A stretch of 64,000 bases of DNA from Ectothiorhodospira sp. BSL-9. GTDB lineage: Bacteria; Pseudomonadota; Gammaproteobacteria; Ectothiorhodospirales; Ectothiorhodospiraceae. Below the pieces are notes generated by a model. That model searched no databases, was not told the DNA's origin, and saw only the letters and a program-made list of their open reading frames with translations. The position numbers and the translations under genes are program-made. Below, piece after piece: positions 1 to 64,000 of this stretch. Location: contig NZ_CP011994.1 of NCBI RefSeq assembly GCF_001632845.1, positions 868,001-932,000 on the forward strand. Direction: 5' to 3'. Numbering within the stretch: position 1 is the first letter of the stretch; each line of letters opens with the position of its first letter.

Positions 1-452
1 AGGGCATGGGCCGCCCCCACCGCCACATTATTGAAGATGCAGAACCCCATGGCCCGCGCCCGCTCCGCGTGATGCCCCGGCGGACGCACACTGCAAAAGG
101 CACTGCTGACCTCGCCGGACATCACCAGGTCCACCCCCAGAACCGCCGCACCTGCCGCCCGTCGGGCCGCCTGCAGGGTGTGCTCCGTCATCACCGTATC
201 ACCCTCGTCCAGGCACACCATGTCGTCCGGGCCGGGCGCCGACGATTCCACGTAGTCCACGTAATCCGCTGTATGCACCCGCAGCAACTGCTCACGCGTG
301 ACCAGCGGTGCATCATAATGGCTCAGCAGCATGCTGATCCCCGAAGCCAGCATTCGATCGTCAACGGCCGAAAGACGTTCGGGCACCTCTGGATGGTGGA
401 TGGCCACACGGTGCAAACTGCAATCATGATGCGTGATGAAGGCGATGGTCAT
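1..452 (-). CDS. Histone deacetylase family (AcuC-like) protein, 5' part only
   Basis: The reverse strand from 452 reads an N-terminus beginning MTIAFITHHDC, followed by HHPEVPERLSAV and a later RPPGHHAERARAMGFC segment with FNNVAVGAAHA. These are hallmarks of class II-like histone deacetylase/AcuC proteins: the PPGHHA motif carries the paired active-site histidines and the FNN segment follows it. In bacteria the family removes acetyl groups from protein lysines (for example acetyl-CoA synthetase in the Bacillus acu system) or from polyamines or acetoin-related substrates, so the substrate here is open. The reading frame leaves the window at base 1, so the zinc-binding Asp/His/Asp set cannot be checked. 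It is divergent from the acetyltransferase gene at 626, with 173 bases between the start codons. Confidence 0.85.
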   Translation of the reverse strand, partial: MTIAFITHHDCSLHRVAIHHPEVPERLSAVDDRMLASGISMLLSHYDAPLVTREQLLRVHTADYVDYVESSAPGPDDMVCLDEGDTVMTEHTLQAARRAAGAAVLGVDLVMSGEVSSAFCSVRPPGHHAERARAMGFCIFNNVAVGAAHA

Positions 453-625
453 GGGCGCGACTCCTTGGGCTTTTACCCATGGTAACGCGAAGCGCCAAAA
501 GACGAGATAGGCTTAAGCGATTTCGTTTGTTCGGGTCATGGGTCCCCAAGCGGTTTCGCCGCACCGCAGCATCACCCATACTATACTCAGAGAGAATCTC
601 TAAGGGGGCGATCAGCAGCACAATC
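453..625. promoter_or_regulatory. Divergent promoter region of deacetylase and acetyltransferase genes
   Basis: This 173-base gap separates two outward-facing genes and must hold both promoters. On the plus strand TATACT at 582-587 is a fair -10 element, but I see no convincing -35 at the right distance. AAGGGGG at 602-608 looks like a ribosome site yet lies 17 bases before the only in-frame ATG (626), which is longer than usual. No operator was recognised. Confidence 0.35.
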
Positions 626-3307
626 ATGGGACCACATTTCCTCAACCGAATTTTCGCACCACGCAGCATCGCCGTGATCGGTGCCACCGAACGACACAAT
701 GCCCTGGGCAGCCTGGTGTTTGCCAACCTGGTGGACGCCGGTTTCAAGGGCGAGTTGTATCCGGTGAACCCCAAGCACGACACCGTGCACGGACGCCGCT
801 GCTATCCCGATGTGGAGGCCATCGGCCGGCCCGTGGAACTGGTCGTGGTGGCCACCCCCGCACGCACCGTGCCCAACGTCCTGCGTCACTGTGGCGAACA
901 CGGCGTGCGCGGCGCAGTGGTGCTCTCCGCCGGTTTCAGTGAATCCGGGCGGGCCGGCAAGCGACTGGAAGAGGAGATCATGGAGATCTCCCGGGAATAC
1001 GACCTGCGTCTGATCGGCCCCAACTGTCTGGGCGTGATGCGGCCGGGGCGTGGCCTCAACGCCACCTTCAGCAAGAACAAGGCCCTGCCGGGGAATCTGG
1101 CATTGGTGTCCCAGTCCGGCGCCATCTGCACGGCCATCCTGGACTGGGCCGAGAGCCAGGAGATCGGCTTTTCCGCCGTGGCCTCCATGGGCGATGCCTC
1201 CGATGTGGATTTTGGCGACGTGCTCGATTATCTGGCTCTGGATCGGGAGACCCGCAGCATCCTGCTGTACGTGGAGGGTATTCACAACGCCCGACGCTTC
1301 ATGAGCGGCCTGCGTGCGGCGGCGCGCATGAAGCCGGTGATCGTCATCAAGTCCGGCCGCCATGCCGAAGGCTCCCGGGCAGCCATGTCCCATACCGGCT
1401 CCCTGGTGGGCGCCGACGATGTGTTCGACGCCGCCCTGGAGCGCGCCGGTGGCGTGCGCGCCATGACCATCCAGCAACTGTTCTCCGCGGCCCGCATCCT
1501 CTCCAGCGGTTACCGGGTGGAGGGCAACCGTCTGGCCATCATCACCAATGCCGGCGGTCCCGGCGTCATGGCCACCGACCGGGCCGTGGAACTGGACGTC
1601 AACATGGCCCGCTTCAGTACCGAGACCATGGACAAACTCAACAAGGCCCTGCCGGAGCAATGGTCCCATGGCAATCCCGTGGACATTCTGGGTGATGCCG
1701 ACGCGGAGCGCTTCGAAAACGCCATGACCGCGTGCCTGGAAGACAGCGGCGTGGACGCCTCCATCGTCATGCTCACCCCCCAGGCCATGACCGACCCCCT
1801 GGCCGTGGCCGAAGTGACCACCCGGGTCGCCAAAAAGGTGAAAAAACCCGTACTCGGATGCTGGATGGGGGACATCCAGGTGCGCGAAGGTCGTGAACAT
1901 CTCACCCGCGAGCGCCTGCCCCATTTCACCACCCCCGAGGCCTCGGTGGAGGGGTTCGCCTACCTGGCCGCACACAAGCGCAACCAGCGCCTTCTGCTGC
2001 AGGTGCCCAGCCCCCTCAGCGACCGCGGCCGCACCGACGTGCACGGCGCCCGGCTGATCATCGAAGGCGCCCTCTCCGAGGGCCGCAAGCTGCTCAGCAC
2101 CCTGGAGTCCAAGGCGGTGCTTTCGGCCTTCCGCATCCCGGTCACCCAGACCATGCGGGCCAACACCGCTGGCGAAGCCCTGGTGGCGGCAGGCACCGTG
2201 GGTTATCCGGTGGCCATGAAGATCGACTCTCCCGACATCACCCACAAGTCCGATGTGCAGGGCGTGCGCCTGAACATCGCCAGCGCCGAATCCGTGCGCA
2301 GCGCCTTCCAGACCATGGTGGAGGACGCCCGGCGTCTGAAGCCCGGGGCACGCATCAATGGGGTGACCCTGGAGCGCATGCACCAGAGCACCTACGGGCG
2401 CGAACTCATGGTGGGTGTGCTGCGCGATCCGGTGTTCGGGCCGGTGATCAGCTTCGGCTCCGGGGGCACCTCGGTGGAGGTCATCAAGGACCGGGCCGTG
2501 GCCCTGCCACCGCTCAACGAGGTGATCATCGAGGGCATGATCGCCCGCACCAAGGTGGCCAAACTGCTCAAGGAGTTCCGCAACATGCCGGCGGTGGACG
2601 AGCAGGCCCTGGAGCAGGTGCTGCTGCGGGTCTCGGAGATGGTCTGCGAACTGCCGGAGATCCAGGAGATGGACATCAACCCGCTGATCGCCGACGAACG
2701 CGGCCTGGCGGCGGTGGATGCCCGCATCACCGTGAACTTCCCGCCGGTGATGCCGGATCGCTATGCTCACATGGCCATCCATCCCTACCCGGCCCATCTG
2801 GTCAACCAGTGGCAGTTGCCCGACGGCACCAATCTGACCATCCGGCCGATCCGGCCCGAGGACGCCAGGATCGAACAGGAGTTCGTGCGCAACCTCTCGG
2901 CGGAATCCCGGTACTACCGCTTCATGCAGGCGGTACACGAACTCACCCCGCATATGCTGGTGCGTTTCACACAGATCGATTACGACCGGGAGATGGCCCT
3001 GATCGCCGTGCAGGAACGCCCGGACGGCTCCGAGTTGCAGGTGGCCGTGGCCCGTTACACCGCCAACCCGGACCAGCAAAGTTGCGAGTTCGCCCTGGCG
3101 GTGGCCGACGAATGGCAGGGCCGGGGCGTGGGCTCACACCTGATGAACGAACTCATGGACGTGGCCCGCACCCGTGGCCTGCGCACCATGGAGGGCGATG
3201 TCCTCGCCCAGAACACCAACATGATGGCCCTGATGCACCGCCTGGGCTTCAGCTCCCGCAACAGCCGGGAGGACGAGGGCATCAAGCTGGTGACCAAGCG
3301 GCTGTAG
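626..3307 (+). CDS. patZ: Protein lysine acetyltransferase, ADP-forming acyl-CoA synthetase-like (PatZ/Pat)
   Basis: An 893-residue protein with the domain order of enterobacterial PatZ (YfiQ): a CoA-binding Rossmann domain near the N-terminus (FAPRSIAVIGAT), a succinyl-CoA-ligase-like region (GPNCLGVMRPG, LVSQSGAI), an ATP-grasp part from about residue 480 to 710 (GYPVAMKIDSPDITHKSD), and a C-terminal GNAT domain from about 735 (LTIRPIRPEDA; acetyl-CoA loop EWQGRGVGSHL). Such enzymes acetylate lysines of metabolic enzymes, notably acetyl-CoA synthetase. The NDP-forming synthetase half is typically a non-catalytic acetyl-CoA sensor in this group. The start is the ATG at 626; an upstream in-frame extension of 49 codons has no family similarity. 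The divergent neighbour is a deacetylase, which fits reversible acetylation. Confidence 0.9.
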   Translation: MGPHFLNRIFAPRSIAVIGATERHNALGSLVFANLVDAGFKGELYPVNPKHDTVHGRRCYPDVEAIGRPVELVVVATPARTVPNVLRHCGEHGVRGAVVLSAGFSESGRAGKRLEEEIMEISREYDLRLIGPNCLGVMRPGRGLNATFSKNKALPGNLALVSQSGAICTAILDWAESQEIGFSAVASMGDASDVDFGDVLDYLALDRETRSILLYVEGIHNARRFMSGLRAAARMKPVIVIKSGRHAEGSRAAMSHTGSLVGADDVFDAALERAGGVRAMTIQQLFSAARILSSGYRVEGNRLAIITNAGGPGVMATDRAVELDVNMARFSTETMDKLNKALPEQWSHGNPVDILGDADAERFENAMTACLEDSGVDASIVMLTPQAMTDPLAVAEVTTRVAKKVKKPVLGCWMGDIQVREGREHLTRERLPHFTTPEASVEGFAYLAAHKRNQRLLLQVPSPLSDRGRTDVHGARLIIEGALSEGRKLLSTLESKAVLSAFRIPVTQTMRANTAGEALVAAGTVGYPVAMKIDSPDITHKSDVQGVRLNIASAESVRSAFQTMVEDARRLKPGARINGVTLERMHQSTYGRELMVGVLRDPVFGPVISFGSGGTSVEVIKDRAVALPPLNEVIIEGMIARTKVAKLLKEFRNMPAVDEQALEQVLLRVSEMVCELPEIQEMDINPLIADERGLAAVDARITVNFPPVMPDRYAHMAIHPYPAHLVNQWQLPDGTNLTIRPIRPEDARIEQEFVRNLSAESRYYRFMQAVHELTPHMLVRFTQIDYDREMALIAVQERPDGSELQVAVARYTANPDQQSCEFALAVADEWQGRGVGSHLMNELMDVARTRGLRTMEGDVLAQNTNMMALMHRLGFSSRNSREDEGIKLVTKRL

Positions 3308-6300
3308 GGAACGGTGCCCGCCGCCCCCCTGGGGGGAAGGAAGTTATAACCCCTCTCCCCCCGGGGAGAGGGGTTGGGGTGAGGGTACGAAACCCCGAAC
3401 AACACAGCATAAAACAGCGGCACCGCCAACAACGTCAGCAATGATGCCAGCGCCAGACCGAACATGATGGCAATGGCCATGGGCGCCCAGAAGGGCCCGG
3501 ACAACGCCAGCGGCAGCATCCCCAGCACCGTGGTGGCCGCCGCCAGCAGCACCGGTCGTACGCGGCTCACCGCCGCCTCCACCAGGGCAGCGTGGGCATC
3601 GTCGGATCGCTCCATCTCCAGATCCACCTGCTCCACCATGACGATGGCGTTCTTGATGATCATCCCCGACAGGCTCATCACCCCCAGCAGGGCCATGAAG
3701 CCAAAGGGCTGCTTGAACAGCAGAAGGCCCGCGCTCACCCCCACCACGCCCAGGGGAACGGTCAGCAGGATGATCAGCGATCGCCGGTAACTGTTGAACT
3801 GGGCCATCAGCACCAGGGCCATCAACCCCAGCACCACCGGCACCGGCTGCAACACACCCCGCTGCGCCTCCAGGGATTTCACCGGCTCACCGTCCCATTC
3901 GATACGGTAGCCTGATGGCAGATCCAGATCTCTGGCCCGCTGCCGAAGATCACGCAGCACCTCATGAGCAATGGCCCCCGGCACGAGATCCATCTGCAGG
4001 GTCACACTGCGTTCACGGTCCATGCGCCAGATGGAGGCGTCATCCCACACCACCGACACATCGGCCACCTGCAACAGTGGCACCGGTCGGTGACCTTCCT
4101 CGGGCCAGATCACCATGGTCTCCACCTGCGTGGGATCGGTGCGATCCTCCAGGGGGAAACGCCACTTGATGGGAATGCGCTTGTCATCCTCGATATAGAC
4201 CCCGATGGGCTGTCCGGCAAAGGCGGTGGCCAGCGCCTCAGAGATGGCGGCACTGGAAACATTGGCCCGACGGGCCCGCTCCTGATCCACATCCACCTGG
4301 ATCTGCGGCGTCCTGTTGCGCCAGTCCAGGCGCACATGATCCAGGCGGGGATCGCCCGCCAGTATCTCCCGCCCCTGCTCGGCCACGGCCCGCAGGGTGT
4401 CGCGCTCCGGACCGATGATGCGCATCTCGATGGGATAGCGCACCGGATCCCCCAACTGCATGGGCCGCACCCGGGGCTGGGCATCCGGGAAGCGCTGATC
4501 CATGAAACGCCGGGTGGCCACCATCATGGTATCCAGGTCTTCCACGGCCTTCAGGTTCACCAGGATCTGCCCGAAGGCCGCATTGGGGTGTTCGGGCAGC
4601 ATGGGCAGATAGAAACGCGGCGCCCCCTCACCGATGAAGGCCGTGGCGGCTTCCACCTCGTCCCGCCCCTGCAGCCAATCCTCGATAACCGCCATGTCTT
4701 CGGATGTCTGACTGATGCGACTGCCCTCCGGCAGCCAGTAATCCACCATGAACTGGGCCCGTTGCGCGGGCGGGAAGAAGATCTGCGGCACCAGCATGAA
4801 GCCGATCAGGGAGAGCACCAGCAGTCCGACGATGACCCCCAGGCTGGCGCGACGCCAGTGCAGCACGCCACCCAGCAGGCGGCGAAAGCCCCGATACAGG
4901 CGCCCCCCATAGGGGTCATCGCCCTCGCTGCCCTTGGCCGGTGACTTGAGCCAGCGATGACACATGACCGGTGTGACGGTAATGGCCAGCACCCAACTGA
5001 GCAGCAGGGAGAAACCCACCACCCAGAACAGGGAGCGAGTGAACTCCCCGGTGGCGGTATCGGTGAGGGCGATGGGCGAGAAGGCCAGCACGGCGATCAG
5101 GGTGGCGGAGAACAACGGCCAGGCGGTCTCGCTCACCGCCTCCTGGGCCGCCTGTAGGCGATCCATGCCCCGCTGCATCTTCACAAAGGTCAGCTCCGCC
5201 ACCACGATGGCATTGTCCACCATCATGCCCAGCACGATCACCAGCGCCCCCAACGAGACCCGATGCAGGTCGATGCCCGTGCCCCACATGACGATGAAGG
5301 TGGCCAGAATGGTGAACGGCACGCCGGCACCGACGATCAGGCCCGTGCGCAGCCCCAGGGCGATGAGCAACACGGCGATGACGATCACCACCGCCGTGAC
5401 CAGGTTGATCATGAACTCGCCCACCGCCGCCTCCACCTCGCGGGGCTGGTTGGCAATGATGCCGAAGGACATTCCCACGGGCAGGCTGGGTTCGATCCGC
5501 GCCAGGCTCTCGCTGATCCGCTCCCCAAGATCCACCACATTCACACCCTGTGTGGGTACGATGCCGATGGCCAGGGCGTCCTGCCCATCATGGCGAAGCA
5601 GGGCCTGGGGCGGGTCCGAGAAGCCTCGGCGCACCTCGGCGAAATCGCGCAGATACACCAGGTTGCCGGTGGCCGGACTGCGGATGGAGAGACTGCGGAT
5701 CTCCTCCAGGGACTCGAACACGCCACTGGCAAAGATGCGCACCTGCCGAGGGCCCATCTCCACGAACCCTGCCGGCTCCACCACGTTCTGTCGATTCAGG
5801 GCCTGCACCACCTGATGGGGGGTGAGGCCCATCTCGGCAATCTTCTCCCGGGAGGTCTCCACGAAGACCCGCTCCCCCTGCTGCCCGAACAGCTCCACCT
5901 TGGCCACGCCGGGCACCCGAAGCAGTTCCCGGCGCACGTTGTCGGTCACCCGGTCGAGCACGTCATAGCCGTAGCCCTCACCACTGAGGGCGATGAGCAA
6001 GGCGAAGACATCGCCGTAATCGTCGTCCACGAAGGGCCCTCGCACCCCATCCGGGAGCTCGCGGGCAGCCTCATTCACCTTGTGGCGCAGCTCATCCCAG
6101 ATCTGCCGCAGTGATTCCGGATCGTGGCTCTCCTGAATGTCCACGAAGATCACCGACACCCCGTCCCGGCTATGGGACTGCACCTGATCCAGTTCGCCCA
6201 GCTGCTGGATCTTGAGTTCAATGCGCTCGGTCACCTCCTGCTCCACGCGCACCGCCCGGGCACCCGGGTATTCGGTGTAGACCACCGCCGTGCGCACGGT

Positions 6301-6420
6301 GAACTCCGGGTCCTCGAGCTGGCCCAGCTGGATGTAGCTGAAAATGCCCACGAACACGATCAGGGCCACCATGAAGCCCATCAGGCGGCCCCACTGGATG
6401 GCCCATACGGCGGCATTCAT
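3055..6420 (-). CDS. RND-family efflux pump inner-membrane permease (AcrB/MexB superfamily)
   Basis: The protein has the two-fold RND layout: first membrane segment at residues 13-33, a large periplasmic porter loop, a cluster of helices around residues 330-520 including the proton-relay region (GMMVDNAIVVAE), then a second loop and helix cluster (residues about 860-1010, with GMIIKNAIVMVEQ). It would export amphiphilic compounds together with the adaptor encoded just upstream, whose stop overlaps this ATG by four bases. The closest group is probably the heavy-metal-unlike HAE family of about 1,020 residues. The open frame is 1,121 residues: the family sequence ends near residue 1010 at about base 3390, and the last 111 residues are translated palindromic repeat plus antisense of the acetyltransferase gene. 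No outer-membrane channel gene is adjacent. Confidence 0.9.
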   Translation of the reverse strand: MNAAVWAIQWGRLMGFMVALIVFVGIFSYIQLGQLEDPEFTVRTAVVYTEYPGARAVRVEQEVTERIELKIQQLGELDQVQSHSRDGVSVIFVDIQESHDPESLRQIWDELRHKVNEAARELPDGVRGPFVDDDYGDVFALLIALSGEGYGYDVLDRVTDNVRRELLRVPGVAKVELFGQQGERVFVETSREKIAEMGLTPHQVVQALNRQNVVEPAGFVEMGPRQVRIFASGVFESLEEIRSLSIRSPATGNLVYLRDFAEVRRGFSDPPQALLRHDGQDALAIGIVPTQGVNVVDLGERISESLARIEPSLPVGMSFGIIANQPREVEAAVGEFMINLVTAVVIVIAVLLIALGLRTGLIVGAGVPFTILATFIVMWGTGIDLHRVSLGALVIVLGMMVDNAIVVAELTFVKMQRGMDRLQAAQEAVSETAWPLFSATLIAVLAFSPIALTDTATGEFTRSLFWVVGFSLLLSWVLAITVTPVMCHRWLKSPAKGSEGDDPYGGRLYRGFRRLLGGVLHWRRASLGVIVGLLVLSLIGFMLVPQIFFPPAQRAQFMVDYWLPEGSRISQTSEDMAVIEDWLQGRDEVEAATAFIGEGAPRFYLPMLPEHPNAAFGQILVNLKAVEDLDTMMVATRRFMDQRFPDAQPRVRPMQLGDPVRYPIEMRIIGPERDTLRAVAEQGREILAGDPRLDHVRLDWRNRTPQIQVDVDQERARRANVSSAAISEALATAFAGQPIGVYIEDDKRIPIKWRFPLEDRTDPTQVETMVIWPEEGHRPVPLLQVADVSVVWDDASIWRMDRERSVTLQMDLVPGAIAHEVLRDLRQRARDLDLPSGYRIEWDGEPVKSLEAQRGVLQPVPVVLGLMALVLMAQFNSYRRSLIILLTVPLGVVGVSAGLLLFKQPFGFMALLGVMSLSGMIIKNAIVMVEQVDLEMERSDDAHAALVEAAVSRVRPVLLAAATTVLGMLPLALSGPFWAPMAIAIMFGLALASLLTLLAVPLFYAVLFGVSYPHPNPSPRGERGYNFLPPRGAAGTVPYSRLVTSLMPSSSRLLRELKPRRCIRAIMLVFWARTSPSMVRRPRVRATSMSSFIRCEPTPRPCHSSATARANSQLCWSGLAV
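3348..3388. repeat. Intergenic palindromic repeat (CCCTCTCCCC/GGGGAGAGGG type)
   Basis: A 13-base perfect inverted repeat, AACCCCTCTCCCC at 3348-3360 and its complement at 3363-3375, is separated by only two bases and followed by TTGGGGTGAGGGTA-like sequence. This motif recurs between genes in many proteobacteria. It lies where the acetyltransferase and RND pump genes converge, and a smaller CCCCCC-T-GGGGGG palindrome sits at 3324-3336. No U-tract follows, so a classical terminator is not supported, although the hairpin could shield transcript ends. It is read through by the open frame of the RND pump gene. Confidence 0.75.
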
Positions 6421-7553
6421 CGGCGTGCACCCCGCATCTCATCCTCGGTGAGCACCCGTACCGTCTGGCCCTCGCGCAGGTGCTGCACGCCGGCAGTGAC
6501 CACCTGCTGACCGGCGCGCAGGTCACCCAGGACGCGCACCCCATCCCGCTCCAGCGGGCCCAGGCTCACCGGGCGGCGCGTCACCGTCTCGCCGGCCTCG
6601 TCCAGTACCCAGATGTGGGGCTGGCCATCGTGGTCGAATACCGCGGTCATGGGCACGTGGAAATAGCCCTGTTCGTCGGCCTCGGGCAATCCTGCCCGGA
6701 AATCCAGGCGGGCGGTCATGCCGGGCAGGATGCGCTGGTCCGGGTTGTCCACCACGATGCGTACCGGATAGGTCTGGGTGTCCTCGTCCACGTCCACCCC
6801 CACGGCCCGCACCCGGCCCGTGTAACGGCGGCCCAGGGCGGCGAAATGCACATCCACGGCGGTGAGCCGGTCCCGGTGCACCACCAGGGTCTCGGGCATG
6901 CCCACCCGCAATTCGATCTCATCCAGGTCATCCAGCACAAAGACCACCCGCTCCGGGCTGGCCTGCTCGTGGGGTTCGATGTTGCGGCGGGCCACATGGG
7001 CGTCGAAGGGTGCCCTCAACACCGTGTCCTCCAGAGCAGCCCGGGCGGTGGACAGGCCCTCGCGGGCCGCATCCCGCTGGCCCTGGGCCTGTCGGAAGGC
7101 GGAACGCAGACTATCGAAATCGGCGCGACTGATGGTTCCGTCGCGCACCAGATCCTGGCCGCGCCGGTAATTCACCTCGGCCTCCTCCAGTTGGCCTTCG
7201 GCAGCCTCCAGCTGGCCCTCCAGTTCACGCACCTTGAGGCGGTAATCCCGGTCATCCAGCCGAGCCAGCACATCATCCTTCATCACCCGGTCGCCCAGGT
7301 CGGCATGCACCAGGGCCACCTGGCCGGACACCCTGAAGGCCAGGGCCGTGCGCTCAGCGGCCTCGGCCCGGGCACTGAAGGTGCGGGAGGTCATGTCCTC
7401 GGGGGGCTCAAGGGTGAGGGCCAGGACCGGACGTTCGGGCGGATCCTCGCGCATCTCCGGGGGCTGGTCACAGGCACCGAGCAGCAAAGTGACGGCGAGC
7501 ACCAGTAGCAGGAGCCCGATGGCCCCCCTGGGAGGCGTGGCGTGGTTGGGCAT
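6417..7553 (-). CDS. RND efflux periplasmic adaptor (membrane fusion protein), lipoprotein
   Basis: A 378-residue adaptor starting at the ATG at 7553, preceded by AAAGGA at good spacing; a longer open frame upstream lacks support. A hydrophobic signal ends in a lipobox LLGAC, so the protein should be anchored to the outer face of the inner membrane. A lipoyl/barrel-sandwich half (GQVALVHADLGDRVMKDD), a long helical hairpin (residues about 105-165, coiled coil) and the returning lipoyl half (VLRAPFDAHVARRNI) follow, then beta-barrel and membrane-proximal domains ending with LREGQTVRVL. It bridges the permease encoded next in the operon to an outer-membrane channel encoded elsewhere. Confidence 0.9.
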   Translation of the reverse strand: MPNHATPPRGAIGLLLLVLAVTLLLGACDQPPEMREDPPERPVLALTLEPPEDMTSRTFSARAEAAERTALAFRVSGQVALVHADLGDRVMKDDVLARLDDRDYRLKVRELEGQLEAAEGQLEEAEVNYRRGQDLVRDGTISRADFDSLRSAFRQAQGQRDAAREGLSTARAALEDTVLRAPFDAHVARRNIEPHEQASPERVVFVLDDLDEIELRVGMPETLVVHRDRLTAVDVHFAALGRRYTGRVRAVGVDVDEDTQTYPVRIVVDNPDQRILPGMTARLDFRAGLPEADEQGYFHVPMTAVFDHDGQPHIWVLDEAGETVTRRPVSLGPLERDGVRVLGDLRAGQQVVTAGVQHLREGQTVRVLTEDEMRGARR

Positions 7554-7626
7554 GGGTCGTTTCCTTTCTTGCTGCACCACAGTGTAACGAGGCATGGTGT
7601 TGTCAGGCCATCCTGGTCGTTGCGCC

Positions 7627-7660
7627 ACCTTCGCGGCCGGGGGCCGCTCCCACAGGGAGC
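7627..7660. repeat. REP-like element
   Basis: The sequence CCTTCGCGGCCGGGGGCCGCTCCCACAGGG-like (stem GCGGCC at 7633-7638, GGCCGC at 7642-7647, loop GGG, followed by TCCCACAGG) closely resembles the TTCGCGG...CCGCTCCCACA REP elements known from Pseudomonas and relatives. It sits between divergent genes, a usual place for REPs. Only one copy was seen in this window. Confidence 0.6.
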
Positions 7661-7751
7661 GTGTGGCCTTGCGGTAACGGGGCGCACATTTTTTCGGGAT
7701 AGCTGATAATTCTCACTGACGCATTCATCAGAAAGCGCTAATGTGGGCATC

Positions 7752-8147
7752 ATGAAGATAAATCGTTCAATACTGTTTGTGTGCCTGATGCCGGTGCTGG
7801 TGGCCGTGACCCTGCTGGGCTCCGGTTGCCGCCACGATCAGGGCGCGTCCATGCCAGACCGCACCCTGATCGTCCATGTTCAGAACCGCACCTCCGAGAC
7901 CATCCCCAAAGTGGAGATCGGTTATGCCAATGTGGATACCCAGCAGACCACCACGCTCCTGCAACTGGAAGCAGGAAAGACCCGCACCATCGTGCTGAAC
8001 CACGAACCTGGCCTGGGTTACAACGTGGAGGCCCATCTGGGGAATGGCAATGTGCTGGAGATCTGCGGGGGTCGCCATCGGGAGAGCCGGGTGATGCGCG
8101 AAGTGATCACTCAGGAGTCGATCCTGTCGGGGATTGGCAAGCCTTGA
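7752..8147 (+). CDS. Small predicted lipoprotein of unknown function
   Basis: A 131-residue product starting at the ATG at 7752 (a GTG three codons earlier is possible). The N-terminus is a typical type II signal: a Lys/Asn/Arg-bearing start, a hydrophobic core, then the lipobox LLGSGC, so the mature protein of about 107 residues is probably lipidated. The mature part begins polar (RHDQGASMPDR) and contains a beta-rich domain (TLIVHVQNRTSETIPKVEIG) ending near the C-terminal GIGKP. I do not recognise a family. It stands alone between the divergent efflux adaptor and the convergent reductase, so the context gives no clear role. Confidence 0.7.
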   Translation: MKINRSILFVCLMPVLVAVTLLGSGCRHDQGASMPDRTLIVHVQNRTSETIPKVEIGYANVDTQQTTTLLQLEAGKTRTIVLNHEPGLGYNVEAHLGNGNVLEICGGRHRESRVMREVITQESILSGIGKP

Positions 8148-8171
8148 GGACTTGAGCCTGGATTCCAGGGA

Positions 8172-9176
8172 TTATCGCTGAAGATCCACCAGGATTCGCC
8201 CGTGTACATCCCCCGCCAGCATGCGCTTGCTGGCTGATTCCAGACCCGCCAGCCCGATCTCCTCGGTGACGATGTCATCCAGGTGGGGAATGGCCCAGTC
8301 ACTGGCCAGACGTGTCCAGACGGCCGCGCGGCGCTCCGTGGGATAGTTGCTGGAACTCACCCCAAGCAGGGAGACACCCCGCAGGATGAAGGGCATCACG
8401 GTGGTGCGCAGTTCCGCGCCGCCTGCCAGCCCGATGGTAACGATATTGCCCCACTCATCCACCGTGCGGGTGAGCCAGCCCAGGATCTCGCCGCCGACGG
8501 TATCCACCGCCCCCGCCCAGCGGGCCGTCTCCAATGGGCGCCAGCCCTGCGAGAGACCACGACGATCCATCGCCTTCACCGCGCCCAGGGACTTGAGCCA
8601 GTCATGCCGGCGGGTCTTGCCGGACAGGGCCACCACCTCGTAGCCCTGGGCGGCCAGCAGGCTCACGGCAAGGGAACCCACGCCGCCACTGGCCCCCGTG
8701 ACCAGGATGGGCCCCATGCCCGGGTCCTGATCGTTGGCGCGCAGGCGCTGCAGGGCCAGGGCGGCGGTGAAGCCGGCGGTGCCCAGGATCATGGATTGCC
8801 GAAGGTCCAGCCCCTTGGGCATGGGCACCACCCAGTCGGCGGGCACGCGGATGCGACCGGCAAAGCCGCCATGGTGGATCTCGCCCAGGCCACAACCGGT
8901 GACCAGCACGGGATCTCCGGCCTTGAAACCGCTGTCCTCGGCGGCACAGAGCACCTCACCGGCAGCATCAATGCCACCCACAAGGGGCGAGCGCCGCAGT
9001 ACCCGACCGCTGCCGGTGATGCCCAGGGCGTCCTTGTAGTTGAGCGAGGAGTAACGGACCGCCACCTCCACGGCCCCATCCATCAGCTCCGACGGTTCCA
9101 TGTCCGTGAGTCTGACACGATGGGATCCAAGGACCTCGTCACGGATCAGCAGGGCTGGGAAGGTGGAGGTCATCAC
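8172..9176 (-). CDS. acuI: AcuI/YhdH-type NADPH-dependent acrylyl-CoA reductase (zinc-free MDR family)
   Basis: A 334-residue medium-chain dehydrogenase/reductase. The segment VRYSSLNYKDALGITG is the signature start of the YhdH/AcuI group, and GASGGVGSLAVSLLAAQGY is the NADPH-binding glycine motif. The cysteine and histidine set of zinc alcohol dehydrogenases is absent. AcuI reduces toxic acryloyl-CoA to propanoyl-CoA, for example in 3-hydroxypropionate or DMSP catabolism, which occurs in phototrophic bacteria. It ends three bases from the start region of the FadL porin gene's stop, in the same direction as the lipid-uptake genes upstream, so shared transcription is possible. Confidence 0.85.
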   Translation of the reverse strand: MMTSTFPALLIRDEVLGSHRVRLTDMEPSELMDGAVEVAVRYSSLNYKDALGITGSGRVLRRSPLVGGIDAAGEVLCAAEDSGFKAGDPVLVTGCGLGEIHHGGFAGRIRVPADWVVPMPKGLDLRQSMILGTAGFTAALALQRLRANDQDPGMGPILVTGASGGVGSLAVSLLAAQGYEVVALSGKTRRHDWLKSLGAVKAMDRRGLSQGWRPLETARWAGAVDTVGGEILGWLTRTVDEWGNIVTIGLAGGAELRTTVMPFILRGVSLLGVSSSNYPTERRAAVWTRLASDWAIPHLDDIVTEEIGLAGLESASKRMLAGDVHGRILVDLQR

Positions 9177-9178
9177 GC

Positions 9179-10567
9179 TCAGAACCGGTAGCGCACGGCG
9201 GCGGCCAGGATGTGGACGTGGCCTTCGGTGGTGCCGGTGAGGTCGACGGTCGCGAATGTGTCTCCATTCGGAGCCTCAAACTTCCGCTCCAGTTCAAGCG
9301 ATTCCTTGGAGATATCGATGTACGTATAGGCCACATCAAAGCCCCAGTTCGGCCCCTGCTCGTAACTGGCACCCAGCGAGTACCACGTACGGTCACCATC
9401 CGGCGTGCGGGTGGTGCGGTAGCCATCCTGGGTAGGCGTCCGGTCATACTGCAAACCGCCCCGCAGGGTCCACCGATCGTCCAGTTGGTATTCCGCCCCG
9501 ACCGACAGGGCCCAGCTGTCCTTGTAGTTCTGCTCGACAACGTTGTCTTCCCGACCGTCGTTGAAGCGAACACGGATTTCGTCGAAGTTGGACCATTGGA
9601 ACCATTTGTACTGGGCCATCAGGGTCCAGCGATCATTCAACTGGTGATGCGCGCCCAATGCCACCATATCCGGCAGGTGCAGATCGGCCTTGCCGTCCAG
9701 GGTTTCTTGCTGGCCTGTGATGGGTCGAGTGATCTTGGCCTTCCCATCCAGAGTGTGTTTCACGCCTTGGCGATAGTGCAGGCCCAGGCGGGTTGCTTCG
9801 GTCACCTGCCACATGGCACCCAGGTTAAAACCCACATCCCAGCTATCCGCATCGAGTTGCTGCTCTCCATCACTTTCGAGACTGAGCGCAGGGGGCGTGG
9901 AGGGTAAAGCACCCGGAGCGGGTATCGCATTCTTGAGCGTCGCATCTGCATACTGAATATCGATCCCGCCACCAATGGAGAGTCGCTCATTGACCCGGTA
10001 AGCCAGGCTCGGTTGAATATTGATGACCTTGAGATCCGTTTCGGTGGAATCATAGCGGGCCCAGAAATCATCGTCATAATGATTGGCGAGACCGAACGGG
10101 GCGGTGATTCCCAGCCCAAACCATGTCTGCTCGTTGAGGGGGCGGGCGTAGAACAGATTTGGGACGGGTGTAGGATCATAAGGGTTGCCACCGGAACCAC
10201 CACCCACAGTATCATTAGTATATTCAGTACCAACTACTGGGACACCCGTTTCGGGATTGACCAATCCGATACCTGAAGCAGTCGATCCACGATTCTTGGC
10301 ATCCGCGTTCGGAATCAACAAGTGGACACCGGCCTGAAATTCAGGCCCAGGCAGGAACACCATCCCCGCCGGGTTGAAGAAGATGGTGCTGGAGTCCCGA
10401 GCCACCGCCGCCTCACCGGCGAAGGCGCGGCCCAGGCCGCTGACGCTCTGTTCCTGGATGTAGAAGCCCGCCGCCTTGACCGGTGAATGCCACAGGGCGG
10501 CTCCGGACAGGGCCAGCGCGCCAGCCACGGCGCAGGACAGGGCGTTGCGAGACTGAATGAAAGGCAT
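9179..10567 (-). CDS. fadL: FadL-family outer-membrane porin (OmpP1/TodX type)
   Basis: A 462-residue beta-barrel protein with an N-terminal signal sequence (residues 1-33, cleavage near WHSPVKAAG). It is followed by the FadL hatch/N-terminal signature GFYIQEQSVSGLGRAFAGEAA and the FFNPAGM motif. It ends in the aromatic outer-membrane anchor VRYRF. FadL proteins let long-chain fatty acids or other hydrophobic compounds cross the outer membrane by lateral diffusion. An AAGGGGG ribosome site precedes the ATG. An acyl-CoA synthetase gene lies 50 bases upstream in the same direction, so uptake and activation are probably coupled. Confidence 0.9.
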   Translation of the reverse strand: MPFIQSRNALSCAVAGALALSGAALWHSPVKAAGFYIQEQSVSGLGRAFAGEAAVARDSSTIFFNPAGMVFLPGPEFQAGVHLLIPNADAKNRGSTASGIGLVNPETGVPVVGTEYTNDTVGGGSGGNPYDPTPVPNLFYARPLNEQTWFGLGITAPFGLANHYDDDFWARYDSTETDLKVINIQPSLAYRVNERLSIGGGIDIQYADATLKNAIPAPGALPSTPPALSLESDGEQQLDADSWDVGFNLGAMWQVTEATRLGLHYRQGVKHTLDGKAKITRPITGQQETLDGKADLHLPDMVALGAHHQLNDRWTLMAQYKWFQWSNFDEIRVRFNDGREDNVVEQNYKDSWALSVGAEYQLDDRWTLRGGLQYDRTPTQDGYRTTRTPDGDRTWYSLGASYEQGPNWGFDVAYTYIDISKESLELERKFEAPNGDTFATVDLTGTTEGHVHILAAAVRYRF

Positions 10568-10617
10568 GTATCCCCCTTGGGTGATTCTTTTATGGTTTTT
10601 ATAGGTTCGGCAACTGA

Positions 10618-12438
10618 TCAGCGCTTGCTGTGGGCCTCGTACATGGCCTCGATCTGCTTGCTGTAGCGCTCCAGAATCAGGGCGCGCTTGAGCTTCATGG
10701 TGGGCGTGAGCAGACCGTTGTCCACGTCCCAGGGCTCCAGGGTGGGCGTGAGGCGGCGTACCTGGGCGTAGCCATGGAACTCGGTCAACTGCTTGCCGGC
10801 GCGCTCCAGCAGGGCCTTTTCCACCTTGCGGCTGTAAAGATCCTCACTGCTGTCCGGATCCACCTCCAGTTCCTCGGCCAGCTTTTTCCACTCATCCGGG
10901 CTGAGCACCACCAGGGCGGTGAGATAGGGCTTGCCCTCCCCCAGCACCATGGCCTGCTCAAAGATCGGATCCAGGGTGATGGCCATCTCCATATCCGCCG
11001 GGGGCACCTTCTCGCCGTTGCCCAGCACCAGGATCTCCTTGATGCGACCGATGATGAAGATATGCCCCTGCTCATCGATGCGGGCCTTGTCGCCACTGTG
11101 CAGCCAGCCATCCTTGTCGATGGTGTCGGCGGTGGCCTGCTCATTATTCCAGTAGCCCTGCATCACCGAGGGGCCACGCACCAGCAATTCCTCATCCTTG
11201 CCGATGCTCACCTCCACGCCGGGCAGTGCACAGCCCACACTGGCGGGCACGTTATCGTCGGGCCGGTTGACGGCCACCACCGGACTGGCCTCGGTCATGC
11301 CAAAGCCATGGAACACAGGCAGCCCCAGGCCGATGAAGAACCGGGCGATGGGGGGTGGCAGCGGCGCGCCGCCGCAGACGGCATAACGCAGACGCCCGCC
11401 CAGGCGCTCGGTCACCTTGCCGGCAACGATCTTTTTCAGCAGCGGCCATAACAGCAGCTTGGGATGCCAGCCGGCGCGGCCCTGCTCATGCTCGAAGCGG
11501 TGCCAACCCACGGAAACGGTGGTGTGGAACAGGAAGCGGGCGAAGCCGGACTTCTCCTCCAGGCCCGCGGTGATGCGCCCGTAGATGCGCTCGTAGATGC
11601 GCGGTACGGAGATGAGCACGGTGGGGCGCAGGTTCATCAGGTCCTCCGCCAGGCCCTGCACCGAGCGGGCGAAGGCCACCTGGGCACCCACCATCATGGG
11701 CATGTAGCAGCCACCGGTGCGCTCCAGGGTGTGGGACAGGGGCAGGAAGGAGAGAAACAGATCCTCCCCCCCCATGGGGGCACACTGCTGGGCCGCATAG
11801 GCGTTTTGCAGGATATTCTGGTGGGTGAGCATCACCCCCTTGGATCGACCGGTGGTGCCCGAGGTATACACCACGGTGGCCAGGGAGCCGGGATCCACAT
11901 CACGGGTAATCAGTTCATGATCGCCCTCGGGGGCCCATTCATCCAGGGACTTGAGGCGCGGGTCCTCGGGGAATTCTGCCGGGTCCACTGCTTGCACGGT
12001 GACGATGCGATTGACCGTGTCCAGTCGCTCGCGGACCTCCTGGAGGCGCTTCCATTGCTGACGACCGCCCAGCAGCAACAGCTTGGCTCCGGCATCCTTG
12101 AGGATATAGGCGATGTTGTCCGGCCGGTCGTCGGTGTATAGCGGCACCGTGATCAGGCCAAGGCCCAGGCAGGCCTGGTCGAAGATCACCCATTCCTGGC
12201 AATTGCGCAGCATGACCGCGACGCGGTCGCCCGGAGAAAAGTCTTCCTTTTGCAGTGCCGCCTGCCAGCGGGCCACCTGCTCACCCACCTCCCGCCAGGT
12301 GCGCGACACCCATTCGGAAGTGGCCTGATCATACTGTTTGTAAGCCACCGCATCGGGGCTTCGCTTGACTCGCTCCCTGAACAGTCCGGCCAGGGTCCTC
12401 GCCTCCCCTGGCGTGACCACGTGATTGGGCTCGCCCAT
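10618..12438 (-). CDS. Long-chain fatty-acid--CoA ligase (AMP-forming)
   Basis: A 606-residue member of the ANL superfamily. The AMP/ATP-binding P-loop is visible as VVYTSGTTGRSKGVMLTHQN. The second motif region GGAPLPPPIARFF...GFGMTEASPV gives the A5-type GMTE, and HSGDKARIDEQGHIFIIGRIKE is the A7/A8 hinge. The C-terminal lysine motif region reads TPTMKLKRALI. The length and LLVRGPSVMQGYWNN put it with the eukaryote-like FadD15 group. It activates long-chain acids to acyl-CoA for degradation or membrane lipid use, consistent with the FadL gene downstream. The ATG start lies in MGEPNHVVTPGEARTL. Confidence 0.9.
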   Translation of the reverse strand: MGEPNHVVTPGEARTLAGLFRERVKRSPDAVAYKQYDQATSEWVSRTWREVGEQVARWQAALQKEDFSPGDRVAVMLRNCQEWVIFDQACLGLGLITVPLYTDDRPDNIAYILKDAGAKLLLLGGRQQWKRLQEVRERLDTVNRIVTVQAVDPAEFPEDPRLKSLDEWAPEGDHELITRDVDPGSLATVVYTSGTTGRSKGVMLTHQNILQNAYAAQQCAPMGGEDLFLSFLPLSHTLERTGGCYMPMMVGAQVAFARSVQGLAEDLMNLRPTVLISVPRIYERIYGRITAGLEEKSGFARFLFHTTVSVGWHRFEHEQGRAGWHPKLLLWPLLKKIVAGKVTERLGGRLRYAVCGGAPLPPPIARFFIGLGLPVFHGFGMTEASPVVAVNRPDDNVPASVGCALPGVEVSIGKDEELLVRGPSVMQGYWNNEQATADTIDKDGWLHSGDKARIDEQGHIFIIGRIKEILVLGNGEKVPPADMEMAITLDPIFEQAMVLGEGKPYLTALVVLSPDEWKKLAEELEVDPDSSEDLYSRKVEKALLERAGKQLTEFHGYAQVRRLTPTLEPWDVDNGLLTPTMKLKRALILERYSKQIEAMYEAHSKR

Positions 12439-12604
12439 GTTGACTCCTCTGCTTTCGGGGTACTTTGCCCCGGGTTCTTGCCCTTGAGGGGACCCCGCCC
12501 GGCGGCGTATCGTCGCCAGCTGAGCATGATTTCCCCGAGTTTCGCCTGAATATATCGCGACTGCCCAGTATAATCACGGGATGGGCCGTTTTTGGTGTGC
12601 TGCG

Positions 12605-13126
12605 TCAGTTCAACGCGCTGGCGGCCCACAGGCGGGCCCGCAAACCCCAGGCGGTGGCAAAGCCGCGCTGGCGAAAGCGCACCTCGCCATCGGCATCCAC
12701 CACGAAGGTGGCCGGCACCGCTCCCACGCCGAACCGGGCGGACAGTGCGCCGGTCTCGTCCACCAGCACCGGATGGGTATAGTCGTTCTCGTGCATGTAT
12801 TCCCGCAGCGCCTGGGCATCACCGGACTGCATGGCCACGGTGAGCACAGGCCAGTCCTGGCTGATGGACTCGATGGCCGGCTGCTCAACCCGGCAGATGC
12901 CGCACCAGGTGGCCCAGAAATGCACCAGCACCGGCTGGCCCTGGTAGTCCGACAGGCTCACCGGTGAGCCGTCCAGCAGCAGGCCCTGCAGCGGCGGCGC
13001 CTCGCCGGAGACCATGTCCCGCTGCAGCCAGGCCTTGATGGCCAGAAACACCAGCAGGATGATGATCAGCTCCAGTCCGCGGCGCAGCCAGCGCCGTCGT
13101 CCGGTATGCTTGGGAGTGTCACTCAT
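12605..13126 (-). CDS. Membrane-anchored thioredoxin-like protein (TlpA/ScsD type)
   Basis: A 173-residue protein starting at the ATG at 13126 (an upstream frame extension of 17 codons is not needed). It begins with a basic stretch (GRRRWLRR) and one membrane segment (residues about 17-33, LELIIILLVFLAIKAWL), leaving a periplasmic thioredoxin fold. The active site is WATWCGICRVEQP (Cys-Gly-Ile-Cys) and the cis-proline loop is VGAVPATFVVD. Such proteins act in periplasmic thiol reduction, cytochrome c maturation or copper-stress suppression (ScsD). No scs or ccm genes are adjacent, so the substrate is unknown. It faces away from nadA, with 137 bases between the starts. Confidence 0.85.
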   Translation of the reverse strand: MSDTPKHTGRRRWLRRGLELIIILLVFLAIKAWLQRDMVSGEAPPLQGLLLDGSPVSLSDYQGQPVLVHFWATWCGICRVEQPAIESISQDWPVLTVAMQSGDAQALREYMHENDYTHPVLVDETGALSARFGVGAVPATFVVDADGEVRFRQRGFATAWGLRARLWAASALN

Positions 13127-13263
13127 GGGTTGGAGATGGGCGCCTGCCGCGCAAGTGAAGGGTTTATCGAACGCCATGGGAAGAACATGACGGGTTGATA
13201 CCGGTCAAAACCATTATCAACAGGCTCAAGGCCTGCCCGCAAGCCAACGGGGACTCAAGATTC

Positions 13264-14343
13264 ATGACCACAGCCACCGTACAACCGCTGCACCACTTCA
13301 AGGTTCCGGAAACCGCCTGGGTGGAGCGGCAGATGCCTCACTACACGGGCGCCGAGCGCGAACGGGTGATCGAGCGCATCAAGACCCTGCTCAAGGAGCA
13401 GGAGGCCACCCTCGTGGCCCACTATTATGTGCATGAGGATCTGCAAATGCTCGCCGAGCAGACCGGCGGTTGCGTGTCCGACTCCCTGGACATGGCCCGT
13501 TTCGGCAAGGAACACCCGGCCTCCACCCTGGTGGTGGCGGGCGTGCGCTTCATGGGGGAGACAGCCAAGATCCTCAGCCCTGAAAAAAGGGTGATCATGC
13601 CCACCCTGGAGGCGGAGTGCTCCCTGGACCTGGGCTGCCCGGCAGATGAATTCATCGCCTTTTGCGATCAGCATCCGGACCGCACCGTGGTGGTGTATGC
13701 CAACACCTCTGCCGAGGTGAAGGCGCGCGCCGATTATGTGGCCACCTCCAGCATCGCGGTGAAGCTGGTGGAGCACCTCAAGAACGAGGGCAAGAAGATC
13801 CTCTGGGCCCCCGACCGTCACCTGGGGGCCTACATCCAGAAGACCACCGGTGCCGACATGGTGCTTTGGGATGCCACCTGCGTGGTGCACGATGAGTTCC
13901 GCACCCGGGCCCTGGTGGACCTGAAACAGGAGCATCCGGATGCTGCCGTGCTGGTGCACCCGGAGTCCCCCGCCGGGGTGATCGAACTGGCCGATGCGGT
14001 GGGCTCCACCTCACAGTTGATCAAGGCGGCCCGGGAACTGCCCCATGAGACCTTGATCGTGGCCACCGACAGCGGCATCTTCTACAAGATGCGACAGGCG
14101 GCACCGCACAAGACCTTCCTGGAGGCGCCCACCGGCGGGCATAGCGCCACCTGTCGCAGCTGCGCCCATTGCCCGTGGATGGCCATGAACGGCCTGGGCA
14201 ATCTGCTGGAGGTGCTGGAAACGGGTGGCAACGAGATCCACGTGGACGAAACCGTGCGCCAGGGGGCGCTGCGCTCGACCCAGCGCATGCTGGACTTCGC
14301 CAGCAGCCAGCACACGCCGGTGCTGGGACGTGGGGACGCCTGA
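13264..14343 (+). CDS. nadA: Quinolinate synthase A
   Basis: A 359-residue [4Fe-4S] enzyme that condenses iminoaspartate with dihydroxyacetone phosphate to quinolinate in de novo NAD synthesis. The N-terminal region has [15 protein letters not shown], and the three cluster cysteines are seen in [22 protein letters not shown] and [12 protein letters not shown]. The other hallmark [12 protein letters not shown] is present. The start chosen is the ATG at 13264 with GGGGA upstream; an earlier in-frame start at 13195 would add 23 residues. nadB and nadC are not in the window. Confidence 0.95.
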
Positions 14344-14382
14344 TCCCATGGCGCTGGCGGATCGCTGCCTGGTCGCGCGCTC

Positions 14383-15576
14383 ATGAGCAGCAAGGCGGGA
14401 CCGCAGCCCGTCATCCCCATGGCGGTGTTCCGCAAGATGGTGGCTCAACTGCCGGCGGAGCAGCTGTCCCGCCTGCCGCCAGAGAAGCTGCCGGAGAACA
14501 TCCCCCTGGATCTGGTGGACGAGGCGCCTTACTACTCCCGTCGTGCAGTGGAAGGCCTGATCCTGTCGGCCAATGCCTATCATCTGGAGCGGCGGCTGAA
14601 CATCCAGGATCAGTACGGCCCGGAGGTGATGGGCGCCCTGGACAAGTCACAGGTGGTGGGCAACACCGCCAATGTGAAGATCTTCTGGCAAAAGCTGGAG
14701 GATCTGCGACAGATGTACGAGCAATGGCGCAAGGACCCCAGCCCACAGAATCTGGACCGTCTTGGCAACCAGATCCGCACCCTCAATGCACTGCTGCTGG
14801 ACGTGCGCGCCGAGAACGCAGACACCACCCGTTCGGCCCAGTTGCTGCGGGAGCAGGCCTGCGGTCCGGAGCTTGCGTCGATGTTCCAGCAGGCCATCGA
14901 GCGCCTGCACGAGCACAGCGAGCGCATCGAGAACCTGCTGGCCCGGTATTTCCGCATCCGCATCACGGTGGCCCAGCACGAGATGCAGGTGCGACTCAAG
15001 CAGATCAACACCCTGGACCGGCAGGCGGAGAACCTGCGCGAGCAGATGGAGGATCTGCGCACCCAGCTTGAAGACTCCCAGACCCTGTGGCGCCGCGCGG
15101 TCAAGCGACTGCATGCCGATCAGCAGGCAGAGCATCTGCAATCGCGCATCATGGCACTGGCAGGGGAACTGCGCTCCCGCGAGGTGAGCATTTCGGAGAA
15201 CCAGCTCACCCAATGGCTGGATGCCCTGGTGGACGCGGCCCTGCACCCCCTGACCCGACCCTCCGTTTCCAGCCATATGGGCGATGGGCGCATGGCCCTT
15301 TACAGCCTGCTCAGCCGCTATTGTCAGCAGCAGGAGGACTCGGCCCGACAGATCGCCCGCAACCCCTTCCTGCAGGTGGACCCGGCCCAGGCCATTCGTT
15401 TCGTGCTGCTCTCGGAGCAGTTCATCCTGGATTATTTTCGCAAGAAGCGTAACGAGACCACGGCCTGGATCAGCGACGTGGCCCAGGTGAAGAGCGAGGA
15501 TCTGGATGGTCTGGAACGGGAAATACTCAGCGAACTCAAACGCTCAAGCCGGTTCAAGCGCAAGCCCAGCGGGTGA
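14383..15576 (+). CDS. Conserved-looking coiled-coil protein, unknown function
   Basis: A 397-residue protein that I do not recognise. It is rich in charged helices: the segment around residues 180-270 (LKQINTLDRQAENLREQMEDL and onward) has strong heptad character and should form a coiled coil, and residues 95-150 are also helical. There is no signal peptide, membrane segment or cysteine cluster. Codon use matches neighbouring genes and the opposite frames show no better candidate, so it is likely expressed. It follows nadA by 39 bases in the same direction and ends 18 bases from the convergent acyltransferase gene. A cytosolic structural or cell-organisation role is possible, but nothing specific can be claimed. 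Confidence 0.7.
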   Translation: MSSKAGPQPVIPMAVFRKMVAQLPAEQLSRLPPEKLPENIPLDLVDEAPYYSRRAVEGLILSANAYHLERRLNIQDQYGPEVMGALDKSQVVGNTANVKIFWQKLEDLRQMYEQWRKDPSPQNLDRLGNQIRTLNALLLDVRAENADTTRSAQLLREQACGPELASMFQQAIERLHEHSERIENLLARYFRIRITVAQHEMQVRLKQINTLDRQAENLREQMEDLRTQLEDSQTLWRRAVKRLHADQQAEHLQSRIMALAGELRSREVSISENQLTQWLDALVDAALHPLTRPSVSSHMGDGRMALYSLLSRYCQQQEDSARQIARNPFLQVDPAQAIRFVLLSEQFILDYFRKKRNETTAWISDVAQVKSEDLDGLEREILSELKRSSRFKRKPSG

Positions 15577-15594
15577 GGACCTGAAGCGGCACCT

Positions 15595-16542
15595 TCAATA
15601 CACCTTGGGCTCCCCCCGCGGGCGGGTCTTGAAGAACCGCAGTGTCCACAGATACTGGGCCGGATCGCGACGAATCAGGGCCTCCAGGGCCGCATTCATG
15701 CGGGCTGCATCCTGCACGTCGTCCCCGGTGGGAAAATCCGCCAGGGGTTCGGCCATCACCAGTTCGTAACGGTCCTCATCGATCCGGTAAAAGCCCATGC
15801 TGGGCACCACCGGTGCGCCGGTGAGACGCACCAGGCGACCCAGGGCCGGGATGGTGGCCTTGGGCACGCCAAAAAACGGGGCAAACACGGTGTGTGCGGG
15901 CCCCAGATCCTCGTCCGCCAGATAGTAGAACACCTTGCCCTGGCGGGTGTGGCGAATGGCCGGTCGCAGACCCTGGTCCCGGGCAAACATGGCAGCACCA
16001 TACTGGGAACGGCTGCGGGTGTTGATCCACTCGATGATGGGGTTCTTCATGGGCTTGGCGAAGGAGACACCGCCGCATTCCAGGCTCAGCCTCAGGCCAC
16101 CAAAATCCAGGGCCGGGGCATGGGCGGCGCAGATGATGGCCGGCTGACCCTGGCTCTGCATCTCCAGCACACCGGCTTCATCCACCAGCTGGATGCGCGC
16201 CCGGTGGCGCCGGTGGCTGCCAAACCAGAGCAGGGGATAATCCACGAAACACTGCCCGACAATGCGGAAATGCTCGCGCAACACCTGCTCGCGTTGCTCT
16301 TCCGACCACTCGGGAAAGCACAGCCGCAGGTTCACGCGGCCAACATGCCGACGGCGCCCGCCGGTCACCCAGGCCAGCCAGCCCACCGCCCGACCCACGC
16401 CCCGACCCACGGGTCGGGGCAGCCACATGATCACCCAAAGCAGAGCGATACCCAGCCAGGTGCCCCAGTAACGCGGGTGCAGCATGGCCCACTCGAAGTG
16501 GGTGCGATAGCCCTCCGGGGCCTGCACCGCGGTATCAGTCAT
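15595..16542 (-). CDS. Lipid A biosynthesis lauroyl/myristoyl acyltransferase (LpxL/HtrB family)
   Basis: A 315-residue inner-membrane acyltransferase. The N-terminus starts with the ATG at 16542 and contains a membrane segment (LGIALLWVIMWLPRPVG). Catalytic landmarks of the LPLAT superfamily are present: ICAAHAPALDFGG with the H-x4-D catalytic pair, and the middle motifs DEDLGPAHTVFAPFFGV and APVVPSMGFYR. The C-terminal DPAQYLWTLRFFKTRPRG is the LpxL ending (WxxRRFKxRP type). It adds a secondary acyl chain to Kdo2-lipid IVA. It overlaps the upstream TPR gene by eight bases, suggesting co-translation. Confidence 0.9.
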   Translation of the reverse strand: MTDTAVQAPEGYRTHFEWAMLHPRYWGTWLGIALLWVIMWLPRPVGRGVGRAVGWLAWVTGGRRRHVGRVNLRLCFPEWSEEQREQVLREHFRIVGQCFVDYPLLWFGSHRRHRARIQLVDEAGVLEMQSQGQPAIICAAHAPALDFGGLRLSLECGGVSFAKPMKNPIIEWINTRSRSQYGAAMFARDQGLRPAIRHTRQGKVFYYLADEDLGPAHTVFAPFFGVPKATIPALGRLVRLTGAPVVPSMGFYRIDEDRYELVMAEPLADFPTGDDVQDAARMNAALEALIRRDPAQYLWTLRFFKTRPRGEPKVY

Positions 16543-16876
16543 GGCTTCCCTCTTCCGCCGCAATCCGTTTTTCCACTCGTTTGCGGAAGATCCGCATCTC
16601 CTTCGCCGCCTGAATATCCCCCCGGGACTCGGCGACCGTGATGCCCTCGTTATAGGCATCCAGGGCCTCGAACAGCGCCCCGCTCTCATCCAGTGCCCGC
16701 CCCAGCAACTTCCAGGCAGCGGAGTAAGCCGGGTCATGCCCCACAGCCGCCCGCAAATGGATGGACGCCTCTCCAGGACGACCGTCGGCCAGATACGCAT
16801 TGCCAAGGGAAAATCGCAGCAATTGATTATCCTGACCGTCGGCCAGCATGGCCTCGAAGCGTTCGATGTTGGTCAT
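16535..16876 (-). CDS. Small TPR-repeat protein
   Basis: A 113-residue protein built of tetratricopeptide-like helices: NQLLRFSLGNAYLADGRPGEA and AYSAAWKLLGRALDESGALFE are two successive TPR units with conserved small and aromatic positions, followed by a basic C-terminal helix (RIFRKRVEKRIAAEEG). It has no signal peptide, so it should be a cytosolic scaffold. It overlaps the LpxL-type acyltransferase start by eight bases and the two form a small operon. No partner can be named from sequence. Confidence 0.8.
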   Translation of the reverse strand: MTNIERFEAMLADGQDNQLLRFSLGNAYLADGRPGEASIHLRAAVGHDPAYSAAWKLLGRALDESGALFEALDAYNEGITVAESRGDIQAAKEMRIFRKRVEKRIAAEEGSHD

Positions 16877-16948
16877 GTTCGGCCCGTTCGTTTTACAGAA
16901 TGAGCCACAAGTATAACGTCAACCAAAGCGGGCAAAACCCGGACGGGC

Positions 16949-18322
16949 CTACAGGAATGTCACGCTGACCTGGAACAGGCGCTCCACCTCATTGACGCGC
17001 TGCTTGTCGGTGAGGAACAGAATCACATGATCCTCCGACTGCACCACGGTGTCGCGGTGGGCGATGATCACCTCATCACCGCGCACCAGGGCGCCGATGG
17101 TACAGCCCTTGGGCAGCTTGATCTCCTCCACCCGGCGCCCCACCACCTTGGAGGTCTTTCGGTCCCCATGGGCCACCGCTTCGATGGCCTCGGCGGCGCC
17201 GCGACGCAGGCTGTGCACGGCGACCACATCACCGCGGCGCACATGGGTGAGCAGGGCACCGATGGTCACCTGCTGAGGTGAGATGGCAATGTCGATCACG
17301 CCACTCTGCACCAGCTCCACGTAGCTGGGCCGGTTGATCAGGGACATGACCGTGCGGGCACCCAGGCGCTTGGCCAGCATGGCCGAGAGGATGTTGGCCT
17401 CGTCATCGTCGGTGACCGCCACGTAAACGTCCGTGCCCTCGATGTTCTCCTCGATGAGCAGTTCCTTGTCGGCGGCATCCCCCATCAGCACCACCACGTG
17501 ATCCAGGGTTTCGGCCAGCTCCTTGGCCCGCGCCGGGTTGCGTTCGATGAGCTTGACGGAGAAATGGGGCCCCAGGTTCTGGGCCAGGCGCTTGCCGATG
17601 TTGCCGCCCCCGGCAATCATTAAACGCCGATAGGGCTTGTCCAGGCGCCGCAGTTCACTGGTGACGGCGCGGATATTGCGCCGCGCGGCGATGAAGAAGA
17701 CCTCGTCATCCACCTCAATGACCGTGTGGCCTTCGGGAAAGATGGGCTTCTCGCGCCGGAAGATGGCTGCCACCCGGGTCTGCACGCCCGGCATGTGGGT
17801 GGCCAGATGCTTGAGTTCCTTACCCACCAGGGGGCCGCCATGATAGGCGCGCACCGCCACCAGGGAGACCCGGCCATCGGCAAAGTCCAGCACCTGCAGG
17901 GCCCCGGGATGCTCGATGAGGCGCTGGATATAATTGGTGACCACCTCCTCGGGGCTGATGAGCACATCGATAGGCAGCGACTCCGGGGTGAACAGGGCCC
18001 GGTACTGCAGATACTCCAGGCCCCGCACCCGGGCAATCTTGGTGGGGGTGTGGAACAGGGTGTAGGCCACCTGACAGGCCACCATGTTGGTCTCATCGGA
18101 ATTGGTGACCGCGATGATCATGTCCGCGTCCCTGGCACCGGCGCTGATGAGCACATCCGGATGGGAGGCAAAGCCAACGATGGTGCGCAGGTCCAGGCGA
18201 TCCTGAAGGGCCTGCAGGATGTCCGGGCGGGTGTCCACAACGGTGATGTCGTTGGCCTCGTTGGCCAGGTTGTGGGCCACCGTGCTGCCCACCTGGCCCG
18301 CGCCCAGTATCAGTATCTTCAT
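16949..18322 (-). CDS. trkA: Trk potassium uptake NAD-binding regulatory protein
   Basis: A 457-residue cytoplasmic peripheral protein with duplicated KTN (RCK) halves. Each half has a Rossmann nucleotide-binding site, [16 protein letters not shown] at the N-terminus and [19 protein letters not shown] from about residue 232, each followed by a TrkA-C domain ([11 protein letters not shown]-like and [17 protein letters not shown]). It gates the TrkH/TrkG potassium channel in response to NAD(H) or ATP. Its start lies three bases after the ntrX stop, which continues the def-to-trkA operon. This ntrYX-trkA order is common in gammaproteobacteria. Confidence 0.95.
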
Positions 18323-18325
18323 GGC

Positions 18326-19699
18326 TCAGTCCCGGGACTTCTTCGGCTCAATGCCAAGGGCGCGCAGTTTACGATACAGGTGCGTGCGTTCAAGCCCCAC
18401 CCGTTCCGCCAGGCGGGTCATGTGACCATCCACCTGCTCCAGCTGGCGCAGCAGGTAATCCCGCTCGAACTGTTCACGGGCCTCGCGCAGCGGCAGTTGC
18501 GTATTGGGCTCAGGGCTCTCCCGGTACTCTACCGTCTGCGGGGCAGCCCCGCTGAGTGCTGACTCCACCTCGGCCGCATCCACCTCATCGGCATTGCCCA
18601 GGATCAGCAGGCGCTGCACCAGATTGCGCAGTTCCCGGATGTTGCCCGGCCAGGGGTGGCGGGCCAGGCGGGCCCGGGCACCGCCGCTGAAATGGCGCCG
18701 TGGCAGACCCTCCTCCTGGTGAAAGGCCCGAACGTAGTGCTCCAGCAGTTCCGGTATATCGTCCACATGCTCGCGCAGCGGCGGGATGTGCAGGGGCACC
18801 ACGCTGAGGCGGTAGTAAAGATCCTCGCGGAACTGCCCTGCGGTCACCCGGGCACGCAGATCCTCCTGGGTGGCGGCCACCACCCGCACATTGACGGCGA
18901 TGGGATCACTGCCCCCCACACGGGTCATGCGCTGCCCCTCCAGGGCGGTGAGCAAGCGACCCTGGGTGTGCAGGTCCATCTGTGCCACCTCGTCCAGGAA
19001 CAGGGTGCCGCCACTGGCCTGCTCCAGCAGACCGTAGCGGATGCGATGCCCCTGCTCCTGGCCAAAGATCTCCACCACCGCCTCATCGGCGCTCATGGCA
19101 CCCACCGGCACCTCCACGAAGGGCCGCTCAGCCCGGGCACTGCAGGCGTGCAGGTAACGGGCGAAGGTCTGCTTGCCCACCCCGGCCTCGCCGGTGATCA
19201 ACACCCAGGTATCGTGCTGGGCAATGCGGCTCACCTGATCGCGCAGGGCCTGCATGGCCGTGCTGGACCCCTCCGGCTCGGTGGTGTTGTGGGACCGCCG
19301 GCGCAGGCCGATGTTCTCCCGGGTGAGCCGGTCGGCCTCCAGGGCCCGCTCCACGGTGAGGGTGAGCTTGGCCAGGGAGAGGGGTTTTTCCAGGAAATCG
19401 TAGGCCCCCAGGCGAGTGGCCTCCACGGCGCTCTCCACGGTGCCATGGCCCGACATCATGATCACCGGGCTGGGCTGACCCCCGGCCTCGATCCATTCCT
19501 TGAGCAGGGAAATCCCATCCCCATCAGGCATCCAGATATCCAGCAGAATGAGGTCGAAGCGACGCTTGCGGCGCTGCTCCCGGGCCTCCTCCACGGTGCC
19601 GGCCACGGCCACGCCATAGCCTTCGTCTTCCAGGATTTCCTGTACCAGACCACGAATATCCGGTTCGTCATCCACCACCAGGATGTAGGATTCGCTCAC
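18326..19699 (-). CDS. ntrX: NtrX-type response regulator (receiver, AAA+, Fis) lacking GAFTGA
   Basis: A 457-residue regulator with an N-terminal receiver domain (phospho-acceptor Asp54 in LLDIWMPDGDG), a central AAA+ domain from about 140 (Walker A GEAGVGKQ, Walker B GGTLFLDEV, arginine-finger region FREDLYYRL) and a C-terminal Fis helix-turn-helix (MTRLAERVGLERTHLYRKL). The sigma-54 contact loop GAFTGA, normally between ELFG and the GxFE(Q/R)A motif, is replaced by a short EIFGQEQGHRIRYGLLEQA. A GTG start is used. The start overlaps the expected, frame-restored stop of ntrY by four bases. It should respond to the NtrY kinase in nitrogen, redox or envelope control. Confidence 0.9.
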   Translation of the reverse strand: MSESYILVVDDEPDIRGLVQEILEDEGYGVAVAGTVEEAREQRRKRRFDLILLDIWMPDGDGISLLKEWIEAGGQPSPVIMMSGHGTVESAVEATRLGAYDFLEKPLSLAKLTLTVERALEADRLTRENIGLRRRSHNTTEPEGSSTAMQALRDQVSRIAQHDTWVLITGEAGVGKQTFARYLHACSARAERPFVEVPVGAMSADEAVVEIFGQEQGHRIRYGLLEQASGGTLFLDEVAQMDLHTQGRLLTALEGQRMTRVGGSDPIAVNVRVVAATQEDLRARVTAGQFREDLYYRLSVVPLHIPPLREHVDDIPELLEHYVRAFHQEEGLPRRHFSGGARARLARHPWPGNIRELRNLVQRLLILGNADEVDAAEVESALSGAAPQTVEYRESPEPNTQLPLREAREQFERDYLLRQLEQVDGHMTRLAERVGLERTHLYRKLRALGIEPKKSRD

Positions 19700-19766
19700 A
19701 CCGCCTCCCGAGACTCATGGGTATCGGCAGGGCTGCTCTCGGAGAGTGGCAGGTTGATGCTGACCA

Positions 19767-21902
19767 TCACGCCCCCCCGGGGCGATTGCCCGCCCGCACC
19801 ATGCCGTTATGCTCTTCGACCAGCTTCCTGACGATGGCCAGGCCAAGCCCGGTACCTTTGGGCTTGCTGGTCACATAGGGTTCGAACAGCCGCGTCATCA
19901 TGTCTTCCGACAGGCCGCGGCCATTATCCAGCACCAGGATTTCCACCATATTGCGCTGACCGTCCACCTCCTGGCGGGTCTGGAGCGTCAGGCAGCCATC
20001 GTCCATGCCTTCCAGGGCCTCCAGGCCATTCTTGATGAGATTGTGCAGCACCTGACGCAGCCGGCCTGCATCTGCCCGCAGCAGCGGCAGGCGCTCATCC
20101 AGGCTCAGCTCCACACGCACACCGATGTCGCCGTGACGATACAGCTCGGCCACCTCGCGCACCAGCTGATTCAGATCCAGGGGCTTGATGGCCAGCGCCG
20201 GGGGCCGGGCATACTCACTGAAGGCGTTGACCATGGCCTTCATGGCCTCCACCTGGTTGATGATGGTCTGGGTGGAACGTTGCAGCATGCTGGCCTCGGC
20301 CTCCTGGAGATGCGGGTGCAGCTTGCGCTCCAGGCGCTCGGCAGAGAGCTGGATGGGAGTGAGCGGGTTCTTGATCTCGTGAGCCAGCCGCCGGGCCACT
20401 TCTGCCCAGGCGGCATCCCGCTGGGCCTGAATCAGGGTGGTGATGTCGTCGAACACCACCACCGGACCGCCCCGCAGCCCGCTGCCGTGGGACAGCCACA
20501 CCCCCCGGCACATGAGCACCTTGCGACCGCCGGAACCGAAAGCGGTGAGCTGCTCGCTCCATTCCGGCCGTCGCGCGGAGAAGAACGGCCCCAGTTCTTC
20601 CTGAAAGCGCTTCACCACCCCGGAGTGGTGGGCGATCTCATCCAGGTCATGGCCCAGATGGCGCTCCAGATCCACCTCCAGAATCTGCGAGGCGGCGGCA
20701 TTGGCCGTGCGCAGGGTGAGGCGGCGATCCAGGGTGATGACCCCGGAGGAGAGATTCTGCAGCACCGCCTCCAGGTACATGCGCTGACTCTCCGCCAGGC
20801 GCCGGCTGCGTTCCACCTCGTCGCGGGTGGCGGCCAGGGTGGCGGTCATGGCATTGAACGAGCGCACCAGAAAACCCAGTTCGTCGTTCTGGGTGACGGG
20901 GAGCTTCTTGTGATATTCACCGGCGGCCACGGCGCGGGTGCCCTCGGCCAGTTCCTGGATGGGCGCCACCAGACGTCCGGCAGAGTACAGGGCCCCCCAG
21001 ACAGCGGCCATCACCGACACCAGCAGGGCCAGGGACAGGGTGATGGTGAAGCTCTGCTTGATGGGGCCCCGCAGATAGGCGAATTCCTTGTACTCGGAGA
21101 AGGCATCCTGGACGCTGTCGGCCAGCACACTCATGCGCGGCGCCACCGGATACACCGCCTGCAGGATACGGCCGTCCCCGGAAGGACTGCGACTCGGCAC
21201 GGGCGCCACCACGCGGATGTGCAGGCCATCGTCATACACCGGCTCCAGGGCCGAATAGGTCCGCCCCTGGGAGAGGATCATCAGCACCTCCCCGGCGGGC
21301 AGGGTGGGCAGGCGCTGCAGGCTGGCGCCACTGGTGTAGGCAATGATGCGATTGTCGGCACCGAACAGGGTGAGTTCCATGGCCCGGCTGTCATCGCGCA
21401 TGTCTCCCAGACGCAACGCCGCCAGGCCCTGGGAGACGTCCATCAGATCCCGGGCCAGGGACTCGGTCTCCTGGGTGTGCTGGCGCACGCGCAGATCCAG
21501 GGAGGAGCGGGACAGCTCAAGGGCATCCTCCAGGGCCTTTTCCACGCGCACGTCGAACCAGCTGTCGATCCCCTCGTCCAGGAAGGTGATGGAGAAGTAA
21601 TACACCACCATCACCGGCACCAGGGCCAGACCCACGAAAAGGGTTACCAGCTTGAGGGTAAGCCGCGACCCGGGCTCATTGCGCAGTACCCGGCGGGTAA
21701 CGAGAAACAGCTTGGTGCCGATCAGGGCGGCCATGAAAACCAGGGCCAGCGAGTTGAACAGCAACAACCAGATGTAGAGGCGCTCGAAGCGTTCGGAGTT
21801 CTGGGCCGCGTCGCCCATCACCAGCAGCGACAACAGCAGCACCACGAAGATGATGCCCATGGGCACCAGACCCAATGATAATCGTCTCAGCGCAGTGACC
21901 AT
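19767..21902 (-). CDS. ntrY: NtrY-type sensor histidine kinase, 3' end frameshifted
   Basis: The 711-residue frame has several N-terminal membrane segments (residues 10-60 and 85-110), a periplasmic sensor loop, a further helix near 285-305, HAMP (about 310-360), a PAS domain (about 365-480), and a kinase core with the H-box RRLAHEIKNPLTPIQLSAERL, N-box NLIKNGLEA and G-boxes DNGRGLSEDM and GTGLGLAIV. The frame ends at GNRPGGA. If the G7 tract (plus-strand C7 at 19772-19778) had eight bases, it would continue GVMVSINLPLSESSPAD and onward to a stop at 19696-19698, overlapping the ntrX GTG by exactly four bases. That is the normal kinase ending, so a one-base deletion (real, phase-variable or sequencing error) is likely. 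Confidence 0.85.
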   Translation of the reverse strand: MVTALRRLSLGLVPMGIIFVVLLLSLLVMGDAAQNSERFERLYIWLLLFNSLALVFMAALIGTKLFLVTRRVLRNEPGSRLTLKLVTLFVGLALVPVMVVYYFSITFLDEGIDSWFDVRVEKALEDALELSRSSLDLRVRQHTQETESLARDLMDVSQGLAALRLGDMRDDSRAMELTLFGADNRIIAYTSGASLQRLPTLPAGEVLMILSQGRTYSALEPVYDDGLHIRVVAPVPSRSPSGDGRILQAVYPVAPRMSVLADSVQDAFSEYKEFAYLRGPIKQSFTITLSLALLVSVMAAVWGALYSAGRLVAPIQELAEGTRAVAAGEYHKKLPVTQNDELGFLVRSFNAMTATLAATRDEVERSRRLAESQRMYLEAVLQNLSSGVITLDRRLTLRTANAAASQILEVDLERHLGHDLDEIAHHSGVVKRFQEELGPFFSARRPEWSEQLTAFGSGGRKVLMCRGVWLSHGSGLRGGPVVVFDDITTLIQAQRDAAWAEVARRLAHEIKNPLTPIQLSAERLERKLHPHLQEAEASMLQRSTQTIINQVEAMKAMVNAFSEYARPPALAIKPLDLNQLVREVAELYRHGDIGVRVELSLDERLPLLRADAGRLRQVLHNLIKNGLEALEGMDDGCLTLQTRQEVDGQRNMVEILVLDNGRGLSEDMMTRLFEPYVTSKPKGTGLGLAIVRKLVEEHNGMVRAGNRPGGA

Positions 21903-22480
21903 GTGTACCAGTCGCTTGCCGGGCTCCAGTCACGCATCACGTAACCGCGCACCCGCAATGGCAGGGGCAAGGCATCCACCCGCAGCCGGGCGCGCACCCG
22001 CGCCTCGTACTCCTGTCCATCCTGGAGCAGCGAGGCATCCAGCAGCGGCAACTCATCCATGTCGCCCAGGGTGAACAAGGCCGACTCCAGACGGTAGAAG
22101 GTGCGCTTTACGCCCGTATTCAGATGGGTGATCACGTACAGGCGACTCAGGGCATGATATTCCAGGCGGTAGCGCTGGGAGAGCTCGGCCACGGTAGCGT
22201 CCCAGATCCAGTCCCGGCCGCGGCTGATCTCCACCTGCACCTCGAAGGTGAGCTTCACCCCATTGTGCAGCGCCTCTTCCAGATTGGGAGTGAGGCGGTA
22301 ATCGATGGTGGCGTTGAGCAGATACAGGCCGTTGGACAGTTCGGTATGGGCGGACCGGACCTTCAAGGGGGCGTCACCGGACAGGGCGTTGATCGGCAGC
22401 GCCACCAGCAGGGACAGCAGGCACGACAGCAGCAGCGCCCGCAAGCCGTGTATCCGGGCCTGTGACGCCAGGAGGGTCAA
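21887..22480 (-). CDS. DUF4390 domain protein (periplasmic/exported)
   Basis: A 197-residue protein with a TTG start overlapping the rsmB stop (TTGA). The N-terminus carries a signal or anchor (GLRALLLSCLLSLLVALPINA). The remainder is a beta-rich DUF4390 domain (LSNGLYLLNATIDYRLTPNLEEALHNGVKL; later RYRLEYHALSRLYVITHLNTG) ending DWSPASDWYTWSLR. The family has no assigned activity but is regularly found between rsmB and ntrY in gammaproteobacteria, as here, which suggests a role near the NtrYX system at the envelope. Its stop overlaps the start of ntrY by 16 bases. Confidence 0.85.
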   Translation of the reverse strand: MTLLASQARIHGLRALLLSCLLSLLVALPINALSGDAPLKVRSAHTELSNGLYLLNATIDYRLTPNLEEALHNGVKLTFEVQVEISRGRDWIWDATVAELSQRYRLEYHALSRLYVITHLNTGVKRTFYRLESALFTLGDMDELPLLDASLLQDGQEYEARVRARLRVDALPLPLRVRGYVMRDWSPASDWYTWSLR

Positions 22481-23772
22481 CGTCTGATCAGCCGGGCATA
22501 ATAAAAACCATCCATTCCCTGATCACCGGAGAGGACCTGGCGACCCGCAGCCTGAGCACGGCCCCAGGGCGCCTGCAGGGGGGATTCGCTGGCCGAGGGT
22601 TCGTCCTGGAGAAATTGGGCCACGATCAAGGCGTTTTCATCCGGCAACAAGGAACAGGTGACATACAAAAGCATACCCCCAGGCGCCAGCAGGGGCCAGA
22701 GCGCCCGCAGCAATCGGGCCTGCTCGGCGGCCAGGGCGGGGATGTCCGCATCCCGGCGCAGCAGCTTGATGTCCGGGTGTCGACGGATCACCCCGGTGGC
22801 AGAACAGGGTACATCCAGGAGGATGCGATCATACGGCGCCCCCTGGTGCCAGCGGTCCGGCTCGGCCCCGTCGCCGGTCACCAGGTGGGCCTGATAACGG
22901 CCCCGGTCCAGGTTCTCCCTGACCCGATCCAGGCGCCCGGCATGGGCATCCAGCGCAGTGATGTCCAGGTCGCCGCCGGCCTGCTCCAGAAGGTGCAGGG
23001 TCTTGCCGCCCGGGGCCGCACAGGCATCCAGCACCCGCTGACCCGGGCGGCAGTCCAGCAACGGCGCCGCCAGTTGCGCGGCGGCGTCCTGAACCGACAC
23101 ATCGCCATCCTGAAAACCGGGCAGGGCCTCCACAGCCACCGGTTCGGACAGGGTGAGGGCCGAGGGCACGTGCTCATGAGGCTGTGCCTGGATGCCCTGT
23201 CCTTCCAGCCGGGCCTGATAATCCTCCCGCGATCCCCGATGCAGATTCACCCGCAGGGTCATGGGGGGATGGGCATTCATGGCCTGGCAGAGGGTGTCGG
23301 TATCATCCCCATAGGCCCGCTGCAAACGGGCGAACAGCCAATCCGGCAAGGCATGGCGCAGCGCCGGTGACTCATCCACCTGCTGCCCCCGGGCCTCACC
23401 CTCGCGCTGGGCCCGGCGCAGCACGCCGTTGATCAGGCCCACGGCCCAGCGCTTGCGCAGGCTGCGGCCCAGGTCGGCGGTCTGCTGGATGACGGCATAG
23501 TCGGGGGTGTTCATGTACTGCATCTCGAACAGCCCCATCAGCAGGGCACAGGCCACGTCCTGATCCCTGCCCCGCAGGGGTTTGTCCATCCAGCCATCGA
23601 GCATCGCCTGCAGACGGCGGTGCCAGCGCAGGGTGCCGTAGCACAGGGCCTGGGTCAGGCCCCGATCCCGGGGTGGCACCTGCTGCAGATGATGTGGCAG
23701 GGCATCGGAGAGGGAGGCGCCGTCCTTGAGGACGCGCAACAGAACCTTGAGAGCCGCTTCACGAGGTGACAT
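22477..23772 (-). CDS. rsmB: 16S rRNA (cytosine-967-C5)-methyltransferase
   Basis: A 431-residue protein with an N-terminal NusB-like RNA-binding domain (residues 1-140, ALKVLLRVLKDGASLSDALP) and a C-terminal m5C methyltransferase domain. SAM-binding motif I is DACAAPGGKTLHLLEQ, motif IV is LLDVPCSATGVIRRHPD with the PC catalytic cysteine, and motif VI carries LYVTCSLLPDEN with the second cysteine. Length matches E. coli RsmB (429). The start is the ATG at 23772; the longer open frame upstream is antisense-like coding of fmt. It sits between fmt and DUF4390 as in many gammaproteobacteria. Confidence 0.95.
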   Translation of the reverse strand: MSPREAALKVLLRVLKDGASLSDALPHHLQQVPPRDRGLTQALCYGTLRWHRRLQAMLDGWMDKPLRGRDQDVACALLMGLFEMQYMNTPDYAVIQQTADLGRSLRKRWAVGLINGVLRRAQREGEARGQQVDESPALRHALPDWLFARLQRAYGDDTDTLCQAMNAHPPMTLRVNLHRGSREDYQARLEGQGIQAQPHEHVPSALTLSEPVAVEALPGFQDGDVSVQDAAAQLAAPLLDCRPGQRVLDACAAPGGKTLHLLEQAGGDLDITALDAHAGRLDRVRENLDRGRYQAHLVTGDGAEPDRWHQGAPYDRILLDVPCSATGVIRRHPDIKLLRRDADIPALAAEQARLLRALWPLLAPGGMLLYVTCSLLPDENALIVAQFLQDEPSASESPLQAPWGRAQAAGRQVLSGDQGMDGFYYARLIRR

Positions 23773-23780
23773 ATGTTGTC

Positions 23781-24710
23781 CTACTGTCCCAGCACGCGGC
23801 CCAGCAGGGAGCGTCCATTCAAGAATTCCCGCGCCGACAGTGGCTTGCCGCCCGGCAGTTGCAGGCGGGTGATGCGCAGCAACCCCTCGCCGGTGGCCAC
23901 ATCGATGCCCTGGGGACCTTCGGCAACCACCGTGCCCGGCGCCGCCGAGGCCTGCCCCGCAGGCAGTTCCGACATCCACAGGCGCAAGGGCTGCCCTTCA
24001 TGAAGGGTCTGGGCCACAGGCCAGGGGTTGAAGGCGCGCACGCGACGATCCAGACAGACGGCCCGCCGTGTCCAGTCCAGCCGGGCCTCGGCCTTGCTGA
24101 GCTTCTCGGCATAGGTGACCAGGGCCTCGTCCTGGGGCTCTCCCCGTAGCGATCCCGCCTCCAGGCCTTCCAGCCCCTGGAGCAGCAGCTGCGCCCCCTG
24201 GGCCGCCAGGGTGTCGTGCAGGGTGGCGGCGGTATCCTGGGCGGTGATGGGGCAATGGGATTTGAGCAGCATGTCGCCGGTGTCCAGCCCCGCGGCCATC
24301 TGCATCAGGGTGATGCCGGTCTTGTCATCCCCGGCCAGCAGGGCACGCTGTATGGGGGCGGCACCACGCCAGCGGGGCAGCAACGAGCCATGCAGGTTGA
24401 CGCAGCCCAGACGGGGGATGTCCAGCACGGCCTGGGGCAGAATCAGGCCGTAGGCCGCCACCACCATCAGGTCCGGGGCATGGGCCCGCAGGGTTTGCTG
24501 ATGGGCCTCATCACGCAGGCGCTCGGGCTGTTCCACGGGGATCCCATGGGACTGGGCCAGTTGCTTGACGGGGCTGGGCTTGAGCTTGCGCCCCCGCCCG
24601 GCGGGGCGGTCCGGCTGGGTGTAGACCGCCACCACCGTGTGGGGGGAGTCGATCAGGGCCTGCAGGGCGGGTACGGCAAAATCCGGCGTGCCGGCATAGA
24701 CAATCCGCAT
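23781..24710 (-). CDS. fmt: Methionyl-tRNA formyltransferase
   Basis: A 309-residue enzyme that formylates initiator Met-tRNA using 10-formyltetrahydrofolate. The N-terminal Rossmann domain starts [16 protein letters not shown]. The catalytic Asn-His-Asp set is visible in [21 protein letters not shown] (Asn, His) and [15 protein letters not shown] (Asp). The C-terminal OB-like domain starts near residue 205 and contains RAFNPWPVA. The ATG at 24710 shares one base with the def stop (TGATG), so the two are coupled. Confidence 0.95.
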
Positions 24711-25270
24711 CAAACCGCCTCGCGCTGCCGCGTGGCCCGATTGGGGGCGCCGTGACGGTGGGTCTTTTCGAGTTTCTTGCGAATGCGATCGCGCTTGAGC
24801 TTGGACAGATGATCCACGAACAGCTTACCGTCCAGATGGTCGATCTCATGCTGGATGCACACCCCCAGCAGACCACTTGCTTCCATCTCGAAGCGCTTGC
24901 CATTGCGATCCAGGGCCCTCACCCGGATACGCTCGGCACGCGTCACCGGCTCGTAATAGCCCGGCACGGACAGGCACCCCTCCTCGCAATCGGCCTCTCC
25001 CCAGCGATCAACGATCTCCGGGTTGATGAAGCACAGGGGGCGCAGGCCCTGGCCGGAGCGCTCCTCGGAGCCTTCCTCGGCCACATCCATCACGATCACG
25101 CGGCGCAGGACGTTCACCTGCACGGCGGCCAGGCCAATGCCCTCGGACGCGTACATGGTCTCGAACATGTCGTCCACGAGCTTGCGGATCTCACCATCCA
25201 CAACTTTGACCGGGTCGGCCTGACGACGCAGCCGGGGATCGGGAAAACGCAGGATTTCTAGTAGTGCCAT
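24710..25270 (-). CDS. def: Peptide deformylase
   Basis: A 186-residue metalloenzyme (iron in vivo) that removes the formyl group from nascent chains. All three motifs are present: [10 protein letters not shown] (motif 1, GxGLAAxQ), [11 protein letters not shown] (motif 2, EGCLS with the metal Cys) and [21 protein letters not shown] (motif 3, HExDH). The C-terminus has a short basic tail. It is the first gene of the minus-strand operon and faces the lysM gene. Confidence 0.95.
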
Positions 25271-25454
25271 GACCGCCTATCCGCTCAATGGGTGTATTTG
25301 TGCAGCGTCAAAACCATTTCTGCTAAAGTTGTGATTTCATCAGAACAATGCCGTCCGAGCTTGCGCTCAGGGGAGCCGTGACGGCCGGAACCCGCCGTGG
25401 ATCGGCGGGAAAACCGCATCCGGGCCATTGGCGCCCTGGCGACGAGGGGGAACG
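25271..25454. promoter_or_regulatory. Divergent region between def and lysM with a leader hairpin
   Basis: This 184-base gap must hold the promoters of both operons. On the plus strand TTGTGC near 25299 followed at 17 bases by TGCTAA is a weak sigma-70-like candidate. CCCGCCG-TGGAT-CGGCGGG at 25391-25409 is a perfect 7-base stem that would lie in the lysM leader; GAGGGGGAA just before the ATG at 25455 is a strong ribosome site. No known riboswitch was recognised. Confidence 0.35.
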
Positions 25455-26591
25455 ATGTCCGCTCCATATCCGCTGCGTGTCGGACACGCGATGTCCGTCG
25501 TGACGCTTATTCTAGCGTTCCTGGCCTCGGGTTGCGCCACCGCGCCCGAACCTTCACCGGAACCGGAGCCCGAACCGCCTCGGGTGCAGGCACCACCGGA
25601 GCCCGAACCGGAACCGGAAATCCGCATTCAGCCTACCGCCCCCGAACGCTACGTGGTACAGCCGGGCGACACACTCTGGGACATCTCCAACCACTTCCTG
25701 CGTGATCCCTGGTACTGGCCGGAACTGTGGGTGGCCAATCCGCAGATTCCCAATCCCCACCTGATCTACCCCGGCGACATCATCACACTTTACTATGTGG
25801 ACGGGCGTCCGCACCTCACGGTGGATGGCGGCCCCCGCGTGCGGCCCACGGTGAGACTCTCGCCCCGGGTGCGTGCCGAACCCCTTCCCCCCAGCCTGGA
25901 TGTACCCATTCAGGCGCTGCAACAATTCCTGGTACGTCCTCGTATTGTGACAGAGCAGCAGATGGAAGATTCCGCCTATCTGCTGGCCTCTCAGGACGAA
26001 CGCATGGTGTTTGGTGCCCATGACCGCGTCTATGCCCGACGTCTGGCCGAGGATCCCCTGGGCACCCGCTACAACGTCTTCCGGGCCGGCGGAGAACTGC
26101 GCGACCCGGTAACCGGCGAGAAGCTGGGATTCGAGGCCATCCCCGTGGGCGACGCCGAACTGGTGCGTGAAGGCGATCCGGCCACGGTGGTGCTGACCCG
26201 TAGCGACCGGGAGGCCCTGACCGGCGACCGGCTGCTACCCCAGGACGACAGCGACCAGGCCTTCCTGTTCACACCCAGCACACCCGACCCTGATGCCGAA
26301 GGGCAGATCATCTCACTGTTCGATGCCATCAGCCAGATCGCCCGCTTCCAGGTGGCCGTGATCAACCTGGGCGAGCGCGAGGGTGTTGAACGCGGCCATG
26401 TGTTTGCCACCTATCAGTCGGGTCGCGAGGTGCGTGACCGCTTTGCCGGGCGCGGCAACGAGACCGTGACCCTGCCGGACGAGCGCGTGGGCCTGATGAT
26501 GGTCTTTCGCACCTTCGAGAAGGTGAGCTATGCCCTGGTGATGGAGTCCACACATCCCATCGAGCGCGGCTACGCCGTCAAGCATCCCTGA
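25455..26591 (+). CDS. LysM-domain peptidoglycan-binding lipoprotein upstream of dprA
   Basis: A 378-residue exported protein. The chosen ATG (25455) is preceded by GAGGGGG; a TTG nine codons earlier is less likely. The signal ends in the lipobox LASGC, followed by a Pro/Glu-rich linker made of repeated PEPEPEP units (residues about 33-65). A LysM domain follows (YVVQPGDTLWDISNHFL ... NPHLIYPGDII, residues about 68-117), and then a long C-terminal region of unknown fold (VFGAHDRVYARRLAE). It should bind peptidoglycan in the periplasm. Its position just before dprA is conserved in many gammaproteobacteria, but its exact role is not known to me. Confidence 0.85.
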   Translation: MSAPYPLRVGHAMSVVTLILAFLASGCATAPEPSPEPEPEPPRVQAPPEPEPEPEIRIQPTAPERYVVQPGDTLWDISNHFLRDPWYWPELWVANPQIPNPHLIYPGDIITLYYVDGRPHLTVDGGPRVRPTVRLSPRVRAEPLPPSLDVPIQALQQFLVRPRIVTEQQMEDSAYLLASQDERMVFGAHDRVYARRLAEDPLGTRYNVFRAGGELRDPVTGEKLGFEAIPVGDAELVREGDPATVVLTRSDREALTGDRLLPQDDSDQAFLFTPSTPDPDAEGQIISLFDAISQIARFQVAVINLGEREGVERGHVFATYQSGREVRDRFAGRGNETVTLPDERVGLMMVFRTFEKVSYALVMESTHPIERGYAVKHP

Positions 26592-26604
26592 TCACTGACA
26601 ATAC

Positions 26605-26635
26605 CTCGGGGCGGGCCCTCCGGGTTCGCCCCGAG
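26605..26635 (+). other. GC-rich hairpin between lysM and dprA
   Basis: CTCGGGGCG (26605-26613) pairs perfectly with CGCCCCGAG (26627-26635) around a 13-base loop. No T-run follows, so it is not a standard intrinsic terminator. It may attenuate or stabilise the transcript just before dprA. Confidence 0.45.
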
Positions 26636-26685
26636 CAGGGATGACCCTTGCTCTTCCCCCTTCACGCTTGAGACCTGCACAGACC

Positions 26686-27813
26686 ATGGACACGGCCGTC
26701 CTCACCTCCTGGCTTCACCTGTGGCATACCCCCGGCGTCGGGCCCGCCCTGTTCCGGCGCATCCTGGAACAATACGGCACCCCCGAGGCCTTCCTGCGAG
26801 CCCCACGCGGGGCCTGGCGGAACCTGGAGCTGCGCGATGAGGCCATCGCCATCCTGGAACAGGATGCCCCGCCACCCGGCGTGATGGCCGACCTGGATTG
26901 GGCGGCGGGCGATCGGCACCACATCCTGCTCCTTGAGGATCCCGGTTACCCGCCCCGCCTGCGGGACATCGCCAGCCCCCCGCCCGTGCTGTATGTGGTG
27001 GGGGACCCCCAGGTACTGCATTGGCCCATGCTGGCGGTGGTCGGCAGTCGTCACCCGACCCCGGGCGGCCGCGAGACTGCCAAGGCCTTCAGTGCCCACC
27101 TGGCGCGCCAGGGCCTGGTGATTGCCAGCGGCCTGGCGCAGGGGGTGGATGGCGCCGCCCATGCCGGCGCCCTGTCGGCAGGAGGCCTGACAGTGGCCGT
27201 CACGGGCACGGGGCCGGATCGCATCTATCCCGGCTCCCACCGCTCTCTGGCCCGACGTCTGGTGGCCGAGGGGGCCATGATCACGGAGTTCCCCGTGGGC
27301 ACGCAGGTCAAGCGGGAACACTTCCCCCGTCGCAACCGCATCCTGTCGGGCCTGAGCATCGGCACCCTGGTGGTGGAAGCCGCGGCCCGCAGCGGCTCCC
27401 TGATCACCGCGCGCCGCGCCGTGGAACAGGGCCGCGAAGTCTTCGCCATCCCCGGCTCCATCCACAACCCCATGGCCCGGGGGTGCCACCGCCTGATCCG
27501 CGAGGGCGCCAAGCTGGTGGAAACGGCCGATGACATCCTGGAGGAACTGGGGGCTCAGGCGCTGGTTCCCACCGCATCCCTGCCCAGTGCCACGGCCGCC
27601 TCCGAGGGCAACGGCCACCATAACGATCCGCCCGGGGAGACGGAACCGGACCATGCCAGGCTGCTGGAAGCCATGGGTCACGACCCGGTTTCGGTGGATC
27701 AGCTCGTGGGACGCACTGGATTGACCGTGGCCATGGTTTCCTCCATGCTGCTGCTCATGGAGTTGCGCGGCCAGGTGGCCTCCCTGTCCGGTGGTCGTTA
27801 CGTCCGCCTGTAG
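26686..27813 (+). CDS. dprA: DNA processing protein DprA (Smf)
   Basis: A 375-residue protein that loads RecA on incoming single-stranded DNA during natural transformation. An N-terminal SAM-like helical part (residues 1-75, TPGVGPALFRRILEQYG) precedes the DprA Rossmann fold (VVGSRHPTPGGRE, ASGLAQGVDGAAHAGAL, VEAAARSGSLITARRAVEQGREVFAIPGS). The C-terminal winged-helix domain follows after about residue 305 (DPVSVDQLVGRTGLTVAMVSSML). The start is uncertain: the ATG at 26686 fits the family, while an ATG at 26641 would add 15 residues. Neither has a strong ribosome site. Confidence 0.93.
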   Translation: MDTAVLTSWLHLWHTPGVGPALFRRILEQYGTPEAFLRAPRGAWRNLELRDEAIAILEQDAPPPGVMADLDWAAGDRHHILLLEDPGYPPRLRDIASPPPVLYVVGDPQVLHWPMLAVVGSRHPTPGGRETAKAFSAHLARQGLVIASGLAQGVDGAAHAGALSAGGLTVAVTGTGPDRIYPGSHRSLARRLVAEGAMITEFPVGTQVKREHFPRRNRILSGLSIGTLVVEAAARSGSLITARRAVEQGREVFAIPGSIHNPMARGCHRLIREGAKLVETADDILEELGAQALVPTASLPSATAASEGNGHHNDPPGETEPDHARLLEAMGHDPVSVDQLVGRTGLTVAMVSSMLLLMELRGQVASLSGGRYVRL

Positions 27814-27827
27814 CCGGAATAGCGAAG

Positions 27828-28301
27828 ATGAAAGAGAACGTGCTCGACGTATTGATGTATCTGTTTGAAAACTATATAGACGACGACACGGAGCTGGAGC
27901 CGGATCGTGAGCAGCTGCACAATCTGCTGCTGGACGCTGGCTTCCCGGTCGCCGAGATCAACAAGGCGTTTGACTGGCTGGAAAACCTGGCCAGCCAGGA
28001 CACCTCGCTCAGGACCCTGCACACCGACTCGGCGCTGCGCCTCTACACCGAGCCCGAGATGAACCGCATGGATGCCACCAGTCGTGGCTTCCTGCTGTTT
28101 CTGGAGCAGAACGGCGTCTTGAGTCCATCCACCCGCGAGGTGGTGATCAACCGGGTCATGGACCTGGACACGGAAGAAATCGGCCTGGATGAACTCAAAT
28201 GGATCACCCTCATGGTGCTCTTCAACCAGCCCGGCCAGGAGGCCGCCTACACCTGGCTCGAGAGCCTGATGTTCGAGAACCCGCCGGAGTATCTGCACTG
28301 A
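27828..28301 (+). CDS. smg: Smg protein (DUF494 family)
   Basis: A 157-residue acidic protein starting MKENVLDVLMYLFENYIDDD, the invariant opening of the Smg/DUF494 family (E. coli Smg 157 residues). The family lies between dprA and topA in many gammaproteobacteria, exactly as here, with 14 bases to dprA and 31 bases to topA. Its biochemical role is not established. No membrane segment or cofactor motif is seen. Confidence 0.93.
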   Translation: MKENVLDVLMYLFENYIDDDTELEPDREQLHNLLLDAGFPVAEINKAFDWLENLASQDTSLRTLHTDSALRLYTEPEMNRMDATSRGFLLFLEQNGVLSPSTREVVINRVMDLDTEEIGLDELKWITLMVLFNQPGQEAAYTWLESLMFENPPEYLH

Positions 28302-28332
28302 CCCCCCGCCACACAACACAGGTAGCCAGGAC

Positions 28333-30912
28333 ATGAGCAAGCACCTGGTCATCGTCGAATCGCCCGCCAAGGCCAAGACCATCAAGAAGTACCTCGGAAA
28401 CGATTTCGAGGTACTGGCTTCCTATGGTCACGTTCGTGACCTGGTGCCCAAGGAGGGCGCCGTGGATACCGAAGATGGTTTCCGCATGAATTACCAGGTG
28501 ATCGAGCGCAATGAAAAGCACGTGGAGAGCATCGCCCGGGCTCTGAAAAAGGCTGACAGCCTGATCCTGGCCACTGACCCCGACCGCGAGGGAGAGGCCA
28601 TTTCCTGGCACCTCTACGAGTTGCTGAATGAACGGGGTTTGCTCAAGGACAAGGACACCCAACGGGTGGTATTCCACGAGATCACCCAGCGGGCGGTGCG
28701 CGAGGCCATTGAGCACCCCCGCGGCCTGTCCAACGACCTGATCAATGCCCAGCAGGCGCGCCGCGCCCTGGATTACCTGGTGGGCTTCAATCTCTCACCG
28801 CTGCTGTGGAAGAAGATCAAGCGTGGCCTCTCCGCCGGACGGGTGCAGAGCCCGGCCCTGCGCATGATCGTGGAGCGGGAACAGGAGATCGAGGCCTTCG
28901 TCAGCCAGGAGTACTGGACGGTGGATGCCCATGTGGCCAAGGACGCCGAAGGCTTCACGGCCCGGTTGCAGGTCTATGCCGGCAAGAAGCTGGATCAGTT
29001 CGACATCAACAACGAAGCCGATGCCCAGAAGGCCCGCGAGACCCTGATTGCGTCCGCGAACGGTCGCCTGCATGTGGCCAAGGTGGAAAAGAAGCAGCGG
29101 CGCCGCAACCCGGCCGCCCCCTTCACCACCTCCACCCTGCAGCAGGAGGCCTCGCGCAAGCTCGGCTTCTCCGCCAGCCGCACCATGCGGGTGGCTCAGC
29201 AGTTGTATGAGGGCATCGACCTGGGCAGCGGACCCATCGGTCTGATCACCTACATGCGGACCGACTCCTTCACCCTGTCCAATGACGCCATTCAGGAAAT
29301 CCGGGGGCTGATCGAGGAGCGCTACGGCAAGGAAAAGGTGCCGGACAGCCCGCGCATCTACAAGACCAAGTCCAAGAACGCCCAGGAGGCCCACGAGGCC
29401 ATCCGTCCCACGTCGGTGCAGCGCCTGCCCGACGAGGTGAAGTCGCATCTCTCCCAGGACCAGGCCCGGCTCTACGACCTGGTGTGGAAACGCACCGTGG
29501 CCTGCCAGATGATCCATGCCACCCTGGACACCGTGGCGGCCGATCTGCAGGCGGGGAGCGCCGATCACGTCTTCCGGGCCACTGGTTCCTCCGTGCGCGA
29601 CCCGGGCTTCATGGCCGTGTACCGGGAAGACCAGGACGACACCAAGGTGGAAAGCGACGAACGTCTGCTGCCGGAGCTCAAGGAAGGCGAGGATATCGAC
29701 CTGCGGGACGTGCAGGCGGACCAGCACTTCACCGAACCCCCGCCGCGCTACTCCGAGGCCAGCCTGGTGAAGGCCCTGGAAGAGCATGGCATTGGACGCC
29801 CCTCCACCTATGCCTCCATCATCAGCACCCTGCTGCAGCGGGAATATGCCGAGCTGGTGAACCGGCGGTTCATACCCTCGGACATCGGCCGCATCGTCAA
29901 TACCTTCCTGACCCAGCATTTCACGCAGTACGTGGACTACGACTTCACCGCCAGGCTCGAGGATGAGCTGGATGAGATCTCCCGGGGCGAGAAGGAGTGG
30001 GTGCCGGTGATGGAACGGTTCTGGGACCAGTTCCACCAACAGGTCAAGGAGAAGGACGCCTCGGTCACCCGGGAAGAGGCCGTGCAGGCGCGGGAGATCG
30101 GCACTGATCCCAAGTCGGGCCGACCCGTCTCGGTGCGCATGGGCCGCTACGGGCCCTTCGTGCAGATCGGCACCAAGGACGACGAGGAAAAGCCCCGTTT
30201 CGCGGGCCTGCGCCCCGGCCAGAAGATGGACAGCATCACCATGGACGAGGCCATGGCCCTGTTCAAGCTGCCCCGCGAACTGGGCGAGACCCCGGAAGGG
30301 GAGCCGGTGCTGGTGAACATTGGCCGTTTTGGCCCCTACGTGAAGTTCGGGGACCGCTATGCCTCCCTGAAGAAGGAAGACGACCCCTATACCATCGAAC
30401 TGCCCCGGGCCCTGGAACTGGTGGCCGAGAAGAAGGAAATCGACGCCAACCGCTTCATCAAGACCTTCGAGGAAGAAGGCATCCAGGTGCTCAATGGCCG
30501 CTATGGCCCCTACATCACCAACGGCGCCAAGAATGCCCGCATCCCCAAGGATCAGGAACCCAAGGACCTGACCCTGGAGCAATGCCAGGAACTGCTCGCC
30601 GCGGCGCCTGAGAAGAAGGGTCGCGGTCGCAAGGCCCCCGCCAAGAAGGCGGCGACCAAGAAGGCAGCCACCACCAAGAAAACCGCCACCAAGGCGAGCG
30701 CCACGAAAAAGGCCTCCGACGCATCCCCGGACACTGGCAAGACGGCAACCAAGGCCGCCAGCAAGTCCACCACCAAGGCCAAGACCGCCAGCACCAGCAA
30801 GAAGTCCACGGGCAGCGGCACCAAGGCCAAGGCATCCACGGGGAAAGGGACCACCCGTCAAAGCAAGAAATCGGCCGAGGACAGCACGGCCGGCGTCTCC
30901 AGCGGCACCTGA
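28333..30912 (+). CDS. topA: DNA topoisomerase I (type IA), zinc-finger-free C-terminus
   Basis: An 859-residue enzyme that relaxes negative supercoils. The TOPRIM domain opens the protein (LVIVESPAKAKTIKKYLG; DPDREGEAISWHL) and the active-site tyrosine is in the GLITYMRTDS motif. The tetracysteine zinc fingers of E. coli TopA are absent. Instead the C-terminus has repeated cysteine-free topoisomerase domains (VRMGRYGPFVQIG, VNIGRFGPYVKFG, LNGRYGPYITNG), as in pseudomonads and others. The last about 100 residues are a low-complexity Lys/Ala/Thr tail that may bind DNA or polyphosphate non-specifically. Confidence 0.95.
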   Translation: MSKHLVIVESPAKAKTIKKYLGNDFEVLASYGHVRDLVPKEGAVDTEDGFRMNYQVIERNEKHVESIARALKKADSLILATDPDREGEAISWHLYELLNERGLLKDKDTQRVVFHEITQRAVREAIEHPRGLSNDLINAQQARRALDYLVGFNLSPLLWKKIKRGLSAGRVQSPALRMIVEREQEIEAFVSQEYWTVDAHVAKDAEGFTARLQVYAGKKLDQFDINNEADAQKARETLIASANGRLHVAKVEKKQRRRNPAAPFTTSTLQQEASRKLGFSASRTMRVAQQLYEGIDLGSGPIGLITYMRTDSFTLSNDAIQEIRGLIEERYGKEKVPDSPRIYKTKSKNAQEAHEAIRPTSVQRLPDEVKSHLSQDQARLYDLVWKRTVACQMIHATLDTVAADLQAGSADHVFRATGSSVRDPGFMAVYREDQDDTKVESDERLLPELKEGEDIDLRDVQADQHFTEPPPRYSEASLVKALEEHGIGRPSTYASIISTLLQREYAELVNRRFIPSDIGRIVNTFLTQHFTQYVDYDFTARLEDELDEISRGEKEWVPVMERFWDQFHQQVKEKDASVTREEAVQAREIGTDPKSGRPVSVRMGRYGPFVQIGTKDDEEKPRFAGLRPGQKMDSITMDEAMALFKLPRELGETPEGEPVLVNIGRFGPYVKFGDRYASLKKEDDPYTIELPRALELVAEKKEIDANRFIKTFEEEGIQVLNGRYGPYITNGAKNARIPKDQEPKDLTLEQCQELLAAAPEKKGRGRKAPAKKAATKKAATTKKTATKASATKKASDASPDTGKTATKAASKSTTKAKTASTSKKSTGSGTKAKASTGKGTTRQSKKSAEDSTAGVSSGT

Positions 30913-30927
30913 TCACAGGCAACGGGG

Positions 30928-31491
30928 ATGGCCAGACTGACCCGGGACGTGCAGCACGCCGCCGCCATGATTCGCGGTGGAGGCCTGGTGGCCTACCCCA
31001 CCGAGGCGGTGTTCGGGCTGGGCTGCGATCCGCGTAACGAGCTGGCGGTGCATCGGCTGTTGACCGCAAAACACCGCCTGCCTGACAAGGGGCTGATCCT
31101 CATCGCTGCTGATTTCTCCCAGCTGGCGCCGTTTCTGCGCCCGGTGGAGGCAACGCTCCAGGCACGGGCCATGGCCACCTGGCCGGGCCCGGTCACCTGG
31201 CTATGGCCATGCCGCCCCGACGTGCCCCGCTGGCTCACCGGGGATCGGGACGTGCTGGCCGTGCGGATGACCGATCACCCCCTGGCCGCGGATCTCTGCC
31301 ACCAGGCCGGTCGCGCCCTGGTCTCCACCAGCGCCAATCGCTCCGGAGAACCCCCGGCCCGGGACGCGCACACCGTGCAGCAAACCCTGGGCAAACTACT
31401 GGACACCATCCTGGAAGGTGATACCGGAGGCCGTGACAAACCCAGCGAGATCAGGGACCTGGTCACGGGAGACATCGTTCGGGATGGCTGA
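30928..31491 (+). CDS. tsaC: Threonylcarbamoyl-AMP synthase (Sua5/YrdC family)
   Basis: A 187-residue protein of the TsaC type. It makes threonylcarbamoyl-AMP from threonine, bicarbonate and ATP for the t6A37 modification of ANN-decoding tRNAs. The KxR-SxN family features are seen as LVAYPTEAVFGLGCDP, KHRLPDKGLILIAAD, PGPVTWLWPC and LVSTSANRSGEPPA. Length matches E. coli TsaC (190), without the Sua5 extension. It lies 15 bases after topA and 18 bases before hemF, so all are probably co-transcribed. Confidence 0.93.
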   Translation: MARLTRDVQHAAAMIRGGGLVAYPTEAVFGLGCDPRNELAVHRLLTAKHRLPDKGLILIAADFSQLAPFLRPVEATLQARAMATWPGPVTWLWPCRPDVPRWLTGDRDVLAVRMTDHPLAADLCHQAGRALVSTSANRSGEPPARDAHTVQQTLGKLLDTILEGDTGGRDKPSEIRDLVTGDIVRDG

Positions 31492-31500
31492 CATGACTGA

Positions 31501-33986
<2,486 letters not shown>

Positions 33987-34020
33987 AAGGGCACCTTTAA
34001 GGAGGCTGGGGCATGCGCCA

Positions 34021-35301
34021 TCAGCGGCGTAACTCCACCGGTGTGAACAGATCCCGAAACACCGGGAAGATGTCCCCCCGGTTGCGCACCTTGCGCATGG
34101 CCAGGGGGCGGCCGGAAGTTGCCAGGCGCTCGTACACCTGCCACAGGTCCGTGGTCATCTCCCAGCCCCGGTCCTCGGCCACCTCGATGTAGGCAAAATA
34201 CCGGCACACCGGCAGGATCACCGACTCCATCATCTCCAGCACCGCCGGGTTGTCAGCGGGGGTGTTGTCGCCATCGGAGGCCTGGGCAGCATAGATGTTC
34301 CAGTCCGCCGGATCGTAACGATCCGCCACCACCTTGCGCATCTCGTCCAGGGCCGGCGACACCAGGGTGCCACCCGTCTCCCGGGAGTAGAAAAAGGTGT
34401 CCTCATCCACCTCCTGGGCAATGTGGGTGTGACGAATGAAGACGATGTCCACATGCCGGTAACGCCGCTGCAAAAAGAGATACAGCAGCATGAAGAACCG
34501 CTTGGCCAGATCCTTCATGTCCTCGGTCATGGAACCGGAGACATCCATCAAACAGAACATCACCGCCTGGGAAATGGGCCGGGGCACCGGGGTGAAACGG
34601 TTGTAGCGCAGGTCGATGGGGTCGATATACGGGATGGATCGGGTCCGCCGGGTGACCTCCTCCCGCATCTGGATCAGATCCCGCAACCGCTCCGGCTCCT
34701 TCCCGGTGCGCTCCAGGCGGTCGATCTCCTCGTCCAGGGCACGGGTCTCCTCCCGCTTGGGACGACGCAGGGCCAGGCGGCGGGACAGGGAGTTGCGCAT
34801 GGTCCGCGCCAGATTGAGATTGGAGGGCGAGCCGGATACGGAATAACCGGCCCGCTGAATGCCATGACGCTCCACCTTCGTCACCTGGGTGTGCGCCAGG
34901 TCGGGCAGCTCCAGGTTTTCGAAGAAAAGATCCAGAAACTCGTCCTGACTCACGGTGAACTGGAAGGGATCTTCCCCCTCGCCCTGGGGGCTGCCGCCAC
35001 GGCCGCCGCCCCCCTGCCCGCCTTCGGGTCGAGCGATGGTGTCGCCGGCCACGAACTCCTTGTTGCCCGGGACCACATGGTCACGCACACCACGGCCGGT
35101 GCCCTTGCGGAAGCTGGGCTCCTGCAGGCCGTCGGCGGGGATGCTGATCTCCTCCCCACCCTGGCCGATGTCCGCCACCTTGCGACGTGACGACACGTCC
35201 CGCACCGCGTCCAGGATCTGACGCTTGGCACGGCCGATGAAGCGCTGGCGGTTGGCCAGGCTCTTGTCCTTGGGGTTCAGACGGCGGTCGACGATATTCA
35301 C
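34021..35301 (-). CDS. yeaH: YeaH/YhbH family protein (DUF444, VWA-like)
   Basis: A 426-residue protein with the DUF444 opening VNIVDRRLNPKDKSLANRQRF. A GTG start at 35301 with GGGAGG upstream is preferred; GTG at 35304 is an alternative, and the longer frame upstream overlaps prkA. A glycine-rich linker (GGGGRGGSPQGEGEDP, residues about 100-118) precedes the second half, which has a von Willebrand A-like metal site (FCLMDVSGSMTE, DxSxS) and RETGGTLVSPALDEM. The family is an obligate neighbour and probable partner of the PrkA kinase in nitrogen-starvation and stationary-phase survival. Confidence 0.92.
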   Translation of the reverse strand: MNIVDRRLNPKDKSLANRQRFIGRAKRQILDAVRDVSSRRKVADIGQGGEEISIPADGLQEPSFRKGTGRGVRDHVVPGNKEFVAGDTIARPEGGQGGGGRGGSPQGEGEDPFQFTVSQDEFLDLFFENLELPDLAHTQVTKVERHGIQRAGYSVSGSPSNLNLARTMRNSLSRRLALRRPKREETRALDEEIDRLERTGKEPERLRDLIQMREEVTRRTRSIPYIDPIDLRYNRFTPVPRPISQAVMFCLMDVSGSMTEDMKDLAKRFFMLLYLFLQRRYRHVDIVFIRHTHIAQEVDEDTFFYSRETGGTLVSPALDEMRKVVADRYDPADWNIYAAQASDGDNTPADNPAVLEMMESVILPVCRYFAYIEVAEDRGWEMTTDLWQVYERLATSGRPLAMRKVRNRGDIFPVFRDLFTPVELRR

Positions 35302-35335
35302 CACAGGGGGCGCACCTCCCGCAGACGGGGCTTGA

Positions 35336-37279
35336 TCAGCCTGCCTGCTTGACTCGCATGTACCATTCCACCAACCGGCGGACCTGGCGTTCGGTATAGC
35401 CGCGTTCCACCATACGCTGCACAAAATCGTTGTGCTTGCGCTCCATCTCCGAGTCGGTCTTGGCCCCGAAGCTGATCACCGGCAGCAGGTCCTCCACCTG
35501 GCTGAACATGCGCTTCTCGATCACCTCGCGGATCTTCTCGTAGGAGGTCCATGAGGGCATCTTGCCACCCTGAGCCGCCTGCGAACGCAGGGCGAACTTG
35601 ACCACTTCGTTACGAAAATCCTTGGGGTTGGCGATGCCGGCGGCCTTCTCGATCTTGGTCAGTTCCTGATTCAGTGACTGACGATCCAGCAACTGGCCGG
35701 TGTCCGGGTCCTTGAAGTCGTGATCCTCGATCCAGGCATCGGCGTAGGCCACGTAACGCTCGAACAGGTTCTGCCCGAAGTCGCTGTAGGACTCCAGATA
35801 GGCCTTCTGGATCTCATTGCCGATGAAGTCCGCATAACGCGGCGCCAACTCGGCCTTGATGAACTCCAGATAACGCCGCTCGGTTTCCTCGGGGAACTGC
35901 TGGCGACGAATGGACTGCTCCAGCATGTAAAGCAGGTGCACCGGGTCGGCCGCCACCTCGCGGGTGTCATAGTTGAAGGTCTCGGAGAGCACCTTGAAGG
36001 CGAAGCGGGTGGACACACCATCCATGCCCTCGTCCACGCCGGCCATATCCCGGTACTCCTGCATGGACTTGGCCTTGGGGTCGGTATCCTTGAGGCTCTC
36101 GCCGTTGTAGACCCGCATCTTGGAGAACAGGTTGGAGTTCTCGTGCTGACGCAGGCGGGTGAGCACCGAGAACTTGGCCAGCATGTCCAGGGTGGCCGGG
36201 GCGCAGGAGGCATCGGCCAGTTCACTGCTCTGGATGAGCTTCTCGTAGATCCGCGTCTCCTCGTTCATGCGCAGGCAGTAAGGCACCTTGACCACGGAGA
36301 TCCGGTCGATGAAGGCCTCGTTGTTCTTGTTGTTCTTGAAGGCCTGCCATTCCGATTCATTGGAGTGGGCCATGATGATCCCCTGATAGGGGATGGCCCC
36401 GATGTTCTCCGAGCCCACGTAATTACCTTCCTGAGTGGCGGTGAGCAGGGGGTGCAGCATCTTGATGGGGGCCTTGAACATCTCCACGAATTCGAGGACG
36501 CCCTGATTGGCCCGGTTCAGGCCACCGGAGTAGCTGTAGGCATCGGTGTCGTTCTGGCTGTAGAGCTCCAGCTTGCGGATATCCACCTTGCCCACCAGGG
36601 AGGAGATGTCCTGGTTGTTTTCGTCGCCGGGTTCCGTCTTGGACACGCCGATCTGCCGCAGCCGGGAGGGATACATGCGCCCCACGGAGAAACGGGAGAT
36701 ATCGCCGCCAAACTCGTCCAGTCGCTTCACCGCCCAGGGGGACATCAGTCCGCTCAGGCGCCGGCGGGGAATCCCGAAACGCTCTTCCAGATCCTGCCCC
36801 ATGGCGGGATCGAACAGCCCCAGGGGGCTCTCGAACACCGGCGAGACCTCATCACCGGCCTTGAGCACGTAAATGGGGAATTTCTCCATGAGCGCCTTGA
36901 GCCGCTCCGCCAGGGACGACTTGCCGCCCCCCACCGGACCCAGCAGGTAGAGGATCTGCTTGCGCTCCTCCAGGCCCTGCGCCGCATAGCGGAAGAAACC
37001 CACGATGCGCTCGATGGTCTCTTCCATCCCGTAAAAGTCCTCGAAGGCGGGATACACCTTGATGGTGCGGTTCATGAAGATACGACCCAGACGCTCGTCC
37101 TTGGCGGTGTCCACCACCTTCGGTTCACCGATGGCCTGCACCAGGCGCTCGGCCGCGGTGGCGTACCGCATGGGGTCGTCCCGGCATCCTTCCAGGTACT
37201 CACTCAATGACATGTCGGCCTCCTGCCGCTTCTGATAGGAACGTGCATACTGCGCAATCAAGGCTTCGGCCGAATCCAT
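35336..37279 (-). CDS. yeaG: PrkA (YeaG) AAA+ serine protein kinase
   Basis: A 647-residue protein, matching E. coli YeaG (644). The N-terminal AAA+ module has Walker A GPVGGGKSSLAERLK and the segment MAHSNESEWQAFKNNKNNEAF. The C-terminal half carries the PrkA kinase domain (EYRDMAGVDEGMDGVSTRFAFKVL ... WTSYEKIREVIEKRMFSQVEDLLPVISFG). YeaG acts in nitrogen-starvation and stationary-phase adaptation. The ATG at 37279 is preceded by AAGGGGGTGA. A sigma-54-type promoter lies at 37326-37341, and yeaH follows 34 bases downstream. Confidence 0.93.
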   Translation of the reverse strand: MDSAEALIAQYARSYQKRQEADMSLSEYLEGCRDDPMRYATAAERLVQAIGEPKVVDTAKDERLGRIFMNRTIKVYPAFEDFYGMEETIERIVGFFRYAAQGLEERKQILYLLGPVGGGKSSLAERLKALMEKFPIYVLKAGDEVSPVFESPLGLFDPAMGQDLEERFGIPRRRLSGLMSPWAVKRLDEFGGDISRFSVGRMYPSRLRQIGVSKTEPGDENNQDISSLVGKVDIRKLELYSQNDTDAYSYSGGLNRANQGVLEFVEMFKAPIKMLHPLLTATQEGNYVGSENIGAIPYQGIIMAHSNESEWQAFKNNKNNEAFIDRISVVKVPYCLRMNEETRIYEKLIQSSELADASCAPATLDMLAKFSVLTRLRQHENSNLFSKMRVYNGESLKDTDPKAKSMQEYRDMAGVDEGMDGVSTRFAFKVLSETFNYDTREVAADPVHLLYMLEQSIRRQQFPEETERRYLEFIKAELAPRYADFIGNEIQKAYLESYSDFGQNLFERYVAYADAWIEDHDFKDPDTGQLLDRQSLNQELTKIEKAAGIANPKDFRNEVVKFALRSQAAQGGKMPSWTSYEKIREVIEKRMFSQVEDLLPVISFGAKTDSEMERKHNDFVQRMVERGYTERQVRRLVEWYMRVKQAG

Positions 37280-37669
37280 CGCAATCACCCCCTTGTTGGA
37301 GTCCGATCTCACTGTGCATTCCCCATGCAAGGGAGATACCACAGTCAGCAATTGTCGCACCCGATTCACCAGGCTGCCCCGTCGCGAACGGGGCCCGGAT
37401 GGGGACAGCCTGCATGGGATCGTGGGTGGGATGCCCGGGCCTTCTCGAAGCGTGGCCCGTGGCTCGTCTGTTGAGTTGGACGCTGGCCCGGGCGCGCAGT
37501 TCCTGTGCATACCCGGGTTTTTGCCTCAGGATTGTGCAGGCGGCCCCCACACCGGCAAGCCGTTAAGATACCGTGCCGGACGTGTACTGAGCATAGACCA
37601 TGGCAGCGAGCATTCGGCGCCCGCTGGCCGACGACCCAACTTCCCCGACCCCGGGGACCGGAGTTCAAC
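37280..37669. other. Long divergent intergenic region between prkA and the Cys-rich gene
   Basis: These 390 bases hold no credible gene; open frames crossing it are extensions of prkA or of the Cys-rich gene without family similarity. It contains the sigma-54 promoter of prkA (37326-37341). Two copies of the self-palindromic word GCCCGGGC lie near 37433 and 37488, about 50 bases apart. There may also be an upstream activator site for the sigma-54 promoter between 37380 and 37560, but I could not recognise one by eye. Confidence 0.5.
37326..37341 (-). promoter_or_regulatory. Sigma-54 (RpoN) promoter of the prkA-yeaH-spoVR operon
   Basis: The minus strand reads TGGTATCTCCCTTGCA. This keeps the invariant GG and GC dinucleotides separated by exactly ten bases and matches the TGG(C/T)AC-N5-TTGCA consensus well. 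It lies 47 bases before the prkA ATG, leaving a leader of about 35 bases with a strong ribosome site. E. coli yeaGH is known to be transcribed by RpoN with NtrC under nitrogen limitation, so the regulation seems conserved. Confidence 0.75.
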
Positions 37670-38026
37670 ATGGAACCCAAAGACAGCACCCGAAACGAGG
37701 CCTTCAAGGGTTTCACCAACGACGCCTGCCCGTTCATGCCTTGCCACCAGGGGGTGAAACGCGAATTCAATTGCCTGTTCTGCTACTGCCCCCTGATTGC
37801 CTACGAATGCCCCGGCCCCTACCGCGTGATCACCGATCGCCACGGCATGCGGCGCAAGGATTGCAGCCCCTGCAACCTGCCCCATAACGGCTATCTGCAA
37901 TCGTGGAGCTTCATCCAGAAATGGCTGGAGCGACCCGTGCTGTGGGACGGTCACGAGCAGACCCGTTATCAGGTGGACCTGCCCGAGGATGCCGAGCCCC
38001 GACGTGGTGGGCCGCAAGGGGACTGA
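37670..38026 (+). CDS. Cysteine-rich small metal-binding-type protein
   Basis: A 118-residue protein starting at the ATG at 37670 (GGAG seven bases upstream). Nine cysteines are packed into the first about 65 residues: ACPFMPC, FNCLFCYCPL, YECPGPY and KDCSPCNLP, giving several CxxC-like pairs. This resembles the 'cysteine-rich small domain' family (probable zinc or other metal binding). The C-terminal part (QSWSFIQKWLERP) is helical. It has no signal peptide. Located just upstream of bchE and two cobyric acid synthase genes, it might serve metal or cofactor handling, but that is only context. Confidence 0.7.
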   Translation: MEPKDSTRNEAFKGFTNDACPFMPCHQGVKREFNCLFCYCPLIAYECPGPYRVITDRHGMRRKDCSPCNLPHNGYLQSWSFIQKWLERPVLWDGHEQTRYQVDLPEDAEPRRGGPQGD

Positions 38027-38066
38027 TTGACGGAGATCACGTGAAGCCAAGGCCCGGACACCCAAC

Positions 38067-38084
38067 TGTCCACCGAGGTTGACA
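38067..38084 (+). promoter_or_regulatory. CrtJ/PpsR-type operator upstream of bchE
   Basis: TGT at 38067-38069, exactly twelve bases, then ACA at 38082-38084 gives the TGT-N12-ACA consensus of the photosynthesis repressor CrtJ/PpsR, within a longer dyad CTGTC...GACAG. It overlaps the -35 hexamer TTGACA of the bchE promoter, an ideal place for aerobic or high-light repression. Confidence 0.65.
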
Positions 38085-38108
38085 GTCTTTAAAACGCGCG
38101 GGTAGGAT
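38079..38108 (+). promoter_or_regulatory. Sigma-70-like promoter of bchE
   Basis: A perfect -35 TTGACA (38079-38084) is followed after 18 bases by TAGGAT (38103-38108) as a -10, 97 bases before the bchE start codon. It is the only good match in this 178-base gap and overlaps the TGT-N12-ACA operator. Confidence 0.6.
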
Positions 38109-38204
38109 CAAGCGATCCGGGGACCAAAGGAATCTGCCCCGCCTGTATTGTTCGTCTCCGCCCGCCGGGCGGGGGCGATGAATCCTTTTCGCGGGAGCGT
38201 ACGT

Positions 38205-39890
38205 ATGCGAATCCTCTTCGTCCATCCGAACTACCATTCCGGTGGCGCCGAAATCGCCGGTAAATGGTCACCCGCCTGGGTGGCCTACCTGGCTGGCTAC
38301 CTCAAGAGCCATGGCTACACGGACTACACCTTCGTGGATGCCATGACCGACGAGATCTCCGACGAGGATCTGCGCAAGATCTTCGCCGAAGCCCAGCCGG
38401 ACATCATCGCCTGTACCGCCGTGACCCCCGCCATCTACAAGGCGGAGGAAACCCTCAAGATCGCCAAGGAAGCCTGCCCCAACGCAGTCACCCTGCTGGG
38501 CGGCATCCACGCCACGTTCATGTTCCAGCAGGTGCTCACTGAAGCGCCCTGGATCGATGCCATCATCCGCGGCGAAGGCGAGGCAGTCACCCTGGACCTG
38601 GTGCGCACCGTGGACGAGGGTCGCTGGCCCGAGGCACGCAGCGAAGTGCGTGGCATCGCCTACGTGGAAAACGACCAGGTTGTTGCTACCCCCGCCGCCC
38701 CCACCATCCGTGACGTGGACTCCATCATCCCCGACTGGGGCGTGCTGGACTGGAAGAAATACATCTACATCCCCATGGGCGTGCCGGTGGCCACCCCCAA
38801 CATGGCGCGCGGTTGCCCCTTCACCTGCAGCTTCTGCTCCCAGTGGAAGTTCTGGCGTGACTATCGGGTGCGCGATCCCAAGAAGGTGGTGGACGAGATC
38901 GAGATCCTGGTCAAGGAGCACGGTGTCGGCTTCTTCATCCTCGCCGACGAAGAGCCCACCATCAACAAGGCCAAGTTCGTGGAGTTCTGTCAGGAACTCA
39001 TCGACCGTGACCTGGGCGTGCTCTGGGGCATCAACACCCGCGTGACCGACGTCATGCGCGACGAGGACCTGCTGCCCTTCTACCGCAAGGCCGGCCTGGT
39101 ACACATTTCCCTGGGCACCGAGGCTGCTGCGCAGCTCAACCTGGACCTGTTCGTCAAGGAAACCACGGTGGCCCAGAACAAGCGCGCCATCGAACTGCTG
39201 CGTAACGCCGGCATCGTCACCGAGGCCCAGTTCATCGTCGGCCTGGAGAACGAGACCGCCGAGACCCTGGAAGAGACCTTCAAGCTGTGCATGGACTGGA
39301 ATCCGGACATGGCCAACTGGGCCATGTTCACCCCCTGGCCCTTCTCGGACCTGTACACCGAGATGGGGGACAAGGTGGAGATCCACGATTTCGCCAAGTA
39401 CAACTTCGTCACCCCCATCATGAAGCCGGCCGCCATGACCCGGGGCGAATTGCTCGACCGGGTGATGCACAATTACCGCCGCTTCTACATGAAGAAGGCC
39501 TTCCTGGGTTATCCCTGGGAGCGCAACCCGCTGCGTCGCAAGTACCTGCTGGGCTGCCTCAAGGCCTTCTTGAAGAGCGCCTTCGAGCGTCGCTTCTACG
39601 ACCTGGGCAAGGCCGGTTACTGGGGTCCACAGTCCCGCAAGACGGTGGACTGGAAGTTCGACCACTCCCGCAAGCTGGTCAAGCCGGACGCCCAGCTGGA
39701 AGAGCAGATCGTCAAGTGGAAGAGCGCCCCGGCCCGCAAGCGCGGCGGCAAACCCGCCAAGGCCGGTGCTGCAGCCGAAGCCTCGCAGATGGATCCGTCC
39801 CAGGTGAAGATCTGCGGCGGTGGCGATCAGCAGCTTGAAGAGAGCCTGGACGACGCCAAGATCAAGGAGAAGATCAAGGAAAACGCCTGA
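38205..39890 (+). CDS. bchE: Anaerobic magnesium-protoporphyrin IX monomethyl ester cyclase (radical SAM, cobalamin)
   Basis: A 561-residue enzyme that closes ring E of bacteriochlorophyll without oxygen, using SAM, a [4Fe-4S] cluster and cobalamin, with water as the oxygen source. The N-terminal B12-binding-like domain opens [19 protein letters not shown]. The radical SAM motif Cys204-x3-Cys208-x2-Cys211 is seen in [18 protein letters not shown]. The C-terminal region (from about 430) includes [20 protein letters not shown] and ends in a Lys/Ala-rich tail. The ATG at 38205 has GGGAG upstream. A strong terminator follows at 39930 before two cobyric acid synthase genes. Confidence 0.95.
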
Positions 39891-39929
39891 TCCCTCGGGC
39901 TGACCTGATCCAACCTGATCCGCAATCGC

Positions 39930-39956
39930 AAAGGGCGCCCATGGGGCGCCCTTTTT
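39930..39956 (+). terminator. Rho-independent terminator after bchE
   Basis: AAAGGGCGCCC (39930-39940), loop ATG, and GGGCGCCCTTT (39944-39954) form an 11-base perfect stem, with a T-run at 39952-39956. This is the best intrinsic terminator in the window. Confidence 0.9.
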
Positions 39957-39978
39957 CTGTCCGCTGAGGAAAAACCAC

Positions 39979-41544
39979 GTGATCGATGACCCTACTGCCC
40001 CCATCGACTTCCCCGCCCTGCCCCAGGCCGGCCCACGCCAGGCGAAGGCGCTGATGATCCAGGGCACCAGCTCGGATGTGGGCAAGAGCCTGCTGGTGGC
40101 CGGCCTGTGTCGGGCCTATGCGCGCCGGGGCCTGAAGGTGCGGCCCTTCAAGGCCCAGAACATGAGCAACAACGCCGCCGTCACCGCCGACAGCGACCTG
40201 CCGCCGGGGCCCGACGGCCAGGTGCCCCGGGGCGAGATCGGTCGCGCCCAGGCCCTGCAGGCCCGGGCCTGTGGCGTGGAACCCTCCATCCACATGAACC
40301 CGGTACTGCTCAAACCCCAGACCCTCATCGGCTCCCAGGTGGTGCTGCGCGGCCGTGTGCTGGGCAACTGCCGGGCCAAGGTGTACCACAAGATGAAGCC
40401 GCAACTGCTGCCGGCGGTACTGGACAGCTTTCACCGCACCGCCGCCCAGGCGGACCTGGTGCTGGTGGAGGGGGCCGGCAGCGGCGCCGAGGTGTACCTG
40501 CGCAAGTCCGACATCACCAACATGAAGCTGGCGAAACTGGCCGACCTGCCAGTGGTGGTCCTGGGCGACATCGATCGTGGCGGTGCCCTGGCAGCCATCG
40601 TCGGCACCCATGCCCTGCTCAACGACGATGAAAATGCCCGTGTGGTGGGTTACATCATCAACAAGTTCCGGGGCGACCTGTCCCTCTTCGAGCCCGCCTG
40701 CGAACTCATGACCGAGCGCACCGGCTGGCCCTGGCTGGGGGTGGTACGCTGGTTCGAATCCGCCTCGCGGCTGCCGGCGGAAGACTCCCTGGCCCTGGAG
40801 CGGCCCGCGGAAGGTGAGGGGCACGGCCTCAACATCGCCGTACCGCAGCTCTCCCGGGTGGCCAATTTCGACGATCTGGACCCCCTGGCGGCCGAACCTG
40901 GGGTCAGCGTGAACTGGGTCAAGCCCGGCACACCGATACCCCGGGATACCGATGTGGTCATCCTGCCAGGTTCCAAGTCCACCCGTGCGGATCTTGAAGT
41001 GATGCGCCGCGAGGGCTGGGACATCGACATCCTGGCCCATGTGCGCCAGGGAGGGCGCGTGGTGGGCCTGTGCGCGGGATTCCAGATGCTGGGTCGTGTG
41101 GTGCGCGACCCCCAGGGTATCGAGGGCGACCCGGGCGAGACGCCGGGGCTGGGATTGCTGGACGTGGACACCGAGATCAGCGGTGAGAAGCAACTCATCG
41201 ACCTGGATGCCATCGACCAGACCAGTGGCTGTCGTGTCACCGGCTACGAGATGCACATGGGCCGCACCCACGGCGCCGGTCTGGAGCGCCCCTGGCTGAT
41301 GCTGGAGGACGCACAGGGCAAGCCCCGCCCCGAAGGAGCCCTGTCTGCCGATGGCCGGGTCGCCGGCGCCTACGTGCATGGCATCTTCGGCAATGATGAC
41401 TTCCGCGCCCACTGGCTGCGCCGGGTGGGCGCCGAGGCCTCCACCCTGGACTATGAGGCCCGCGTGGAAGCCGCCCTGGAGGCCCTGGCAGATCACTGCG
41501 AGGACAACCTGGACCTGGACGCGCTGCTGGCGCTGGCCCGGTAG
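39979..41544 (+). CDS. cobQ: Cobyric acid synthase (adenosylcobyrinate a,c-diamide amidase), copy 1
   Basis: A 521-residue glutamine-dependent enzyme amidating four carboxylates of adenosylcobyrinate a,c-diamide in cobalamin synthesis. A dethiobiotin-synthetase-like ATP domain opens with GTSSDVGKS (residues 29-37) and keeps FKAQNMSNNAAVT, IHMNPVLLKPQ and GDIDRGG (Asp199). The C-terminal GATase domain has nucleophile Cys365 in VGLCAGFQML and His467 in YVHGIF. A GTG start follows GAGGAAA. It lies after the bchE terminator, so it probably has its own promoter or depends on read-through. A second copy follows after ten bases. BchE downstream chemistry needs cobalamin, which explains the neighbourhood. 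Confidence 0.93.
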   Translation: MIDDPTAPIDFPALPQAGPRQAKALMIQGTSSDVGKSLLVAGLCRAYARRGLKVRPFKAQNMSNNAAVTADSDLPPGPDGQVPRGEIGRAQALQARACGVEPSIHMNPVLLKPQTLIGSQVVLRGRVLGNCRAKVYHKMKPQLLPAVLDSFHRTAAQADLVLVEGAGSGAEVYLRKSDITNMKLAKLADLPVVVLGDIDRGGALAAIVGTHALLNDDENARVVGYIINKFRGDLSLFEPACELMTERTGWPWLGVVRWFESASRLPAEDSLALERPAEGEGHGLNIAVPQLSRVANFDDLDPLAAEPGVSVNWVKPGTPIPRDTDVVILPGSKSTRADLEVMRREGWDIDILAHVRQGGRVVGLCAGFQMLGRVVRDPQGIEGDPGETPGLGLLDVDTEISGEKQLIDLDAIDQTSGCRVTGYEMHMGRTHGAGLERPWLMLEDAQGKPRPEGALSADGRVAGAYVHGIFGNDDFRAHWLRRVGAEASTLDYEARVEAALEALADHCEDNLDLDALLALAR

Positions 41545-41554
41545 GGGTCGGTCC

Positions 41555-43102
41555 ATGTCCTCCAGCACCCCGAGGTCTCCCGCCCGCGTCCTCATGATCC
41601 AGGGCACCAACGCCGATGTGGGCAAGAGCCTGGTGGTGGCGGGCCTGTGCCGGGCCTTCACCCGTCGCGGCCTCACCGTGCGCCCCTTCAAGGCGCAGAA
41701 CATGAGCAACAATGCCGCCGTCACCGTGGACTCGGACGCCCCACCCCGGGCCGATGGCACGCCGGTGCGGGGCGAGATCGGCCGGGCCCAGGCCCTGCAG
41801 GCCCTGGCCTGCGGCGCACCCAATTCGGTCCACATGAACCCGGTGCTGCTCAAACCCCAGAGCGACAGGGACAGCCAGGTGGTGCTGCGCGGACGGGTGC
41901 TGGGCACCTGGTCGGCCGCCGGCTATCAGGCCATGAAGACGGACCTGCTGCCCGCCGTGGTGGACAGCCTGCAGCACCTGACGAACGAGTCGGACCTGGT
42001 GCTTATCGAAGGGGCCGGTTGCGGTTCGGAGCGCTACCTGCGGGCCCGGGACATCACCAACATGGGCCTGGCCGAGGCGGCGGACATCCCGGTGATCCTG
42101 CTGGGCGAGGATGCCCGGGGCGGCATCACTGCCTCGGTGCTGGGCTCGCACCAGCTCTGGACCGCGTCGGAACGGGGCCGCGTCCAGGGTTACCTGGTGA
42201 ACCGTTTTCGCGGCGACCCAGCGGTCTTCGCCCCCGCCGCCGAGGAGATGACCCAGGCCACCGGCTGGCCCAACCTGGGCCTGATCCGCTGGTTCCATGG
42301 TGCCACGCGCCTGGCCCAGGAGGACTCCCTGGCTTTGGACCAGCAACACTCAGGGTCAGGCCATGGCCTGCGCATCGTCGTGCCACGCCTGCCCCGGGTG
42401 GCCAATTTCGACGACCTGGATCCCCTGGCGGCGGAACCGGGCGTGGACGTGCGCTGGATTCCCCCGGGGCAACCCCTGCCCCGGGATGCCGACGTGGTCC
42501 TGCTCCCCGGCTCCAAGGCCACCCGCAGCGACCTGGAATGCCTGTACCGGGAAGGCTGGCACCACGACATCCACACCCATGTGCGCCACGGCGGCCATGT
42601 GGTGGGCCTGTGTGCCGGCTATCAAATGCTGGGCCGGGTGATCCGCGACCCCGAGGGGATCGAAGGCCCGCCGGGTGACACCCCCGGCCTGGGCCTGCTG
42701 GACATGGAAACCACCCTCACCGGTGATAAGCGCCTGCTGGACCTGGACGCCAGGGACCAGCGCAGCGGCCAAAGGCTCACCGGCTACGAGATGCACATGG
42801 GCCGCACCTCCGGCCCCGGGCTGAATCGATCCTGGCTGATCCTGGAGGACGCAGACGACACCCGACCGGAGGGTGCACAGTCCGCCAATGGGCGCGTCAT
42901 GGGGGGATACGTCCACGGTATCTTCGCTGCCGACGGCTTCCGTCGCCACTGGCTGGAAGGCCTGGGTGCAAAAACCTCCGGGCTCCATTACGCTGAGCGA
43001 GTGGAGGCCACGCTGAATGCCTTTGCGGATCAGCTGGAAGAGGATCTTGACCTGGATCGGCTATGGGAACTGGCGCGACCACCGGGGCTCAAACAGCGCT
43101 AG
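41555..43102 (+). CDS. Cobyric acid synthase paralogue, copy 2 (altered DIDRGG motif)
   Basis: A 515-residue paralogue of the preceding gene, clearly homologous end to end (QNMSNNAAVT, HMNPVLLKPQ, VANFDDLDPLAAEPGV and GYEMHMGRT are shared). The P-loop GTNADVGKS is intact, and the GATase nucleophile Cys353 (GLCAGYQMLG) and His454 (YVHGIF) are intact. The otherwise invariant GDIDRGG is changed to GEDARGG, with the aspartate equivalent to Asp199 replaced by Ala187. The tandem pair probably arose by duplication. Copy 2 could have a changed amidation order or substrate, or act with copy 1. The ATG follows GGGG at eight bases. Confidence 0.88.
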   Translation: MSSSTPRSPARVLMIQGTNADVGKSLVVAGLCRAFTRRGLTVRPFKAQNMSNNAAVTVDSDAPPRADGTPVRGEIGRAQALQALACGAPNSVHMNPVLLKPQSDRDSQVVLRGRVLGTWSAAGYQAMKTDLLPAVVDSLQHLTNESDLVLIEGAGCGSERYLRARDITNMGLAEAADIPVILLGEDARGGITASVLGSHQLWTASERGRVQGYLVNRFRGDPAVFAPAAEEMTQATGWPNLGLIRWFHGATRLAQEDSLALDQQHSGSGHGLRIVVPRLPRVANFDDLDPLAAEPGVDVRWIPPGQPLPRDADVVLLPGSKATRSDLECLYREGWHHDIHTHVRHGGHVVGLCAGYQMLGRVIRDPEGIEGPPGDTPGLGLLDMETTLTGDKRLLDLDARDQRSGQRLTGYEMHMGRTSGPGLNRSWLILEDADDTRPEGAQSANGRVMGGYVHGIFAADGFRRHWLEGLGAKTSGLHYAERVEATLNAFADQLEEDLDLDRLWELARPPGLKQR

Positions 43103-43146
43103 AGGGACCGCAAATTGATGAAATCACTGGCATTCGAGGCCTGCCC

Positions 43147-44142
43147 ATGAGCCGTATCGCGATCATTGGTGCCGGTATGGCCGGGCTGGCTGCCGCACGA
43201 CGCCTGGCGGACCAGGGGCATGACTGTACGGTGCTCGAAAAGAGTCGGGGCCTGGGCGGGCGCATGGCCACACGCCATGCCGACGCATTGCGATTCGATC
43301 ACGGGGCGCAATACTTCACTGCGCGAGGCGAGTCACTGAGGGCATACGTGCGAGGCTGGCAGCAGGAGGGGGTCGTGGCGGAATGGGGGTCAGACCGACT
43401 GGTCGGTTGTCCCGGCATGACCGCGCCGGCCTGGGCCATGGCCCGCGGCCTGAACATTCATCGCAACTGTCGGATCACACATCTGGAACACCATCCGGAG
43501 GGCTGGCACCTGCACGCCGAGCCAGGCCCGGATCATGAGGCCCTGGCAAAGCCCTTCGACGCCGTGCTGCTGGCCATTCCCGCCCCCCAGGCCATCACCC
43601 TGGCCGCCACTGCGGGGATCCAGTTCCCGGCAATGGCGCAGGTGCGCTACGCCCCCACGATCACATTGATGGCTGCGTTCGATCACCCCCTCTCACTCCC
43701 CGATGTGGCACTCGAGCCCACCCAGGGGCCGTTGGCATGGATCGCCCGCAATGCCACCAAGCCGGGGCGGGACGCCGAGCCTGAAACCGTGGTAGCCCAT
43801 GCCGGCAGCGAATGGTCACGTGCCCATGTGGACACGCCGGCCGAGGCGCTCGGAGAACCCCTGCTGGAAGCCTTGGGCGCCATTGTGGGCAAGGCGCAGC
43901 CGTTCCATTGGCAGGTTCACCGCTGGCTGTATGCCCGTGTGGAGCAGTCCGCCGGAACACCATGCCTGTGGGATGCCCAACAGCGGATCGGTGCCTGCGG
44001 CGACTGGGCCCTTGGCGCCCGTGTGGAAGCGGCCTTCGACAGCGGCGAGGCACTGGCTGCGGCGGTGATCCGGTCCATGTCTGCCGGCGGGGATCAGGCC
44101 AACGGCCCAGACCCGAGTGAATCTGAACGACAGCCACCATGA
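43147..44142 (+). CDS. Renalase-like FAD/NAD(P)-dependent oxidoreductase
   Basis: A 331-residue flavoprotein. The N-terminal dinucleotide-binding motif is IIGAGMAGLAAARRLADQGH followed by VLEKSRGLGGRMATRH, and FDHGAQYFTAR is the typical renalase-type substrate-domain entry. The C-terminal FAD-contact segment is RIGACGDWALGARVEAAFDSG. This group oxidises isomeric forms of NAD(P)H or related amines; the bacterial substrate is not fixed. The start is the ATG at 43147 within MSRIAIIGAG. It follows the second cobQ by 44 bases in the same direction. Confidence 0.85.
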   Translation: MSRIAIIGAGMAGLAAARRLADQGHDCTVLEKSRGLGGRMATRHADALRFDHGAQYFTARGESLRAYVRGWQQEGVVAEWGSDRLVGCPGMTAPAWAMARGLNIHRNCRITHLEHHPEGWHLHAEPGPDHEALAKPFDAVLLAIPAPQAITLAATAGIQFPAMAQVRYAPTITLMAAFDHPLSLPDVALEPTQGPLAWIARNATKPGRDAEPETVVAHAGSEWSRAHVDTPAEALGEPLLEALGAIVGKAQPFHWQVHRWLYARVEQSAGTPCLWDAQQRIGACGDWALGARVEAAFDSGEALAAAVIRSMSAGGDQANGPDPSESERQPP

Positions 44143-44174
44143 GTCCCTTTCCCGACCATCAGGTGTGCTGACAA

Positions 44175-45194
44175 GTGACCCGTGCTGAAGGCATCGAGCA
44201 GGAACTGAGGGGGGCTCTGGAAGAATACCTCACCAATTATTTGTCCAGGCGGGACCTGCACAAGGCGATGGCGTTTTTTAGCCCCACCATCCAAGGCGTG
44301 GGGACCGGACACGACGAATTCGTCCCCGAGCGACGTGTCTTCCTGGAAATCTATGAGAGGGACTTTCGGCAGGCCCCCAATCCCATCGTCTGGGAGCAAC
44401 CCCGCCTGCACGTGGCAGTGCTTTGCGACACGGTGGGCATCACCACTTGCGAATTGCATTTGCACACCCAGATTCAGGGGCAGGAGATCCACCTCAACAA
44501 TCTGCGCCAGACCCTGGTATGGAAGCGTCATGAATCAGGTCGTTGGCTCATCGAACACCTGCATATCTCCTTCCCGAGCACCGAACACGGACAGGACGAA
44601 TCCTACCCGAACAAGGAACTGGAGGCGCGCAACCGGGTTCTGGCGCGGCTGGTGGAGAAGCGAACCGCCCAATTGAGCGAGGCGCTGGAAGAACAGCGAC
44701 AGCTGGCCAACACCGACCGCCTCACCGGCATGAACAACCGGCCGCGCATTGAAGAGCTCGCCAATACAGAGCTGCTGGGGGCCCAGCGATATGGCTACCC
44801 GGTCTCCGCCATCCTGATCGACGTGGACTGGTTCAAGCGGATCAATGACCAACACGGGCACCTGATCGGTGACAGCGTCCTCAAGGCCTTTGCCGACATC
44901 ATCACTGCCCGGCTGCGTGCCGTGGATCACGCTGGCCGCTGGGGTGGGGAGGAGTTCCTGATCATTTGTCCGCACATCGGCATGGAAGGCGCCCTCGCCC
45001 TGGCGCGAGGCTTACAGGAAACCATCGCCGCGCACCCGTTCCCCAAGGTCGGGCCCTGGACCGCCAGCATCGGCGTTTCCCAATACCGGCCTGGAGAAAC
45101 CCTCCAGGACTTCTTTGGCCGCACCGACGCCGCCCTCTACCGCGCCAAGGAGCTGGGCCGCAACCGCGTGGAGGTGGCGCCGAACGGGCCTTAG
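44175..45194 (+). CDS. Diguanylate cyclase with N-terminal SnoaL-like domain
   Basis: A 339-residue cytosolic protein. The first about 135 residues resemble a SnoaL-like (NTF2 fold) small-molecule-binding domain (HKAMAFFSPTIQGVGTGHDEF ... GRWLIEHLHISFP). A short coiled-coil linker follows (about 145-175), then a GGDEF domain from about 178 (TDRLTGMNNRPRIEELAN). The active site is GGEEF and the inhibitory I-site RxxD (RAVD) sits five residues before it, so an active, product-inhibited c-di-GMP synthase is expected. A GTG start at 44175 is used. It is the last gene of ordinary host character before the defence island. Confidence 0.88.
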   Translation: MTRAEGIEQELRGALEEYLTNYLSRRDLHKAMAFFSPTIQGVGTGHDEFVPERRVFLEIYERDFRQAPNPIVWEQPRLHVAVLCDTVGITTCELHLHTQIQGQEIHLNNLRQTLVWKRHESGRWLIEHLHISFPSTEHGQDESYPNKELEARNRVLARLVEKRTAQLSEALEEQRQLANTDRLTGMNNRPRIEELANTELLGAQRYGYPVSAILIDVDWFKRINDQHGHLIGDSVLKAFADIITARLRAVDHAGRWGGEEFLIICPHIGMEGALALARGLQETIAAHPFPKVGPWTASIGVSQYRPGETLQDFFGRTDAALYRAKELGRNRVEVAPNGP

Positions 45195-45351
45195 GGCGCG
45201 GATGTGGTCCTTGTTCGGCCCTTTGAGCCGATCTTTGCTGGTCTATCCAGGTCAAATCGGTTAAAAGCAGTGCAGTGTCGGGCCGCTGCGCCCACGCCAA
45301 CGGGCCAACTCAGATGAGGTGGCAACACCATCGTACATAGGAAACGACAGC
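45195..45351. other. Left border region of the defence island
   Basis: These 157 bases separate the diguanylate cyclase from the first island gene and must hold the promoter of the BREX operon. I find no strong -35/-10 pair, no tRNA and no direct repeat typical of an attachment site. TTGCTG...GGTTAAAA near 45237-45266 is a weak candidate. Confidence 0.3.
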
Positions 45352-45564
45352 ATGGCCGAGCAGGACGATCGCTGGTTATCCGTCGACGAGATAGGCAAGC
45401 ACCTTGGTGTCAGCAACGACACCGTGTACCGCTGGATCGACAAGCACTCAATGCCTGCCCACCGTATGGGGCGATTCTGGAAGTTCCAAAAGGTCGAGGT
45501 GGACGAGTGGGTCAAAGCGGGGGGAGCCGCCGAAACACCACGCAAGGATCAGCGTCGCGAATGA
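45352..45564 (+). CDS. Excisionase/MerR-type helix-turn-helix protein at head of BREX operon
   Basis: A 70-residue DNA-binding protein: WLSVDEIGKHLGVSNDTVYRWIDKHSMPAHRMGRFWKF is a complete excisionase-family (HTH_17) domain. The ATG at 45352 is chosen; an in-frame start 11 codons earlier is possible. Its stop overlaps the brxA start by four bases (ATGA), so it is an integral operon gene. It may act as a transcription regulator of the island (a role taken by the unrelated BrxR in other BREX loci) or guide a BREX component to DNA. Confidence 0.8.
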   Translation: MAEQDDRWLSVDEIGKHLGVSNDTVYRWIDKHSMPAHRMGRFWKFQKVEVDEWVKAGGAAETPRKDQRRE

Positions 45565-46175
45565 CCGAGGGCAGGTATCGCATCTCCTTCACGTCCGGCA
45601 GCCTGTATCACCGCGAATCGGTGAAGCTGGCCGAACTGTACCTCTCGCTCCGTGACTGGGAAGCAGTGCGGGCGCAAGCGCTGCGTGACAACCTGCTCCA
45701 GGCCAGGACCGAAAGCACGGCAAAGCGCACCTGCAGAGAGGCTCTAGCACGCCTGCAGAGGTTGAACGATCGCGAACTGGCGTTCCTGCCAGAGGCCAAC
45801 CACCACGACCAGGCTCACCTCCTATGGGTTGCGGTGTGTCGTCTGTACCGCTTGATTGCGGACTTTGCGGTGGAAGTGATCCATGAGCGGTTCGTTACGA
45901 TGAATCTGGGCCTCAGCTTCGAGGACTTCGATGCCTTCTATAACCGCAAATCGGAATGGCATGACGAGCTTGATAACGCCAGCGCTTCAACGCGCAACAA
46001 ATTACGGCAGGTTCTGTTCAGGATGCTGCGTGAGGCTGGGTTGTTAGGGAAAGACAAAACCATCAACGCGGTGCTGCTAAGCCCGAGGCTGGTCGAGCTG
46101 CTGAGTCAGCACCAACCTGATGAGTGTCTTTACTTTCCAGTCCATGAATCAGATATCAAAGGGATGTCCACTTGA
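45561..46175 (+). CDS. brxA: BREX protein BrxA (DUF1819)
   Basis: A 204-residue protein of the BrxA/DUF1819 family: FTSGSLYHRESVKLAELYLSLRDWEAVR is the characteristic opening, with TCREALARLQRLNDRELAFL and the middle KSEWHDELDNASASTRNKLRQVLFRMLREAGLL region. BrxA is a small all-helical protein related to NusB that binds DNA in other systems and is needed for phage exclusion in BREX type 1. It overlaps the HTH gene by four bases at the 5' end and brxB (TTGA overlap) at the 3' end. Confidence 0.9.
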   Translation: MTEGRYRISFTSGSLYHRESVKLAELYLSLRDWEAVRAQALRDNLLQARTESTAKRTCREALARLQRLNDRELAFLPEANHHDQAHLLWVAVCRLYRLIADFAVEVIHERFVTMNLGLSFEDFDAFYNRKSEWHDELDNASASTRNKLRQVLFRMLREAGLLGKDKTINAVLLSPRLVELLSQHQPDECLYFPVHESDIKGMST

Positions 46176-46783
46176 CTCTAGACATTGCCAAAATGCCGAT
46201 GCAGGATCGGCTTCAGCACTTGTTCAGCGTGGTTTCCGGCCAGCGATTCCTGCACAAACAAGGCCTGGGCAATGAAGTGCCATTCTTCATCTGCCCCTTT
46301 CGGCCAGAAGAAGCGGTCGAAATGGAGCGTCTTCAGCGGCAGCTGGTCAATCGCCTGGAGCAAGCGGGCATCAGGATTCTGAGCATCAACCTGTATGACC
46401 TTGCCATCGATATCCTGAAAGAAAGAGAAATCTGGGACCAGGTGTTGCAGCTCGAGCCCACCGTCTCAAAGGATCAACTGAAAGAATTATTACAGGGTGT
46501 GCTTGACCCTGAAGCTCACTTGGTACCCGCCATTGCGGCAAAACTCCACCCCGATGAGTTTGATGTTCTGTTTCTTTCAGGGGTGGGGGAAATATTCCCC
46601 TACATACGCTCCCATAACGTGCTCAACAACCTGCAAAGCACGGCCAAAGACCGACCAACGGTGATGTTTTTCCCTGGGTCCTACACCCACTCGCTGGAAA
46701 CCGGGGCATCACTGGACTTGTTCGGCCGGCTGCATGACGACAAGTACTATCGTGCATTCAACATCTTTCATTACGAAGCCTGA
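46172..46783 (+). CDS. brxB: BREX protein BrxB (DUF1788)
   Basis: A 203-residue protein of the BrxB/DUF1788 family. Features include MQDRLQHLFSVVSGQRFLHKQGLGNEVPFFICPF and a C-terminal LFLSGVGEIFPYIRSHNVLNNLQ followed by VMFFPGSYTHSLETGASLDLFGRL. The start is a TTG overlapping the brxA stop. Its exact function is unknown; it is an essential component for BREX type 1 defence and is thought to join the BrxC/PglX/PglZ complex. A 43-base gap with AGGGAAAG leads to brxC. Confidence 0.9.
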   Translation: MTLDIAKMPMQDRLQHLFSVVSGQRFLHKQGLGNEVPFFICPFRPEEAVEMERLQRQLVNRLEQAGIRILSINLYDLAIDILKEREIWDQVLQLEPTVSKDQLKELLQGVLDPEAHLVPAIAAKLHPDEFDVLFLSGVGEIFPYIRSHNVLNNLQSTAKDRPTVMFFPGSYTHSLETGASLDLFGRLHDDKYYRAFNIFHYEA

Positions 46784-46826
46784 ACGGACGACAGCATTCG
46801 AGGCGCCATCATTAAGGGAAAGTGCA

Positions 46827-49800
46827 ATGACATTGAAGAACATTTTTCTAAAGCCCGTTGACCGCCCCATTGAAGGCGTCATCAAAGCCGATGATGAAGC
46901 CAGTCTTCGCCTCGAGATTGAAGAATACGTACTGACCAACGAAGTCGAGAAGCGTCTTGAAGAGTTTCTGGATGCTTACAACAATTACGAAGGCGCCAAC
47001 GGTGTATGGGTGTCCGGCTTCTTCGGGTCAGGTAAGTCACACCTGCTCAAGATGCTGGCCCTGTTACTCGAGAACCGGGAAATGGGTGGTGCCTCCACCC
47101 TGGATCTTTTCCTTCCCAAATGCAGTGACAATGAAATTCTCCGGGGCGACCTGAAGCGAGCCGTCTCTATTCCAGCAAAGAGCATTCTGTTCAACATTGA
47201 CCAGAAAGCCGATGTCATTAGTAAAACCCAGATCGATGCCCTTTTAGCCGTGTTCGTTAAAGTCTTCGACGAGATGTGTGGCTACTATGGCAAGCAAGGG
47301 CACATTGCACAGTTTGAGCGCGATCTGGACAGCCGCGGCTTGTACCAGCAGTTCAAAAACGAGTACGAGGGCATCGCCGGTCGTTCCTGGCACAAAGGCC
47401 GGGAACAAGCGCTCCTGGAGGGTGCCAATATCGCCAACGCCTACGCGGCTGTGACCGGCGGCGACCGGCAGTCAGCAGCGGGTATTCTCGACAAGTACCG
47501 CAGCGAATATCGAGTGTCGATTGAGGATTTCGCGGACAACGTGAATGCATACATTGAGAAGCAGGCAAAAGAGAGGGGGCACGAAGAGTTCCGCCTCAAC
47601 TTTTTTGTGGATGAGGTCGGTCAGTATATCGCCGACAACACCAAGCTGATGACCAATCTGCAAACCATTGCCGAGAGCCTCGCCACCAAATGCCGGGGCC
47701 GGGCCTGGATTATCGTCACCGCGCAGGAAGAGATGAAAGACGTGGTGGGCGAAATGAGCAAACAGCAGGGCCACGACTTCACGAAAATTCAAGCGCGCTT
47801 CAATAACCGCATGAAGCTGTCCAGCGCGGACGTGGCAGAGGTCATCCAGAAGCGTCTGCTGACCAAGACCGAAGATGGCGTCAATCAGCTATCGGACGTC
47901 TACCACGCGCAAGCCAATAACTTCAAAACACTCTTCGGCTTCGCAGATGGATCGGCCACCTACCGAAACTTCCGGGACAGGGACCACTTCATCCACAGCT
48001 ACCCCTTTGCCCCATACCAGTTCGCGCTGTTCCAATCAGCAATCCAGAATCTGTCGCAGCATAATGCCTTTGAGGGTAAGCACAGCTCTGTCGGTGAACG
48101 CTCCATGCTGGGCGTTTTCCAGCAGGTGGCCATCCAGATCAGCAACCACGAAGTGGGTCAGCTGGCCACCTTCGACCTGATGTTTGAGGGCATACGCTCT
48201 GCACTGAAATCACAAATTCAGCGTGCGATTATCCAGGCAGAAAACCACCTGGATAACGCCTTCGCCATCCGCCTGCTGAAAGCCCTGTTTCTGGTGAAGT
48301 ATGTCAAAGAGTTCAAACCCACGGTGCGCAACCTCTGCGTGTTGATGCTGGACGCCTTCGAACAGGACCTGCCGGCGCTTCGCGACAGGGTCGAGGAGGC
48401 CCTCTGTCTCCTGGAGCAACAGACCTACATACAGCGTAATGGAGATCAGTACGAGTACCTGACGGATGAGGAAAAGGACGTCGAACAGGAGATCAAGAAC
48501 ACGGAGGTCGAATCATCGGATGTTGCGGACGAGCTGGAAAAAATCGTTTTCGACTATGTCATCAAGCAGCGCAAGATCCGCCATGACGCGGGCTCATCCC
48601 AGAATCAGGGGCAGGACTACGCCTTTTCGCGCAAACTGGATGATCGTCTGCATGGTCGTGAATACGAGCTGTCGATCAATGTCATCAGTCCGTTCCATGA
48701 GCATACCGACAACGAGCAAATGCTCCGTACAGCCTCAACGTATAAGGCGGACGAGTTGTTTGTGCTCATGCCGTCGGACGAGCGCCTGGTGCGTGATCTG
48801 CTCATGTTCAAGCGCACCGAGAAATACATCAAGCAGAATATTTCGGTCACCCAGCAGGCAGCCGTCAAACGCATCCTGAATGACAAGAGCTTTCAGAATC
48901 GTGAGCGGGAGGCCAGGCTCCGGCAACAGGTTCAAACCCTCATGGGCCAATCAAAACTGCTCATCGGGGGCGCAGATGTGGAAGTGACCAACGAGCACGC
49001 CCAGACGCGCATCATCCGAGGCTTCCATGAGCTGATCGCTCGGGCTTACCCCAACCTTCGCATGTTGCGCGGCGTTGCCTACACGGAAAAAGATATCAGC
49101 CATTGCCTCAATCGTTCAGATGAGGGTCTTTTTGGTAACGACACCACGGCCCTGGCGGAATCCGAGCAGGAGGTGCTGGCATTCATTCAAAGCAACAACC
49201 GGGGCGGTGTCCGTACCACTCTGAAGAGTCTGCTGGAGAGATTCGAACGCAAACCCTATGGCTGGTACTATGCCGCGATTCTGTGCACCCTGGCCAACCT
49301 GTGCGCCCGTGGCAAGTTGGAGGTTCGCCTCGACGGGAACATCCTGGAAGGCAGCGAACTGGAGCGCGCCCTGCGCAACACCCACGGCCACGGCAACGTG
49401 GTGCTGGAGCCGCAGATTGAATTCACCGCCTCTCAGGTCCGGGGGCTCAAGTCGTTTTACGAGGACTTCTTCGATAGCCCGCCGCGCAGCAGCGAAGCCA
49501 AGGCCCTGGGTAAGGAGGCCGGCGAGGCTTTCCAGGAAATGTTCCAGGACCTGGATCGGCGAATAGCGCAGGTGGACCAGTACCCGTTCCTCAATGCCTT
49601 GCAACCTGCTCTGGATACGCTGAAAGAGGTTGCCGGGAAGCCCTACACCTGGCACCTGACGGAATTGAGCAGGCAGGAAAATCAACTGCTGGACCTGAAA
49701 GAGAATGTCATCGATCCCATTCGCAAGTTCATGGGCGGCTCACAAAAGGACATCTACAACCAGGCCCGGTCCTTCCTGCAGAGCCAGGAGCCCAACTTCA

Positions 49801-50396
49801 TCTATGTGTCCGGGGACGAAATCGAGCAGATTCGCACCATTCTGAACGACCCCAATTGCTACAAGGGGAATCGCATTCAGCAGCTCAAGGGCCAGCTTGA
49901 CAGCCTGCAGGCGCGCATCAATAAAAAGGTGCAACAAACCCGGTCTCAGGCAGAAACGTCCCTGAAGACCATGCAGGAGCGCATGCAAACCATGGATGAA
50001 TATCAGTCCCTTCCGGAACCACGCCAGGATGAGCTCAACAAGCCGTTCCGGGATCTGTCCGATGACATCGGGCAGGAGCGCCTGATTGCCGTGATCAAGG
50101 ACCGGGCCCGGTACTTTGAAGAAGAGGGCTACCAGAAACTGCTGGGCAAAATGGTGGATATGGCCCGGCAGAAGTCTGCACCGGCAGGAAGTCCCGAACA
50201 GCCACAGGGTGGCGAGAATGGCAGGCCGCCTCATGGGATCAAGGAATTACCTGCCGACTACATTCACTTGCGCAACCTCCAGGTTGCGTTTGACAAGGCC
50301 TGGCTGGCCGACGAAAACGACCTGGACCAGTACCTGAACGCTTTACGCGATGCCCTGCTGACTCAAATTCAGCAAGGCCTGAAGGTTCGAATCTAA
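46827..50396 (+). CDS. brxC: BREX protein BrxC, large P-loop ATPase
   Basis: A 1,189-residue ATPase. The start is the ATG at 46827 (MTLKNIFLKPVDRPIEGVIKAD, the standard BrxC opening); the open frame extends 31 codons upstream without similarity. Walker A is GFFGSGKSH at residues 64-72, in the GVWVSGFFGSGKSHLLKMLA context, and NFFVDEVGQYIADN is the Walker-B-like segment. The C-terminal third is rich in coiled-coil helices (residues about 1020-1130). BrxC is related to Orc/Cdc6-like AAA+ proteins and is a core defence component. Three bases separate its stop from the next open frame. Confidence 0.93.
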   Translation: MTLKNIFLKPVDRPIEGVIKADDEASLRLEIEEYVLTNEVEKRLEEFLDAYNNYEGANGVWVSGFFGSGKSHLLKMLALLLENREMGGASTLDLFLPKCSDNEILRGDLKRAVSIPAKSILFNIDQKADVISKTQIDALLAVFVKVFDEMCGYYGKQGHIAQFERDLDSRGLYQQFKNEYEGIAGRSWHKGREQALLEGANIANAYAAVTGGDRQSAAGILDKYRSEYRVSIEDFADNVNAYIEKQAKERGHEEFRLNFFVDEVGQYIADNTKLMTNLQTIAESLATKCRGRAWIIVTAQEEMKDVVGEMSKQQGHDFTKIQARFNNRMKLSSADVAEVIQKRLLTKTEDGVNQLSDVYHAQANNFKTLFGFADGSATYRNFRDRDHFIHSYPFAPYQFALFQSAIQNLSQHNAFEGKHSSVGERSMLGVFQQVAIQISNHEVGQLATFDLMFEGIRSALKSQIQRAIIQAENHLDNAFAIRLLKALFLVKYVKEFKPTVRNLCVLMLDAFEQDLPALRDRVEEALCLLEQQTYIQRNGDQYEYLTDEEKDVEQEIKNTEVESSDVADELEKIVFDYVIKQRKIRHDAGSSQNQGQDYAFSRKLDDRLHGREYELSINVISPFHEHTDNEQMLRTASTYKADELFVLMPSDERLVRDLLMFKRTEKYIKQNISVTQQAAVKRILNDKSFQNREREARLRQQVQTLMGQSKLLIGGADVEVTNEHAQTRIIRGFHELIARAYPNLRMLRGVAYTEKDISHCLNRSDEGLFGNDTTALAESEQEVLAFIQSNNRGGVRTTLKSLLERFERKPYGWYYAAILCTLANLCARGKLEVRLDGNILEGSELERALRNTHGHGNVVLEPQIEFTASQVRGLKSFYEDFFDSPPRSSEAKALGKEAGEAFQEMFQDLDRRIAQVDQYPFLNALQPALDTLKEVAGKPYTWHLTELSRQENQLLDLKENVIDPIRKFMGGSQKDIYNQARSFLQSQEPNFIYVSGDEIEQIRTILNDPNCYKGNRIQQLKGQLDSLQARINKKVQQTRSQAETSLKTMQERMQTMDEYQSLPEPRQDELNKPFRDLSDDIGQERLIAVIKDRARYFEEEGYQKLLGKMVDMARQKSAPAGSPEQPQGGENGRPPHGIKELPADYIHLRNLQVAFDKAWLADENDLDQYLNALRDALLTQIQQGLKVRI

Positions 50397-50419
50397 GCGT
50401 GCCGACCCAGGGGATAGCC

Positions 50420-52090
50420 ATGCACGACGCCGAACAGGAGATCCGGGCGCTCATTCGCGGCGGCGAAAACCTTGCCGTTGAGTTCAAGAGCGACGTCAAA
50501 AGCCTGCCTGACCGGGAACTGGTGGCCGCCGTGGTGGCCCTGGCCAACACCGAGGGCGGCGACCTGTTCCTGGGCATTGAAGACGATGGCACACCGACCG
50601 GGCTGCATGCCAACCACCGTCACCTCACCGGCCTGCCCGCACTGATTGCCAATAAGACCATTCCATCACTGGCGGTGCGCGTCGAGGCCCTGGAACTGGA
50701 AGGGCAGCCCATTGCCAGAATCCACGTACCCAAATCCCGGCAACTGGTATCCACCTCGGAAGGTCTTCTGCAACGTCGGCGCCTGAGAATGGACGGCACC
50801 CCGGAGGCCGTGCCCTTCTACCCCCATGAGTTTGTTCAACGGCAATCCAGCCTGGGCGTAACAGACCCCTCTGCCCTGCCGGTGGAAAACCTTGCGATTG
50901 AGGATCTGGATCCGATCCAGCGTATCCGCATCCGCAACGCCATCAAGAAATACGGTGGCGACCAGAGCCTGACCCCTCTGGCGGATGATGAGTTGGATGG
51001 CGCCCTGGGGCTGACGGTGAGCATAGATGGCCAGCGCCACCCCACCGTGGCGGGCTTGTTACTGCTGGGAAACGAGACGCAGCTCCGGCAGCACCTGCCC
51101 TCCCACGAGGCAGCGTTCCAGGTGCTGCGGGGCACGGATGTTTTGGTCAATGAGTTCTACCGCAAGCCGCTGCTGGAGACCTTTGAAGAGATCGAGGTGC
51201 TATTCCGCGCCCGGGTCGAGGAAGAGGAGATTCAGGTCGGGCTGTTTCGCGTGCCCATCCCCAACTTCGACCGCCGGGCCTTCCGGGAAGCCTTCGTGAA
51301 CGCTCTGGTTCACCGCGACTACAGTGCTCTGGGCGCCGTGCACGTCAAACTGGACGATGACGGCCTGAGCATCAGTAATCCGGGTGGTTTTGTGGAGGGC
51401 GTCAACCTGGACAACCTGCTGGTGGCCGATCCCCGCTCCCGCAACCCCCTGCTGGCCGACATCATCAAGCGCATCGGCCTGGCAGAACGCACGGGTCGGG
51501 GCATTGACCGCATCTTCGAGGGCATGCTCCGCTATGGGCGTACCGCCCCCGACTACTCCATGTCATCCGCCCACACCGTCTCCGTGCGCATGAGCGCAGC
51601 GGACGCGGACGCCGAGTTCCTGCGCATGATCGTCGGACGCGAGGAACAGACCGGTGCCGCCATGCCCATCGACAGCCTGATCATCCTGTCCCGGCTGCGC
51701 AATGAGCGGCGCTTAAGAACGGCGGATCTGGCCGGGTCCGTGCAAAAGCCCGAAACCGTGGTCCGGGGCACCCTGGAGAAACTGGTGGAGGCCGGCATGG
51801 TGCAAGCCCACGGCACGGGCAAGGGCCGTACCTACACTCTGAGCGCCAAGGTGTACCAGGGGGCGGGACAGAAGGCGGCCTATGTGCGCCAGGCGGGTTT
51901 TGATGCCATCCAGCAGGAGCAGATGGTGCTGAATTTCATCGATACCCACGGCAGCATCAAACGTGGGGATGTCATGGAGCTTTGCCACCTCGATAGAAAC
52001 CAGGCTTACCGGCTGCTAGCCAGAATGAAAGCCACCAAGCAAATCAAGCAAATGGGTGAGCAGAAAGGCGCTACTTATGAGCGTGTTTAA
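50420..52090 (+). CDS. AlbA_2/GHKL ATP-binding transcriptional-regulator-like protein within BREX operon
   Basis: A 556-residue protein with an N-terminal AlbA_2 (Schlafen-related, 'divergent AAA-4') domain: ENLAVEFKSDVKSLP and VALANTEGGDLFLGIEDDG, residues 13-60. A GHKL-type ATP-binding region follows around 290-370 (FREAFVNALVHRDYSALGAVHV; LSISNPGGFVEGV; GLAERTGRGIDRIFEGM). Two C-terminal winged-helix segments end the protein (RTADLAGSVQKPETVVRGTLEKL and SIKRGDVMELCHLDRNQAYRLLARM). Such proteins are often nested in BREX operons between brxC and pglX, but their function is unclear. Just downstream lie 19-base operator-like repeats that it might bind. Confidence 0.85.
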   Translation: MHDAEQEIRALIRGGENLAVEFKSDVKSLPDRELVAAVVALANTEGGDLFLGIEDDGTPTGLHANHRHLTGLPALIANKTIPSLAVRVEALELEGQPIARIHVPKSRQLVSTSEGLLQRRRLRMDGTPEAVPFYPHEFVQRQSSLGVTDPSALPVENLAIEDLDPIQRIRIRNAIKKYGGDQSLTPLADDELDGALGLTVSIDGQRHPTVAGLLLLGNETQLRQHLPSHEAAFQVLRGTDVLVNEFYRKPLLETFEEIEVLFRARVEEEEIQVGLFRVPIPNFDRRAFREAFVNALVHRDYSALGAVHVKLDDDGLSISNPGGFVEGVNLDNLLVADPRSRNPLLADIIKRIGLAERTGRGIDRIFEGMLRYGRTAPDYSMSSAHTVSVRMSAADADAEFLRMIVGREEQTGAAMPIDSLIILSRLRNERRLRTADLAGSVQKPETVVRGTLEKLVEAGMVQAHGTGKGRTYTLSAKVYQGAGQKAAYVRQAGFDAIQQEQMVLNFIDTHGSIKRGDVMELCHLDRNQAYRLLARMKATKQIKQMGEQKGATYERV

Positions 52091-52095
52091 GCGCT

Positions 52096-52155
52096 TTGCT
52101 CGCAATATATGCTCCGCGAGCAAATATATGCTCCACGAGCATATGATATGCGCTC
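52096..52155. promoter_or_regulatory. Tandem 19-base operator-like repeats upstream of pglX-N
   Basis: AATATATGCTCCGCGAGCA (52104-52122) is repeated at once as AATATATGCTCCACGAGCA (52123-52141), with one mismatch. Each copy holds the palindrome TGCTC-NNN-GAGCA. A partial unit TTTGCTCGC (52096-52104) stands upstream, so TTTGCTCGC/GCGAGCAAA also pairs across the first repeat. TATGAT at 52142-52147 could be a -10. The spacing of 19 bases (nearly two helical turns) suits cooperative binding of a dimeric regulator that controls the pglX half of the operon. Confidence 0.6.
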
Positions 52156-52223
52156 AACGCGGAAACGTACCGACAACACAGAGCGCCTGTCCTGCGTCCA
52201 TAAGCAATTCAGCAGGTTATTGA

Positions 52224-54020
52224 ATGGAAACCGCAAAACTCAAAAAATTCGCCCAGCTCGCCCGCCGCAGTCTGATTGAGCAGGTCAGCGCCAAGCTCAA
52301 GCTGGTTCTGGCTGAAGAAAGCTCTGCCCGGCGAGAAAGCCCTGAGGCCGTCAAGAAGCTGGAAGCGGCGATCGCCAAACTGGGCCAGGAGCAGGTCATC
52401 GAGCGCGTGGCCTATATCTGGTTCAACCGCTTCTGCGCCCTGCGTTTTATGGACGTGAACCGATACAACCGCCTTGGCGTGGTCTCGCCCACCGACGGAC
52501 AGTTTCAGCCCGAGATCCTGGCTGACGCCAAGATGGGCCATATCGATGAAGAGATGGTACGGGCAAAAACCCGACAACGGGTCTTTGCCCTACTGGATGG
52601 CAAAATGCCCAGCCAGGATCCCCAGGGGGAAGCCTATCGCCTGTTGGTGGTAGCCGCCTGTAACCATTGGCACAGCGCCATGCCGTTCCTTTTCGAACGC
52701 ATTGACGATTACACCGAGCTTCTCATGCCGGATGACCTGCTCTCCGGCAACTCTATTCTAGCCTACACCCGCGAGGCTATGACGCCGGGTGCCTGTGAGG
52801 ATGTTGAGATAATTGGCTGGTTGTACCAGTTCTATATATCCGAAAAAAAGGATCAAGTCTTCGAGGCGCTGAAGAAGAATCAGAAAATCACACCGGCCAA
52901 TATCCCCGCCGCCACGCAGCTTTTCACGCCGCGCTGGATTGTGCGCTACCTGGTGGACAATTCGCTCGGCCGCTTGTGGATGCTTAACAGGCCAAATTCA
53001 GGGCTGATCCGTAAGCTTGAGTATTACATCCCTCCGGATGAAGCCGAAACCGATTTCTTGAAAATCAACAGCCCGGAAGAGCTCAGGGTTTGCGATCCAG
53101 CCTGCGGCTCCGGCCATATGCTGACCTATGCTTTCGATCTGCTCTACGCCATTTATGAAGAAGAAGGCTACGAGCCGTCCGAAATCCCCGAAAAGATTCT
53201 GACGCACAACCTTTACGGTATTGAGCTGGATGAACGGGCCGGTGAGCTAGCCGCCTTTGCGCTAACCATGAACGCCCGAGCGCGTCAGCGGCGTTTTTTC
53301 AACAAAGGCATCAATCCCAACATCTGTGTGTTGGAAAACGTTAGCTTCACTCCGGATGAACTGGAAGAGTACATGAGCGCCGTGGGCCGTGACTTGTTCA
53401 CCCAGGGCTTATGTGAAAGCTTGCAACAGTTCGAGGAGGCTGACAACTTCGGCTCCCTGATCTTGCCCAAGCTTACCAAAGTGACTGACGTGCTAGCCGA
53501 GCTGGAGACCAAGAATCTGGGTAGCAACCTGTTCCTGGCCGACACGCACAGCAAGGTACTGAAAGTACTGCGTATGGCCGAAGCCTTGGGCCCGCGCTAC
53601 GCCGTGGTCGTCGCCAACCCGCCCTATATGGGCGGCAAGGGCATGAATGGACGGCTTGGCGCCTGGGCCAAGGAGAACTACCCAAAGAGCAAGTCCGACC
53701 TGTTCGCGATGTTCATAGAGCGCAACCTGGATATGGCCGTGAATGGCGGCGCTGTCGCCATGATCACGATGCAGAGCTGGATGTTTCTGTCTTCCTTCGA
53801 GGCTTTGCGCGGCCGCATTCTCAATCAGCACACTATTTTGTCGATGGCCCACCTGGGGGCGCGAGCCTTTGACAGCATTGGTGGGGAAGTTGTCTCGACG
53901 ACTGCTTTCGTGCTCGAGAACGCCCATAAGCCGCACTATCGCGGCGCGTTTCTCCGATTGGTCGATGGCAATTCGGAAGCCGACAAAATGGCCATGATGG
54001 CCAAGGCCATTGAGCAGTAG
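52224..54020 (+). CDS. pglX: BREX methyltransferase PglX, N-terminal (catalytic) half of split gene
   Basis: A 598-residue protein with the PglX start METAKLKKFAQLARRSLIEQV, the N6-adenine methyltransferase SAM motif Asp291-PACGSGH (motif I) and catalytic Asn465-Pro-Pro-Tyr (NPPY, motif IV) in VVVANPPYMGGKG. It also has MITMQSWMFLSSFEALRG and SIGGEVVSTTAFVLEN. It stops right after LRLVDGNSEADKMAMMAKAIEQ, where an intact PglX (about 1,200 residues) normally continues to FKKIPGSPIAYW and its specificity region. That continuation is found 5.2 kb downstream. The catalytic domain is complete, so methylation may still be possible if both halves assemble. An ATPase gene starts eight bases after this stop. 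Confidence 0.9.
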   Translation: METAKLKKFAQLARRSLIEQVSAKLKLVLAEESSARRESPEAVKKLEAAIAKLGQEQVIERVAYIWFNRFCALRFMDVNRYNRLGVVSPTDGQFQPEILADAKMGHIDEEMVRAKTRQRVFALLDGKMPSQDPQGEAYRLLVVAACNHWHSAMPFLFERIDDYTELLMPDDLLSGNSILAYTREAMTPGACEDVEIIGWLYQFYISEKKDQVFEALKKNQKITPANIPAATQLFTPRWIVRYLVDNSLGRLWMLNRPNSGLIRKLEYYIPPDEAETDFLKINSPEELRVCDPACGSGHMLTYAFDLLYAIYEEEGYEPSEIPEKILTHNLYGIELDERAGELAAFALTMNARARQRRFFNKGINPNICVLENVSFTPDELEEYMSAVGRDLFTQGLCESLQQFEEADNFGSLILPKLTKVTDVLAELETKNLGSNLFLADTHSKVLKVLRMAEALGPRYAVVVANPPYMGGKGMNGRLGAWAKENYPKSKSDLFAMFIERNLDMAVNGGAVAMITMQSWMFLSSFEALRGRILNQHTILSMAHLGARAFDSIGGEVVSTTAFVLENAHKPHYRGAFLRLVDGNSEADKMAMMAKAIEQ

Positions 54021-54028
54021 GGGGCGAC

Positions 54029-55171
54029 ATGATCAGTAGCTTACACCTCAAAAACTTCGTCGCCTTCACCGATCTTACCATCAAGTTCTCGCCGGGAATA
54101 AACATCATAATTGGTGAAAATGGCACGGGAAAGACACATTTGCTCAAAGCCATTCTCGCACTGAGCGGGCCGGAATCCCTTTCGGAGCATCCTGGCGAGC
54201 AACTCGCCCGCAAGCTCTGCCGGCTCTATCAACCGCTGGGTGAGCAAGTGGGCGAACTGCGCCGTACTGGCACTCGTGGGAATGCCATGCTTAGTGCCAC
54301 CTTTTCGTCTGGACAAGAAGTGTCCGCCAGGTTCAGCGGCATCGCCACTGAAACCAAAGTGAGGATTAACAGAGTCTCCGGCGCTGCTCCGGCCACCTTC
54401 ATACCGACTAAGGAGATTCTGTCTCTGGTCCGTGGCCTCACCGCCGGCCAGCCAGATCAAGCTACCATCGACCGCATCTTTGACGACGGCTACTTAGATC
54501 TGGCCCACCAGCTCATCAAAGAGGGTGCGGATGACCTTGAAACCAAAGTTCAGCTCGATCCACGGTTTGCCAGCATAGTCCCCCGGCTGGCCAACCTGAT
54601 CGGCGGTAGATACGAACTCCGCAACGGTCGATTCTGCTTTCAGGTTGGCAAGTACGTCGAAAAACTGGGCAAAAGCAGCTCGGCAGAGAAAGCTGCTCAG
54701 AGTTTTCAGGATTCGACCCTGCGTTTCGTGCCCGCAAAGTTGCCACTGCTCTCCAGCGGGATGACAGCTGAAGGGTATCGCAAAATCGGCGTGCTTCAGC
54801 GCTTGCTCAGTAACGGCAGCCTCAATCCCGGTGCCGCTGGCCCCCTGTTGTGGGATGAACCAGAGTCCAACCTTAACCCCAAGCTGATAAAGGATCTGGT
54901 ACTGGCGCTTCTGGAACTCGCTCGTAACGGCCAGCAAGTCATCCTCGCGACCCACGACTACGTGCTGCTTAAGTGGTTCGACCTATTAATGGATAAGGGC
55001 GAGGGGGACCAAGTGCGTTTTCACGTTCTGTCTCGTGAGGAAAAAACCGGGCAGGTGCACCGTGACAGCATGGATGACTACAAAGCCATCGAGCCGAACG
55101 CAATTGCAGACACCTTTAACGAACTGACCAAGGAGCAAGTAGCTCGCAAAATGCGAGGCTTGGGAAAATGA
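54029..55171 (+). CDS. ABC/SMC-type AAA ATPase of the inserted defence cassette
   Basis: A 380-residue ATPase: MISSLHLKNFVAFTDLTIKFSPGINIIIGENGTGKTHLL gives the RecF/OLD-like N-terminus with Walker A GENGTGKT (residues 29-36). The Walker B is LLWDEPESNLNP (Asp276-Glu277), the ABC-like signature region is LLSSGMTAEGYRKIGVL, and the switch histidine is in ILATHDYVLLKW. No TOPRIM nuclease domain is attached. A ribosome site GGGGCGAC sits before the ATG, eight bases after the pglX-N stop. In other defence systems such ATPases pair with a nuclease, and a PD-(D/E)XK-like gene follows after 72 bases. Confidence 0.88.
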   Translation: MISSLHLKNFVAFTDLTIKFSPGINIIIGENGTGKTHLLKAILALSGPESLSEHPGEQLARKLCRLYQPLGEQVGELRRTGTRGNAMLSATFSSGQEVSARFSGIATETKVRINRVSGAAPATFIPTKEILSLVRGLTAGQPDQATIDRIFDDGYLDLAHQLIKEGADDLETKVQLDPRFASIVPRLANLIGGRYELRNGRFCFQVGKYVEKLGKSSSAEKAAQSFQDSTLRFVPAKLPLLSSGMTAEGYRKIGVLQRLLSNGSLNPGAAGPLLWDEPESNLNPKLIKDLVLALLELARNGQQVILATHDYVLLKWFDLLMDKGEGDQVRFHVLSREEKTGQVHRDSMDDYKAIEPNAIADTFNELTKEQVARKMRGLGK

Positions 55172-55192
55172 AGCTGCGCGAGCGCGACTTAG

Positions 55193-55283
55193 AGGGAACT
55201 TCTATTAATTGCTTGCGACCGCCAGTAACCCATTGATTTTATTATGTTATCATCCCGGCAAATCGAATTAATAGAGGTTCCCT
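55193..55283 (+). promoter_or_regulatory. Long inverted repeat spanning the start of the nuclease gene
   Basis: AGGGAACTTCTATTAATT (55193-55210) and AATTAATAGAGGTTCCCT (55266-55283) are complementary over 18 bases with one mismatch. The 55-base loop holds the start codon at 55244, and the right arm is inside codons 8-13 of the gene. In the mRNA this hairpin would hold the start region in its loop. It could control translation of a toxic nuclease, or be a protein-binding dyad. Confidence 0.6.
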
Positions 55284-55786
55284 TAGAGATCGACTTCACC
55301 GATGCAATTGATGCCATCGTCTTCGATCAGATGAAGACGGAAAAACCGAACTATCATGGCATAGGCGAGATGCATCGCGTTGATTTTGTAGTGGAACTTG
55401 AAGAAGGTATTCTCTTTGTTGAAGTTAAGGATCCAAGCAACCCGAGAGCGCAAGCTAAAGGGCTTGAAAAATTTAATGAAGATCTAAAAAACGGAAGCCT
55501 AAGCGACACCTTTGCCGCGAAGTTCATCGACACCTTCCTGTACCGATGGGCTGAAGATCTCCTGCACAAGCCCGTGTATTACATCAGTCTGGTCACATTC
55601 GAAGATAGCGAACTTTTGCCAAATTTTTCGGACGAGATCGCCAAGAAGCTTCCCCCCATGGGCAAATCGATCCCGCGCTGGAAGCGACAGTTGGCAGAGA
55701 ATTGCCAGGTTTTCAACATCGAACTATGGAATCAGAGTTTCCCGAAATGGCCTGCGACTCGAATCACGCCAGCGGAAAACGCATAG
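55244..55786 (+). CDS. Putative PD-(D/E)XK-like nuclease
   Basis: A 180-residue protein. The segment MHRVDFVVELEEGILFVEVKDPS carries Asp47, Glu60 and Lys62, i.e. D-x12-E-V-K, the core of PD-(D/E)XK endonucleases, preceded by a helix. The C-terminal half (FIDTFLYRWAEDLLHKPVYYISLVTFED) fits the rest of the fold. It has no transmembrane segment. The ATG at 55244 has no strong ribosome site, and a long inverted repeat embraces it. It follows the ATPase gene by 72 bases and precedes the SIR2 gene by 17 bases. I cannot name a closer family; nuclease activity is inferred from the motif. Confidence 0.7.
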   Translation: MLSSRQIELIEVPLEIDFTDAIDAIVFDQMKTEKPNYHGIGEMHRVDFVVELEEGILFVEVKDPSNPRAQAKGLEKFNEDLKNGSLSDTFAAKFIDTFLYRWAEDLLHKPVYYISLVTFEDSELLPNFSDEIAKKLPPMGKSIPRWKRQLAENCQVFNIELWNQSFPKWPATRITPAENA

Positions 55787-55803
55787 GCAAAGGGGAGAAC
55801 GGC

Positions 55804-57165
55804 ATGACCATCAACACTCTCAAAGTACGTGATGACCATGTGCCGCTGCATTTCGCAGCCGACGGCGACAGGTTTAAGCTACAGTCAGGTAAGGAGGTTT
55901 CCTGGTTGAAGTCCGAAGAGTTCGACCTGAAAGACCTGCGAAACCGCATCGAACCTTGGTTGACCTCGCTGTTTCAGTCGGAGCACCTCTCTATGTTGGC
56001 TGGCTCGGGGCTGACTCATGCTGTGCACTACCTAGCCGCCGGGAAAGGCGCAGCTGGCATGGGCAACCTGACACTGAGCACACATCAGGCGGAAATTGAC
56101 CAGGCAGCGGAAAAAGCGGCAGAGGCAGCTGGGCGCAAGAAAGGTAACCTGGAAGATCAATTACGCATTGCCAACGAACTGTTGCGCGGCCTGGCAATTC
56201 TAGGGCAGTCCAAGGAAGTGGACGCCTTGCGCGGCGAGCTTCAAACCGGAATGCAGGACTTTGCACAGTCAATTCTGAGCAGCGAAGCGGGCATTGCCAC
56301 AGCTGAAAAGTCAAAGCGTGAGCAGGCGTTCAACACTCTGGTCACCTTCCTGATGAGTTTTGCCAGTCGCACAGGGATACGGGATCGCCTGAACATTTTC
56401 ACCACCAACTACGACCGGCTGATCGAGGCCGGAGCGGAGCTGGCCGGCCTGCACTTGCTGGACCGTTTCCTGGGTAATCTCATGCCGATCTTCCGCTCTT
56501 CACGGCTGGATTTGGACATGCACTATAACCCACCGGGCATTCGGGGCGAGCCACGCTATCTGGAAGGCGTTGCGCGCTATACCAAGCTGCATGGCTCGGT
56601 GGACTGGCTGCAAACCGGAAAAGATATTCGCCGTTTCGGGTTGCCCTTCGGAGCCGAAAACGTTGAACCGTATTTGAAGGCGCCCGGCCTCGGTGATGCT
56701 ACGGCCCATCGATTGATGATTTACCCTAACGCCGCCAAGGACCGGGAAACCGCTGATTACCCCTACGTGGAGCTATTTCGCGATCTCGCGGCGGCAGTGT
56801 GCCGCCCGAATAGCACAATGGTGACCTACGGCTACAGCTTCGGCGACGAGCACATCAACCGCGTGATCCGCGATATGCTCACCATTCCCTCAACCCATCT
56901 GGTCGTGATCTCTTATGACGACCCGCTCGGTCGCATCATGGAAACCTACGAGGAGATGGGCAGACCGTCGCAGATCAGTTTGCTGATCGGCCCCGCACTG
57001 GCCGACTTGAGTACATTGACTGAAAACTATTTGCCCAAGGCTGCCATCGACAAGACGACCTTCCGCATGAGCGAGTTGCTCAAGCAACGGTGGGGTGCTG
57101 AACAACCAGTTGATCAGAAAGCTCCAGAGAACGATCAGCCTGCTTATGGGGAGGGGCCGATATGA
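55804..57165 (+). CDS. SIR2-like NADase effector of a SIR2-HerA defence module
   Basis: A 453-residue protein with sirtuin-fold motifs: MLAGSGLTHAV (residues 64-74, the GAGxS-type NAD site), FTTNYDRLIE (Asn202-Tyr-Asp, the TxNYDxLIE motif), LHGSVDW with catalytic His263, and YGYSFGDEHINRVI (from Gly343). The ATG at 55804 follows GGGGAG. In SIR2-HerA (Nezha-like) systems, this subunit depletes NAD when activated by phage and forms a large complex with the HerA ATPase. Its stop overlaps the herA start by four bases (ATGA), typical of the pair. All catalytic residues look intact. Confidence 0.88.
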   Translation: MTINTLKVRDDHVPLHFAADGDRFKLQSGKEVSWLKSEEFDLKDLRNRIEPWLTSLFQSEHLSMLAGSGLTHAVHYLAAGKGAAGMGNLTLSTHQAEIDQAAEKAAEAAGRKKGNLEDQLRIANELLRGLAILGQSKEVDALRGELQTGMQDFAQSILSSEAGIATAEKSKREQAFNTLVTFLMSFASRTGIRDRLNIFTTNYDRLIEAGAELAGLHLLDRFLGNLMPIFRSSRLDLDMHYNPPGIRGEPRYLEGVARYTKLHGSVDWLQTGKDIRRFGLPFGAENVEPYLKAPGLGDATAHRLMIYPNAAKDRETADYPYVELFRDLAAAVCRPNSTMVTYGYSFGDEHINRVIRDMLTIPSTHLVVISYDDPLGRIMETYEEMGRPSQISLLIGPALADLSTLTENYLPKAAIDKTTFRMSELLKQRWGAEQPVDQKAPENDQPAYGEGPI

Positions 57166-59273
57166 GCCTGTCCCCACTGGCTTACGGTGACTCTCTGCGC
57201 ATCGGGACCATCGACTTCGTCTCGCCCGATGAAATCAAAGTACTGCTGGAGATTGAGGCCCCCGACGGTGTTGCGCTCAATACCGGTACGCCGCGCCCGT
57301 TCCCGCGCATCAATGGCTATGTGCTGATCCCCAGTGATGAAGGCCACTTGGTCGCCCAGGTAGAGTGGATCACTATCGAGCGCTCGCAGTATCCCAAGCG
57401 CCGAGGTATGCAGGATTTTGGCCTGGTGGACTTGCCCTACCCATTGCGCAAGATGAGCCTGAATCCCCTGGGCTGTCTGTTTTATGACGGCAGAAAAGCA
57501 AATAATGAGGAGAACTATCGATTCCGTCGCGGTGTCGAGAGCTATCCCACCGTGGGCGATTCTGTACTGCTTCCCACTCAAAATCAGCTGCGCGCCATCG
57601 TGAAATCAGGCGATAACCGCCACGTAATGATCGGCACCAGCCCCCTGGCTGCCAACGCCGAAGTGAGCGTTGATCCGGACCGATTGTTTGGACGCCATTT
57701 GGCTGTTCTGGGAAACACCGGCAGTGGCAAATCCTGCTCAGTTGCGGGTTTGATCCGTTGGTCTTTGGAGGCGGCGGAAAGGAAACGAGGTGAAAAACCC
57801 AACGCCCGCTTTATCGTACTCGATCCTAATGGAGAATACGCCAACGCGTTTGAAGGACTGGGCGATGTGCGCGTATATGCCGTCGAGCCCAATGATGGCA
57901 TCGAACAGCTGCAAGTGCCGCTGTGGTTCTGGAATAGCGAGGAGTGGAGTGCGTTTACTCAGGCGAGTGAACGTGCGCAACGTCCGCTGCTACGCAGGGC
58001 CCTCCGGGAAATGCGCAGTAGTTCCGATGTCGCTGAAGATACTGTGTTCGTTCTGCGTCGAAAAGTCAGTTCCATCCTTATTACTTTGAAGGCTCAAGTC
58101 CGCAACGGTGAAACTTATGAAGGGTGGAAGTTTGGCCCCAAGCTGCCGGTATTTATTGAGGATCTTGAAGCATTTTCACGTGAGTTCACTGATCACAAAG
58201 TGAGTTTAGAATTTCTTGCATCTCAGGTGCAATCTCTACTAGATCGCCCACGACAAAGGTTCCATAAACAGAACGGCCAGACTGGATACAACGATTTTCC
58301 CGCAACAGCGGTAGAGGAAGTCATTGCTCATTTTCAAGGATTCCTCGCCACCATCGGTGGAGCGGTTTATCAGGACGGTCCTAATGAGGACTCGCCTCTG
58401 GAATTTGACGGTGTCCAGTTCGCCGATCACCTAGAAGCATTGGCAAGCCAAGAAACGAACGCACAGTTTTTCGATTTCTTGATCATGCGGATTCGGACCA
58501 TGTTGTCGGATGCCAGAGTCAAACGAATCGTTACCGGCACTACAGAGCCATCCTTGACCGACTGGCTTGAGAAGCATATTGGAGATAACCAAGCCTCCAA
58601 TGGCTCCATCACTGTCATCGATCTCTCACTAGTGCCGGCGGAGGTAGTGCATATCATCACTGCGGTCATCGCGCGCATGACACTTGAGGCCCAGCAGCGT
58701 TACCGCAATCTGAACCAGGGCGATATCTTGCCTACAGTAATGGTAATGGAGGAAGCGCACACCTTCATAAGGCGCTACAAGGACGGCGCCGAAAACCAGA
58801 ATTCGGCAACCATCTGCTGCCAGGTGTTTGAAAAGATCGCCCGCGAAGGGCGCAAGTTCGGGCTGGGCCTGGTGCTGTCCTCTCAGCGCCCGAGTGAGCT
58901 GTCGCCCACCGTGCTTTCCCAGTGCAATAGTTTTTTGATGCACCGCATCAGCAATGACCGCGACCAAGAGTTGGTCCACAAGCTAGTGCCCGACAACCTG
59001 CGAGGCCTGCTGCGGGATTTGCCCTCGCTTCCATCTCAACATGCCATTCTCCTTGGGTGGGCCTCGGAGCTGCCGGTGCTAGTGCAGATGAACGCATTGC
59101 CTGAGCAGCATCGACCAAAGTCGGATGATCCGGATTTCTGGGCTGTGTGGTCAGGCAAGGATGATGACGGCGAGATAGTCGAGCGCGAGGTGGATTGGAA
59201 AGCGATTGCGGATGATTGGCAGCAGGTCGACGGACCGCCTCAGAAGCAGAATTTGGAGAAAAATGATGAGTAA
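57162..59273 (+). CDS. HerA-type hexameric ATPase/DNA translocase paired with SIR2
   Basis: A 703-residue protein: an N-terminal HAS-barrel (SLRIGTIDFVSPDEIKVLLEIE) is followed by a FtsK/HerA-like motor. Walker A is GNTGSGKS (residues 184-191) in FGRHLAVLGNTGSGKSCSVAGL. Walker B is VMVMEEAH (Glu530-Glu531) with REGRKFGLGLVLSSQRPSELSPTVLSQCNSF as sensor and coupling loops. In SIR2-HerA defence the two proteins form a supramolecular NADase/nuclease complex. Some of this gene (58000-58700) is lower in GC than its flanks. The herA stop overlaps the restarted pglX-C by 11 bases. Confidence 0.9.
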   Translation: MSLSPLAYGDSLRIGTIDFVSPDEIKVLLEIEAPDGVALNTGTPRPFPRINGYVLIPSDEGHLVAQVEWITIERSQYPKRRGMQDFGLVDLPYPLRKMSLNPLGCLFYDGRKANNEENYRFRRGVESYPTVGDSVLLPTQNQLRAIVKSGDNRHVMIGTSPLAANAEVSVDPDRLFGRHLAVLGNTGSGKSCSVAGLIRWSLEAAERKRGEKPNARFIVLDPNGEYANAFEGLGDVRVYAVEPNDGIEQLQVPLWFWNSEEWSAFTQASERAQRPLLRRALREMRSSSDVAEDTVFVLRRKVSSILITLKAQVRNGETYEGWKFGPKLPVFIEDLEAFSREFTDHKVSLEFLASQVQSLLDRPRQRFHKQNGQTGYNDFPATAVEEVIAHFQGFLATIGGAVYQDGPNEDSPLEFDGVQFADHLEALASQETNAQFFDFLIMRIRTMLSDARVKRIVTGTTEPSLTDWLEKHIGDNQASNGSITVIDLSLVPAEVVHIITAVIARMTLEAQQRYRNLNQGDILPTVMVMEEAHTFIRRYKDGAENQNSATICCQVFEKIAREGRKFGLGLVLSSQRPSELSPTVLSQCNSFLMHRISNDRDQELVHKLVPDNLRGLLRDLPSLPSQHAILLGWASELPVLVQMNALPEQHRPKSDDPDFWAVWSGKDDDGEIVEREVDWKAIADDWQQVDGPPQKQNLEKNDE

Positions 59274-61017
59274 CGTCCAAAATAATCGCACCCAACCAGT
59301 TGCGGACAAATATTTTTTCCAAGCTTCAGCAGCAGAATTCAAGAAGATTCCAGGGTGCCCAATTGCATACTGGGCAAGTGCGAGTATTTATTCTGCTTTT
59401 GATTCTGCTAAACGCATTTCGGATATGACATCTTTGCATCGAGGAATCTCGACAGGCAACACTGATCTGTTTGCGCGATTATGGCATGAGGTTCCAATAA
59501 AAAATCTGTGTATCGGCGATAATGGCGTAGAGTCAGCTCGTCTTTCCGTTGCACGATGGTTTCCATATAACCGAGGTGGATCTTTCCGCAAGTGGTACGG
59601 GTTAGGCATCGACATCTTAGATTATGAAAATAATGGTCGCAGGATGATTGAGTCTGCGGAAAAAGGCGAGTCCCCAGGATTCAGACATGATGGATCCTCT
59701 GAGTACTTCCTCCCTACAATAACTTGGACTGCGCTTACTGCTGGGAAGCCCTCATTCCGCCTTCTCGAAGCTGGTTATATATTGGGGCATAAGGGTTCTA
59801 GCATAAAGACACCGGACGGCAGCCGCTTGGCTTTTCTTTCTTTATTTAACAGTAATACTTTTGAGAGATTTCTAGAGTACACAAGTCCAACCTTGGATAT
59901 TAATATCTCTCAACTGTCGTCTTTGCCTCTGCCTGAAAATTTCGATTTTTCTCAAGCAGGTAACATGGCGATTGAATTGGTCAACCTGGGGAAAATAGAT
60001 TGGAACTCCTATGAAACTTCCTGGGACTTCACCAGCCTGCCACTCCTGAGTTCCGACCGCCGTCAGCCAACCCTGAAGGCCACCTACCAGAACCTCCGCG
60101 CCCACTGGCGGGAAATGACGCTGGAAATGCAGCATCTGGAGGAAGAAAACAACCGGATCTTCATCGACGCCTACGGCCTGCAGGGTGAGCTGACGCCCGA
60201 CGTGCCGCTGAGGGAGATCACCCTGACCTGCAACCCCCACTACCGCTACGGCAATGACAAGAGCGAGGAGGAGCTGGAGGCGCTGCTGCTGGCCGACACC
60301 ATGCGCGAGCTCATCTCCTATGCCGTGGGCTGCATGTTTGGCCGATACTCCCTGGACGAGCCGGGGCTGATCCTGGCCAACCAGGGCGAGACCATCGAGG
60401 ACTACCTCAAGCAGATCCCCGAACCCAGCTTCATGCCGGATGCCCAGAACGTGATCCCCATGATGGAGGGCGAGTGGTTCACCGACAACATCAATATCCG
60501 CTTCCGTGAGTTCCTGCGAACCACCTTTGGTGAAGCGCACTTCAAGGAAAACCTGGCCTTTGTGGAACAGGCGCTGGGCAAGGACATCCGCAAGTACTTC
60601 CTGAGGGACTTCTATAGCGACCATGTGCGCCGGTACAAGAAACGCCCCATCTACTGGCTGTTCTCCTCTCCCAAGGGCTCATTCAATGCGCTGATCTACA
60701 TGCACCGCTACCAGCCCCATACCGTAGGCACGGTGCTGGAGTATCTGCGCGATTTCAAGGATGAGAAGCTTCAGGCCCGGAAGAACCATCTGGAAGCCGT
60801 CAGCATCAGTGCGGGGGCCTCGCAGGGCGAGAAGACTAAAGCCCTGAAGGAGATCGAGAAGATCAACAAGATCCTCGCCGAGCTCGATAATTACGAACGG
60901 GATGTGCTTTACCCGCTGGCCACCGAACAGCTGGAAATCGACCTCGATGACGGAGTAAAGGCCAATTATCCAAATTTTGGCCCAGCCCTGAAGCATATTG
61001 CCGGCCTCTCCGGGTAG
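59263..61017 (+). CDS. pglX: BREX methyltransferase PglX, C-terminal (specificity) half of split gene
   Basis: A 584-residue protein continuing PglX: after a short non-family lead (MMSNVQNNRTQPVA) come FFQASAAEFKKIPGCPIAYW (normally directly after the catalytic half), a putative target-recognition region (residues about 30-240, ending SLPLPENF), and the conserved C-terminus (EITLTCNPHYRYGNDKSEEEL, ISYAVGCMFGRYSLDEPGLI, KKRPIYWLFSSPKGSFNALIYMHRYQPHTVGTVLEYL). The ATG (or the next ATG at 59266) follows TTGGAG and overlaps the herA stop, so translation is coupled to herA. Together with the 598-residue half it would give about 1,180 residues, the usual PglX length. The first about 740 bases are much more AT-rich than the rest. 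Confidence 0.9.
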   Translation: MMSNVQNNRTQPVADKYFFQASAAEFKKIPGCPIAYWASASIYSAFDSAKRISDMTSLHRGISTGNTDLFARLWHEVPIKNLCIGDNGVESARLSVARWFPYNRGGSFRKWYGLGIDILDYENNGRRMIESAEKGESPGFRHDGSSEYFLPTITWTALTAGKPSFRLLEAGYILGHKGSSIKTPDGSRLAFLSLFNSNTFERFLEYTSPTLDINISQLSSLPLPENFDFSQAGNMAIELVNLGKIDWNSYETSWDFTSLPLLSSDRRQPTLKATYQNLRAHWREMTLEMQHLEEENNRIFIDAYGLQGELTPDVPLREITLTCNPHYRYGNDKSEEELEALLLADTMRELISYAVGCMFGRYSLDEPGLILANQGETIEDYLKQIPEPSFMPDAQNVIPMMEGEWFTDNINIRFREFLRTTFGEAHFKENLAFVEQALGKDIRKYFLRDFYSDHVRRYKKRPIYWLFSSPKGSFNALIYMHRYQPHTVGTVLEYLRDFKDEKLQARKNHLEAVSISAGASQGEKTKALKEIEKINKILAELDNYERDVLYPLATEQLEIDLDDGVKANYPNFGPALKHIAGLSG

Positions 61018-61027
61018 GAGTCAATTC

Positions 61028-62308
61028 ATGCACATTCACAGCGTGACCTTGCAGCGCTTCCGTGGTGCCGACGATCTATCGCTAGACCTGGATGACCACC
61101 TCAATGTGTTTGTCGGCATGAATGGCGCAGGAAAAACAAGTATCCTGGATGCTTCAGCGATCCTTCTGTCCTGGTTGGCGAATCGGATCAGGCATGCTGG
61201 TGCGTCTGGGCGTCCGATTGCAGAATCGGATATCAAGAATGGAGAGCCCTCAGCCAATCTAGCCATTCAGTTAAGCGATGAGGGCACCTGTTTCGGCTGG
61301 AACCTGGTGAAGGTGCGTAAGGGGTACAGCAAAAAGGAGTTGGCCTCTGTCCTGATCTCGGTATCCGAAACTGCCAAGGGCATTCAGGCCAGTATCACCG
61401 AGCATCGTGGGAAGGTAAACATCCCCTTGCTTGCCTACTACCCGGTGAATCGCGCTGTGTTGGATATTCCACTGCGCATCCGCGAGAAACATCAGTTCGG
61501 GCTGTTGTCTGCCTATGAGGAGTCGCTCACCAGTGGCGCCAACTTCCGTACGTTCTTTGAATGGTTCCGGGAGCGGGAAGATCTTGAGAACGAGAACCGT
61601 AAGTACAAAGATGATTTGATCAAGCCGGAGGATTTCGAATTCCCGGATCCTCAACTAACGGCTGTTCGGCGGGCCCTTGAGATTTTCATGCCGGATTTTC
61701 AAAACCTGACCGTAAGGCGGCAACCGCTACGGATGGAGGTGTCGAAGAAAGGCCAGCGGCTCACAGTAAACCAGCTCTCTGACGGCGAAAAGTGCTTGAT
61801 GGCCATGGTTGGCGATCTTGCCAGGCGCATGGCCATAGCCAACCCGGAGCAAGAGGATCCGCTGCTGGGAGATGGCATTGTGATGATCGATGAAATTGAT
61901 CTGCACCTGCACCCGAAATGGCAGCGTTTGGTAGTGCCCAGTCTGACACAGGTTTTCCCGAACTGTCAGTTCCTTATCTCCACTCATTCGCCGCATGTGA
62001 TTACCCACGTACAACCGGAGAATTTATTCCTTCTGAACATGACAGATGCCGGGAAACTGGAGGTTGTTCGCCCGAACGAGTCCTACGGGAAGACTGTGGA
62101 TAGAGTACTTGAGGATCTGATGGGCCTTGAGACTACACGCCCCAACCAAGTGGAAAGTGACCTTCGAGCGATTTACGAGAAAATTAGTGACGGTGAACTC
62201 GATACGGCCAGAGAAGGCATTGCTGTATTGGAAGAAGACATTGGCGAAGACCCGGAACTGGTGAAAGCCAAGGTGCTGATCAAACGCAAGGAACTGATTG
62301 GTCGATGA
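61028..62308 (+). CDS. ptuA: PtuA-like ATPase (Septu system)
   Basis: A 426-residue ATPase opening MHIHSVTLQRFRGADDLSLDLDDHLNVFVGMNGAGKTSILDASAI: Walker A GMNGAGKT (residues 30-37), Walker B VMIDEIDLHLHPKWQ (Asp288-Glu289) and THSPHVITHV switch. This pattern, with the neighbouring HNH gene overlapping by four bases, matches PtuA of Septu systems and retron-associated PtuAB. The ATG at 61028 has GGAG upstream and lies ten bases after the pglX-C stop. In Septu, the ATPase assembles with PtuB and releases its nuclease on phage infection. A length of 426 is near the short end for PtuA. Confidence 0.85.
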   Translation: MHIHSVTLQRFRGADDLSLDLDDHLNVFVGMNGAGKTSILDASAILLSWLANRIRHAGASGRPIAESDIKNGEPSANLAIQLSDEGTCFGWNLVKVRKGYSKKELASVLISVSETAKGIQASITEHRGKVNIPLLAYYPVNRAVLDIPLRIREKHQFGLLSAYEESLTSGANFRTFFEWFREREDLENENRKYKDDLIKPEDFEFPDPQLTAVRRALEIFMPDFQNLTVRRQPLRMEVSKKGQRLTVNQLSDGEKCLMAMVGDLARRMAIANPEQEDPLLGDGIVMIDEIDLHLHPKWQRLVVPSLTQVFPNCQFLISTHSPHVITHVQPENLFLLNMTDAGKLEVVRPNESYGKTVDRVLEDLMGLETTRPNQVESDLRAIYEKISDGELDTAREGIAVLEEDIGEDPELVKAKVLIKRKELIGR

Positions 62309-62940
62309 AACATGTGAAAAAGCGCCAAGAGCCCGAGGCCTTTACTCAATGGAAAGCTCTGGCCAATGAGGATTGGCAGCCCACCTATGACGACTTGATT
62401 GGTGAGCCCAAAGCTGCGGTAAAGGGAGCGTTGATGCAGGAGCAGGGCTACCTCTGCTGCTATTGTGAGCGCCGGTTAACCGAGGCGGATTCTCATATAG
62501 AGCACTTCCAGCCCCAGAGAGACCCGGCTGTGGATCCGTTGGATTACAGCAATCTTTTGTGTTCTTGCCAGAACCAGATCAGGAAGGGTGAGCCCCGCCA
62601 CTGCGGCAACCTGAAAGGTGACTGGTTTGACCCCGAGCTGTTGATATCTCCGCTGGACCCGTATTGCGAAAACCGGTTTGCTTTTGAAGGTGATGGATTG
62701 ATTAAGCCCGCTGATATAAACGATCATGCAGCAAGTGAAACCATCAACAGACTGGGTCTGGATATCCCCAAGCTGAACGACCTCAGGGCAAGTGTCATTG
62801 ACCCGTTTCTGGAGGACAGTCTGACCCAGGATGAGCTACGCCGGTTTGTTTCGGGCTATTTGAAAGTGGGCGACGATGGCCGTTTCGCTGAATTCTGGAC
62901 CACTATCAAATACCTATTTGGAGACCTGGCCGCCGCATGA
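62305..62940 (+). CDS. ptuB: PtuB-like HNH endonuclease (Septu system)
   Basis: A 211-residue protein of the retron-associated HNH family (TIGR02646 type). Residues 48-88 read QGYLCCYCERRLTE, SHIEHFQPQRDP and YSNLLCSCQ: Cys51/Cys52/Cys54, His64, Glu66, His67 and Asn83 make the metal and HNH-type site. The first 45 residues are helical and Lys-rich. The ATG overlaps the ptuA stop (ATGA), and its stop overlaps the pglZ start the same way. The gene therefore bridges a Septu pair into the BREX operon. Confidence 0.87.
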   Translation: MKHVKKRQEPEAFTQWKALANEDWQPTYDDLIGEPKAAVKGALMQEQGYLCCYCERRLTEADSHIEHFQPQRDPAVDPLDYSNLLCSCQNQIRKGEPRHCGNLKGDWFDPELLISPLDPYCENRFAFEGDGLIKPADINDHAASETINRLGLDIPKLNDLRASVIDPFLEDSLTQDELRRFVSGYLKVGDDGRFAEFWTTIKYLFGDLAAA

Positions 62941-64000
62941 GCAATCGAGTTTCTCAGGCATTAACAAAATTATTCGAGCGGCACCGGATCGTGTTCTGGT
63001 ACGACACCAAGCAGGAGTTGCGCAGTGACTTCGAGGCGGTTTCCGTCCCGGACGTGGAGAAGCTTGAGATCGCCAACAATGAGTATGGTCTGAAATATCG
63101 TGTTCTGCGGGAGTCACCTGAACAGAAGTTCCTGCTGTACAAGGAGGGTCCACAACCGGAGGACCTGGACAACTGGTTGCTGGACGTACAGCTGGCCCAC
63201 GGCGAGTTCAGGACCGACCAGGTGGCCATCTGGCTATCCGAGCTGGAGCTGGGTCTGGAGTTTGCCGAGGTAGCGCAGGCTCACACGGAGTTTTTCCAGG
63301 CGATCAGGCGCAAGGAGGCGTTGAAGAAGTTGCTGAAGCCGGACGACACCGCCGGCCAGTTGCGCCTGAAGATGCTGGCCGTGTGTGCCGGTAGCGAACC
63401 CCGCATGGACTCGGTGGTGGAAACCCTGCTGCAGCAACTGGCAGAAGGGCGCGACGACGGCGTTCGGCTGATCGAACGCTGTGGTCTGGATGGCTTTTTG
63501 TGGGAGCAACTGACCCGTTTCTACGGCTACGAGGCCAGTGAACCGAGCCTCCGGGACTTCGCGCTCGAGCTGTTCAAGTCCTGCTACGCCATGGGTACCG
63601 ATGGCGAGGTCAGGTTGACCGGCGACGCCCTGGTGTTCCTCAAGCGCTGGAAGGACAGCCGCCAGTTTGAGAAAGGATTTGAAACCCTATCCGCCGAATG
63701 TGCCGAGGTGCTGGGCATTGAGCAGGATCTGGGCAGGCGGGACTTTCGGGATCTGGTTGAGCTGGATTACTTCCGGCTGATCGACCAGAAGATCATCAGT
63801 GATCTGGTGCGGGCGGTGGTGGGGCGCACGGTCACCAGCGGCGATGTGGCACTTTGGGTGCGTCAGCGGCGTCAGGGCCACTGGTATGGCGAGTTCCGCC
63901 ACCTGTATGAAGCCATTGAGTTTGCGGCCCGCTTTATCCAGATGCTGAGTGAGGCCAGCCTGAACATGGACAGCCTGACCGAAGGCGTTCAGCGATACAG
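62937..64000 (+). CDS. pglZ: BREX protein PglZ (BrxZ), 5' part only
   Basis: The frame starts with an ATG overlapping the ptuB stop and is open to the window edge (354 codons seen). It begins MSNRVSQALTKLFERHRIVFWYDTKQELRSDFE, the classic PglZ opening (FW(Y/F)D), followed by PEDLDNWLLDVQLAHGEFRTDQ, CGLDGFLWEQL and later the ALWVRQRRQGHWY region. PglZ is an alkaline-phosphatase-superfamily protein required for BREX DNA methylation and defence; its phosphatase domain is beyond this window. A brxL (Lon-like) gene should follow if the locus is a complete BREX type 1. Confidence 0.92.
   Translation, partial: MSNRVSQALTKLFERHRIVFWYDTKQELRSDFEAVSVPDVEKLEIANNEYGLKYRVLRESPEQKFLLYKEGPQPEDLDNWLLDVQLAHGEFRTDQVAIWLSELELGLEFAEVAQAHTEFFQAIRRKEALKKLLKPDDTAGQLRLKMLAVCAGSEPRMDSVVETLLQQLAEGRDDGVRLIERCGLDGFLWEQLTRFYGYEASEPSLRDFALELFKSCYAMGTDGEVRLTGDALVFLKRWKDSRQFEKGFETLSAECAEVLGIEQDLGRRDFRDLVELDYFRLIDQKIISDLVRAVVGRTVTSGDVALWVRQRRQGHWYGEFRHLYEAIEFAARFIQMLSEASLNMDSLTEGVQRY

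Follow-up and report, generated by a model that had tools for sequence, protein, structure and literature searches.

The closest described counterparts of this locus are the BREX type 1 systems of E. coli HS and Salmonella D23580, in which PglX (BrxX) is fused (PDB 9ewz, 8c45, 8q56). A single polypeptide of about 1,200 amino acids is the usual form in BREX type 1, though it is not strictly required. BREX type 1 is marked by m6A at a non-palindromic motif. Passages of a 2025 review count the target recognition domain (TRD) as integral to the BREX methyltransferase, and excerpts of PMC11842806 report hinge loops at residues 638-675 of BrxX. Accessory defence genes are known from these operons as well: BrxU and PARIS are placed between pglX and pglZ in the relevant part of PMC11341690.

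In the window, by which we mean the whole 64,000-nucleotide stretch of Ectothiorhodospira sp. BSL-9 DNA that was analysed, brxA, brxB, brxC, pglX, and the first part of pglZ lie in one BREX type 1 operon, which runs on past the window to brxL (Table 1). The locus shares with the fused systems the six core genes, their order, the PglX domains, and full coverage of the PglX model. In contrast to them, it has pglX divided at the hinge into two genes, with cargo inside pglX and not merely between core genes.

Table 1. Features of the BREX operon, in window coordinates.
Feature	Position	Strand	Basis and remarks
brxA	45507..46175	+	PADLOC BrxA, E 1.9e-86
brxB	46172..46783	+	PADLOC BrxB, E 2.4e-71
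brxC	46734..50396	+	PADLOC BrxC, 1905 bits; NF033441, 1274 bits; 46734 is the ORF start, the true start may lie further in
Schlafen/AlbA_2 + HATPase_c_4 protein (accessory gene, brxC-pglX slot)	50399..52090	+	Pfam SLFN_AlbA_2, HATPase_c_4
pglX-N (N-terminal domain and adenine methyltransferase domain; 598 aa, stop TAG)	52224..54020	+	NF033452, PADLOC PDLC02525, phmmer
HEC-02A ABC-type ATPase (cargo)	54029..55171	+	PADLOC PDLC04213, E 2.4e-102
89-bp repeat in former 5' end of HEC-02B	55194..55282	.	sequence
HEC-02B (cargo)	55244..55786	+	PADLOC PDLC04229, E 1.3e-68; 0 Pfam families
SIR2 (cargo)	55804..57165	+	PADLOC PDLC04079, E 8.7e-164; likely start 55804, set by similarity to L068
HerA translocase (cargo)	57162..59273	+	PADLOC PDLC04098, E 4.9e-273; Pfam DUF87
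GGAG Shine-Dalgarno-like site of pglX-C, within herA 3' end	59255..59258	+	sequence
pglX-C (hinge, TRD, spacer, C-terminal domain)	59266..61017	+	NF033452, PADLOC PDLC02516, phmmer
PtuA-like ATPase (accessory gene, pglX-pglZ slot)	60998..62308	+	NF041760, 340 bits, under its 500-bit cut-off
PtuB-like HNH nuclease	62305..62940	+	NF041761, 108 bits, under cut-off; TIGR02646, over cut-off
pglZ	62937..64000, runs beyond the window, then brxL	+	PADLOC PglZ 1104 bits and BrxL 1215 bits on overlapping stretch L041

The two halves of pglX

An earlier note made from this sequence had described a 598-residue methyltransferase half of PglX, four genes, and a specificity half about 5.2 kb further on, and the open reading frames are as it described them; the single polypeptide of the usual form is absent. 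Against the BREX-1 PglX model NF033452 (1210 positions), pglX-N aligned to positions 1-644 with 761 bits and pglX-C to positions 645-1209 with 637 bits, each half alone exceeding the curated cut-off of 500 bits. pglX-N also matched the 607-position PADLOC model PDLC02525 (E 3.9e-280) and pglX-C the 593-position model PDLC02516. Compared by phmmer with solved PglX/BrxX proteins, PglX-N covered BrxX 73-633 while PglX-C started at 643-646 and covered PglX 643-1219. Because the halves align up to 633 and from 643-646, and the hinge loops occupy 638-675, the break in pglX falls at the BrxX hinge. Fused relatives align as far as the N half's end in three cases (L040, L045, and L061), and there the N and C matches lie 2 to 6 residues apart. 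The gap-free join that had been proposed is borne out by this spacing and by the complementary coverage of the model. AlphaFold2 gave weak models of the single halves (PglX-N, pLDDT 73, pTM 0.63; PglX-C, pLDDT 65, pTM 0.40) that are uninformative on assembly; the PglX-C model maps to PglX structures over 570-582 alignment columns.

pglX-C begins inside the 3' end of herA. The earlier note had reported an 11-base overlap with herA, and this holds for the ATG at 59263 (584 aa). However, the ATG at 59266, which gives an 8-base overlap and a product of 583 aa, is favoured by its spacing from the GGAG and by the relatives L063 and L064, in both of which the sequence TTTGGAGAA at the Shine-Dalgarno-like site is identical. 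Such a site precedes most of the 15 C starts viewed, and the leaders are alike in many, with an MSxx...EKYFFRAS-like leader in many split C genes. In these 15 cases the leader ahead of the conserved segment is about 7-26 residues long, and the N half stops a few residues past its conserved end. One explanation for so precise a break and so gap-free a join is a split intein, with protein trans-splicing rejoining the halves to one PglX. Intein halves need more room than these tails and leaders offer, and we rejected this explanation, whose chance we regard as vanishingly small.

Recurrence of the split

We scanned GTDB with PglX-N and analysed the 80 best-matching loci. Sixteen were split at the same methyltransferase/TRD border with intact halves, and 64 were fused. 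The C half was complete in 11 of the split loci, partial in one, and off the contig in four; pglX-C followed in order in 12, and the remaining four ended within cargo. Three whole genomes (G304, G124, and G811) were split at the same border. Strains with a split pglX include Pseudomonas benzenivorans, Halopseudomonas oceani, and Alloalcanivorax marinus. Split PglX with cargo is a recurrent class and no one-off. Since the split recurs in other genomes, chance is excluded, and because distant bacteria share the arrangement while carrying other cargo, it resembles a design that is maintained more than a gene that has broken. A split in a distant PglX subfamily (genomes G882 and G906) has no cargo, the two genes overlapping at ATGA. 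pglX-N also matched 284 plasmid records and 6 phage records; three of the four plasmids examined carried a fused pglX.

An intact pglX elsewhere in the genome and a decayed pglX-C in relatives had been named in advance as observations that would count against a two-subunit enzyme. We found neither. The 3.55-Mb single-contig genome (G000) held no other match to the PglX model PDLC02521 among its 4 candidates, all scored, and no other PglX match was found in G304, G811, or G124 (4, 5, and 3 candidates, all scored); pglX-C is intact in relatives. The dN/dS ratio was 0.06-0.125 for the N half (5 pairs) and 0.18-0.35 for the C half (4 pairs). Judged from the sequences, both halves are under purifying selection.

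Genes are usually killed by internal insertion, and it could be supposed that the cassette broke pglX, leaving halves that are non-functional or in early decay and a BREX system that is off. HEC-02B in the window does carry an insertion: the 89-bp repeat, which has 17-bp near-perfect terminal inverted repeats, a 5-bp target duplication, and two further genomic copies at 85-86%, altered the start of this gene and contains its present in-frame ATG. The claim that the locus bears no sign of decay therefore needs qualifying. Frame-broken pglX genes also exist, with four in-frame stops in the N part in G449, breaks elsewhere than at the hinge in L069 and L076, and three annotated pieces, again not broken at the hinge, on the fourth plasmid examined (Hymenobacter). 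In none of these examples, however, was cargo seen in the breaks. The recurrence of one break point in 16 of 80 loci, with both halves intact, dN/dS well below 1 in both halves, the C half's own leader and Shine-Dalgarno-like site, and the intact brxA, brxB, brxC, pglZ, and brxL at the locus all argue against decay, which we consider very improbable. The split pglX loci are probably active.

The earlier proposal of a two-subunit PglX is therefore well supported, as far as sequence can speak, by the hinge break, the gap-free join, the purifying selection, the separate C start with its Shine-Dalgarno-like site, the recurrence, and the lack of another pglX. PglX would consist of two separately translated proteins: PglX-N, the methyltransferase subunit, and PglX-C, the specificity subunit bearing the TRD. 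The two presumably assemble non-covalently across the former hinge, much like HsdM and HsdS. Two published observations speak against this reading: the isolated C-terminal domain of Salmonella PglX could not be expressed, according to the pertinent part of PMC11341690, and BrxX of E. coli has no methylation activity by itself, according to that of PMC11842806.

Another possibility is that one half alone keeps a role in BREX (PglX-C, for example, recruiting BREX without methylation) or that the halves act independently. The domains fold separately in known structures, and the Salmonella N-terminal domain was purified alone, as stated in a section of PMC11341690. On the other hand, there is constraint on both halves, the C half comes next in order in every split locus that does not end inside cargo, and the sections of PMC12707154 at hand give PglX as required for both restriction and modification where tested. 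We regard this possibility as quite improbable. Returning to the two-subunit enzyme, we consider it very probable that PglX is a two-subunit protein whose hinge serves as a slot for cargo and that the split block moves by homologous recombination. We infer that PglX-N and PglX-C assemble and methylate, that pglX-C is translationally coupled, and that recombination is the mechanism of movement.

Cargo and mosaicism

The earlier note had read the four genes as a single SIR2-HerA cassette. The genes are as described but, by their profile matches, they are two PADLOC systems: the HEC-02A ATPase adjoins HEC-02B, as in the PADLOC candidate system HEC-02, and SIR2 and HerA of the PADLOC families are adjacent, as in SIR2-HerA. 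A PD-(D/E)XK-like label for HEC-02B found no backing in Pfam. SIR2-HerA acts by NAD depletion and abortive infection. The NCBIfam cut-offs for the anti-phage SIR2/HerA equivalogs were missed (NF042942, 114 of 500 bits; NF042944, 225 of 850; NF042943, 196 of 800), and the SIR2 and HerA encoded here are of the same kind as these equivalogs but distinct from them. Between 53600 and 59700 we found no direct repeats, and the only inverted-repeat pair (20-nt, 80%) does not flank the cargo on both sides; on these grounds we rejected the idea that the cassette had entered by site-specific insertion. No structured RNA matched Rfam at the gathering threshold in 45000-64000.

At least seven kinds of cargo occupy the gaps of split pglX genes: HEC-02, SIR2-HerA, a UG5-nitrilase reverse transcriptase, Shedu, a PARIS-like pair, Schlafen/AlbA-HATPase, and DUF1016 nucleases. 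The UG5 reverse transcriptase was present in 6 of the 16 split loci as compared with none of the 64 fused loci. Several of these families also occur elsewhere in BREX operons with a fused pglX; HEC-02 lies upstream of pglX in 27 of the 64 fused loci. The cassette outside pglX, a further observation that the note had set against its reading, is thus seen for one cargo family beside fused pglX. The Schlafen/AlbA_2 gene that precedes pglX-N in the window has counterparts 88-92% identical in 8 of 15 loci compared. Directly before pglX-C, three loci retain scars of the 3' end of a former cargo gene, HerA (91 codons) in L063 and UG5 in L074 and L077. L063, the closest relative by its N half, has a reverse transcriptase in its gap besides the HerA scar. 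The Shine-Dalgarno-like site of pglX-C is located in this scar region.

These data suggest that the hinge gap serves as a slot for defence modules that can replace one another and that read in the direction of pglX; in the window these are HEC-02 and SIR2-HerA. Translation of pglX-C would start from the site that the last cargo gene carries within its 3' end, and this end could therefore persist as a scar when the cargo is replaced.

It could be speculated, as the earlier note did for SIR2-HerA, that the cargo is a guard linked to PglX, its embedded effectors being set off when the two-subunit methylase is damaged or inhibited. Embedding favours co-expression, and PARIS guards against Ocr, which also inhibits BREX (portions of PMC12839542); a PARIS-related pair lies inside the split pglX of G124. 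A specific physical link, however, would predict one conserved partner, while the slot holds many kinds, its scars mark replacement, and several families also sit beside fused pglX. The varied cargo argues against a link specific to SIR2-HerA, for which we found no support. A guard functionally linked to PglX is unlikely, and a generic guard or backup role is conceivable. In a still bolder version PglX would be a true M+S pair with an exchangeable specificity subunit, whose dissociation or sequestration, for instance by an Ocr-like inhibitor, activates the embedded abortive module. If translation of pglX-C runs by way of the cargo's 3' end, losing the cargo would cost BREX its specificity, leaving BREX addicted to its passenger. 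We think this distinctly unlikely.

The window locus is, by sequence affinity, a mosaic in which a split-type block lies within a BREX system of otherwise marine-type affinity. When N residues 481-598 were compared across 82 loci, the nine best matches were all split, as were the top 8 for C residues 15-40 with the leader removed. With C residues 15-60 the split signal was mixed with fused loci and L063 fell outside the top 20. Fused loci lack the leader, and the C-leader signal is therefore partly by construction. C residues 451-583 were 91-94% identical to fused marine loci, and the rest of the window BREX is closest to marine loci with mostly fused pglX. We suggest that homologous recombination within the pglX sequence on either side carries the split block, consisting of late pglX-N, cargo, and the beginning of pglX-C, from one BREX locus to another. 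Its transfer could convert a fused pglX to a split one.

The same data bear on whether the split (G882 and G906 set apart) had a single origin, with recombination and transfer spreading it, or came about through many fissions. Similar leaders in many split C genes, the top ranking of split loci for short segments flanking the break, and the transplanted look of the window block favour one origin. On whole-N data, however, one split clade was rejected (AU p 6.6e-148; 4.8e-5 once two long rows were removed), for a group that had been defined after inspection of the tree. The N tree required 6 changes, at least 5 of them forced, and at least 3 were forced on residues 481-598 alone. Recombination inside pglX makes such fission counts unsafe. 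The split of G882 and G906 is earlier and in a different subfamily, so there were at least two fissions. A single origin for the others is possible, if somewhat doubtful.

C trees were built from the 73 rows in which C exceeded 400 aa; L039 was left out of the trees, its 8,340-bp contig being that of L113 read on the opposite strand, and G811, G882, and G906 are absent from them. On the full-C tree split rows were no more clustered than in shuffles (12 changes; shuffled mean about 13), and the 11 changes of the post-TRD C tree were attained by 22-32 of 500 shuffles. The identity of N correlated with that of post-TRD C at 0.76 in split (91 pairs) and 0.81 in fused loci (1652 pairs). Splitting therefore brings no visible acceleration in the exchange of the C part, and faster C-half exchange in split systems is unsupported.

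Comparison with known systems

Half-length PglX proteins are already clustered in PADLOC, where matches to PDLC02525 and PDLC02516 span almost the full length of the respective halves; both models bear the plain label PglX, without description of a split enzyme or cargo slot. Searches of the main texts in an open-licence PMC library brought up no description of either. The earlier claim of a system without known parallel holds in that sense, yet the arrangement is recurrent. Annotation may label split loci as a broken pglX or as two PglX, with possible effects on BREX counts and on surveys of defence islands.

HEC-02 and SIR2-HerA match their models strongly, like the known systems, and differ by their location inside a split pglX. 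Accessory nuclease modules of BREX operons resemble the cargo in that defence modules are co-encoded with BREX core genes (portions of PMC12839542), and the families in common are Shedu, PARIS-like, Schlafen/HATPase, and OLD-ABC with a nuclease (portions of PMC12839542 and PMC11341690). As far as these portions go, such modules adjoin or separate core genes, whereas here a core gene is itself divided. A core defence gene acts here as a docking slot, and its scars and mosaic boundaries suggest how defence modules are swapped and kept. Split pglX loci also offer natural split points for study.

Type I restriction-modification systems are similar in that HsdM and HsdS carry the methyltransferase and specificity parts on separate polypeptides of one operon, with variation in the TRD. 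They differ in that here there is one TRD, the partners are BrxA, BrxB, BrxC, PglZ, and BrxL, and no HsdR match was found among the proteins profiled from brxA to brxL; the likeness is a mechanistic analogy only. As a recurrent natural class with the TRD encoded apart, split PglX links BREX PglX to the HsdM/HsdS architecture.

The two halves of pglX

A BREX type 1 operon occupies the window's end, in the order brxA, brxB, brxC, a Schlafen/AlbA-HATPase gene, pglX-N, HEC-02A, HEC-02B, SIR2, HerA, pglX-C, PtuA-like, PtuB-like and pglZ, with brxL directly after pglZ, beyond the window's edge. The methyltransferase half, pglX-N, is 598 aa long and matches positions 1-644 of NF033452, the BREX-1 PglX model. 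The specificity half, pglX-C, which carries the target recognition domain (TRD), covers positions 645-1209 of 1210. Each scores above the curated cut-off on its own.

Aligned to solved PglX/BrxX, pglX-N extends up to residue 633 and pglX-C starts from 643-646. E. coli BrxX is described with a methyltransferase at 211-650, a TRD at 651-837 and flexible hinge loops at 638-675 (PMC11842806), and the Salmonella PglX hinge is given as 654-659 (PMC11341690). As the half alignments end and start at this published hinge, the break sits at the joint between PglX's two jaws, which bears out the earlier note's placement of it at the domain border. In the three fused loci whose alignment reaches the N-half end (L040, L045 and L061), 2 to 6 residues separate the two matches; the remaining fused rows align less far and give no clean number.

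The earlier note had held that an intact second pglX in this genome, together with relatives carrying the cassette outside pglX, would count against its reading. A full PglX model matched nothing in the 3.55-Mb single-contig genome besides the two halves (all four candidates scored), and the same was true of three other genomes with split loci (G304, G811 and G124; all candidates scored).

Features by coordinate
Sequence	Coordinates	Feature
Window	39979-43102	Two adjoining, alike ORFs (one of 521 aa, the other ending at 43102), presumably a CobQ-like (cobyric acid synthase) gene duplicated in tandem
Window	55194-55282	89-bp repeat with 17-bp terminal inverted repeats and a 5-bp duplication, within the start of HEC-02B
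L079 (Chlorobiaceae split locus)	2388-2594	Upstream of the main PglX-N match, a short second one, perhaps a remnant
L125 (Pacificibacter maritimus)	4212-13522	BREX operon with a tandem pair of complete fused pglX genes, HEC-02A/B in between
L164 (Hymenobacter plasmid)	8001-11532	pglX annotated as three consecutive pieces, without cargo, break not at the hinge
G449:C1	62071-65835	pglX carrying multiple in-frame stops as well as frame changes; a real example of decay

Recurrence, constraint and origins of the split

We scanned GTDB with an alignment of the PglX N half and took the best 80 of 560 confirmed candidate loci. The N half stops at the hinge in 16 of these, which is no prevalence figure as the 80 were ordered by similarity to the window protein. 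In 11 of the 16 the cargo is followed by a separate, complete C half; contigs end within the cargo in four (L068, L079, L088 and L113), and L077 shows just the first 54 residues of the C half before its contig end. The 64 loci counted as fused include some cut by contig ends and two (L069 and L076) with a frame break elsewhere than the hinge and no cargo.

Evenly drawn samples were also searched. Among 398 genomes of the phylum, 11 had an N-half match above 400 bits and four of these were split, including the window genome; among 369 of the class, five passed the cut-off and the window was the only split. The order of G304 (244 genomes searched) gave 15 above the cut-off with two clear splits, G304 and G811, the shorter frames being partly inspected. 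In the family of G168 (74 genomes) both matches were split, one showing the N half alone before a contig end. Named hosts belong to the Gammaproteobacteria, Betaproteobacteria, Mariprofundaceae, Chlorobiota and one Kiritimatiellae MAG; several are MAG contigs.

A second kind of split was found in G882 and G906, where the split PglX belongs to a distant subfamily (25-28% identity to that of the window over the aligned parts) and is encoded by two adjoining genes with an ATGA overlap and without cargo. Their N halves are 73% identical and their C halves 55%, the break lies nearer the chain start, and G906 has an additional, fused pglX. We take these to be an independent fission.

Simple pairwise estimates of dN/dS, with high dS in several pairs, were 0.06-0.125 for N halves (five pairs), 0.18-0.35 for C halves (four pairs), the latter probably raised by TRD differences, and 0.05-0.10 for cargo (three comparisons: HEC-02A, HerA and UG5-nitrilase reverse transcriptase, UG5).

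In a tree of 83 rows built on the whole N half, six changes were required for the split state, at least five of them forced by supported branches; a single split clade, a group named after the tree was viewed, was rejected. N residues 1-360, 361-480 and 481-598 gave nine (six forced), eight (three forced) and six changes (three forced), respectively. Transplantation may underlie these counts, as recombination within pglX is evident. On C trees, split rows are scattered among fused ones, and similar C leaders argue for the spread of one form. TRDs show no correlation with the N part in either split or fused systems, and C-part exchange does not appear faster in split systems.

Cargo exchange and a mosaic locus

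Cargo was assigned to families by profile matches and, for the rest, by similarity. All cargo genes listed run in the same direction as pglX.

Cargo in the gap between pglX-N and pglX-C
Cargo	Loci or genomes
HEC-02A/B	Window, L064, L067, L068, L074
SIR2-HerA	Window, L064; SIR2 seen in L068 (contig ends)
UG5-nitrilase reverse transcriptase	L063, L065, L066, L067, L072, L110, G304, G811
Shedu	L065
HEC-02A-like ATPase and small unknown partner	L066, L080
DUF1016/YhcG nuclease	L077, L079, L099, L110
Schlafen/AlbA-HATPase	L088, L099, L113, L118, G124
AriA/AriB-like pair	G124

These families overlap in part with other BREX slots: within the best 80 of 560 candidates, 27 of 64 fused loci have HEC-02 directly upstream of pglX, and split L072 has HEC-02A in that place too. 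Full-length UG5 occurred in 6 of 16 split loci versus none of 64 fused ones, within the compared stretches of the same 80. In this sample UG5 is linked to the split slot, and the gap is a strong context for this little-studied class of reverse transcriptase.

In L063 (Alloalcanivorax marinus), the closest pglX-N relative (91%) among the best 80 of 560 candidates, the gap contains a reverse transcriptase, yet a herA-like stretch (last 91 codons, 69% identical) stands directly before pglX-C. At this position, 52-67 C-terminal residues of UG5 survive in L077 and L074, whose present cargo is different. These remains indicate that cargo gets swapped and leaves scars. Of the 15 pglX-C starts viewed, most have a purine-rich Shine-Dalgarno-like site ahead of them (L080 and G124 have a weak one). 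In the window, L063-L067, L074 and L077 this site falls inside the 3' end of a present or former cargo gene. We infer that the pglX-C start is coupled to this end; scars might be kept because it is needed for starting pglX-C.

The repeat in HEC-02B has two further genome copies (85-86%). The ORF now starts at an ATG within it that has no clear Shine-Dalgarno site, and HEC-02B may therefore be poorly produced.

In the window locus, BrxB, BrxC, the AlbA gene, PglZ and BrxL share 88-94% identity with split L063 and with fused marine loci (L070, L082, L084 and L092), and PtuA is 90% identical to L082 and L092. HEC-02A, SIR2 and HerA are 81-88% identical to split Pseudomonas loci L064/L068; SIR2 and HerA had no match in the four marine loci. 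The nine best matches to N residues 481-598 are all split loci. For C residues 451-583, identity to fused marine loci is 91-94%; the one split locus in that range is L063 (92%), and the next split loci reach 78% at most. The ten best matches to C residues 1-40 are split loci, a ranking partly due to the leader, absent from fused loci. With the leader excluded, eight split loci still lead for residues 15-40, split and fused mix for 15-60, and L063 falls outside the top 20. The nearest TRD in the compared set is 36% identical at best. To judge from these identities the locus is a mosaic, and the simplest reading would be that a block running from the last part of pglX-N into the first part of pglX-C took the place of the matching part in a fused pglX.

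Interpretation and known systems

Because the halves are intact, co-encoded, constrained and broken at the hinge, and other PglX is absent in the four whole genomes checked, a two-subunit PglX appears the most economical reading. The PglX C-terminal domain by itself reportedly could not be expressed (PMC11341690). The cargo may act as a guard, as the earlier note had suggested, although such a role would not be specific to SIR2-HerA.

That note knew of no described counterpart. In mainly open-access literature, with few subscription papers, we found no description of a split PglX or of cargo inside pglX; as to singularity, the same split recurs in many genomes. Half-length PglX models of PADLOC fit both halves, so split-type proteins have been clustered before, without a "split" description in the PADLOC output. 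Accessory modules within BREX are already known from the literature covered; in the window, by contrast, the BREX gene pglX is itself split and the cargo lies inside it.
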